Shown here piece after piece: positions 1 through 33,317 of a stretch of 33,317 nt of DNA. The notes under the pieces are model-generated. The model saw nothing but the letters and a program-made list of their open reading frames with translations, ran no database searches and had not been told where the DNA came from. The DNA is from a virus. The position numbers were made by a program, and so were the translations under genes. The first letter of the stretch is position 1, and each line of letters starts with the position of its first letter. The stretch covers positions 1 through 33,317 of IMG/VR virus record IMGVR_UViG_3300005613_000245; one strand, 5' to 3'.

Positions 1-1
1 A

Positions 2-469
2 AATATACGAGTATTTCTTTTTATTAAATTAGAAGAAACGCATAGTGCGGCAGTAGTAGATCCTATAGCAACTGTTCTGGCTAGCCGTATTTTGTTAAAA
101 GTTGGTTATAGTGACGCACCTACTCTTTACAGAAGGACGAGGAATCAATTCTACGTAGTTGATGATGTTAATGGCGATATAGAAGTAGACGGGTTCAAAT
201 ATTCGAGAAGCATTACACCTACAAGCAAGCTTTATATTGATTTTGTAATTGACCAGTATGGGTTAGTTGATAGTCAAGGTGTAGCCCTTGGGAATATGAA
301 TCAGTTACAAATTATGTACAACACAACTTTAAGTACACCTTTAGAAGGTAAAGAGTTTTTTGAAACTAGTGATGTTTCTTCAGAGACATTTTTAGTTACT
401 TTAAATGCAAGTACAATTCAAAGAGCTGGATATATAGAAAATGAGATAAAAACAGTGGTGGAAATCTAA
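2..469 (+). CDS. Partial tail-region protein, 5' end outside window
   Basis: The reading frame is open from base 2 to the TAA at 467-469, so the true start lies upstream and at least 155 residues are present. A TTG at 92 could act as an internal start, but the frame before it reads as ordinary protein (for example the stretch LEETHSAAVVDPIATVLASR), so I treat it as a truncated gene. The product is soluble, mixed alpha/beta in composition, with no signal peptide or membrane span. I do not recognise the family. Its place just before fibre-like genes and a P2-type sheath suggests a baseplate or fibre-attachment component, in the position of the P2 J/I/H genes; this is inferred from position only. 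Confidence 0.6.
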   Translation, partial: NIRVFLFIKLEETHSAAVVDPIATVLASRILLKVGYSDAPTLYRRTRNQFYVVDDVNGDIEVDGFKYSRSITPTSKLYIDFVIDQYGLVDSQGVALGNMNQLQIMYNTTLSTPLEGKEFFETSDVSSETFLVTLNASTIQRAGYIENEIKTVVEI

Positions 470-541
470 GCTAAAATAGAGAATGTAAGTGTTAATTTAT
501 TTTGTGGCGCATAAAAACATAAAAGAAATTATCAAGAAAAT

Positions 542-1801
542 ATGAGTTTAACAGGACGACTAAGCAGATACGACAAGACGGCAAATTATGTAGGTCACCA
601 ATTCTTGACAAAGGATGCTAATGGCTCTTCTCGTATTTTACAAAGTTCAGAATTAAATGAAGTTCAAGAATATATTGATTTTCGTAGTGAGTTACTGGCT
701 TCTGATTTGGTTGCTAACTGTATTCGTAGTGGGGGTTATGACTTTAATAATGCGATATCTGCTGGCGTAGTAACGATGGTCAATTCAGATGTTTTTACGG
801 ACAAACATGTTTTATATGTAGCTGGTGGAACAGTTACTATTCCTGCAAGTGAAAGCGTTAGAGTTGGAGTTAGGTATAACTTGAGTGATATTGATTCTAA
901 TGCTGATAGTGGGCTATTAGGGCAAAGCCCTGTAGGTGTTCGAGGAGAGGATAAACCTGGAGCAGGCAGATTTAAACTTGATGCAACTTGGGGCTATGAC
1001 GCTACAGATACTAGTAAGGTTCCAACTGATTATAACTATCGCGGTTTATGGGCTGATACTACTGTTTATGCCGCTGATGACATAGTACAAGATTCTACTG
1101 GTGCTTATTTCAAGACAGCTGGTGGTGGAACATCTTCTGGCGATGATTCAGATCTAGCAGGTGGTTCAGATACTGGTGTTAGTTGGACGGCTTATATTGG
1201 CACTGATGGTAATACACCATTTACTTATCAAGACACGGGTGCATGGGCTTCAGGTACTACCTATGTAGCTAATGATGTAGTACAAGATTCTCAGGGGCAA
1301 TGGTGGAAGACATTGGCAGGTGGAACTAGCGCTGGGGATGATTCGGATTTGGGTAACAGCTCAGATACTGGTGTAACTTGGTTCAGATTTTATGCTAATT
1401 TCATTCCTTTAATATTTTTCTATGATCGTAACTTTATCGGACAATATCAAATCAAAGGAAACAACCATGCGGCTATAGATTCTAATTATGATGGAATGAC
1501 ATTATTTGGTGGCTTTGTTTACAACTTAGATATGGATAGTCCGTTTGGGGTCACTTTAGATAGTGATGAATTTTTCTTTAATGGTTTCAATTACTTTGGT
1601 GCAGAAAATACCTTAGGTAATATGACAACCACTAACAAGTTAACTATTACGAGGGCGGACCCTGCTTACCGCTTTAATAATACTAGTGACACAGACCTAG
1701 AAGCGGTAGAGGCTTATATTACATTTTTCGTAGAAAAGAATGAAGCTAATTCAAACTTTTTCGAGGTCAAAAAGACAGTAACAAAAGGAAGAAGATATTA
1801 A
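542..1801 (+). CDS. Tail fibre / baseplate-associated protein with two carbohydrate-binding-like repeats
   Basis: This 419-residue protein has an N-terminal region (about 1-160) containing YDKTANYVGHQFLTKDANG and an acidic helix SSELNEVQEYIDF, reminiscent of phage baseplate/fibre-anchor proteins (possibly DUF4815-like; not certain). Residues about 165-285 hold two tandem repeats with the pattern W..T.Y...D.VQDS.G.....GGTS.GDDSDL....DTGV.W, resembling small CBM5/12-type carbohydrate-binding modules rich in aromatics. The C-terminal third is a beta-rich domain. It probably binds a cell-surface glycan and attaches to the tail. It ends one base before the next start, so the two genes are likely translationally coupled. 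Its own start lacks a clear Shine-Dalgarno sequence. Confidence 0.6.
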   Translation: MSLTGRLSRYDKTANYVGHQFLTKDANGSSRILQSSELNEVQEYIDFRSELLASDLVANCIRSGGYDFNNAISAGVVTMVNSDVFTDKHVLYVAGGTVTIPASESVRVGVRYNLSDIDSNADSGLLGQSPVGVRGEDKPGAGRFKLDATWGYDATDTSKVPTDYNYRGLWADTTVYAADDIVQDSTGAYFKTAGGGTSSGDDSDLAGGSDTGVSWTAYIGTDGNTPFTYQDTGAWASGTTYVANDVVQDSQGQWWKTLAGGTSAGDDSDLGNSSDTGVTWFRFYANFIPLIFFYDRNFIGQYQIKGNNHAAIDSNYDGMTLFGGFVYNLDMDSPFGVTLDSDEFFFNGFNYFGAENTLGNMTTTNKLTITRADPAYRFNNTSDTDLEAVEAYITFFVEKNEANSNFFEVKKTVTKGRRY

Positions 1802-3076
1802 ATGTCAATAACTTCAATAGGTACATTTTTAGGTGGTGGCTCAGGTGGGCTCAAAGGAATTGTTAATTTTCCTATCTGTGAGTATAAGGTTCAAAACGGC
1901 TATTTACCTATTTTTGGGTATTCTTCTAAGATTATCCCTGTAAGCTTAAATTTACCTCAAGTAACAAATGCTATACGTGATTTTTCTAGTAGTGGTAATT
2001 TTACTACTGGTAAAGAACTTACTTACAATGAAATAACTTGTCGTGATTTCACTATCAACTCAGGACACCAGTGGACTATCGATGGCTTGAATATTGTTAA
2101 AGCTAGTAGGAATATAACTATTGGTGGCAATGGGATAATAGGTGTCAATAGAAAAAATAGAGGCGTGTTTTTGGATTTACCGTATGATCACAGTCCTAAC
2201 ACTACTAAAGATTCGGGAGCCTCTAATAGTAGTTTTACCGCTCCGCTTGGTGCTTCAGGTGGCGGGCATGGAGATAACCCAACTGAAACCAGTGGGGGGA
2301 TAGTTGATATCCCATCTATATCTGATCTATCTAATGGGATTGGAGGCAATGGCGATATCTGGGATACGGATGACGGACAGGCGAAAGCCCGTGGTCTAAC
2401 CCAAATCAGAGGCTTTGGTGGTGGTCAACCACAGGCGCAAGGCTTCCCTTTTGGACAAAATGGTTTCTATGATGAATATTATGGCTTTGGGCGTTCTAAT
2501 CAGAGGAGTCCATACTTTGTAACTGACAGTGCTGTATCAACAGGTTCTTATTCAAGGGTTCTTGGTCACGGTGGCGCAGCTGGCGGTTTTGAAGCAGGCG
2601 CGAACGATGGTGGTGGAACATGTACGAGTGCTTTGGTACTCATAGCAGATAGTATTGAAATATCTGCAAGTATTGATTTATCAGGCTCTAATGCTGGTGC
2701 TTCTGCTGGTACAAAGATAGACGGTGGCTCTGGTGGTGGTCATGGTGGCTATGTATTCTTATTTGCCAATACAATTAACTTTAACGGTGGGTCTATTGAC
2801 GTATCTGGCGGTAATGGTGGCCCAGGTGGGAATGGTGCAACATTTTCTTCATATGCTGGCGGTGGTGGCGGTGGTGGTCATTGTGGCTTAATTTACGCAC
2901 AAGCATCAAGTTTTTTGACGAATACAACCACCAAAACTGGTAATGTGGGGACGGGTGGTAGCGCTGGCTCACCTTCATTTAATGCATCTTCTGACCCAGC
3001 AGGGGATGGCTCAGATGGCGGCTATGTCCAACCATGGAATACTCATTATGTAGAAGTTGAAGGGAGTCCATTTTAA
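1802..3076 (+). CDS. Glycine-rich tail-tip adhesin-like protein
   Basis: This 424-residue protein is extremely glycine-rich, with blocks such as GGGSGG near the N-terminus and GGGGGGGH near residue 353. The middle contains short beta-strand motifs (ITIGGNGIIGVNRKNRG) and long Gly/Ser/Ala/Asn runs. Polyglycine segments of this sort are known from phage receptor-binding tip proteins, where they can form polyglycine-II sandwiches, and from secreted glycine-rich surface proteins. The gene abuts the upstream fibre gene and lies three bases before the next, so one transcript and coupled translation are likely. I infer a distal host-recognition role; no enzymatic motif is visible. The low-complexity DNA also produces spurious minus-strand reading frames. 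Confidence 0.6.
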   Translation: MSITSIGTFLGGGSGGLKGIVNFPICEYKVQNGYLPIFGYSSKIIPVSLNLPQVTNAIRDFSSSGNFTTGKELTYNEITCRDFTINSGHQWTIDGLNIVKASRNITIGGNGIIGVNRKNRGVFLDLPYDHSPNTTKDSGASNSSFTAPLGASGGGHGDNPTETSGGIVDIPSISDLSNGIGGNGDIWDTDDGQAKARGLTQIRGFGGGQPQAQGFPFGQNGFYDEYYGFGRSNQRSPYFVTDSAVSTGSYSRVLGHGGAAGGFEAGANDGGGTCTSALVLIADSIEISASIDLSGSNAGASAGTKIDGGSGGGHGGYVFLFANTINFNGGSIDVSGGNGGPGGNGATFSSYAGGGGGGGHCGLIYAQASSFLTNTTTKTGNVGTGGSAGSPSFNASSDPAGDGSDGGYVQPWNTHYVEVEGSPF

Positions 3077-3078
3077 TT

Positions 3079-3516
3079 ATGCGTAGAAAAGAATTAGAAG
3101 AGCAGGGATATAGTTACGTAATCGAGAATGGCTTTGGTGGCTATAAGAACGAGGATGGTGCATGGATTGCTCCACCTGGTATGCCACAGAGTTTAAATAA
3201 TGAACCACAAGAAGAGAGAAAGCCTGAAACTGTAACTGTTAGTCCTCTAGATTTCTTCACTCAAGAGATTGCAAACTTAGAACCTTTACAAGCTTTAGAT
3301 ATACAAGAAGCTTTAGAGGAGTATTTAAGTTTACCTAAGAAGAAAGTAGTTGAAGGTTTTATAACCAAAAAAAGTCAAGTTAATTATAAGCAGTTGGTGT
3401 TTTTTGAGGCTGTATTAAATCGTGATAAAGAGTCTGGTGATTTAGACCAAAGAATCGCCGATATTTTTTTAAAAAAAATACAGGAATATAAAAACGCTGT
3501 AAAAAATGAAGAATAA
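3079..3516 (+). CDS. Unknown tail-region protein, possible fibre chaperone by position
   Basis: This 145-residue acidic protein starts two bases after the adhesin stop. Residues 1-35 have an aromatic/glycine-rich beta-like segment (YSYVIENGFGGYKNEDGAW) and residues 55-140 look helical and charged. I recognise no family. P2-like phages place a fibre-assembly chaperone (gene G) between the fibre gene H and the sheath gene FI, which is the slot this gene occupies; that is an inference from order, not from sequence similarity. The C-terminal coding DNA has poly-A runs (ttttttaaaaaaaata) that could be prone to polymerase or ribosome slippage. Confidence 0.5.
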   Translation: MRRKELEEQGYSYVIENGFGGYKNEDGAWIAPPGMPQSLNNEPQEERKPETVTVSPLDFFTQEIANLEPLQALDIQEALEEYLSLPKKKVVEGFITKKSQVNYKQLVFFEAVLNRDKESGDLDQRIADIFLKKIQEYKNAVKNEE

Positions 3517-3535
3517 AAGGTTATAAAATAAAGAT

Positions 3536-5122
3536 ATGGGAAATGCAATCACAACCGAAACGATAGTAACAAGCTCAGGTGTTGAAACGACACAGCAAAA
3601 TGCTTTTAGTGTTATCGGTATTATTGGAACAGCTGGTAAAGGTAATGTTGGAGAAGTCCAAGGTTTTACTGGTGACGGTACAACAATTTTTGAAGAATAC
3701 GGTGAATACAAAGCAGATGGAGCTACAATTCCTGATGCAGCTGATTTGATTAGAAAGTCTGGAACATTTACAGCATGTGTAATTAACGTTTGTGATCCGA
3801 CTACACATAATGATACGGTGACTGGTGAAACAGCTACTATTAATGGTTCTAATGAGGCTCAATTAGCGAATGGTTATATAAGTTCTGTTACGTTAGATAC
3901 CGATTTTGTAGTAACTAAAACATTTCTAGCGGATGAGACAATCACTTTACCTAGTGGTATTACTAGTGTAGACGCTGTTAAATCTTCAGATGGAGTAACT
4001 ACTTATGTGGGTGGTGGAACAGACTATACAGTTGCTGGTAATGTTATTACGCGAGAAGGCGCGGGCTCTATCGAGGCTGGTGAAATAGTCCTTGTAGAAT
4101 ACACAGCTACAGCGGTGTTGGACACAGACTATACTATCGATGCAGATAATGGAGTTATAAATAGAGTTTCAACAAGTACTATTATTGATAGATTAGCTAC
4201 AATTTCAGTTAATTATACTTTTGTTGATTTTAGCGCTGTGACACAGACCGATGTAGTTAATGCAATCACTGAATTTAAAAATTCACAGGCAAAAACAGGA
4301 TTTACACCGAGAATCTTTATTGCTCCTAGCTTTGCAGGTATCAAGCCTGATATCAACACTTTAGATCCAGTGGCTAGCGCGCTGATCACGCAAGCAAATA
4401 ATCTAAAGGGCACTGTATATGTAGACGTTGAGGAAACGACAGTAAGTGCCGCTATAAACTATAGGAATGATTTTAATAGCAAGAATATTAGATTGTTTAA
4501 CGATAAGCCTGGGTTTACTCCTTTAACTGGTTCAGGCACTGTGTTTAGAAGTTTTGCAGCGGTAGCCGCTGGAATGCGTGCGGCTTTAGACAACACAGCT
4601 TCTTTAGCTCAAGGTTTAACTGGTTCATTTATCCCTGACTGTATAGCTAGTGAGCGTAAATATGACTTCAATAATAGTGCTACTAGCTCAGTAGGTACTT
4701 TAAATTCGAATAACATAACCACTATCGTTAATGATGGGGGAAGTAGATTTAAGGTTATTGGTGAAAACACTGGAACAAATGAAGAGTTTTTCACTTTTGA
4801 AGGTAGTAAGCGTATCACTGATTTCTTAGAAGTTAGAGCGCAAGAGATTGCAGGTGGCTTCCTTGGACAACCATTAACAGGAGCTAACCTAGATGCTATC
4901 CAAGCGGCTATTTCTGATGATCTAGATAGATACAAGGGCACACTGCTAAATGGTGCAACTAGGGTTACTTTGCCGCCTGAAAAGAACTCAACAGCTAATT
5001 TAAATCAAGGTTTAATTTACGCTAAATTAGAGTTCACACCAGTAGGAACAATTACAAGAGTAACTACAGAACTTGCTTTAACAACTAGGTTCTTAGGTTC
5101 AATATTGGCAGATAGTGTATAG
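3536..5122 (+). CDS. FI: Contractile tail sheath protein
   Basis: The 528-residue product has the layout of P2-type sheath proteins: an N-terminal strand region (TSSGVETTQQNAFSVIGIIGTA) that opens the alpha/beta sheath fold, a variable beta-rich protrusion (about 95-215), a core with TPRIFIAPSFAG and PVASALITQANNLKG, and a C-terminal domain (about 430-528) with LDAIQAAISDDLDRYKG and the terminal strands LIYAKLEFTPVGTI and LTTRFLGSI that interlock with the tube and neighbouring sheath subunits. The protein polymerises around the tail tube and contracts on infection. The tube gene follows 18 bases later, as in P2. Identification is by motif, length and gene order. Confidence 0.88.
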   Translation: MGNAITTETIVTSSGVETTQQNAFSVIGIIGTAGKGNVGEVQGFTGDGTTIFEEYGEYKADGATIPDAADLIRKSGTFTACVINVCDPTTHNDTVTGETATINGSNEAQLANGYISSVTLDTDFVVTKTFLADETITLPSGITSVDAVKSSDGVTTYVGGGTDYTVAGNVITREGAGSIEAGEIVLVEYTATAVLDTDYTIDADNGVINRVSTSTIIDRLATISVNYTFVDFSAVTQTDVVNAITEFKNSQAKTGFTPRIFIAPSFAGIKPDINTLDPVASALITQANNLKGTVYVDVEETTVSAAINYRNDFNSKNIRLFNDKPGFTPLTGSGTVFRSFAAVAAGMRAALDNTASLAQGLTGSFIPDCIASERKYDFNNSATSSVGTLNSNNITTIVNDGGSRFKVIGENTGTNEEFFTFEGSKRITDFLEVRAQEIAGGFLGQPLTGANLDAIQAAISDDLDRYKGTLLNGATRVTLPPEKNSTANLNQGLIYAKLEFTPVGTITRVTTELALTTRFLGSILADSV

Positions 5123-5140
5123 AGAGGAAATTAAACAGAG

Positions 5141-5650
5141 ATGACATTTAGAAAACCGACAATTAGCACAAGATACAGTGGCTCACTCAGAGATAGTCAA
5201 GATCGCTTAAACTTTGATGGAACTATCTTGAATTTCACACCACCTAGTTTTGAGGGTGAAACAGCTGAATATCCAAGTGGTGGCTTAGCTGGCGTTGGTG
5301 GATATCCAACGGGTAGAGAATCAGGTGTCAAGCTTGCAAGTTTTACTTTAGGTGAAGATTCAATTAAGATCCATAATTTTCAACAAAGAGGTAAGAATGG
5401 AGAGCAACAACAATTAATTATTAGTTCTATTGAGCTAGATACTAATACTGGAACTAAAGTTAAAAGAACAAGGACAATGAGAGGCTGGTTAAACATGGCA
5501 GCTGGTCAAAATTTAACTCAAGGTGAGATTCAGCAGTTAAACTGTGAGTTTACTTGTTATTACTACCAAGACCGTAAGGGAAGCGATATTTTCACTTGGG
5601 ATATAACTGATGATGATGATATAGATTTACTACTACAAGGAAATCTTTAA
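5141..5650 (+). CDS. FII: Major tail tube protein
   Basis: The 169-residue protein directly follows the sheath gene and has the size of P2 FII-type tube proteins. It is beta-rich, with a pattern of basic and polar strands (KVKRTRTMRGWLNMAAG, CEFTCYYYQDRKGSD) and an acidic tail DITDDDDIDLLLQG near the C-terminus. It would form stacked hexameric rings of the inner tube through which DNA passes. A purine-rich ribosome site (agaggaaa) lies 12-19 bases before the ATG. The order sheath-tube-chaperone-tape measure supports the call strongly. Confidence 0.85.
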   Translation: MTFRKPTISTRYSGSLRDSQDRLNFDGTILNFTPPSFEGETAEYPSGGLAGVGGYPTGRESGVKLASFTLGEDSIKIHNFQQRGKNGEQQQLIISSIELDTNTGTKVKRTRTMRGWLNMAAGQNLTQGEIQQLNCEFTCYYYQDRKGSDIFTWDITDDDDIDLLLQGNL

Positions 5651-5670
5651 TTTAAATAATGGGGGAATTG

Positions 5671-6054
5671 ATGACATATAAATATACTTATAAATTAGTA
5701 GAAGCTTTAGAGGATGGTACAGAACTTGTTTCTTACAATGGCTTAAAGCCTAAGCATTTAAAGATGGCTGAAAAGTTATCTCCAGGTGGGACAGATGATC
5801 AAGATGTATTTGAAAAGATACTAGTAGATATTTCAGATTTAGAATCTAATCAAATTGAAGATTTAAGCTTAATAGATCATGAGCACTTGTATGAGGAGTT
5901 AATGCTTAAGCAGATTATCCCCTTTCGTAATAAAAGGCTTTCAGTTACCTTGGCGATGCTTAAAGAGCAAGGTTTATACGAGGGAATCAAAGATCAAGCC
6001 ATTAAGTCTACTGAGCCTAAAGAAGTCTCTGAAGATGATTTTAACGAAGTTTGA
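5671..6054 (+). CDS. E: Tail assembly chaperone (E-like, first frame)
   Basis: This acidic 127-residue protein sits between the tube and tape-measure genes, where tailed phages encode the assembly chaperone pair. I chose ATG 5671 because GGGGGA precedes it at 5661-5666; the upstream in-frame ATG 5659 has no ribosome site and adds only four residues. The sequence resembles E-type chaperones in size, in its start YKYTYKLVEALEDG, and in helical content with a conserved-looking stretch HLYEELMLKQIIPF. The frame ends at TGA 6052-6054, overlapping an open second frame from 5903 to 6346. A programmed frameshift could therefore make a longer E-E' protein; a +1 or -2 shift would be needed. Confidence 0.72.
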   Translation: MTYKYTYKLVEALEDGTELVSYNGLKPKHLKMAEKLSPGGTDDQDVFEKILVDISDLESNQIEDLSLIDHEHLYEELMLKQIIPFRNKRLSVTLAMLKEQGLYEGIKDQAIKSTEPKEVSEDDFNEV

Positions 6055-6346
6055 TTTTCGTTACTTTAAGAATTATGTAAAATCTTTATTTGGTAAATTA
6101 GTTACTCAAGAGTTGTTTGTTGAGCATTCTTGGACTGACGAAATTCTTAATCCTTATCAAGTCTGCACTGAGCTTATTGAGCTGTGGATTATCCAGTTAA
6201 GCAGGCATACTCATAATAGTTTTAAGGAATTACGTGATCTAGAGATTGATCGCTTAAGAGAGTATTATGATGACTTTGTGTGGATTTTAGAGCAAGAAAG
6301 AGAAGAGCAAGAAAGGCAGATAAAAGCAGCGCAGAGGAAGGGGTAA
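6035..6346 (+). CDS. Tail assembly chaperone second frame (E'-like), probably made as an E-E' fusion
   Basis: This frame is open from 5903 to 6346. An ATG at 6035 would give a free 103-residue protein, but only a weak ribosome site (gaag) precedes it. The product is helical and charged, ending with EQEREEQERQIKAAQRKG, and lies immediately before the tape-measure gene. In P2 the E' sequence is reached by ribosomal frameshifting from E. Here the second frame is +1 relative to E, so the shift must be +1 or -2, not the -1 of P2 or lambda. A UCUCU at 6026-6030 would let a Ser tRNA re-pair perfectly after a -2 slip, and GTT TGA at 6049-6054 is an alternative +1 site. Confidence 0.6.
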   Translation: MILTKFDFRYFKNYVKSLFGKLVTQELFVEHSWTDEILNPYQVCTELIELWIIQLSRHTHNSFKELRDLEIDRLREYYDDFVWILEQEREEQERQIKAAQRKG

Positions 6347-6357
6347 AATTAGTATAG

Positions 6358-8073
6358 ATGGCTAATGGTCAACAAGCAAAAGTAACATTAAGCGCTGAAC
6401 TAGCAAGTAATTACGTTCAGTCATTTGATAAGGCTATTGCTAGGGCTAGAGAGCTTCAAAAGAGTTTAGGTAAGCTTGGTACTGCTCAAAAGAAGATGGC
6501 TCAAATGGCAGATCGTGCACAAAAGGAAGTACGTGAATCTGGTCAAGCTGCTCAGAAGAGTTCTACTCAAGTAAAAAAATACTCTCAATCTGTTACTCAA
6601 GCTAGTGCAGGCACTGGTAAGTTAGTAAAGCAAGTTGCTGGTTTAGCTGCAGCTTATTTAAGTGTTCAAGCCGCAATAGGTTTTGTTGGTGATAGTTTAC
6701 GCTTAGCAGGTGAATTTAGTACTCAAATTGCTACAGCAGGGGCAGTTAGTAGTGCTACAGCTCAAGAATTAAGTAATTTAACAGATATTGCTAGAGAGAT
6801 GGGTGCTAGTACTGAATTTACAGCTAGTCAAGCAGCTGAAGCATTAACGTTTTTAGGTCGCGCGGGTGTCCAAGCCGCTGACCAAGTTGCTGTATTACCT
6901 AAAGTATTAGATTTAGCCACTGCTTCGGGAATGGATTTAGCGGGAAGTACAGATATTTTACTTAGTACAATGGCTCAATTCCAAAAGCCTTTAAGTGATG
7001 TAACCAATGTTATGGACGTGATGGTTAAAACTGTTAATACTAGTAAAAATGACATGGTGCAATTTGCTGAGGCTATGAAGTTTCTAGGGCCTACAGCTAA
7101 AGCACTTGGAATTAGTTTAGAGGAAGCTAGTGCTATTATCGGTATCCTTGGTAATAATGGTTTAAATGGTTCTATAGCCACTAGGGCTTTAGGTACTTCT
7201 TTGACTAGGATTTTAAAACCTACTAAAAAAATGCGTGAAGAAATGGCTAAGTATAATCTTGAGTTTACAAAGGATGGTCAAATTAAGGGTTTTGCTGAAA
7301 TAATTGATGAATTAAGCACTAAATTAGCAGGTGCTACAGATGTCCAAAAACAAGCTGCTTTAGCTACTATATTTGGTGGTGAAGCTATTCAAGAGTTAAA
7401 TATTTTAATGAGTGCTGGTGCTGATACGATAGTTGACTACACTGGGAAGTTAGCTAACAGTGCAGGGACTGCAAAAACCACAGCGGAAGCAATAAGGAAT
7501 GTTTTAGGTGGCTCTTTAAAGACCTTGAAGAGTGCTTATGAAGAAGTACAACTAGCTTTTATTGCTGCTTTTGGCGATGATATGAAAACTAGTGTTGAAA
7601 TTATGACGCAGGCAATGCGTGATTTTGGTGCAACATTAAAAGACCCTGAAGTACAAGCAGGGTTAAGTATGACATTAAAAACTTTAAATATGATTGCTCA
7701 GGTTATTGGTTTTATTGCTAAGTCCACGGCAAGGGCAGGTGGTAAGGCTCTTGGGGTCATTGTTGATCCAATAAAGTTTGCTAGCAGAACGGTTACCCAG
7801 GGAATAGGTAGTGCGGCAGAAGCATATAAATTTGAGAATTTACCTAATGTACCTCAATCTATTAAAGCACCAGCTTCTGTTACTTCTGAAGCACTTAGGG
7901 CGAGTACACCTAATATCGGCAAGGGTATTGGAGCAGTTAGTATATCTAGCCCTATTAATATTAATGTAAATGGCAGTACTGACACTAATAGTTTGGCTCA
8001 GCGAGTGTCAGACGCACTGGGTGGGCGCAATGATGACTTAGTATCTCAAATTAAAAGGAGCACTCAATTATGA
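6358..8073 (+). CDS. T: Tail tape measure protein (TP901-type core)
   Basis: The 571-residue protein begins with a helical, coiled-coil-like region (about 10-75, rich in Lys/Gln/Ala), then a hydrophobic segment near 90-115. It then has the TP901 tape-measure core (about 120-400), seen in LTDIAREMGASTEFTASQAAEAL, FLGRAGVQAADQVAVLPKVLDLA and GLNGSIATRALGTSLTRI. The C-terminus is polar. It sets tail length and is ejected during infection. At about 0.15 nm per residue it predicts a short tail of roughly 85 nm. Its stop overlaps the next start (ATGA at 8070-8073), which couples it to the U gene. The leader has GGGG followed by TAAAAT, a motif shared with two later genes. Confidence 0.88.
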   Translation: MANGQQAKVTLSAELASNYVQSFDKAIARARELQKSLGKLGTAQKKMAQMADRAQKEVRESGQAAQKSSTQVKKYSQSVTQASAGTGKLVKQVAGLAAAYLSVQAAIGFVGDSLRLAGEFSTQIATAGAVSSATAQELSNLTDIAREMGASTEFTASQAAEALTFLGRAGVQAADQVAVLPKVLDLATASGMDLAGSTDILLSTMAQFQKPLSDVTNVMDVMVKTVNTSKNDMVQFAEAMKFLGPTAKALGISLEEASAIIGILGNNGLNGSIATRALGTSLTRILKPTKKMREEMAKYNLEFTKDGQIKGFAEIIDELSTKLAGATDVQKQAALATIFGGEAIQELNILMSAGADTIVDYTGKLANSAGTAKTTAEAIRNVLGGSLKTLKSAYEEVQLAFIAAFGDDMKTSVEIMTQAMRDFGATLKDPEVQAGLSMTLKTLNMIAQVIGFIAKSTARAGGKALGVIVDPIKFASRTVTQGIGSAAEAYKFENLPNVPQSIKAPASVTSEALRASTPNIGKGIGAVSISSPININVNGSTDTNSLAQRVSDALGGRNDDLVSQIKRSTQL

Positions 8074-8669
8074 GCGTAGGTAATTTATTATTCACTAATC
8101 CTGCTAAAGCATTTCCTCTTAAGCCTGTGATGGTTTGGGGTGATTATGTTTTCAAGTATTCAACTTTTGCACCTAGTCAAATGGATTGGTTAGAAGAATA
8201 TCGTTGGACTCAAATAGATAGGGTGGGTGCTAGACCGATTCATCAAGCGATGGGTGTAGGTCGTCAAACTTTAATTTTGCAGGGGAAGGTAATTCCACTA
8301 ATGCCTATCAGGTCAAGCACTTTAGGCGGTATCCAAATTGGCTTAAATGTATTAAATAGCAACACTGGGATAGTTGGTACTAAAAGCTTACAAAAGCTTG
8401 AATTTAAGGCACAGAGACAGGACGTAGAAGATCTTACTGATGGTAATGGTAATTATTACGGCAGATGGTTTATAGATAGTATTCAAAAGTCACAGAGGGC
8501 TATTAGGTCTAATGGCATGGGTGCTGATCAGGATATTACTGTGCGTATGGTTCGCTTTGGTGATGATAAGCTAACTGATGCTTCTGTGGAAAACTTACTT
8601 GATCGTTTATTTGATTCCGTTGGTGATGTTCTTCGAGGGAAGAACCCATTAAGAGGTTTTGGAGGTTAA
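8070..8669 (+). CDS. U: P2 gpU-like tail protein
   Basis: The 199-residue protein matches the pattern of P2 gpU: EYRWTQIDRVGARPIHQAMGVGRQ.. corresponds to the gpU stretch DYRW..NSRVGKRDAFQFLGVGEE, followed by LQGKVIP and later YGRWFIDSIQKSQ (gpU has YGMYVISRVSE). It has an N-terminal extension of about 30 residues and a charged C-terminal tail. U-family proteins act at the tail tip or in baseplate assembly. It overlaps the tape-measure stop by four bases and is followed by X three bases after its stop, exactly as in the P2 T-U-X-D order. Confidence 0.85.
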   Translation: MSVGNLLFTNPAKAFPLKPVMVWGDYVFKYSTFAPSQMDWLEEYRWTQIDRVGARPIHQAMGVGRQTLILQGKVIPLMPIRSSTLGGIQIGLNVLNSNTGIVGTKSLQKLEFKAQRQDVEDLTDGNGNYYGRWFIDSIQKSQRAIRSNGMGADQDITVRMVRFGDDKLTDASVENLLDRLFDSVGDVLRGKNPLRGFGG

Positions 8670-8672
8670 TAT

Positions 8673-8888
8673 ATGTCTGAGATTGTTTACACGGCTAAAG
8701 ATGGGGATAGGTTAGATACTATAGCTTTTGCTTATTATGGGCTTGAAGGTTTAGAAGATAAGATTCTTGAAGCTAATCCACAATTATTAAGGCGTAAAGA
8801 TTGGTTTTTAAGAGCAAATGAGAAGATAACTTTACCTATTGTTGATGATTCAGAAATAGATGTAGGTTTTGTGGATGTATTTAGCTAA
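8673..8888 (+). CDS. X: P2 gpX-like LysM tail protein
   Basis: This 71-residue protein is a single LysM-type domain: the stretch YTAKDGDRLDTIAFAYYG is followed by EANPQLLRR and ends ANEKITLP. P2 gpX (about 67 residues) has the same design, GDTLDAICVRYYG and AANPGL. In contractile tails this small protein connects the tube end to the spike/hub. A ribosome site (GGAGG, 8661-8665) precedes the ATG. Its TAA overlaps the next gene's ATG by one base (TAATG), so U, X and D are translationally linked. Confidence 0.85.
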   Translation: MSEIVYTAKDGDRLDTIAFAYYGLEGLEDKILEANPQLLRRKDWFLRANEKITLPIVDDSEIDVGFVDVFS

Positions 8889-9922
8889 TGGCAGAGAAAG
8901 GCGTTAAACCATTAATTAATATAACGAGTGGCTCTGTAAATATTGGGGCTAAGATTTATGAAGCTGGGATGGCTCCTTTTTTAACCATTAGCGATAATAT
9001 TGGTTTTATTAATGATAGTTTTAATCTAACGGTACATAATCAACTACCAGGTAAGAACTTTGCTTTACCTGGTAAGGGAGCTGAATTTGCTTTTAGCCTT
9101 GGATATGGTGATAAACGTATAGTACCTTTTGGTAAATACAAAGTAACTGATTATCAAGTAAGAATTAATGCCCAGTTGGGACAAGTATTACAAGTTCAGG
9201 GGCTTGGTATTAACTACAGTACTAAAGGTCTAGCTAATTCACGTCAAAGAACTTGGGACGATGGTACAAGTTTGCTACAGGTAGTTTTCAGCTTAGCGAA
9301 TAGTGCTGGGCTTGGTTACTATGTAGACTTTGAATTACAGGGTATTAATATTGGTCACCAAGTACAGAATGAAAGTGATCAAGCATTTCTAAGTAAATTA
9401 GCGAAGCGTTATGACGCAATCTTTAAAGTTAAGAATAATATTGTTTATTTCAAGAAGCGAGAAAGTTTTTTGAATAGTTTAAGTAGTATTGCTGATACTC
9501 AGGTTTTAAAGTTTAATGCAAAAAATGATAGTGACATTATAGATATCACATATAACGTTAGTGAGTTAGTTAATTACAGTGGAGTCAAGGCTAACTATAA
9601 ATCTGGTGATGATGTTGCAGAAGTTGTAGTTGGCAGTGAAGGGGATAATGTACTTGTCTTACCGTTGACATATGATAATAGTTCGATAGCTTCTAGTGAA
9701 GCCAACACTAAGTTTAAGAATCTAGCTAGAAGTAATGAAAAGTTATATGTAACTACTCTTGGTAATCCACGCTTACAGAGTGGGCAGAGAATCAAAGTAG
9801 AAGGCTATAGGCGTGAAATAGTTGATAAGACTTGGTATGTTATCCGTGCTGATCATACGATTGATAATAGTGGTTATTTTACAAGATTAGAATGTGATGC
9901 AACAATAGGGGGGGTAAAATAG
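8888..9922 (+). CDS. D: P2 gpD-like baseplate hub protein
   Basis: The 344-residue protein fits the late-control-D/hub family. It has an N-terminal barrel with a pair of strands around FSLGYGDKRIVPFGKYKVTDYQ, and a middle with TWDDGTSLLQVVFSLANSAGL. The family-typical HQVQNESDQAFLSKLAKRYDAIFKVKNN occurs near residues 158-185; the run N-E-S-D..FL..LA is diagnostic. The C-terminal strands are RLQSGQRIKVEGYRREIVDKTWYV. The hub holds the central spike and connects it to the tube. The gene starts inside the X stop codon and closes the P2-like block; two additional fibre-like genes follow where P2 has the regulator ogr. Confidence 0.85.
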   Translation: MAEKGVKPLINITSGSVNIGAKIYEAGMAPFLTISDNIGFINDSFNLTVHNQLPGKNFALPGKGAEFAFSLGYGDKRIVPFGKYKVTDYQVRINAQLGQVLQVQGLGINYSTKGLANSRQRTWDDGTSLLQVVFSLANSAGLGYYVDFELQGINIGHQVQNESDQAFLSKLAKRYDAIFKVKNNIVYFKKRESFLNSLSSIADTQVLKFNAKNDSDIIDITYNVSELVNYSGVKANYKSGDDVAEVVVGSEGDNVLVLPLTYDNSSIASSEANTKFKNLARSNEKLYVTTLGNPRLQSGQRIKVEGYRREIVDKTWYVIRADHTIDNSGYFTRLECDATIGGVK

Positions 9923-9926
9923 AGTT

Positions 9927-11573
9927 ATGAACACAAGTAATCCAAATATAAGAAGGTATGCAGGTGATGTTCCTCAGCTGTTATCTTTCGATAAATTAAA
10001 TGATGAAATAATGGTGATTGATAAGAGTGCGAAGCAGGTTAAGCGTCAAACGATTCAAAGTTTTATTGAGAATTTTTTAAATGAGTTAAGTAGCACAGCT
10101 ACTATTGCAAGTATTACGAATACCGATTCTCCATACACCATCTTAGCTACAGATCAAGTAATTTTTTGTGATACTAGTTCTGGTGATATAACCGTCAATT
10201 TACCTAGTTCGGCTAGTATTATTGGTAAGAATTATATTATTAAAAAGACTGTTAGTGCGAATAAAGTTATAGTAAATACGAGTGCGGCTGAGACAATTAA
10301 TGGGCGAGAAACACTTGATATTTTAGCTGAGAACTCTACTTTAAATTTATATTCAAGTGGCTCAGGGTGGGAAATTGTTAACACTGAAAAACGAGATAAA
10401 CAAGTTTATGTAGATAATTTAGAAGATTTTCCAACTCCAGTAAGCAATGTGATAACACTTGCTGATGACACGGCTTATCTTATAACTAGTCGAATTGATC
10501 TTTCTAATAACCGTATTGTGTGCGGTGCTAACACTAGCATTATTGGTTATGGGGCGGAAATGTCTGAGTTACATTCAAATATTCCTGGAGCCGCTTTAAT
10601 AACAGCTAATCAAACTATTAAGATACGAGATATTACCTTATACGTTGAAGGCGCTGGGGCTACTATTTTAGATTTAGATGCTTCAACTAGCCCATCTAGT
10701 AATAACGCTTTAGATTGGCGTTTAGTTAATTTTTCAGGTGGTGATATTGGAACTATCCAAGATTATGACAACGTTATTTTAGACACGATAGGGATTATTG
10801 ACAAGTCGGGTGATGGTTACCCTGCTATTGGAAATGGTTTTATATTTGATGGAACTTTAGGTACAGTAGCATTTAGTAATTCTTTTTTCGGTGGCTTATC
10901 AGGTTCTGATACGGCTATTACTGTTCCTGCAACGGCTACTCTCACTAGAAGATTAAGAATAGATCAATCTGCTTTTGTTATAACTGGTTCTGCTAATGGA
11001 ATTGATGTAAACGCTAGTGCTACAGTTCCAGCGGAAGGCTTTATTTTAGAGACCGTGAATTTTGCAGGTGGCGGAACTTATTTAGCTGGTATCGGTGAGA
11101 CTGATGACAAGGCTTTATTTAGGGGTTGTAGAGGCATACCAAATACGGCAGTTAAAGGTTATTACACAATGCAAAATAATGCTACAGCTACAACTATTAA
11201 TACGATTGGAGTAGCCGAAAAAGTCGCTGGAACTACAGTAGTTTCTTCACTAACAAGAAAATTTAGTCATACAAATAACAGGCTTACTTACACTGGTGCA
11301 CTAACTAGAACTTTTAACGTTTCAGTTAGTTTAAGTTTAACTAGTGGAAGTAATAATCAAGTTGCATTATATTTAGCTAAAAATGGTTCTTTGATTACAG
11401 AATCAGAAATCGATTTAACGGCTAATAGTTCAGGGCGCTTTGAGAATGGGACTACTCAAGCTTTAGTTAGTTTAGAGACGGGGGATTACATAGAAGTTTT
11501 TGTTGGGAATGAAACAGCTACAACAGATATTACAGTTGAATTTTTAAATGTAATCGCTGCAGGTGAAGTATAA
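9927..11573 (+). CDS. Tailspike-like protein with beta-helix region and TNF-like C-terminus
   Basis: The 548-residue protein has an N-terminal anchor (1-55), a small beta domain (about 60-150) like the one in the next gene, then a repetitive beta-strand region (about 165-400). That region has repeated hydrophobic strands and turns such as NNRIVCGANTSIIGYGAEMSEL and QTIKIRDITLYVEGAGATILDL, suggesting a right-handed parallel beta-helix. The last 130 residues (FNVSVSLSLTSGSNNQVALY, ETGDYIEVFVGN) look like a TNF/C1q-type jelly roll that trimerises. It probably recognises or degrades a surface polysaccharide; no catalytic residues can be assigned by eye. The leader carries GGGG plus TAAAAT 12 bases before the ATG. 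Confidence 0.65.
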   Translation: MNTSNPNIRRYAGDVPQLLSFDKLNDEIMVIDKSAKQVKRQTIQSFIENFLNELSSTATIASITNTDSPYTILATDQVIFCDTSSGDITVNLPSSASIIGKNYIIKKTVSANKVIVNTSAAETINGRETLDILAENSTLNLYSSGSGWEIVNTEKRDKQVYVDNLEDFPTPVSNVITLADDTAYLITSRIDLSNNRIVCGANTSIIGYGAEMSELHSNIPGAALITANQTIKIRDITLYVEGAGATILDLDASTSPSSNNALDWRLVNFSGGDIGTIQDYDNVILDTIGIIDKSGDGYPAIGNGFIFDGTLGTVAFSNSFFGGLSGSDTAITVPATATLTRRLRIDQSAFVITGSANGIDVNASATVPAEGFILETVNFAGGGTYLAGIGETDDKALFRGCRGIPNTAVKGYYTMQNNATATTINTIGVAEKVAGTTVVSSLTRKFSHTNNRLTYTGALTRTFNVSVSLSLTSGSNNQVALYLAKNGSLITESEIDLTANSSGRFENGTTQALVSLETGDYIEVFVGNETATTDITVEFLNVIAAGEV

Positions 11574-11589
11574 GGGGTAAAATCAGAGT

Positions 11590-12027
11590 ATGGCAAATTT
11601 AGGAACTACTGGGGGATTAAGTGAAGCAACTACTATAGTAGACGCTGACCGTTTTTTAATCAGGAAGGATGGAGAGACCACTGATAAGTTTATACAAGGT
11701 AGTAATGTTAAAAGTCAGATTTTAAGCTCGACACTTGCAGTAAATGCACAAACAGGAACTAGTTATACTTTACAAACGAGTGATAATAATAAGATTTTAA
11801 CTTTTGATAATGCGAATGCAATCACAGTAACTGTTCCAAGTGGTTTTAATGCAGGCTTTCAATGTAAATTAATTCAGTTGGGTGTGGGCACTGTTTCAGT
11901 TGTTGGCGATGGTGGCATAACTGTTAATAACAGACAGGGACATAATAGCTTAGCAGGACAGTATGCTTGCGGTGAATTACTAGGTTATACAGTTAGTGAA
12001 TTTACTTTATGTGGCGACACGGCATAA
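11590..12027 (+). CDS. Small fibre-like / decoration protein
   Basis: This 145-residue protein has an N-terminal adaptor-like region (ATTIVDADRFLIRKDGETTDKF) and then a beta domain (about 50-140) with YTLQTSDNNKILTFDNANAI, TVTVPSGFNAGFQCKLIQLG and LGYTVSEFTLCGD. This resembles the residues 60-150 domain of the preceding gene (YTILATDQVIFCD, ITVNLPSSASIIGKNYIIKK), so the two may share a common fold or an ancient duplication. Such domains are common in phage fibres. The leader again has GGGGTAAAAT, 12 bases between the last G and the ATG. A minor fibre or capping role is inferred from location. Confidence 0.55.
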   Translation: MANLGTTGGLSEATTIVDADRFLIRKDGETTDKFIQGSNVKSQILSSTLAVNAQTGTSYTLQTSDNNKILTFDNANAITVTVPSGFNAGFQCKLIQLGVGTVSVVGDGGITVNNRQGHNSLAGQYACGELLGYTVSEFTLCGDTA

Positions 12028-12042
12028 ACTTTTTTAACAGTT

Positions 12043-12678
12043 ATGAAAAAGAAAGCACTAGTATTAGTACAGGGGATTAGTAATAAGGATAACTATATTA
12101 AGGACGCTCTGCTAACTAGCGACTTTAATCTAGATAGTTATGATGAATGGGTTACTGCCAAGACCGAAAAAGCGTTAGATGGTTTATTTGAAAAGGTTAC
12201 TTTTGGTCTTACTAGTTTTATTGGTATTGTTGATCGTTTTGGTGATCCAATTAGATACCTATTCTCGGAAAAGCATAGAAAAGCGGCTTGCAGAGCAGTT
12301 AATAAAGAAGTTAAAAAGCTTATAGATTCAGGTTATGAAGTTGACATTTTAGCTCACAGTCTAGGTACTATTATTGCTTTAACTAGCGGCACAACTAAAA
12401 ATATGATTCAAATTAATAACTTTTATAGTTTTGGTAGTCCTCTTGGTAGCGCTTTCTTTTCAGGTTTATTTAGGAGACATGTGCAAAAGTATATATACGG
12501 AATTAATATTAAGAATATGTACTACGGCTGGAATCGTAAGGACATCATATCTAAAAAGCCCTTGAAGCAACGTTTTGTAAATTCATTATTTTTGTATGTA
12601 GCGAATTTTAAAAATTATAAGATTGGTGATGGACATAGTTTATCTAATTATCTTAATGCCTTTGCTGCGGTGGTATGA
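12043..12678 (+). CDS. Alpha/beta-hydrolase (lipase/esterase-like)
   Basis: The 211-residue protein begins KKKALVLVQGIS, the first strand plus oxyanion-loop region of an alpha/beta hydrolase. It contains the nucleophile elbow LAHSLGTIIALTSG, a G-x-S-x-G-type motif in which the first glycine is alanine (A-H-S106-L-G). A plausible acid is D167 in NRKDII, and the histidine is H198 in GDGHSLSNY, giving the canonical Ser-Asp-His order. There is no signal peptide. It precedes a holin-like gene with a four-base overlap (ATGA), so a role in lysis or envelope disruption is possible; a tail-associated or metabolic esterase is the alternative. The start has no strong Shine-Dalgarno sequence. Confidence 0.68.
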   Translation: MKKKALVLVQGISNKDNYIKDALLTSDFNLDSYDEWVTAKTEKALDGLFEKVTFGLTSFIGIVDRFGDPIRYLFSEKHRKAACRAVNKEVKKLIDSGYEVDILAHSLGTIIALTSGTTKNMIQINNFYSFGSPLGSAFFSGLFRRHVQKYIYGINIKNMYYGWNRKDIISKKPLKQRFVNSLFLYVANFKNYKIGDGHSLSNYLNAFAAVV

Positions 12679-13031
12679 TATTAGTATGTATGTCAGAGGA
12701 AATCAATTCGGATATGGAAAGCCTCGCAAAAGTGGCACTGCAAACCCAAAAAGTGGTAAGAGGAGAGATAGAACAGGTAAGCCACCGTGGCACTAAACTG
12801 AATCTTTTTGTAATTTTCGTTTTAGTTCTTTGTAGTGGAATTAACTTTTTTGCAAGAGAGCTACCTAGTGAAATGGCTTGGCTTTGTTTTGATGTTTTTT
12901 TATGGTTTAAATATTTATTTTTACTGATTTATTTAATACTTAAGATTAGGAATGCGAACTGGCTCCTGAAGTTACTAGCTAGCTTGTACTTAGTAGTGGA
13001 AGCATTAGCGTGTTATTTATATTTTAATTAG
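12675..13031 (+). CDS. Multi-span membrane protein, holin candidate
   Basis: This protein of 118 residues (or 113 if it begins at ATG 12690, reading MSEEINSDME) has a hydrophilic, charged N-terminal stretch followed by hydrophobic segments LNLFVIFVLVLCSGINFF, WLCFDVFLWFKYLFLLIYLIL and LLKLLASLYLVVEALACYLYF. Three spans in a protein of this size, just after a hydrolase and in the same region as an endolysin gene, fit a class I holin-like protein that would permeabilise the inner membrane. No holin family can be named from sequence alone. The first ATG overlaps the upstream TGA. Confidence 0.5.
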   Translation: MILVCMSEEINSDMESLAKVALQTQKVVRGEIEQVSHRGTKLNLFVIFVLVLCSGINFFARELPSEMAWLCFDVFLWFKYLFLLIYLILKIRNANWLLKLLASLYLVVEALACYLYFN

Positions 13032-13041
13032 AGGGGGACTT

Positions 13042-13530
13042 ATGGATATAACAGACATTGAAGCTTATTTACTCATAACTATTTTTAGTTTATTTTTCAT
13101 ATTTTTATTTACAAGAAAATATAATTTTTTACTGGCGCACAGGGAAAGGTATGACCCAAATGTGGTTACTTTAGGTTTTACTAGTAAGCCGCAAAGTTTG
13201 TTTGATGCTGTAAAAATGTTGGCTCATAAAGTACCCGTAGCTGATGTTTCTATTTTTTATAAAGATTATGTTTACTACTTTGATAAGAATGGTTTATTTA
13301 CAACTAGACGCGTTTTACCAATAGATATCACTGGAAATGTCATCTTAAAGAAGATCCAATTTAATGAAAAGAAAAAAGACTTTTCAAAGATTTTGGAAAG
13401 GAGTTTTAAGGTTGATCATAGTAAAGTTAGTCTCAACTTAAATGAACAATTTGCTAGTAATTTGTTAATAGGTTTAGGGTTGATAGAAAATTCTCACTCG
13501 GCTGCTAAATTGTTAGACATTTTAGGGTAG
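13042..13530 (+). CDS. Membrane-anchored unknown protein of the lysis cassette
   Basis: The 162-residue protein has one N-terminal transmembrane segment (about 9-25, YLLITIFSLFFIFLFTRKY), with basic residues after it that suggest the rest stays cytoplasmic. The soluble part (about 30-162) contains FDAVKMLAHKVPVADVSIFYKDYVYYFDKNGLF and a charged, helical C-terminus. GAGGGGG, eight bases before the ATG, is a strong ribosome site. No family recognised. It lies after the holin candidate and is the last gene before a terminator, so it may be an accessory lysis or superinfection protein; that is contextual guesswork. Confidence 0.5.
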   Translation: MDITDIEAYLLITIFSLFFIFLFTRKYNFLLAHRERYDPNVVTLGFTSKPQSLFDAVKMLAHKVPVADVSIFYKDYVYYFDKNGLFTTRRVLPIDITGNVILKKIQFNEKKKDFSKILERSFKVDHSKVSLNLNEQFASNLLIGLGLIENSHSAAKLLDILG

Positions 13531-13534
13531 GTTG

Positions 13535-13543
13535 TGTTATATT
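13535..13543 (+). promoter_or_regulatory. Extended -10 promoter for small RNA F
   Basis: TGTTATATT (TG-n-TATATT) lies just after the stop of the lysis-cassette gene; there is no good -35. The stretch TATATTGATATTAG nearly repeats the promoter of the metalloprotease gene (TATATTGATATCAG at 17385), suggesting the two are recognised in the same way. Confidence 0.5.
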
Positions 13544-13549
13544 GATATT

Positions 13550-13646
13550 AGTGATTAAGTCGCATAAGACTTCTTCTGAATAGAAGTAAATCTAACGATT
13601 TAATTGCCTCCAAGTATTGAAGCCTCCTCGGGGGCTTCTTTTTTTT
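13550..13646 (+). ncRNA. Candidate small RNA F with intrinsic terminator
   Basis: A predicted transcript of about 97 nt starts after the TATATT box at 13538 and ends at a hairpin/T-tract. It contains AAGTC-loop-GACTT (13557-13572), which competes with ACTTCT-loop-AGAAGT (13569-13587), then AAATC-TAAC-GATTT (13588-13601) and the terminator stem. No credible reading frame with a ribosome site is present. It also forms the 3' end of the upstream late mRNA, so it could be a 3'-UTR-derived RNA rather than an independent gene. Confidence 0.5.
13619..13646 (+). terminator. Rho-independent terminator of the late/lysis transcript
   Basis: GAAGCC at 13619-13624 pairs with GGCTTC at 13633-13638, followed by eight T residues. 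It ends both the late operon and small RNA F, and faces a minus-strand terminator immediately to its right. Confidence 0.8.
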
Positions 13647-13648
13647 GC

Positions 13649-13684
13649 AAAAAAAATAGGCACGGACTGTACTCCAATGCCTAT
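13649..13684 (-). terminator. Minus-strand intrinsic terminator
   Basis: Read on the minus strand, ATAGGC (plus 13679-13684) pairs with GCCTAT (plus 13656-13661) and is followed by a run of T (plus-strand A at 13649-13656). The long 17-base loop is atypical but the U-tract is convincing. Confidence 0.55.
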
Positions 13685-13722
13685 CATGCGTGTGTGGCAG
13701 GGGAAAAGGTCAAAAGTCCCCT
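13649..13722 (-). ncRNA. Candidate minus-strand small RNA
   Basis: On the minus strand a promoter (TTTACA, 16-base spacer, TGG-TATAGT) is followed by about 74 nt with no reading frame. The RNA carries a strong hairpin around 13692-13728 (AGGGGA pairing with TCCCCT, plus flanking GTGTG/CACAC) and ends in an ATAGGC...GCCTAT stem and eight U residues. It is the only minus-strand unit I can support in the window and converges on small RNA F. It could be an antisense regulator or an independent sRNA. Confidence 0.5.
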
Positions 13723-13728
13723 ACTCAC

Positions 13729-13756
13729 ACTATACCAAAACTACAGTTTTTGTAAA
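13729..13756 (-). promoter_or_regulatory. Minus-strand sigma70-like promoter
   Basis: The minus strand reads TTTACA (plus 13751-13756), a 16-base spacer, and TATAGT (plus 13729-13734) preceded by TGG, the same extended -10 style as the plus-strand phage promoters. Confidence 0.5.
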
Positions 13757-13762
13757 CAAAAG

Positions 13763-13792
13763 TTGTTAATTTATTTTTGTTGGTGGTATAAT
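13763..13792 (+). promoter_or_regulatory. Promoter for the 13814 small-gene operon
   Basis: TTGTTA (13763-13768), an 18-base spacer and GTGGTATAAT, with -10 TATAAT at 13787-13792 (TG-G-TATAAT, a perfect extended -10). The predicted start is near 13799, just at the ribosome site GGAGGTAATTAAATAATG, giving a very short leader. Confidence 0.7.
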
Positions 13793-13813
13793 TTTATTGG
13801 AGGTAATTAAATA

Positions 13814-13993
13814 ATGGTTCAGTTATTAAATAAAAGTTTCAAGATTGGTCAACACTGTTTTAGGATTGAATATGGTCAAATTATTTTAGATAACCCTGTA
13901 GGATATTTTAAGAACCGTCATGCGTTGAGCGTGATGTGCATAAAGTATGATTTAGGCTTAGAATTTAGGTTTAATCCTGGGGAGTGCTTTTAG
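13814..13993 (+). CDS. Small unknown protein (59 residues)
   Basis: A 59-codon gene begins at ATG 13814, nine bases after GGAGGT, and ends at TAG 13991-13993. The translation opens with VQLLNKSFKIGQHCFRIEYG and ends EFRFNPGECF. It looks beta-rich and globular. It sits directly behind a strong promoter with the leader GGAGGTAATTAA seen before several early genes, so it is very probably translated despite its length. No family recognised. The next gene's GTG overlaps its stop codon by one base. Confidence 0.65.
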   Translation: MVQLLNKSFKIGQHCFRIEYGQIILDNPVGYFKNRHALSVMCIKYDLGLEFRFNPGECF

Positions 13994-14256
13994 TGAACAA
14001 GGTTGTATTTATAGGTAAAGAAGAGGGTATGTCAATAAATTTCAAGTTAGATAATACTGATGTAACTTTTGATTTCAGTAATGATAACCGCTGGGTAAGC
14101 GATTACTTGAATAGTCAATTATTGAATGATGATTTTGAAGTCGAAACACAAGACTTTGATTTGTGGGAGTTTTATATTATGAATGCAGATAACTTAATTG
14201 AGCATATACGTAAAACTATATTTTTAAGCTTAATTGAGTTGGAGGGAATTAAATGA
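13993..14256 (+). CDS. Small unknown acidic protein
   Basis: I place the start at GTG 13993, which overlaps the previous stop and has GGGGAG nine bases upstream; this gives 87 residues (NKVVFIGKEEG...). An ATG at 14029 preceded by AAGAGGG is an alternative and would give 75 residues beginning SINFKLDNTDVTFDF. The protein is strongly acidic with aromatics (DLWEFYIMNADNLIEHI). No family recognised. Its TGA overlaps the next ATG (ATGA), so this is a tightly coupled mini-operon. Confidence 0.55.
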   Translation: MNKVVFIGKEEGMSINFKLDNTDVTFDFSNDNRWVSDYLNSQLLNDDFEVETQDFDLWEFYIMNADNLIEHIRKTIFLSLIELEGIK

Positions 14257-14489
14257 AACAAGAAGTACCACCAAGTGGGCTAGCGTATGTTCGAGAAAAA
14301 CAGTTTGAAGCTTTAGTTGAAAAAGTAGAAGCTTTAGAGAAACTAACAGAGGAACAAACGAAAACGATTATTAGCTTTACAGAGCATACTAACGCTTTAA
14401 TGAGTAGGATTGAAACTATAGAAAAAGAAATGAAACTCTACAAATACAAGTCCTTGATAGATCAGATGAGAGAGGATGGCGAGATTTAA
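14253..14489 (+). CDS. Small coiled-coil protein
   Basis: The 78-residue protein is almost wholly helical: residues about 14-70 show heptad-like spacing of Leu/Val/Ile/Met in FEALVEKVEALEKLTEEQTK and ALMSRIETIEKEMKLYK. No signal or membrane segment. It probably oligomerises. ATGA overlap with the preceding gene; the next gene follows after AGGAGG. Function unknown. Confidence 0.55.
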   Translation: MKQEVPPSGLAYVREKQFEALVEKVEALEKLTEEQTKTIISFTEHTNALMSRIETIEKEMKLYKYKSLIDQMREDGEI

Positions 14490-14504
14490 GGAGGTAAAAA
14501 GATA

Positions 14505-14876
14505 ATGTCTAATAAATATGAAAGAGGTAAAACCCTTATAGAAAAATTAGGATATAAAAAAGTAGAAAACTCTGCTATCGCACATTGGAGAAAAGAAGGT
14601 TCGGACAGTATTATCTTTTGGAATGAAACCAAACCAGACTTCTATAAAATAGATATCGGGGTTGCACCCATACACCCAAGTATAAATATAGATATTCACA
14701 GTCCTCGTTTGACAGAAAAAGAATACAAAAGCGGTAAAGAAGAGGTGAAAGAAATGCTTGAAGCCAAACTTCAAGAGCTTCTAAGAGCAGAAAACTCACG
14801 CTTTAGAATGGAAGATGTAAGGTGTATAGGGTTAACGCCTACAGTGACAATAGATATTACCCCAGAAAAGGAATAA
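14505..14876 (+). CDS. Unknown phage protein
   Basis: The 123-residue protein has a good ribosome site (AAGGAGG, 14489-14495). It contains an alternating beta pattern (KVENSAIAHWRKEGSDSIIF, DFYKIDIGVAPI, SINIDIHSP) followed by a charged helix (KEEVKEMLEAKLQELLRAE). I recognise no family. Its codon use is slightly different from the late genes (more AAA/GAA), as in the next gene, which may mark an accessory segment. The minus-strand frames over this gene are shadows. Confidence 0.55.
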   Translation: MSNKYERGKTLIEKLGYKKVENSAIAHWRKEGSDSIIFWNETKPDFYKIDIGVAPIHPSINIDIHSPRLTEKEYKSGKEEVKEMLEAKLQELLRAENSRFRMEDVRCIGLTPTVTIDITPEKE

Positions 14877-14889
14877 GGATATTATTATT

Positions 14890-15303
14890 ATGAAATACAC
14901 GAAAGAAAATTTAATTGAAGATTTTAAGAACGCAAAAATAACTATGGACTTTTTTAATTCGTTTAAGTACGATGAAGAAGGGGATTGGGTTTCTGTCAAA
15001 TTCGAAAAGTTAACCCCTAAATGTTTTTCCACTTATTTGTACATTAAATCAATAGATTTAGAGGTTCATTATTCTTCTAGAACTCAACATATAGACATGT
15101 TTTATGTTGACTATGAAGATGAATCTCACGAATTGCAATATATGGATAAAGAAGAGGCTGAAGATATTTTATCCGTTCTATGGTCTCTTGATGAGTTTCT
15201 GGAAACTTTTAAAGACCTTTCTGAATCCTTAATCCTAAAGGAAGTGAAAGGCTTAACTGAAAAGCTTATCGGGGGAATAGATGAACAACAGACAAAGAAA
15301 TAA
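14890..15303 (+). CDS. Unknown protein with replaced C-terminus
   Basis: The 137-residue acidic protein (TKENLIEDFKNAKITMDFFN...; YVDYEDESHELQYMDKEEAEDIL) is of unknown function. Its last 21 codons from 15241 (EVKGLTEKLIGGIDEQQTKK) are repeated almost perfectly at 16139, where the frame continues EVKGLTEKLIGRIEEQRIDDY and on to PVEFNRVF...TVDF. The simplest reading is that the ancestral gene ended with that longer tail and was interrupted by insertion of the PP-loop gene, which brought a substitute 3' end. The present protein is thus probably shortened by about 22 residues. Confidence 0.55.
   Translation: MKYTKENLIEDFKNAKITMDFFNSFKYDEEGDWVSVKFEKLTPKCFSTYLYIKSIDLEVHYSSRTQHIDMFYVDYEDESHELQYMDKEEAEDILSVLWSLDEFLETFKDLSESLILKEVKGLTEKLIGGIDEQQTKK
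15241..15289 (+). repeat. Direct repeat, left copy, flanking the PP-loop gene
   Basis: These 49 bases match 16139-16187 at 47 positions; the first 33 bases are identical. The left copy forms the 3' end of the 14890 gene and includes the first start codon of the PP-loop gene. Confidence 0.9.
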
Positions 15304-16111
15304 AACAAGAGCAAGGGATAGAATGGGAAAAATGGTAGATTACATAGTTAGTTATTCAGGGGGGTTAGGGTCTTTCTTTGCAGCTTATAAATTAAAAAAA
15401 GAAAAACCAAATGCCGTAATCAAATTAGTTTTTTGTGATACAAAAATTGAAGACAAAGATTTGCATAGGTTTTTAGAAGAATCAGCTACAGTTTTAGGGT
15501 TACCTTTAATTAAAATTGAAGATGGCAGAACTCCATGGGAACTTTTTAGCGATATGGGGTTTCAAGGCAACTCAAGAATTGCACCTTGCTCAAGTCAATT
15601 AAAAAGAAAAGTTTTTAACCGTTGGTTAGCTGATAATTATCCAGATCAAGATTTTGTTGTAGTTATGGGTATATCTCACGAAGAATCAGAAAGGCTTGAT
15701 AGGGCTAGAAAAAACAACAAGTATGAAATTATTGCACCATTATGCGAAAAGCCTTATTACTTTAAAGAAGATCAAGAAAGAATTTTAATGTTTTGCAATT
15801 TAAAAAAACCACGGCTTTATGATCTAGGTTTTCCACATAATAATTGTGGGGGTTTTTGTGTTCGCACGGGGTTAGCTCAATTCGAACTACTACACAGAAC
15901 TTTCCCTGAAAGGTTTAAATACCACGAAGAACAGCAACAAAAGTTAATGTCGGATGTCCCAAAAGCGAATAAACCATTTTTAAGGAAAACAATAGGTGGA
16001 AAACTAAACTACATTACTTTAAAACAATTTAGGGAAAACTATTTAGAATTAAACTTGCAAGAAAAATTTGATTTTGGCGGGTGTGGTTGCTTTGTTGATG
16101 ATGAAATTTAA
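15281..16111 (+). CDS. PP-loop ATPase (PAPS-reductase / N-type ATP pyrophosphatase family)
   Basis: The 276-residue protein has the PP-loop signature SYSGGLGSFFAA (S26-GGLG-S31), which binds the ATP pyrophosphate in the adenine-nucleotide alpha-hydrolase superfamily (PAPS reductase, DndC, tRNA thiolases). Later cysteines cluster in APCSSQLKRK, NNCGGFCVRTG and GGCGCF, suggesting a metal or Fe-S site, as in several sulfur-transfer members. The substrate cannot be told. ATG 15281 follows GGGGGA but lies in the duplicated sequence; ATG 15323, preceded by AAGGGA, would give a 262-residue protein beginning GKMVDYIVSYSGG and may be the real start. The surrounding 49-base repeat marks it as an inserted cargo gene. 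Confidence 0.78.
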   Translation: MNNRQRNKTRARDRMGKMVDYIVSYSGGLGSFFAAYKLKKEKPNAVIKLVFCDTKIEDKDLHRFLEESATVLGLPLIKIEDGRTPWELFSDMGFQGNSRIAPCSSQLKRKVFNRWLADNYPDQDFVVVMGISHEESERLDRARKNNKYEIIAPLCEKPYYFKEDQERILMFCNLKKPRLYDLGFPHNNCGGFCVRTGLAQFELLHRTFPERFKYHEEQQQKLMSDVPKANKPFLRKTIGGKLNYITLKQFRENYLELNLQEKFDFGGCGCFVDDEI

Positions 16112-16138
16112 TTTTAATAACTAAAAAAAGGATAAAAT

Positions 16139-16187
16139 GAAGTGAAAGGCTTAACTGAAAAGCTTATCGGGCGAATAGAAGAACAAC
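16139..16187 (+). repeat. Direct repeat, right copy, flanking the PP-loop gene
   Basis: This is the right copy of the 49-base repeat (47 matches to 15241-15289). Its reading frame continues into 26 further codons with no counterpart at the left copy, which indicates that it is the original gene end. Confidence 0.9.
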
Positions 16188-16267
16188 GAATTGACGATTA
16201 TAAAGTGCCTGTAGAGTTTAATAGAGTTTTTAGTGAGAATATTGAAGATTTAACGGTGGATTTTTAA
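16139..16267 (+). pseudogene. Displaced 3' end of the 14890 gene
   Basis: The frame reads EVKGLTEKLIGRIEEQRIDDY, continues for about 20 residues and stops at TAA 16265-16267. The first part duplicates the end of the 14890 gene, in the same reading frame. It looks like the original C-terminal end cut off by insertion of the PP-loop gene. A GTG at 16142 with AAGGA nine bases upstream could still allow a 41-residue peptide to be made, so expression as a small protein is not excluded. Confidence 0.7.
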
Positions 16268-16302
16268 AAAGGAATATTAAATTTATAAAAGTACGGATAA
16301 GT

Positions 16303-16890
16303 ATGAGAAAAGTAGATGTTTTAATGCAATGTAAATTACATAAGCCTTTTTTTAGGATGAAGAATAAATCTTTTCTAGCTTGTGCTAACTGTGGTCGATT
16401 AATTAGAGACAGAAAGCCATCTAACGTCAAAAAAAATTCTTATCATGCTTGTGATTCAATTTGCCACAACATATTAAAAGCTGAGCATAATTCTTGGCTA
16501 GCTCGCTTCTGTAAACGTATTATTGGCTTTAAAGAGTATCTTTGGTTTAATGAAACATATGAAGTCTTACGAAAAACAGATACTGCTTCAACAAAGCCTC
16601 AAGACAGGTATATTAACATCGGGCACGTTTCAAATTTTATTTTTGACGAAAATGATGAAGTTGTCCAAGTTCCTGAATACGCTCTAGGGCGATACATATT
16701 GAAGCTTCAAGAGATTGAATTTTTAGTAGAATATGGACGTGAGATACAGCTTTATAACTTAAATCTTAAGAATTATAGCAAGCTAGTACGTGAAACTAAG
16801 TTATTTAATTATTCTAGTGAGTTTCAAAATTTTATTAAAGAGTATTATGCTCATAATCCATTTTTAAAAAAACAAGTAACAGAGTTCTGA
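16303..16890 (+). CDS. Cys/His-rich (zinc-finger-like) unknown protein
   Basis: The 195-residue protein has an N-terminal cluster of possible zinc ligands: C10-x2-H13, C27-A-N-C30 followed by GR, and C50-x3-C54-H55. The rest (about 70-195) is mixed and charged with DRYINIGHVSNFIFDENDEV and a helical C-terminal part. The family is not recognised; the CxxC arrangement resembles recognition-site fingers of nucleases, but no HNH or GIY-YIG catalytic motif is visible. It ends two bases before the lysozyme ATG, so the pair is probably co-transcribed. Confidence 0.55.
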   Translation: MRKVDVLMQCKLHKPFFRMKNKSFLACANCGRLIRDRKPSNVKKNSYHACDSICHNILKAEHNSWLARFCKRIIGFKEYLWFNETYEVLRKTDTASTKPQDRYINIGHVSNFIFDENDEVVQVPEYALGRYILKLQEIEFLVEYGREIQLYNLNLKNYSKLVRETKLFNYSSEFQNFIKEYYAHNPFLKKQVTEF

Positions 16891-16892
16891 CT

Positions 16893-17345
16893 ATGATAAC
16901 TAAAGCATTACTAGCATTAATAATCTCTTTTGAAGGTTTTCATCCGATGGCTTACTGGGATAACTCACAGTGGACTAATGGCTATGGAACTAAAGCTAGT
17001 TATGCAGGCGAGAAGATATCTCGAAAGGAAGCTGAAAAACGCTTAAAAGAAGATGTAGTTAAGCGCTCTAAGTTTGTTAAAAAGCATGCCCCATATTTAA
17101 ACCAGAATGAACATAATGCTTTAGTTAGTTTTTGTTATAACGTTGGACTAGGAGCTTGCAAGAAATCAGTTTTATTAGTTGCTAAAGGCAAAAAACCTGC
17201 TGCAAGTTGGGTTATGCGTAAGTATACTAATGGTGGTAATGCAGGTTTGGTTAAACGTAGAAAGATTGAAACTGATTTGTTGATGAAGAGACCTAAGTCT
17301 AAAATTTGTATTTATCAAGAATATTTTGACAATTATTTTATTTGA
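16893..17345 (+). CDS. Endolysin, GH24 lysozyme (T4/lambdoid type)
   Basis: The 150-residue protein is a glycoside hydrolase family 24 lysozyme: SFEGFHPMAYWDNSQWTNGYGT carries the catalytic Glu (E14), Asp (D23, eight residues later) and Thr (T28) with the family's W-T-x-GYG-T turn. The helical domain has ALVSFCYNVGLGACKKS, RKYTNGG and GLVKRRKIETDLLM, as in other phage lysozymes. It cleaves the glycan strands of peptidoglycan. There is no cleavable signal peptide, so holin-dependent release is expected. The D-to-T spacing is one residue shorter than in many homologues. The last 15 residues (KICIYQEYFDNYFI) are an unusual hydrophobic tail. Confidence 0.88.
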   Translation: MITKALLALIISFEGFHPMAYWDNSQWTNGYGTKASYAGEKISRKEAEKRLKEDVVKRSKFVKKHAPYLNQNEHNALVSFCYNVGLGACKKSVLLVAKGKKPAASWVMRKYTNGGNAGLVKRRKIETDLLMKRPKSKICIYQEYFDNYFI

Positions 17346-17381
17346 GTCTTTTAATTTGTTTACGTGACTTTAATATTGCTG

Positions 17382-17390
17382 TGGTATATT
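17382..17390 (+). promoter_or_regulatory. Extended -10 promoter of the metalloprotease gene
   Basis: TG-G-TATATT at 17382-17390 with no convincing -35 (TTTACG is 19 bases upstream). The predicted start near 17397 leaves a leader of about 13 bases containing AGGGGGA. The sequence TATATTGATATCAG matches the small RNA F promoter at 13 of 14 positions. Confidence 0.6.
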
Positions 17391-17409
17391 GATATCAGGG
17401 GGAATACCG

Positions 17410-18495
17410 ATGTACCAATTAATTTTTTTTTTACTTTTAATTAGCGTAAGCGTGGTTAGTGCTAAAGACTATGATGGGGTTTTGGTTTTAGATACGGCGC
17501 GGGCTCTTGAAGTAAATAAAGGAGCCTTAGATCAATATTCTAATCAATGGCAATGCTTAGAGGGTTCTTGTATGCAAATTAATCTTAAGCCGCTAAAGTG
17601 GGATAGTTCGGTAACCCCTAAGTTGGTTTTCGATTCAGATTTTGATATAAATGACATTAACCATACAGTATCTGAGTTAAATAGTGCTTTATACGACCAA
17701 GTAAATATAACCTCAGAACAAAGAGTATTAAGTGTAGATGATCCAACTCCAGCGAATTCAGAAATTCATATCGTTGTAGATAATGATATGCCTTCACTCG
17801 GTTTAGCTGAACGGATTTTCCTTTTTTATACAGAAACTGACAATTATTGGTTAATTAATAGAGGTGTTTGCTTTGTTAGATTAGCAGATTTAGAGGGAGG
17901 TAGGCTCCAGGAGGTTATACTTCATGAGATTTTACATTTATTTGGGCTAGATCACTCTCAAGGGTATGCTTATTGGACTAAAAATAATGGAGATTGGCAA
18001 AGAGACACCAATCAAGCTTTGAGACCAACAATGTATCCTTTAATTTGGGCTAGTGCTGATGGTTACTTGTCATTTGAAGATAAACATTTTTTAAGAGAAT
18101 CTTTCTCCGTTTATGGGTGTGAAACAGGTTCACTTGAGGGCAACGCTTATTTTAATGGTGAGCCGATGACTGGGATAATTTTAAACTTAAAAAACAATAG
18201 TGATAACTCTAAGAGCTTAACTTATCCAATAGATAGGTTAAAGCAGGGTGATGGCTCATTTAGATTAGATGGTTTACCAAGTGGAAGATATACAATCCGT
18301 TTTGAAGAACAGCGTTGTAACAATTTAGGAGCAAGCTCTTCTATTGGGGCTTATGATTGTGAAGATTCAAACTTTACTGAAGTTAGATTTTTAAATAAAA
18401 CTGCTGGTAATGATTTATCTAAAAAGAAAAATGGCAGAAAATCAACAATCAAAATTAAGCCATGCGAAACAAAAAGTATTATAATAGGCAATTAA
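17410..18495 (+). CDS. Exported metzincin/matrixin-like zinc metalloprotease
   Basis: I start at ATG 17410, eight bases after AGGGGG. The 361-residue product opens with a signal peptide (YQLIFFLLLISVSVVSA, cleavage before KDYDG), so it is exported. Residues 172-182 are HEILHLFGLDH, an exact HExxHxxGxxH zinc site, and PTMYP at 206-210 is a matrixin-type Met-turn, 26 residues after the last zinc histidine (longer than in animal MMPs). After about residue 235 a domain with GSLEGNAYFNGEPMTGIIL and SFRLDGLPSGRYTIRFE resembles a carboxypeptidase-regulatory/Cna-B-like beta sandwich. Several cysteines fit periplasmic disulfides. It has its own promoter and looks like cargo acting on the host envelope, host proteins or competitors. 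Confidence 0.82.
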   Translation: MYQLIFFLLLISVSVVSAKDYDGVLVLDTARALEVNKGALDQYSNQWQCLEGSCMQINLKPLKWDSSVTPKLVFDSDFDINDINHTVSELNSALYDQVNITSEQRVLSVDDPTPANSEIHIVVDNDMPSLGLAERIFLFYTETDNYWLINRGVCFVRLADLEGGRLQEVILHEILHLFGLDHSQGYAYWTKNNGDWQRDTNQALRPTMYPLIWASADGYLSFEDKHFLRESFSVYGCETGSLEGNAYFNGEPMTGIILNLKNNSDNSKSLTYPIDRLKQGDGSFRLDGLPSGRYTIRFEEQRCNNLGASSSIGAYDCEDSNFTEVRFLNKTAGNDLSKKKNGRKSTIKIKPCETKSIIIGN

Positions 18496-18497
18496 GG

Positions 18498-18526
18498 TTA
18501 AAATTTTCAAAACAATAAGCTATAAT
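18498..18526 (+). promoter_or_regulatory. Promoter of small RNA A
   Basis: A perfect TATAAT at 18521-18526 with a weak -35 (TTAAAA, 18498-18503; 17-base spacer), beginning three bases after the metalloprotease stop. Confidence 0.5.
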
Positions 18527-18532
18527 TAAAAG

Positions 18533-18653
18533 TCTAGTAGGTACTAGCGTGTGTCGAAAGCACGTAAAAGGAGAATAATTATTAACAAATTATTATTCCT
18601 AGTGTCACTAGATTTAGTGTTGTGAAGCTCTCAAGAAATTGGGAGCTTTTTTT
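18533..18653 (+). ncRNA. Candidate small RNA A
   Basis: About 120 nt between a TATAAT box and an intrinsic terminator. Predicted elements are CTAGTA/TACTAG (18534-18547), CGTG/CACG (18548-18564), a long A/T-rich stem AGGAGAATAAT...ATTATTATTCCT (18569-18600), and the palindrome TAGTGTCACTA. AAGGAG is followed by ATT codons that could open a 15-residue hydrophobic peptide, but ATT starts are very rare. No terminator separates it from the metalloprotease gene, so it may double as that mRNA's 3' UTR. Confidence 0.5.
18625..18653 (+). terminator. Terminator of metalloprotease / small RNA A
   Basis: AGCTCTC (18626-18632) pairs with GGGAGCT (18641-18647) across an eight-base loop, followed by seven T residues. 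Confidence 0.8.
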
Positions 18654-18654
18654 G

Positions 18655-18683
18655 TTGACACATAAGTTGAAATATTTTATATT
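18655..18683 (+). promoter_or_regulatory. Promoter of small RNA B
   Basis: Consensus TTGACA (18655-18660), 17-base spacer, TATATT (18678-18683). The -35 begins two bases after the previous terminator's T-tract. Confidence 0.7.
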
Positions 18684-18689
18684 TATTTG

Positions 18690-18764
18690 TAGGGCTCCTA
18701 CCCTATTTTTATTCATAAATCTCATATCCCCTAGGTTTTGTTTTTTCCCCTAGGGGATTTTTTT
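18690..18764 (+). ncRNA. Candidate small RNA B
   Basis: A 75-nt unit directly behind a near-consensus promoter. It has a 5' hairpin TAGGG-CTCCTA-CCCTA (18690-18705), a single-stranded A/T-rich middle, and a 10-bp terminator stem with T-tract. No start codon with a ribosome site lies inside. The simple architecture (5' hairpin, open linker, terminator) resembles regulatory RNAs, though no target or known family can be assigned. Confidence 0.55.
18726..18764 (+). terminator. Terminator of small RNA B
   Basis: A perfect 10-bp stem, ATCCCCTAGG (18726-18735) with CCTAGGGGAT (18749-18758), then a run of T to 18764. Confidence 0.85.
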
Positions 18765-18841
18765 ATACGTAATTTTTTTTAATTTTTACCCGTATCACTA
18801 GACAAGTGGGTAAAATTCTTGATTATTTACTCACGGTTTTA

Positions 18842-19100
18842 TTTGACGGCTATTTAATTTACATTCCTACTACATGGCAATAGCCAATTCTAGTCTAAGT
18901 ATCCTTGTTTGATCGCTATTTAACTATTGGATTTTACTATTTACTTATTTTTTTAAAACTAGTTTTGATTGCTTACTAATTTTCTTAAAACGGGTTACAC
19001 ATTGTTACTTAATTTTCTAAAATTAGTTAGTTGCTGACCTTACTTTTTTAAAATAGAAGTAATAAATATTCCTTTATATAAATATAAAAATAAAGATAAT
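18842..19100 (+). other. Candidate replication origin: phased repeats plus AT-rich segment
   Basis: TTTGACGGCTATTTAA (18842) recurs as TTTGATCGCTATTTAA (18908), 66 bases apart. GGCTATT (18848) and AATAGCC (18879) form an inverted repeat. Four related elements beginning TTACT, then T-rich and AAAA, start at 18941, 18973, 19005 and 19040, spaced 32, 32 and 35 bases, that is about three helical turns. They are followed by an extremely AT-rich stretch (19056-19100) suited to strand opening. No gene lies here, and the next protein downstream looks like a tandem winged-helix initiator. The iteron-origin reading is an inference; the repeats are imperfect. Confidence 0.45.
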
Positions 19101-19243
19101 TAGGAGAGGGGTATAGACACATTGCATTAGGCTCTACGGAAACAGAGAAGGGGTTATTAATTAAGAAGAGAGATATAAATTTTTGTAATTTTATATAGTT
19201 ACGCTTAAAATCGGGCTTTATTTTTGACAATTTCTTTTATGTT

Positions 19244-19273
19244 TTGGCGTGCCACAAAGTTTTTTGGTAAAAT
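19244..19273 (+). promoter_or_regulatory. Promoter of small RNA C
   Basis: TTGGCG (19244-19249), 18-base spacer and TTGGTAAAAT, with -10 at 19268-19273. A second possibility, TTGACT (19276) with TAGTAT (19299), lies just downstream. Confidence 0.5.
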
Positions 19274-19279
19274 TGTTGA

Positions 19280-19361
19280 CTTTCTTTTTTTTGTTAGCTA
19301 GTATGTCTTTAAACCTAGGGGGTAATTTTTCTGAGCTTCCATTATCCTCTAGTAATTTTTT
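19280..19361 (+). ncRNA. Candidate small RNA C
   Basis: About 82 nt (or about 50 nt if the downstream promoter is used) from the TGGTAAAAT promoter to a terminator-like hairpin. The 5' part is T-rich and probably unstructured; the rest is the terminator stem. No reading frame with a ribosome site. The weakest member of the array because its start is ambiguous. Confidence 0.4.
19315..19361 (+). terminator. Terminator of small RNA C
   Basis: CTAGGGGGTAAT (19315-19326) pairs with ATTATCCTCTAG (19341-19352) over 12 positions, two of them G-U, followed by TAATTTTTT. Confidence 0.6.
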
Positions 19362-19362
19362 C

Positions 19363-19391
19363 TTGACTTTTTGAAATATTGTTTTTATTAT
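19363..19391 (+). promoter_or_regulatory. Promoter of small RNA D
   Basis: TTGACT (19363-19368), 17-base spacer, TATTAT (19386-19391). The -35 starts two bases after the T-tract of unit C. Confidence 0.65.
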
Positions 19392-19397
19392 ATTAAT

Positions 19398-19494
19398 AGT
19401 GAGTCTTAAAAGGTTTGGCTAGGTACTCTGAAACTTAGCTGGCTCCATTTTTAGGAGAGTGGATCTTCCTTCTTGCGTCCACTCTCTTTTTTTT
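19398..19494 (+). ncRNA. Candidate small RNA D
   Basis: A 97-nt unit with an internal hairpin GCTAGGT-ACTCTGAA-ACTTAGC and a strong terminator. TAGGTACT also occurs in small RNA A, where it forms part of a stem. The sequence from the -10 into the RNA (TTATATTAATAGTGA) resembles that of small RNA F (TTATATTGATATTAGTGA). No coding potential seen. Confidence 0.55.
19455..19494 (+). terminator. Terminator of small RNA D
   Basis: A perfect 9-bp stem, GAGAGTGGA (19455-19463) with TCCACTCTC (19478-19486), then eight T residues. Confidence 0.85.
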
Positions 19495-19504
19495 AAAATT
19501 TTTA

Positions 19505-19533
19505 TTGAAAACATCATATTTTTGTGGTAAAAT
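19505..19533 (+). promoter_or_regulatory. Promoter of small RNA E
   Basis: TTGAAA (19505-19510), 17-base spacer, GTGGTAAAAT with -10 TAAAAT at 19528-19533 and the extended TG. Confidence 0.7.
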
Positions 19534-19539
19534 GTAGGT

Positions 19540-19617
19540 ATAAATTATGCCCTGATCTGCAAATTATGGGTTTTATAGAGAGAGGTTTTAGTTGTTTTGA
19601 GCCTCTCTCTTTTTTTT
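19540..19617 (+). ncRNA. Candidate small RNA E
   Basis: A 78-nt unit between an extended -10 promoter and a perfect terminator. The 5' half carries a direct repeat (AAATTATG at 19542 and 19561) with CCC and GGG that can pair across a short loop. It lies immediately upstream of the candidate initiator gene. It could be an independent sRNA, a priming or copy-control RNA, or an attenuated leader from which read-through reaches that gene. Confidence 0.55.
19578..19617 (+). terminator. Terminator of small RNA E
   Basis: A perfect 8-bp stem, GAGAGAGG (19578-19585) with CCTCTCTC (19602-19609), then eight T residues. Confidence 0.85.
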
Positions 19618-19620
19618 GTT

Positions 19621-19649
19621 TTTAAATAGTTTAAAAATTGTGGTATATT
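19621..19649 (+). promoter_or_regulatory. Promoter of the candidate initiator gene
   Basis: TTTAAA (19621-19626), 17-base spacer, GTGGTATATT with -10 TATATT at 19644-19649. The predicted leader is about 22 bases and has no Shine-Dalgarno sequence. Confidence 0.6.
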
Positions 19650-19678
19650 TAATTTAGCAGATCGACTTCAAGACAACT

Positions 19679-21175
19679 ATGAAAAATTTACGACTTAAAA
19701 ACATAGAAGAAGCAAAGCGAGGCGAAGAGCTAAAGCCTAAGAACGTAAGCTATTTATACCAATGGCATGACCCTAGGTTTATAACTTGGGTTAATAATCA
19801 AGATGTAATTAGTTTTAAAAATAAGGTTTATTTACTGTTTCTTTTGTGTCAGAGCGTTTATTTAGTAGCTAAAGGAGTGATAACCCCTAAAGCGTTAAAA
19901 GCAATCGTTTATATCGCTTCTAAGACAGTTTTAATCAAGGATGGTGTTCAGTGGAAGATATTAAGCCAAAGGTCTAGTTATGTTCACTGTGATGTATTTA
20001 GATCGTGTACGTCAGCTTCTTATGCTTTCAAGGAATGTACAGACCTTGGGCTCATCAAACGTGTCTCTAGTGGACAACAAAGCTATGCTCACGCAGTAGA
20101 TTTTTATCAATTAAGGTCACTTTTATACAACAATGGGATAGAAACTAAGTTTAATAACAAGTTTTTGGATAAAGAAAGTAAAGATTATGAATTGAATTAT
20201 GAGACTGTATGTCGTTTGTTTTATCAGAATATATCTAATCTACTCGAGCATTTTAATACTTCAAGATTAAGAATTGCTCTTTTTGTCTTCAAAGAATGTA
20301 TTTTAAATAAAAAGTGGGTTGATGTTTCTAGCTTTTGGCGAATTGGTCAAGAAATTAATTTAAGTTGTCATTCAGTTATTGAGAATATCCAGAATTTAAG
20401 AAACTTACAGGTACTTGACGTAAGAGATGGAGTTAAAAAGAGTAAACACTTTGTATTTGCTCCTGGAGATACTTATTTAAGTGAGAATAATCAAATATTA
20501 ATGGCTGGTGAAGCTTACAAGAAGTGTTTATCAAGAAAAGAAACTAGTTTAGAGAAAGCTATTTTATCTTTGAACTGTTCGGAAAATTCTAACAGTTGGG
20601 ATTTCAGTGATTATAGTTTTATAAAAAAATTACAAGAGCGTGGTGAGTGTTTTTATAGAAATCAAAGTAGTTTAGGTGTTTATGGTGACACAAGTGACTT
20701 AGCTGGCAAGTACGACAAGGCATTAGGTGCATATGCTTACTTAGCGGCTAGTAATTCTAGAGACGTTTTAGAAGTAATTGTGGAATGGTGTAAACAAGCT
20801 TATCCATTTACCAAAGAAGATGATGTTAAGAAGCTTTCTAAAGTAATTAAAGATGGTTTAGTTAACTACATAGATAGTAATTGGTATGAAAGAAAATCTA
20901 TTTTATTTAATTTAGATAAAAAGATTGCTATGGCATTTGATTTAGATCAAGTACATATAGTGAGCCAAGTTGGTTATAAAATTCTTTGTGATATTTACCT
21001 GGAGAGGGGGTTAATCGTTGATAATTTTAGTTTAATTGACGAGAATTTAAGTAAGTTATCTGAGGCTTTTGAGTATCATAAGCAAAACGATGAGCAAAAG
21101 AAACTATCATTTTTAAATAAAAAAAGTTGCAATTCCTCTAAAGTTGGGTATAATGAAAATAGACTTGGAGGTTGA
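19679..21175 (+). CDS. Candidate replication initiator with tandem winged-helix domains
   Basis: The 498-residue protein is basic at its N-terminus. It contains two segments that read like winged helices: residues about 90-132 (SCTSASYAFKECTDLGLIKRV) and about 213-262 (FWRIGQEINLSCHSVIENIQ, then NLRNLQVLDVRDG). The C-terminal half is helical (ALGAYAYLAASNSRDVLEVI, YERKSILFNLDKKIAMAF). Tandem winged helices are the DNA-binding plan of iteron-binding Rep proteins, and phased repeats lie upstream. That, plus its place at the head of the replication genes, supports initiator; a transcriptional regulator is the alternative. The ATG has no ribosome-binding site, unusual among its neighbours, which hints at translational control. 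Confidence 0.5.
   Translation: MKNLRLKNIEEAKRGEELKPKNVSYLYQWHDPRFITWVNNQDVISFKNKVYLLFLLCQSVYLVAKGVITPKALKAIVYIASKTVLIKDGVQWKILSQRSSYVHCDVFRSCTSASYAFKECTDLGLIKRVSSGQQSYAHAVDFYQLRSLLYNNGIETKFNNKFLDKESKDYELNYETVCRLFYQNISNLLEHFNTSRLRIALFVFKECILNKKWVDVSSFWRIGQEINLSCHSVIENIQNLRNLQVLDVRDGVKKSKHFVFAPGDTYLSENNQILMAGEAYKKCLSRKETSLEKAILSLNCSENSNSWDFSDYSFIKKLQERGECFYRNQSSLGVYGDTSDLAGKYDKALGAYAYLAASNSRDVLEVIVEWCKQAYPFTKEDDVKKLSKVIKDGLVNYIDSNWYERKSILFNLDKKIAMAFDLDQVHIVSQVGYKILCDIYLERGLIVDNFSLIDENLSKLSEAFEYHKQNDEQKKLSFLNKKSCNSSKVGYNENRLGG
21127..21154 (+). promoter_or_regulatory. Internal promoter for the 21179 regulator operon
   Basis: TTGCAA (21127-21132), 16-base spacer and TATAAT (21149-21154) within the end of the initiator gene, followed by the leader TTGGAGGTTGATTAATG. 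Confidence 0.6.
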
Positions 21176-21178
21176 TTA

Positions 21179-21649
21179 ATGATTAAAAGAGATAAAAACA
21201 AAACTCTTGAAGAGCAAGTATATGATTTAAGAGACTATGGCTATAGCCCTGATTATGTAGCAAAGTGTTTAGGAGGAATTGAGCCTGTGACTATAGCTAG
21301 TATATGGTTGGGACGCCACAAGGTCGATCGAAGTGACACGGCTTGTAAGAAAATGCTTATGCAAGGCGACACGGTTAAAGATATCTGTAGTAAGTTAAAC
21401 TTAACTGATTTTCATGTTGCTAGAGTTTTTAATCAATTGTCTCCAATAGAGCGTGAAACTGCAGAGTTTTATAGAGCTAAACTTAAGCGTGAAAAAGAAT
21501 TAAAGATTTTATTGTATTTAGAGAGTCACACTAAGAAAGAAACTGCTTCAAGATTTGGTATATGTGTCGACACAGTAACTAAAATTGAAAATAATCACAA
21601 GTTTTCGCAAAGTAAGGGTATTAAAGATGGTTTTACGCAGATTGGTTGA
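21179..21649 (+). CDS. DNA-binding protein with three helix-turn-helix segments
   Basis: The 156-residue basic protein shows three successive HTH-like stretches: about 11-45 (VYDLRDYGYSPDYVAKCLGG), 57-88 (GDTVKDICSKLNLTDFHVARV) and 106-140 (LESHTKKETASRFGICVDTV). They resemble the homeodomain-like HTHs of resolvases and small regulators rather than XRE repressors. No catalytic residues are seen. It has a strong ribosome site (GGAGG) and its own promoter, so it is a likely early regulator of phage transcription or an accessory replication protein. Its end overlaps the start of the next reading frame. Confidence 0.55.
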   Translation: MIKRDKNKTLEEQVYDLRDYGYSPDYVAKCLGGIEPVTIASIWLGRHKVDRSDTACKKMLMQGDTVKDICSKLNLTDFHVARVFNQLSPIERETAEFYRAKLKREKELKILLYLESHTKKETASRFGICVDTVTKIENNHKFSQSKGIKDGFTQIG

Positions 21650-21872
21650 GGATAGATCATCGGTATTTGATATACTCCAATATGCTCATCAATTAGGATT
21701 CCCACTAAAAAAATGTCATAGTAAATTCTTGAAACCATTGGGGTACGAGGATCTGTTTGATTATGTTTGGGATTGGTTGTTAAAAAACAGTACGAAGGTA
21801 AATAAAGGAGTGCAATATGAAATTAGGACAAGAAATAATAGAGGCTTTAAAAGAAGCAATAGAGAACCCTGA
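21627..21872 (+). CDS. Small unknown basic protein
   Basis: An 81-residue frame from ATG 21627 (AAGGG nine bases upstream), overlapping the previous gene by 23 bases. The part VFDILQYAHQLGFPLKKCHSKFLKPLGYEDLFDYVWDWLL looks like a folded helical domain. The last 18 residues run out of frame through the start of the next small gene and look less protein-like. A longer frame from 21585 is less likely. Function unknown. Confidence 0.45.
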   Translation: MVLRRLVEDRSSVFDILQYAHQLGFPLKKCHSKFLKPLGYEDLFDYVWDWLLKNSTKVNKGVQYEIRTRNNRGFKRSNREP

Positions 21873-21990
21873 AACGGTAAAAACCGTTTGGGGCGAAAAT
21901 TGCAAGCTTGATTCTAACGATGAATTTAAACCAATTAAAGTAGTTGTAAAAAAGTTAATTATTAATTTGGGTGGTTCTAATCAAGATTAA
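21817..21990 (+). CDS. Small unknown protein (57 residues)
   Basis: A 57-codon gene starting at ATG 21817, with AAAGGAG eight bases upstream, and ending at TAA 21988-21990. It reads KLGQEIIEALKEAIENPETV, then a lysine/valine strand IKVVVKKLIINLGG. The strong ribosome site and sensible composition favour a real gene. It overlaps the preceding frame by 56 bases in a different phase, so if one of the two is wrong it is more likely the end of the upstream frame. Confidence 0.6.
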   Translation: MKLGQEIIEALKEAIENPETVKTVWGENCKLDSNDEFKPIKVVVKKLIINLGGSNQD

Positions 21991-22014
21991 TTGTTAGTTC
22001 CAAAGAGGTAAATA

Positions 22015-22251
22015 ATGGACATAGAAAAAGTAAAAGAGAAATTAAATAACATAGATTGCGTTGGACTTAGCTTGTCGCAGCGTATTTTAGTTGAAGAGTT
22101 ATTCATTTTAATGGAAAGGCATAAAGAAGCTTTTAATGCAAATTTGTTTAAAGAGGCTAAGGAGATAAGTGCTGTTATTAGTATGGTTTGTGCAAAATTG
22201 TATATTAGCCCTACTAATATCATTAACAAATTAGATTCAGGTGAACAATGA
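22015..22251 (+). CDS. Small helical unknown protein
   Basis: The 78-residue protein follows AGAGGTAATA. It is almost entirely helical (DIEKVKEKLNNIDCVGLSLS; RILVEELFILMERHKEAFNA; LFKEAKEISAVISMVCAKLY). No known motif. It overlaps the next start by four bases (ATGA), indicating co-translation with the 22248 gene. Confidence 0.55.
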   Translation: MDIEKVKEKLNNIDCVGLSLSQRILVEELFILMERHKEAFNANLFKEAKEISAVISMVCAKLYISPTNIINKLDSGEQ

Positions 22252-22700
22252 AAAGACCAAAAGATAGGGCTCCAAAATCATATACGGTAACTAGCACTAG
22301 CACGCCTAGATTTAGTGAGCAGATTGAACTACCTAAACAGAATAAAGTTAAGAAATTCCCTTTATCTGATTATTTAGTTAGAGGTAATTTAGATTATTTA
22401 GGAGTGACTTATCAACCTAGTTTTAGTGAGATGGCTCGTTTTGAGAAGTTCGGCGAACTAGCTGGGCGAGGTGAGTTTCTGAGTACTTTAGAATATACTT
22501 TAGGTAATTTTAAGAAAATATTAGTTCGTAAAGAGAAGTGTATAACAATCCCTTGGTTTTTAGGTAGTTACAAGTTTTTAAGAAGTTATCATCTCGAAGG
22601 AGTCACTAAGCCTGAATATCGTAAGTTAGAAGAGGCTATTGAAAAGTATGAAACTAAAATTTTAGAGCTGGAAGATTTTTTAAGGAGAAAGAAAAGATAA
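22248..22700 (+). CDS. Unknown basic early protein
   Basis: The 150-residue protein has a disordered basic N-terminus (KRPKDRAPKSYTVTSTSTPR), a central aromatic region (DYLVRGNLDYLGVTYQPSFS; CITIPWFLGSYKFLRSYHLE) and a charged C-terminal helix. No family recognised. It is sandwiched by overlaps with both neighbours (ATGA upstream, TAATG downstream), so it is one of a translationally coupled set of early genes. Confidence 0.55.
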   Translation: MKRPKDRAPKSYTVTSTSTPRFSEQIELPKQNKVKKFPLSDYLVRGNLDYLGVTYQPSFSEMARFEKFGELAGRGEFLSTLEYTLGNFKKILVRKEKCITIPWFLGSYKFLRSYHLEGVTKPEYRKLEEAIEKYETKILELEDFLRRKKR

Positions 22701-22909
22701 TGTCAGATCAATATTTCACAGAATCAGAAGAGGGGGTAGAAGGTAAACATCGTTATACTATTGGCTTTGAGGATGAAAATTTCATTGTAGCTAGCTTGGA
22801 TAGGGATAGTTTAGAAGCTGATAATCTGGTTTTAGATTTAAGGGGTGTCGTAAAGTTACATGAGTATTTAAGTAAGTTTTTAAAGTTTTATAAGTTGATA
22901 GAGGAGTAA
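22700..22909 (+). CDS. Small acidic unknown protein
   Basis: The 69-residue acidic protein overlaps the previous stop by one base (TAATG) and is preceded by AAGGAGAAAG. It reads as a small beta domain followed by a helix (DLRGVVKLHEYLSKFLKFYK). No family recognised. The acidic nature and size would also fit a DNA-mimic or inhibitor, but nothing specific supports that. Confidence 0.5.
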   Translation: MSDQYFTESEEGVEGKHRYTIGFEDENFIVASLDRDSLEADNLVLDLRGVVKLHEYLSKFLKFYKLIEE

Positions 22910-22913
22910 AAAA

Positions 22914-23387
22914 ATGATATTTAAAATACAAAAGTTTATAGACAAGTTTATTAAGCAGAGCCCAAAATATAAAGGTGCTGTAGATAGTAGTTTAAAGCAC
23001 GCTAATTTATTTTTAAAAGAAGAGGTTGGTGAAACTCAAGACGCTTTATATGATTTTTCATTAAACGAAAAGCAGGAGGGGCGTTTAGGTTTTGCTTATA
23101 AAGAAACTCAGGATAGTGAATTTTGCGAAATCTTAGATGGTTGTTTGGATGTTGTTTTTATTGCTTACAATATTGCTTTGCAGATGATTGAGTATTATAA
23201 GCCTAATATCTCTGAGACTAAGCGAATTAAACTTTTAGAAAGATTATTAGATGAAGTTTGTGAGTCTAATTTAAGTAAAGCTAACGCAGATGGTTCAGTT
23301 AAGTTTGATTCTGAGACTGGCAAGATTTTAAAGGGTGCAAATTATTTTAAACCAAGGATAGCTGAGATTTTAAAGGAGTATGAGTAA
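22914..23387 (+). CDS. MazG-like NTP pyrophosphohydrolase
   Basis: The 157-residue protein has the all-alpha NTP-pyrophosphatase signature: LFLKEEVGETQDALYDF (E36, E37, E40) followed by CEILDGCLDVVFIAYNIA (E72, D75, D79), the acidic residues that hold the metal ions. The C-terminal stretch ESNLSKANADGSVKFDSETG, ending KGANYFKP, is typical of phage MazG/HisE-like proteins. It would hydrolyse (d)NTPs or related nucleotides, changing pools or alarmone signals during infection. GGAG lies 13 bases before the ATG, and the stop overlaps the next start. Confidence 0.8.
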   Translation: MIFKIQKFIDKFIKQSPKYKGAVDSSLKHANLFLKEEVGETQDALYDFSLNEKQEGRLGFAYKETQDSEFCEILDGCLDVVFIAYNIALQMIEYYKPNISETKRIKLLERLLDEVCESNLSKANADGSVKFDSETGKILKGANYFKPRIAEILKEYE

Positions 23388-23731
23388 TGGAATTTAAAGA
23401 TAGGGCGTTTTCGGACGCAGAGATAGATGAGGTTCTCGAGAAGCACGGTATAAAAGAGAAGTTAGAAACTGAGCCAGTAAACCCAAGCCACTATTGCGAT
23501 CAAGATTTTGATACAGCTAATCTCATGGAGTCTTTGTTTTTGCAGTTAGCCCAGAATGCTTTTAAAGAATGTTTTACAGAAGAGCAGAAAGCTACATTGA
23601 AGCAGGCATTGTGGGTAGCTTTTGCTCAGAAGCATTTAATTAGGCTTGGTAAAAAAGATGGTGTAAGTATTGAGTTACAAAAAGCTGAAAATTATTTACA
23701 CAAATCTAGAACTGGGGATTGGATCAAATGA
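23387..23731 (+). CDS. DUF3310-like protein
   Basis: This 114-residue protein shows the DUF3310 outline: VNPSHYCD near residues 31-38, then a helical part with AFAQKHLIRLGKKDGVSIELQKAENYLHKS (the family's K-x-L-x-R-x-G-x-K....D-x-x-K-A-x-x-Y). Members are widespread in phages and of uncertain function, sometimes called nucleotide-kinase-like. It overlaps the MazG stop by one base; pairing with a nucleotide-pool enzyme is suggestive. An upstream acidic extension (1-30) looks disordered. Confidence 0.65.
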   Translation: MEFKDRAFSDAEIDEVLEKHGIKEKLETEPVNPSHYCDQDFDTANLMESLFLQLAQNAFKECFTEEQKATLKQALWVAFAQKHLIRLGKKDGVSIELQKAENYLHKSRTGDWIK

Positions 23732-23738
23732 AAATAAA

Positions 23739-23767
23739 TTGTCAAAAAAGTTTTCTTGCGTTAAAAT
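23739..23767 (+). promoter_or_regulatory. Early promoter for the helicase operon
   Basis: TTGTCA (23739-23744), 17-base spacer beginning AAAAAGTTTT and -10 TAAAAT (23762-23767). The leader has GGAGGTAATTA before GTG 23785. It has the same A-tract/T-tract spacer as three other promoters in the replication region. Confidence 0.7.
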
Positions 23768-23784
23768 ATTACTGGAGGTAATTA

Positions 23785-24237
23785 GTGGTTGATTTAAATA
23801 AAACAAGAGTTCCTTATCGTTACTATAATGAACTTAAACTATCTAAAGTAGAACTTGAGTCCTTATTAAACCCTGTAAACATTTATCATGGTGTTGAACC
23901 TGGAGTATATGACAAATATTATAGTCATTTAGTTGGTTTGGCTCATGAATATGGAGTCAGGGTTATTAATTTTAATTTAGTGGAATTAATTGATATCCTA
24001 AGAGGACGATCAGAAGAATTTCATAGGAGCGAGTTAGGTAATTACTTATTCATTGGCATTGAAGATTTCACTTTTCAAGATCTAAATAAGTTAGATTTAT
24101 ATGATCGTAGATCTTTAGAAAGTTTTATGAGGCGAAATTTATCGACTATTAGATTCCAACTTTGCTTGACTGAATATGAAACCGAAGAAAAAACAATTTT
24201 CGAAAAAATGATAAGAAAATCGGGAGTACGCATATGA
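23785..24237 (+). CDS. Degenerate AAA+ helicase-loader-like protein
   Basis: The 150-residue protein lies two genes before the helicase, where phages often place a DnaC-type loader. Its order of elements follows such loaders: YHGVEPGVYDKYYSHLVGLA stands where a Walker A and following helix are expected, then EYGVRVINFNLVELIDILRG, then NYLFIGIEDF in place of Walker B, then RRSLESFMRRN and a strand ending CLTEYE. The P-loop GxGK(T/S) itself is absent and the Walker B acids are displaced, so ATP binding is doubtful. The similarity is my reading by eye and moderate at best. It starts with GTG after a strong ribosome site and overlaps the next gene by four bases. Confidence 0.4.
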   Translation: MVDLNKTRVPYRYYNELKLSKVELESLLNPVNIYHGVEPGVYDKYYSHLVGLAHEYGVRVINFNLVELIDILRGRSEEFHRSELGNYLFIGIEDFTFQDLNKLDLYDRRSLESFMRRNLSTIRFQLCLTEYETEEKTIFEKMIRKSGVRI

Positions 24238-24452
24238 TTGAATTGACAGAAGAAGAAACATTGATCTTAAAGCATTACGCATTAGGCAGAACCAGGGGGC
24301 AAATAATTGAGCTAATGACTTATACACACAGTGCTTTGAGCAAGATTTGTAGTAAGTTGAAGCGTAAATTAGGTTTAGACAATGAGACTCAGCTAATTTT
24401 ATATGCTTATAAAATAGCTAGGGTTGAAAGGTGGAAAAGGTGGCAAGTTTAG
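24234..24452 (+). CDS. Small LuxR/GerE-type HTH protein
   Basis: The 72-residue protein is a bare LuxR-type HTH domain: LTEEETLILKHYALGRTRGQ, MTYTHSALSKICSKLKRKLG, then DNETQLILYAY. This is the four-helix DNA-binding domain of NarL/GerE proteins without receiver or sensor. It begins inside the previous stop (ATGA), so it is made with the loader-like protein. It could regulate phage or host promoters, or tether a replication protein to DNA. Confidence 0.7.
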   Translation: MIELTEEETLILKHYALGRTRGQIIELMTYTHSALSKICSKLKRKLGLDNETQLILYAYKIARVERWKRWQV

Positions 24453-24483
24453 CCTATCTACGTATATAACTTAGAGGTAATTG

Positions 24484-25776
24484 ATGAGTTTATTTGAAAA
24501 TTTTGTAGTTGCGTGCACAAATAAGAACAGTATTGAAGATTTTAAGCACTTTGATATAGATAAGTATTCTGTAGATGACTCTGATAAGGAGCTATATAAG
24601 TTTATTGACTTATATTTTGACAAATACCGAAAACTACCTAAAATAGCAGAGATTGAAACTAAGTTTAGTTTGTCGGGTGTTGATGATTATGATATTGATA
24701 ACCCTGAATACTATTTAGATTTAATTATTGAACATACCAAGAAGGATTTATTTAACAAGAATTTTTCAAATGTTAATCAGCAAATTAAAGAAGATAATTT
24801 CCCTGGTGCTGTAGATTCTATTCGTCACACGATTGATAAGATAGATACTTTAGTTCCTGAGAATGTAATTAGTGATTTTGATACCGAAATTGTTAATAGT
24901 TTAAATGATTATGAAAACAATATCTTTAATTCTAGTTCCAATGGTTATACACTAGGTTTTGATTTCTTAAATGATCTTAATGGTGGCTGTTATCCAGGTA
25001 ATTTAATTGTTTTAGGCGCAAGAATGGGACGAGGTAAGACTTACGTCATGCTTCACATGCTTAAAGAAATGTGGTTGGAGGGTCATAGTATTGGGTGTTG
25101 TTCTGGAGAAATGAGCGTTAAAGAGTTAGTGGATCGTATTCTATGCTTGTGTGCCAAAGTCGATTCAAACAGGTTTCTTAAAAAAAACTTATGTACTCGG
25201 GCTTGGATTAGATTAAATAAAACATACGAGCAATTAAAACCAATGCTTGCAGAGAATCGTTTATGGTTCGTGAATGCGGCAAAGTATGGTGATGCTCATG
25301 AGTTATGTATCCATGATATAGAAAGGTTGATTGCTCAAAAAAAGCCTAAGATATTTTTTATTGATGCTATTTATTTATTTAAACTGGATAACAAGCCTAC
25401 ATATAAGAAAGCAGATCACGAAATTGTTAAAGCTGTTTTAAACCGCCTAAAAGCTATAGCTGAGAAATATCAGGTTTGTATTATTTGCACTTCTCAGATA
25501 AACAGAGATGCTAACGAAAACAAGAAACTTAGTTTAAAGCATTTCTCGGACACAGATAATTTTGGTAAGATCGCTCATTTGGTTTTAGGTATTCGTAAGT
25601 GCGATGAATTAACAGACCCTGCCAATATGAGGATTATAGATATTCTTAAAAACAGGACTGGGCTAGATGAACTTGAAAGCAGGTGGATTAATTTCGATAT
25701 CAAACATGGTGATATATCGGAGATAGATGAGGCTGAGCAATACTTGCAACAAACTAATCCACTTGTACTAGTTTAA
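24484..25776 (+). CDS. DnaB-family replicative helicase
   Basis: I start at ATG 24484 (AGAGGTAATTG before it) rather than the TTG three bases earlier; the product is 430 residues. The N-terminal part (1-135) is helical. The RecA-like core has YTLGFDFLNDLNGGCYPGNL, Walker A GARMGRGKT (178-186), the motif GCCSGEMSVKELVDRILCL, Walker B KIFFIDAIYLF and CIICTSQINRDA, matching DnaB H1-H3 order. It unwinds the fork as a hexamer. The H1 loop has GARMGRGKT instead of the usual GRPGMGKT. It belongs with the primase at 30598. Confidence 0.85.
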   Translation: MSLFENFVVACTNKNSIEDFKHFDIDKYSVDDSDKELYKFIDLYFDKYRKLPKIAEIETKFSLSGVDDYDIDNPEYYLDLIIEHTKKDLFNKNFSNVNQQIKEDNFPGAVDSIRHTIDKIDTLVPENVISDFDTEIVNSLNDYENNIFNSSSNGYTLGFDFLNDLNGGCYPGNLIVLGARMGRGKTYVMLHMLKEMWLEGHSIGCCSGEMSVKELVDRILCLCAKVDSNRFLKKNLCTRAWIRLNKTYEQLKPMLAENRLWFVNAAKYGDAHELCIHDIERLIAQKKPKIFFIDAIYLFKLDNKPTYKKADHEIVKAVLNRLKAIAEKYQVCIICTSQINRDANENKKLSLKHFSDTDNFGKIAHLVLGIRKCDELTDPANMRIIDILKNRTGLDELESRWINFDIKHGDISEIDEAEQYLQQTNPLVLV

Positions 25777-25802
25777 AAGAATTGTTAAAAAGTTTTCAAA
25801 AA

Positions 25803-25832
25803 GTGTTAAAAAACTTTATGGCGTGGTAAAAC
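25803..25832 (+). promoter_or_regulatory. Early promoter for the exported-protein operon
   Basis: GTGTTA (25803-25808), 18-base spacer beginning AAAAACTTTA and GTGGTAAAAC with -10 TAAAAC (25827-25832). A near-duplicate of the -35/A-tract part, TTGTTAAAAAGTTTT, lies 20 bases upstream (25783), perhaps a second -35 or an operator. Confidence 0.6.
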
Positions 25833-25875
25833 ATAAACAGAAATAACATTTAGTAAAAATTTGGAGGTAATTAAA

Positions 25876-26283
25876 ATGTTTAAAAAGATAATTGTAGTAA
25901 GTAGTATAGCGGCTATTGGTTTACCTAGTTTAGCTTTTGGGCGCTCACATGTAAGAGTTAAAAACCCTAACGACCCTGAAATTATTCAGATTCAAAGAAA
26001 GTTAAGGAAGTTAGAAGACTATAGACACCAGGTATCTTTACCAAATAAGAAAAAATGGGATTTAGCTGATGATAGAGCAGAGGAAGCTATAGAAGATTTA
26101 AAAAAAAGGTTAGCTAAAGCAGATCATTCTATAACTGAAAGTAAAAGAGCGATGTTTGCAAGTGAGCAAGCTATGGGGTTAGAAAGAAGAGTATATAACC
26201 GTAATAGTGAAACTTCAAGAACAGGTTATCGCATTAAATCATATGGTAGCCAGTCTAACAAATATATTGGAGGTGGCTATTAA
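25876..26283 (+). CDS. Exported coiled-coil protein of the early region
   Basis: The 135-residue protein starts at ATG 25876 (GGAGGTAATTAAA before it; an in-frame TTG at 25861 is less likely). FKKIIVVSSIAAIGLPSLAFG is a clear signal peptide with cleavage near AFG-RS. The mature part is charged and helical (IIQIQRKLRKLEDYRHQV; EAIEDLKKRLAKADHSIT) and ends with a Gly/Ser/Tyr tail. It should lie in the periplasm. An exported protein amid replication genes suggests superinfection exclusion or envelope modification. A tiny membrane protein follows at once. Confidence 0.65.
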   Translation: MFKKIIVVSSIAAIGLPSLAFGRSHVRVKNPNDPEIIQIQRKLRKLEDYRHQVSLPNKKKWDLADDRAEEAIEDLKKRLAKADHSITESKRAMFASEQAMGLERRVYNRNSETSRTGYRIKSYGSQSNKYIGGGY

Positions 26284-26405
26284 TGTCAGATCCAGTATTG
26301 ATAGGGAAGATAGTTAATGGGGTATTAATTATGACTCAATGTTTATCTTCTTTTGTTTTGGGAGCATTTGTTTACAAAATGGGGGTTAAAGATGCCAAAG
26401 TTTAA
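26283..26405 (+). CDS. Small single-span membrane protein (40 residues)
   Basis: A 40-codon gene starts at ATG 26283 inside the preceding stop (TAATG), with GGAGGTGGC upstream. The sequence SDPVLIGKIVNGVLIMTQCL continues SSFVLGAFVYKMG and has one hydrophobic span (about 10-32). It ends after the next gene's start. Coupling to the exported protein suggests the two act together at the inner membrane. Confidence 0.55.
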   Translation: MSDPVLIGKIVNGVLIMTQCLSSFVLGAFVYKMGVKDAKV

Positions 26406-26622
26406 GAAATATCAGTTAGCACGAGATTATTTAGAGGAAATAAGAAAAAGAAAAGCAACGACACTAAAAAGGTGCTTAATGCGCAATAAAGAATTTATGG
26501 ATTTAAGGCGTGATTGTGATTATTTTGTCCGTGATGTTGATTGTGTTTTTTTTAAGTTCGACAAACCTATAAACTATAAAGGGGTTGAGACTACTGAAAT
26601 TAAGGTAATAGGAGGTTATTAA
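26392..26622 (+). CDS. Small basic unknown protein
   Basis: ATG 26392, six bases after GGGGG, gives 76 residues: PKFKKYQLARDYLEEIRKRK, a basic helix, followed by CDYFVRDVDCVFFKFDKPIN, a beta-like stretch. A longer frame from TTG 26353 overlaps the membrane-protein gene more deeply and is not favoured. Basic composition might mean nucleic-acid binding; no motif is seen. The next gene begins in its stop codon (TAATG). Confidence 0.55.
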   Translation: MPKFKKYQLARDYLEEIRKRKATTLKRCLMRNKEFMDLRRDCDYFVRDVDCVFFKFDKPINYKGVETTEIKVIGGY

Positions 26623-27077
26623 TGGTGCAGAGCAAAGAAAAGAAAATATTTTATCCCAGTTATTTAGAGCGCTGGAATAAAGGTAAACCTAGGCGATACC
26701 CACCAATTGAACAGATTAAAGAAAAATATAATAAGTTGGGTTTAGGTGGTAAGTTTAACCGTGATGACCTCCAGAAACATCATATTGATTGGGACAGGTC
26801 TAATAATAATGTTGACAATATAGCTATGCTTACTCCTAGTGAACATGAGCAGGTGCATAGCCAATTGATTCAATATATATCTAAGTTGGTCAAATTGGGT
26901 ACTCTTGAGTTTGATCATAAGAAACCACACTATTATGTAACAGATGAACCCTTGAAGGCGAAAATGCAGGAGTTGAGAGACAAGGAGAAGCAGGAGCAGG
27001 AACCGCACAACACTGGTTTGACTCCAATGGACTTATACGCTTTGCAAAATAAGTATTCAAGAGTTACCGTAAATTAA
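26622..27077 (+). CDS. HNH endonuclease
   Basis: The 151-residue protein has a HNH nuclease core: KHHIDWDRSNNNVDNIAMLT with H53-H54, D56 and N66, then SEHEQVH (H75, H79) as the metal ligands. The N-terminal 45 residues are basic and aromatic (YPSYLERWNKGKPRRYPP), as in small phage HNH nucleases. It could be a free-standing homing nuclease or a DNA-processing enzyme. Preceded by GGAGG. Confidence 0.78.
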   Translation: MVQSKEKKIFYPSYLERWNKGKPRRYPPIEQIKEKYNKLGLGGKFNRDDLQKHHIDWDRSNNNVDNIAMLTPSEHEQVHSQLIQYISKLVKLGTLEFDHKKPHYYVTDEPLKAKMQELRDKEKQEQEPHNTGLTPMDLYALQNKYSRVTVN

Positions 27078-27088
27078 TAAAAAAAAAG

Positions 27089-27118
27089 TTGACAAAAAAC
27101 TTTTATCTCGGGTATAAT
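27089..27118 (+). promoter_or_regulatory. Consensus early promoter
   Basis: TTGACA (27089-27094), 18-base spacer beginning AAAAACTTTT and TATAAT (27113-27118). Both hexamers are consensus. The leader GGAGGTTAATTA precedes ATG 27144. Confidence 0.85.
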
Positions 27119-27143
27119 AAATATATAACTTGGAGGTTAATTA

Positions 27144-27497
27144 ATGGAATTACTAAAAGATTTAAAGAATGATAAGCCGTGGATATATGATTTATTAGAG
27201 CCTGTTTCTGATAGTTTGGAAGATTTCCTTTGGGGGAAATTTATAGATCTTTATCGAGCTAAGTTCAATGAAGACTTAACCTTCCATTTTGGTAAATATG
27301 AGCATGAGCATGAAATAAACTGCTTGCTTGCTGATTTTTATTTTAGTAAGCAAAAAGAATATGTTTATTTTGATAGTAAAGTTTGGCACATTGGTGACGT
27401 AGAAGATCAACTTGAAGCCATTAATAACCCAATACAAGACCCATATGAAATTTTCAGTCGAGAAGAATTTGAATTTATAAAAAAGGAGAATAAATAA
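27144..27497 (+). CDS. Unknown acidic early protein
   Basis: The 117-residue acidic, aromatic protein (KPWIYDLLEPVSDSLEDFLW; HFGKYEHEHEINCLLADFYF) is the first gene behind a consensus promoter and so is probably abundant. No motif or family recognised. High negative charge is common in host-takeover and DNA-mimic proteins, but there is no specific evidence. One base separates its stop from the GTG of the SbcC-like ATPase. Confidence 0.55.
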   Translation: MELLKDLKNDKPWIYDLLEPVSDSLEDFLWGKFIDLYRAKFNEDLTFHFGKYEHEHEINCLLADFYFSKQKEYVYFDSKVWHIGDVEDQLEAINNPIQDPYEIFSREEFEFIKKENK

Positions 27498-27498
27498 A

Positions 27499-28818
27499 GT
27501 GAATATCAAATTAAAAAAACTAAATATAGAGAACTATAAAAAAATAACGGTGTCTGAAGACATACCAAATGACGCTAAATCGGTCAGTGTTTCAGGTAGA
27601 AATGGGGCTGGTAAATCTAGTTTCATAGATGCTTTATCTATAGCCCTAGGTGGTAAAGGTATACCTAAAGACCCTATAAAGACTGGTGAGGATTACGCCA
27701 AGATTGAATCTGAATTGGTACAAATTATTAATGATGAAGAAGTTCCATTCAAGACATTGATGGAATTTAAAAGAGATGGCGGCAAGATCAAAACATCTTT
27801 CACTTTGTTTTTAAACGGCAAAAAGTCAAAAGGCAATAGCGCAAAAGATAAGCTAGATGATCTTATTAATAACACTTTCTTTGATATCTTTGAATTTGGG
27901 GATTTAACGGCTAGTGAGCAAAAAAAATTCATTCTTAAATTATTTAGGTTAGAAGAAGAGTTCGACAAGTTAGATTCTGATAGGCAAGCTCAATTAGATC
28001 TTATTAGCCAGTGCAAGAAGCAAATAGAATCTATAAAAATTGCTTACAAGGGATTTGGTGATATTGATGAGTCTACTGAAGTTAGTTATATAGATCCTTC
28101 GGAATTGATCCAAAAACAGCAAGAAATTGGAGATATCAAAATTCAAAAAGATTCAGCTCTAAATAATCTCAACAACGCTGAGGCTAAAAAAAATGATCAG
28201 ATATCTAAATTAGCTGGATTAGAGCAAGAATTGGCACAGCTTAAAGCGGCTCAAAAAGCTTTAGAGGCTGACATTGAAGCTCAGCAAGGTAAGATTCAAG
28301 AAGCTGGCAAGGCACAAGACGAGGCTTTGAAAAAATATGAAAGCATTAAAATTCCTGAGTTTGACGCAAATTCTGAGCTTGAAAAAATTAAAGAAAATAA
28401 TATTAAGTATGAAGCTTTAAATAAAATCAAAGAACTTAGAAAGCAAGAGCAAAAAGAAAATAACAAAGTGCTTGATGCTACTGAAGCTAAGAATAGTATT
28501 GATAAGAAGAAGATTGCTAAACTCAATGAAGCTGTAACCAAGTTTGGGCTAGATGGGTTAGGCTTTAACGATAATGGTTTAACTTATCAAGGTTTATCTG
28601 TATCCGAGGCTCAGTTAAGTAAGGCTCAATTAATGGAACTCGGGGTTAAGATTAGCTTAGCTACTAAGCCTAGCTTAAAAATCGCAAGGATTAAAGATGC
28701 GAGCTTAATGGATTCTGAAACCAAAAAGAGAGTAGATGAGTTAGCGCATAAATACGATTTACTTGTATTTTATGAGATGGTTAATGATGATGATTTATCA
28801 ATAACTTACGAAGAATAA
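27499..28818 (+). CDS. SbcC/RecF-like SMC-type ATPase
   Basis: The 439-residue protein starts with GTG (AAGGAG upstream). It has an N-terminal ABC-type head with LNIENYKKI and Walker A SGRNGAGKSS (G33-S41), a long coiled coil (about 200-345, rich in Glu/Gln/Lys/Ala) and a C-terminal half-head: LSVSEAQLSKAQLMELGVKI corresponds to the signature motif, and LKIARIKDASLMDSETKKRV to Walker B/D-loop. The Walker B acids look weak. At about 440 residues it is less than half the length of SbcC, like other compact phage versions. Probably works in DNA end processing or recombination-dependent replication. Confidence 0.75.
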   Translation: MNIKLKKLNIENYKKITVSEDIPNDAKSVSVSGRNGAGKSSFIDALSIALGGKGIPKDPIKTGEDYAKIESELVQIINDEEVPFKTLMEFKRDGGKIKTSFTLFLNGKKSKGNSAKDKLDDLINNTFFDIFEFGDLTASEQKKFILKLFRLEEEFDKLDSDRQAQLDLISQCKKQIESIKIAYKGFGDIDESTEVSYIDPSELIQKQQEIGDIKIQKDSALNNLNNAEAKKNDQISKLAGLEQELAQLKAAQKALEADIEAQQGKIQEAGKAQDEALKKYESIKIPEFDANSELEKIKENNIKYEALNKIKELRKQEQKENNKVLDATEAKNSIDKKKIAKLNEAVTKFGLDGLGFNDNGLTYQGLSVSEAQLSKAQLMELGVKISLATKPSLKIARIKDASLMDSETKKRVDELAHKYDLLVFYEMVNDDDLSITYEE

Positions 28819-28826
28819 AAAATCGC

Positions 28827-28852
28827 GGGCTAGGGAGGGGGATCTCTAGCCC
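28827..28852 (+). promoter_or_regulatory. Strong hairpin between ATPase and SNF2 genes
   Basis: GGGCTAGGGA pairs with TCTCTAGCCC (one G-U) around a loop GGGGGA that resembles a Shine-Dalgarno sequence. No T-tract follows (ATTTATTAATTTT), so it is more likely an attenuator, processing site or protein-binding element than a full terminator. It is 26 bases before the next start. Confidence 0.6.
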
Positions 28853-28877
28853 ATTTATTAATTTTAGAGGATTTTGA

Positions 28878-30605
28878 GTGTCAAATTTAGCAACAATACC
28901 TAAAAAGTGTTATTTTCAGGGTCAAACAGATAAGGCTTATCAGTTTTATTTCTTTGATAAAAAAGAGTCAAAATGGGCTCCAAAAAAATGCGTGAATATT
29001 CGTAATGGAATTGTATATTTTGATTCTTGGATTGCAAAGCAAAATGATCTTAATACTACTTACAGTCTTAGTAACTTGCATGACTATGACCAGAAGAAAC
29101 ATTTTTCGACTCTAGAGATTCGAGAAAGGCTAAAAGAATTTAATTTTGTTTTTGAGCCAATGCACCATCAAGCTAAATGCATTGAGTATTCAGCAGGTGC
29201 TAGCGGTATGGGTTTTTTCTTTGACCCTGGACTTGGGAAAACCAAAACTGCTATTGATGAGTTTTGTTTATTAAATATGGACGAACCATTATCTATTTTA
29301 ATTATTTGTCCCAAGATAGCTCTAGCTGTATGGGAGAGTGAATTCGAGAAACATTGTAACCCTAATATATATAAGCGTTTAAGATTTTATAGACATGAGG
29401 GAAAATTCAGAAAAAAAGATCAAGCCTTGTTAGATGAAATACAGTCTAGGGATACAGATAATGTTTTTATTATTAACTATGACTTTACGACCTCTGCCAA
29501 GGGTGTACAGATTGTTCAAGATTTTCTCATGAGTCAAAAAAATGTATATTGTGTTTTAGATGAAAGTCAAAAGATAGCTAATAGAAACAGTGGTAGAGGA
29601 CATAAGTTAACCTACCCTGAATTTGTTGGCAGAATTAAGTACAGAAGATGCCTAACTGGAACCAGTATCACCAATAATGTAGGTAGTATATGGAATCAGA
29701 TGAGATTCATTCATCCGTGTGCTGTGCCTGCTAGTTATTGGAAGTTTATTCAGCGATATTCGGCAGATGAAGAGGGTAAGAAAGCTAAAAATCTTGATGA
29801 ATTAAAGAAAATGCTTAAACCTTATTACTTTCAGGCGACCGAAGAGATACTTAATTTACCTGAAGCTATGGATCAGGAGATAGAAGTAAGGTTAAGCCCG
29901 GAAGCTAAAGCTGTTTATGATACTTATGCAAGTGATTTTAGTTTATTTGATGCTATTAAGTTAGCGATTGAAGGCGGAGATGAAAAATTATTTAAGCAAC
30001 TAACTGCAATTAAGCCTAAAAGTTTAACTAAAAATATAGAGGAAGATTCAAATAGTGATTCTGTTTTAAAGCAATTAATTAGATTAAGGCAGATTCCAAG
30101 TGGTTTAATTGGTAGTGTTTCAGAGGTGGTTCAAGAGTTAGAAGTATGGGATAAGTATTATGCTTTATTAAGTTTATTAGACCAGTTAGAAGATCAGCAA
30201 GCGATTATATTATCTACTTCTAGGCTAGTAATTGAGCGTTATAGCCAAAAGTTTAAGGAGACTAATACTGTTTCTATTGGGGTTCACACTGGTGCGACTA
30301 GCAGTAAAGAGCGTGAAAGGATTTTGGAAGATTTCAAGTCTAATAAGGTTCAGTATTTATTTGCAACTACTCAAACCGTAGAAACTGCTGTTACTTTAAC
30401 TAATTGCAGGTACATGATTTTTATTGATCATGATTTTTCAAGCGATAGATTTAGGCAAGTCAGAAAACGTATACACAGAATAGGGCAAAATCAGACTTGT
30501 ATGTATTATCACTTAGTGGCTAAAGACACGCTAGATCAAGGTATCTTAAAGATTTTACGTGATAAGTGTGAGCTTCAAAAAGAGGTATTAGATAGCAATG
30601 TATGA
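28878..30605 (+). CDS. SNF2-family helicase/ATPase
   Basis: The 575-residue protein starts with GTG after AGAGG. A 90-residue N-terminal domain precedes the SNF2 core: MHHQAKCIEYSAGASGMGFF, Walker A DPGLGKTKTA (K121), LIICPKIALAVWESEFEKHC, Walker B VLDESQK (D228-E-S-Q, where DEAH/DEGH is usual), RCLTGTSITNNVGSIWNQMR, then the second RecA domain with VHTGATSSKERERIL, LFATTQTVETAVTLTNC and QVRKRIHRIGQ. It translocates on dsDNA. In phages of this type it may serve replication or recombination. Its last eight bases overlap the primase start. Confidence 0.85.
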   Translation: MSNLATIPKKCYFQGQTDKAYQFYFFDKKESKWAPKKCVNIRNGIVYFDSWIAKQNDLNTTYSLSNLHDYDQKKHFSTLEIRERLKEFNFVFEPMHHQAKCIEYSAGASGMGFFFDPGLGKTKTAIDEFCLLNMDEPLSILIICPKIALAVWESEFEKHCNPNIYKRLRFYRHEGKFRKKDQALLDEIQSRDTDNVFIINYDFTTSAKGVQIVQDFLMSQKNVYCVLDESQKIANRNSGRGHKLTYPEFVGRIKYRRCLTGTSITNNVGSIWNQMRFIHPCAVPASYWKFIQRYSADEEGKKAKNLDELKKMLKPYYFQATEEILNLPEAMDQEIEVRLSPEAKAVYDTYASDFSLFDAIKLAIEGGDEKLFKQLTAIKPKSLTKNIEEDSNSDSVLKQLIRLRQIPSGLIGSVSEVVQELEVWDKYYALLSLLDQLEDQQAIILSTSRLVIERYSQKFKETNTVSIGVHTGATSSKERERILEDFKSNKVQYLFATTQTVETAVTLTNCRYMIFIDHDFSSDRFRQVRKRIHRIGQNQTCMYYHLVAKDTLDQGILKILRDKCELQKEVLDSNV

Positions 30606-31563
30606 TACTCGTTCTATGCTTCAAGATTTAGGGATCACTAATCTTAAGAAAAAAACGGGTTACTTAGTGTGTAGCTGTCCTTTTTCACATAGCCATAAAA
30701 ATGGCGATAAGCACCCATCTTTTTTAATTAAAGATACTAACTTAGAAGATGTTTACTTTAAGTGTTTGGGGTGCGGTGTTGGTGGCACTATTAAGAGTTT
30801 TTTATGGTTCATCTCGGGTAAAAACAGCGATCTGTATAAAAGCTACAAGGAACGTTATTTAGGTGAAGAAGATACCTTTAGGTTATTTAAGCCTCAGGAG
30901 AAGGCTAATAAAAGGCAGAGTCTTAACTATATTGATTGGCAAGACTTAATTAAGCAAAAAAACTTCAAAGAGGTAAACCAAGTACCTGAAGCTGAGCAAT
31001 ATTTGCTTAGGCGTGGTATTACTCAGGAAACTATCTCAAAGCTAGATTTAAAAGTTGCTGAAGATGAGAAGTATATAGTTTTTCCTGTGATTTTGCGCAA
31101 TAAAAAATGTGTAGGTTACACTAGGCGCGCTTATGCAGGTCAAAAAATCAGGACTAAGGACAGTAAGGGACTTGAAAAGAATAAGATAGTTTTAGGTGAG
31201 CACTTATTGACGAGTAAGCCTTTATTGGTCACTGAAGGTATGACAGGCTTAGCTTGTTTACATACTAACGGCGTATCAGAAAGATTTGATATTGTTGCAA
31301 CTCTTGGAGCTACTTTTATGGAATCTAAGGCTAGAAGGATAGCCAATTATTGTAAAAGTGTTTATTTATTATTCGACAATGACAAAAATCAATTTAATGC
31401 AAATGGTGAGCCAGTTAATCCAGGACAAAGCAATCAAAAGTATTACAAGCAATATTTTCTAGAGAAAGGTTTATTTTGTTTTAGCTTTGATTGGTCGAAG
31501 ACGGAGAAAAACGATGTGGATGATTTGAATTTAAGTGATTTAATTTTTGATAATTTTGTTTAA
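30598..31563 (+). CDS. DnaG-type primase
   Basis: The 321-residue protein has an N-terminal CHC2-like zinc finger (C25/C27, H31/H33, C56-LG-C59 in YFKCLGCGVGGT), then a connecting region, then a TOPRIM domain with E213 in LLVTEGMTGLACL and D260/D262 in YLLFDNDKNQ. These features define bacterial-type primases that make RNA primers for lagging-strand synthesis, working with the DnaB-type helicase at 24484. It is about half of E. coli DnaG in length and lacks the C-terminal helicase-interaction domain. It overlaps the SNF2 gene by eight bases. Confidence 0.85.
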   Translation: MYDTRSMLQDLGITNLKKKTGYLVCSCPFSHSHKNGDKHPSFLIKDTNLEDVYFKCLGCGVGGTIKSFLWFISGKNSDLYKSYKERYLGEEDTFRLFKPQEKANKRQSLNYIDWQDLIKQKNFKEVNQVPEAEQYLLRRGITQETISKLDLKVAEDEKYIVFPVILRNKKCVGYTRRAYAGQKIRTKDSKGLEKNKIVLGEHLLTSKPLLVTEGMTGLACLHTNGVSERFDIVATLGATFMESKARRIANYCKSVYLLFDNDKNQFNANGEPVNPGQSNQKYYKQYFLEKGLFCFSFDWSKTEKNDVDDLNLSDLIFDNFV

Positions 31564-31568
31564 AATAG

Positions 31569-31597
31569 TTGATAAAAAATTTTTGACGTGGTAAGAT
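31569..31597 (+). promoter_or_regulatory. Early promoter for the SSB-like gene
   Basis: TTGATA (31569-31574), 17-base spacer beginning AAAAATTTTT, and GTGGTAAGAT with -10 TAAGAT (31592-31597) and extended TG. The leader is GGAGGTAATTAATATG. Confidence 0.75.
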
Positions 31598-31622
31598 ATA
31601 AAGGAAATCGGAGGTAATTAAT

Positions 31623-32414
31623 ATGGAATTTGCTAATTTTGGTTCTAGTAATACAGCAAAAAAAGAAAGTGGCTCATCGGTGGGTTTGTTTGATGGATTT
31701 AATGATGGTGGGGTGTTTTATAAAGACTATATTGGTCGCAAAGTCGTTTCAGTTAAAGAAGGTGAAACAAAAAGATTAATTATATTGGCTAGCCAAATAA
31801 GCCCAACGGCAGCGGAGGGGATAGCACAGTTCTATGTACATGAAAACTATTTAGACGATGGTTCGGAATACGGACACCGTTCTTTTGCTTTATGTTTAGC
31901 AGAAAATGTTGATAGCGAAGGCAACACTAAGCCGTGTCCACTTTGCAACAATAAGATGAATTCAACGCTATGCTTATTTGTCCCAGTACTGGAAGAGTAT
32001 ACGGATAAGGAAGGTAATATACAATATGCTAAGAAGGTATGGGTTATTCGTAAGCAACACAGGTTCAAGAAACAAATTGAATCTATCCTTGAGTTTTTAT
32101 GTGAGAAAAATGAGAAGTTTGGAACTGTTAGAGGTTTAGGCATTGCCCTTAAGCGTGAAACTAGTCAGAGTTCCAAGACTGGAAGTATTGGCTTTTGGTC
32201 AGAGGATGACGAGAACCCACAAAAGATTAAGAGGTTTACAGAGGAAGAGCTTATAGCTCAGTTTGGTTCAGATGAAGTTATTGAAGATGGTAAAGTTAAA
32301 TATCCTAAGAATTGGAAAATAACACCTTATGATCTTGATTTCTACAACCTAGAGACGGCGGCAGAGTATATAGATCAAATTAAAGGCTTGCCAATCAAAC
32401 AATACAAGGGGTAA
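31623..32414 (+). CDS. Probable single-stranded DNA-binding protein
   Basis: The 263-residue protein has an N-terminal Ser/Gly/Lys-rich tail, a beta-rich core and a CPLCNNK zinc-knuckle half near residue 104. The pattern HRSFALCLAEN...CPLCNNKMNSTLCLFVPVLE, followed by KKVWVIRKQHRFKKQIES, resembles phage gp32-like ssDNA-binding proteins with a zinc ribbon, although only one CxxC is present plus C87 and C113. It has its own strong promoter, fitting an abundant protein. The C-terminus lacks the usual acidic tip. SSB is the best guess, based on context and outline. Confidence 0.55.
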   Translation: MEFANFGSSNTAKKESGSSVGLFDGFNDGGVFYKDYIGRKVVSVKEGETKRLIILASQISPTAAEGIAQFYVHENYLDDGSEYGHRSFALCLAENVDSEGNTKPCPLCNNKMNSTLCLFVPVLEEYTDKEGNIQYAKKVWVIRKQHRFKKQIESILEFLCEKNEKFGTVRGLGIALKRETSQSSKTGSIGFWSEDDENPQKIKRFTEEELIAQFGSDEVIEDGKVKYPKNWKITPYDLDFYNLETAAEYIDQIKGLPIKQYKG

Positions 32415-32417
32415 TTC

Positions 32418-33056
32418 ATGGTTGAAGAAAAAAAATCTTATTGGAAAGAACACTCTTCTTATTACACCAACGAGAATTACAGGCGTAATATTTTGAGGCG
32501 TGGTAGAACAAGAACTTTTGAAAAACATCTACTTAAAATGGGCTGTGACTCTTATGATTCTTATATAGATAAGGTCATTGAAGGCAGTTACGATCAAATA
32601 ACTGAGAGGGTTTTTACTACTGCTGATGATCAAAAAATTTCTTCTAAAATGATCTCGGGCTATGGGATAGCCAAAGTATTAAGGATTCAGCATTTAACGA
32701 TGTTGAAGCTACTAGGTTTAGTTTTCGATAGTCAAGTCATGACAAGAAATGGGAATCGTTACTATTCTTTAGCTGAATATTTAGTTTTAGCTGAGGCGAT
32801 GTACGTGTTCAAAGTGCGTGGGTATGGTTCACTTAAAGAGTATGAAGCAGAAGTTAAGGAGTTGTGTGGAATGGCTACAGAGCAACTTGAAAAGCAAATA
32901 TTAAAGCATGGTAGCAGTATTGAAGAATTAAATCTTGGTTTTACTAAGGATGGAGGTAAAGACGAATATGTCAATAGAGTTAAAGAATATAGAAGAAATC
33001 TTCTTAAAAATAAAAGAATTGCTAGAATCCTTGATAAAGAAAGATGTAAAAAGTAA
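32418..33056 (+). CDS. Unknown basic helical protein
   Basis: The 212-residue basic protein starts three bases after the SSB-like stop. It has an N-terminal aromatic/basic part (SYWKEHSSYYTNENYRRNIL) and a middle resembling a helix-turn-helix or MerR-type winged helix (KMISGYGIAKVLRIQHLTML, KLLGLVFDSQVMTRNGNRYY). The C-terminal helices are highly charged. A DNA-binding role is plausible but unproven. The next gene begins inside its end. Confidence 0.5.
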   Translation: MVEEKKSYWKEHSSYYTNENYRRNILRRGRTRTFEKHLLKMGCDSYDSYIDKVIEGSYDQITERVFTTADDQKISSKMISGYGIAKVLRIQHLTMLKLLGLVFDSQVMTRNGNRYYSLAEYLVLAEAMYVFKVRGYGSLKEYEAEVKELCGMATEQLEKQILKHGSSIEELNLGFTKDGGKDEYVNRVKEYRRNLLKNKRIARILDKERCKK

Positions 33057-33264
33057 GCAAGCTAAATGTATTCTTGGTTACAAGCAAGGGCAGTTAGAAG
33101 GTGTTAAGAGTAACGAAAATTCTAATAGTGATTGGAAAAGTTTCAGTATTGGGCTTGAGCGAAATTGCGATGATAACCCAGATAGTATTAAGCAATGCTA
33201 TGCAGTAATGCGTGAACAGGTAGAAGAAGAATTTAATAAATTTGCTGGGGGTTCTAATGAGTAA
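32968..33264 (+). CDS. Small unknown protein overlapping its neighbour
   Basis: The start is taken as ATG 32968, with GGAGG at 32952-32956; the in-frame TTG at 32935 lacks a ribosome site. The 98-residue product (SIELKNIEEIFLKIKELLES; GYKQGQLEGVKSNENSNSDW) is helical then polar. It overlaps the upstream gene by 89 bases in a different frame and the next start by eight bases. Function unknown. Confidence 0.5.
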   Translation: MSIELKNIEEIFLKIKELLESLIKKDVKSKQAKCILGYKQGQLEGVKSNENSNSDWKSFSIGLERNCDDNPDSIKQCYAVMREQVEEEFNKFAGGSNE

Positions 33265-33317
33265 GCAAGAGACTGTTAGGCTCCAAGACTTCAAACAAGA
33301 TGTTAATTCTACTTTAG
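33257..33317 (+). CDS. Start of a gene cut by the window end
   Basis: ATG 33257, preceded by GGGGG five bases upstream, opens a frame that stays open to the last base (SKQETVRLQDFKQDVNSTL). It overlaps the stop of the previous gene in another frame, like its coupled neighbours. Only 20 codons are visible, so no function is proposed. Confidence 0.5.
   Translation, partial: MSKQETVRLQDFKQDVNSTL

Follow-up and report, generated by a model that had tools for sequence, protein, structure and literature searches.

A packed array of short promoter-RNA-terminator units around an origin-like element of a phage genome, and its probable part in the control of the adjoining gene

What could be the function of a noncoding stretch of about 1.2 kb that is placed, in a phage genome, between the genes for tail and lysis and those for replication? 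The sequence analyzed here, which we call the window, is an IMG/VR virus record of 33,317 bases, described as 'linear' and with 34.5% GC. Tail proteins of the myovirus type (sheath, tape measure, hub) are present among the genes up to 11573, an endolysin gene is located at 16893, and in gene 17389-18495 an apparent zinc-protease motif (HEILHLFGLDH) was recognized by eye. The noncoding stretch, 18496-19678, lies between this last gene and gene 19679. The genes for DnaB, SF2 helicase and primase, together with an SSB-like one, are located on the 3' side of gene 19679, and all belong to the + strand. Within 18496-19678 there are no + strand ORFs of at least 50 aa. We propose that the stretch contains an array of short transcription units which probably helps to control gene 19679 and perhaps phage DNA replication. 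The features on which this reading is built are the following (positions of the window):

18498..18653, + strand, unit A: promoter 18498-18526 (TTAAAA-17-TATAAT), RNA about 18533-18653, terminator stem 18624-18649 (-13.9 kcal/mol)
18655..18765, + strand, unit B: promoter 18655-18683 (TTGACA-17-TATATT), RNA about 18690-18765, terminator stem 18726-18758 (-15.9 kcal/mol)
18941..19036, iteron-like direct repeats, three of 32 bp (18941, 18973, 19005), with a partial fourth near 19040
19041..19100, AT-rich stretch (90% A+T), adjoining the iterons
19183..19361, + strand, unit C: candidate promoters at 19183 (TTGTAA-17-TAAAAT, a possible one), 19244 (TTGGCG-18-TAAAAT, extended -10) and 19276 (TTGACT-17-TAGTAT), RNA from about 19218, 19280 or 19311 to about 19361, stem 19315-19352 (12 pairs, -11.8 kcal/mol) with TAA before the T-run
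19363..19496, + strand, unit D: promoter 19363-19391 (TTGACT-17-TATTAT), RNA about 19398-19496, terminator stem 19454-19487 (-15.5 kcal/mol)
19505..19618, + strand, unit E: promoter 19505-19533 (TTGAAA-17-TAAAAT, extended -10), RNA about 19540-19618, terminator stem 19577-19610 (-17.2 kcal/mol)
19621..19678, + strand, promoter and leader of gene 19679: promoter 19621-19649 (TTTAAA-17-TATATT, extended -10)
19679..21175, + strand, gene 19679 (498 aa)

A weighted scan of -35 box, spacer and -10 box gave seven promoters with a score of at least 8 on the + strand of 18496-19678 and none on the - strand, and 200 dinucleotide shuffles gave a mean of 1.46 and a maximum of 6 such sites. Strong + strand intrinsic terminators, searched with an energy-based scan, number five in the whole 33 kb, four of them within the array (A, B, D and E), and in 150 shuffles of the region the mean was 0.08 and the maximum 1. 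These two independent counts, of promoters and of terminators, show that the array is not a chance pattern. A simpler promoter scan on both strands of 17500-20500 found 21 sites against 12.2 expected, and on the - strand of the region there were neither promoters scoring at least 7 nor terminators. The promoters of E (score 12.3) and B (12.2) are the second and third best of the + strand, and that of D scores 10.9. The units are closely packed, with the -35 boxes of B, D, E and the next gene placed 2, 2, 9 and 2 nt past the preceding T-tract. Compared with shuffles, the predicted folds of A, B, D and E have z-scores of -4.2, -3.4, -2.7 and -4.2, the RNA of A being predicted as a three-way junction and that of E, of about 78 nt, as two hairpins. 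Unit C does not fold better than its shuffles (z -1.0), and the TAA before the T-run weakens its terminator, which the stricter scan left out. Taking these features together, we consider it very probable that units A-E correspond to real transcripts.

As an earlier note made from the sequence alone had claimed, the stretch is an array of promoter and terminator units, packed head to tail, whose putative RNAs have no coding potential. Its number of five is well founded for A, B, D and E, but C is weaker, with an uncertain start, an imperfect terminator and a poor fold score. The word TAGGTACT, which the note had pointed out as common to A and D, has five occurrences in the window, of which three fall within genes, and is not significant. 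The covariance-model search that it had suggested for the units matched no Rfam family, and in the whole window there were no matches above the gathering cut-off (riboswitch, 6S, GOLLD/ROOL and CRISPR repeat families, among others); the sub-threshold matches (BTnc049, Phe_leader and others) were far below their cut-offs and were taken as chance. No tRNA or tmRNA genes were found by ARAGORN, inspection by eye gave no small ORF within the units with an SD at the proper distance, and loop-loop kissing between units gave nothing strong.

It can also be mentioned that a TGTGGTA-type extended -10 is common to the promoters of E, C and gene 19679, and that the promoters at 13763, 23739, 27089 and 31569, which belong to other operons, are similar among themselves (TTGwcAAAAAaCTTTT..GTGGTAwAAT). 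A further compact unit, the sixth, measures about 73 nt and is located at 13756-13650 on the - strand, with a TTTACA-16-TATAGT promoter (extended -10), a terminator at 13685-13655 and a fold z-score of -3.2.

Between units B and C lies an element that looks like an iteron origin. The three repeats share 58 of 72 identities, compared with 48 in the best of 1000 shuffles (0/1000 as good), and they were also recovered as repeat family D1. Regularly spaced direct repeats next to AT-rich DNA, the arrangement of iteron-type replicons, are thus present, and the AT-rich stretch is a possible unwinding element; judging from this layout, replication may start there. No DnaA-box-like sites were found.

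Gene 19679 is the first gene past the origin-like element, and from this position we guess that it is a candidate replication initiator. No homologues of its product were found in Pfam, NCBIfam, PHROGs, PDB, phages or plasmids, and both AlphaFold (AF2) models were too poor for a fold search; a tandem winged-helix look, noticed by eye, was not confirmed. The earlier description of the array as standing ahead of the replication genes is loosely right: the genes for DnaB, helicase and primase begin 5-11 kb further downstream, and the adjoining gene itself matches no family. Transcription from the 19621 promoter would give a leader of 23 nt (about 19656-19678) with no SD-like motif, a situation shared by 10 of 45 genes, 19679 among them, and GGAGG-type sites are present on many genes.

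It is in this leader that a candidate target of the array was found, since RNA E can pair with it in three places:

19553..19560, + strand, segment of E hairpin 1, TGATCTGC: pairs with 19657-19664 (8 bp, -12.6 kcal/mol)
19571..19578, + strand, E linker, TTTTATAG: pairs with 19677-19684, at the start codon (8 bp)
19589..19601, + strand, E terminator loop, TAGTTGTTTTGAG: pairs with 19667-19679 (13 bp, -15.1 kcal/mol)

The match of the terminator loop extends to the A of the 19679 start codon. The order of the paired segments is the same in the two RNAs, and therefore the pairing would take place loop by loop, in the manner proposed for C4 RNA (PMC12197685), and not as a single long duplex. Considered singly, the hairpin-1 segment and the terminator loop are equalled by about 0.2% of the 27-nt segments of the window; both main loops together were matched in 0/20000 leader shuffles and by no other 27-nt segment of the window. 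With loops set by hand, none of 10663 background segments was as good as E with 19679, and this pair was the first of 225 combinations of unit and gene. Since the hand-set loops had been chosen after the match was seen, the test was redone with mechanical loops, that is, loops taken from the predicted fold: again E with 19679 was the first of the 225 pairs, and none of 5332 background segments was as good, which corresponds to p < 0.04 (approximately) after correction for the 225 pairs and to p < 2e-4 if the adjacent gene alone is tested. On these counts the complementarity goes beyond chance. It should be noted that, with mechanical loops, the raw p of C with gene 8888 is almost equal to that of E with 19679, which is a warning that the latter may also be chance. 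In cofolding with the 19679 leader C gains more than E (-9.7 vs -5.0), in a method that cannot represent kissing loops.

Since RNA E can pair with the start of gene 19679, the array is probably involved in the control of this gene; whether E itself acts on 19679 we regard as an even matter. The mechanism that we propose is that the five short units, each separately started and terminated and all directed towards 19679, flank the iteron and AT-rich element, and that the hairpin-1 loop, linker and terminator loop of E would pair with the leader and start codon of 19679 and so block the entry of the ribosome. In this E would resemble the C4 RNA of P1/P7. The output of E would be proportional to the template copies, and for this reason E would exert a negative feedback on 19679 and hence on phage replication. 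Taken as a whole, an origin-linked control region with E as an antisense repressor of 19679 and with feedback on replication has, in our opinion, somewhat less than an even chance of being correct, and the part of it by which the circuit controls replication is put forward tentatively. The regulatory or origin-control function suggested in the earlier note is favored among its proposals and partly supported, by the complementarity of E to the 19679 leader and by the position of the iteron and AT-rich element inside the array.

Other explanations of the array have to be weighed against this one. The units could encode RNAs directed against host transcripts or RNA-binding proteins, as sponges or decoys, grouped for co-expression only, the match of E with 19679 being secondary or due to chance. 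Phage RNAs with host targets are known (PMC12197685), the five RNAs are distinct and have little in common, and pyrimidine-rich loops resembling an anti-SD are predicted in B (CUCCU) and in D (CUUCCUUC); we nevertheless hold this explanation to be unlikely, for E pairs with the adjoining gene 19679 better than every background segment does. When the loops of B and D were compared with phage targets none survived correction, and the pair of B with 23387, promising with hand-set loops, dropped to p 0.02 with mechanical loops. Another possibility is that the promoter-terminator pairs act through DNA and transcription, with short aborted transcripts that open, supercoil or prime the origin and terminators that exclude polymerases. 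The position of units on both sides of the iteron and AT-rich element, all in one direction, would agree with it, and there are precedents in the transcription of the lambda origin (PMC12197685) and in the RNA-dependent origins of mycobacterial prophages (PMC7157519). However, the folds predicted for A, B, D and E, strong and distinct as they are, and the complementarity of E would be left unexplained, and the origin on which this explanation depends is itself a putative one, so that we consider it improbable.

The complementarities might, instead, be DNA sites of a regulator, such as inverted operators or copies of a promoter motif. An inverted repeat, which reaches upstream of the expected transcript start, is made up of GATCTGCAAATTA (start of E) and TAATTTAGCAGATC (19679 promoter), and 19225-19266 resembles, on the - strand, a promoter-like motif also present upstream of 25876. 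Nonetheless, the 13-nt match of the E terminator loop to the start codon would find no explanation, and the - strand copy is poor as a sigma70 promoter, in a region where the - strand has no site scoring at least 7; this makes DNA sites quite unlikely to be the answer. Finally, AT-rich noncoding DNA might show promoter- and terminator-like matches with no function at all: such DNA gives many weak promoter matches, the region is not enriched at the lower cut-off (nine sites scoring at least 6 vs 7.8), and unit C is weak. As none of the 200 shuffles equals the region at higher scores and the terminators are far above expectation, a non-functional array is very hard to believe.

Regarding complementarities to other genes, a segment of the array upstream of C, at about 19217..19260 on the + strand, is a near-complement, of about 40 nt, to the leader of tail gene 542 (partner 498-541; -42.5 kcal/mol, BLAST E 6.1e-6). 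A transcript from the 19183 promoter would be a C RNA of 144 nt with this segment as its 5' end. Alternatively, the segment may be a promoter-like DNA motif in inverted copy, given that one related to it is found upstream of 25876 (25805-25845). In contig L088, a relative of the phage, the 542 leader differs at the complementary part, and therefore the site is not conserved there. On a more ambitious proposal, the phage replicon would be governed by five discrete and independently transcribed small RNAs on the two sides of an iteron origin, and several of these would act as antisense RNAs on leaders of the same phage (E on 19679, long C on 542). The origin RNAs would in this way report copy number and tune replication and tail genes, a proposal that appears to us unlikely. 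Separately, the 5' part of C (19280-19316) pairs well with tail gene 8888 around its start (-27.4 kcal/mol), the second of the 225 pairs and borderline after correction.

P1, P7, N15, P4 and PLE offer known cases of RNAs that match leaders of their own element (PMC7567579). E and C4 (RF01695, with counterparts in N15 and P4/phiR73) are alike in that their loops contain short segments able to pair with a phage leader near the start; the target of C4 is an antirepressor gene, whereas the putative target of E is the gene next to the origin-like element. C4 of P1 and P7 is encoded upstream of its target and in the same direction, as E is, and it is processed from the target's own transcript, unlike E, which has its own promoter and terminator. 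The complementary segments of C4 are located in loops and its target is around the ribosome binding site (PMC12197685). The RF01695 model gave no match in the window at the gathering score, nor up to E 5 in 18400-19750, and gene 19679 showed no family match to an antirepressor (icd/ant), in a search whose sensitivity is limited by the absence of homologues. By the covariance model, the array falls outside the C4 family.

Plasmid systems such as CopA/CopT, Inc RNA and RNAI resemble E as short structured RNAs with a copy-proportional repression of an origin-linked gene, which for E is a proposal; those RNAs are countertranscribed and fully complementary, whereas E is upstream, on the same strand and with interrupted complementarity. 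As no opposite-strand promoter was found, the array is not a countertranscribed plasmid control. OOP of lambda, of about 77 nt, is like E a short terminated RNA near an origin and an initiator gene (both putative here), but it is a single unit on the opposite strand that overlaps its target cII, and the array has five units on the same strand. OOP acts as an antisense RNA (PMC12197685). In extrachromosomal mycobacterial prophages, a noncoding RNA from the origin region is needed for prophage replication (PMC7157519); these RNA-dependent/RepA origins have one RNA, while here there is an array, and no partition genes were recognized in the window. The IIR transcript of PLE and the ncRNAs of ICP1 are abundant noncoding RNAs homologous, in antisense, to leaders of genes of their own element (PMC7567579), and PLE IIR is one transcript between inverted repeats, in contrast to the series of promoter-RNA-terminator units described here. 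In a limited literature search, no array was found in which some five complete units surround an origin. Phage small RNAs have mostly been reported singly, many of them with no known target, and a locus of 1.2 kb that combines some five complete units with a candidate origin and a candidate self-target would offer a compact system in which to ask whether phages, as plasmids do, meter their own replication by antisense RNA.

The phage is a near-singleton, with replication and tail proteins about 25% identical to their counterparts in named phages. Contig L088 (10 kb) is a true relative, but its match covers only 1-8429 of the window; contig L089 has one gene in common with the window and, on inspection, no comparable small-RNA array; HJ05 is a distant relative. 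No relative covering the array was found in viral contigs with 19679, 17389, the helicase and a DnaB alignment as queries, nor one spanning it with the RecF-like 27499, the tail sheath, the primase and the PAPS-reductase-like protein. The same was true of genome contigs (queries 19679 and helicase) and of phages and plasmids, searched by DNA and by protein. Apart from this, the PAPS-reductase-like gene 15338-16111 has 82% protein identity to L089:9998-10771, in a virus contig otherwise unrelated, which suggests a recent horizontal transfer or a common host. Around this gene, GGCTTAACTGAAAAGCTTATCGGG.GAATAGA.GAACAACGA recurs at 15258-15310 and 16149-16190 (approximate coordinates, by eye), and the stretch 3' of gene 15281 (within 16112-16302) duplicates the junction of genes 14890/15281, as if gene 15281 had been inserted with a duplicated flank.
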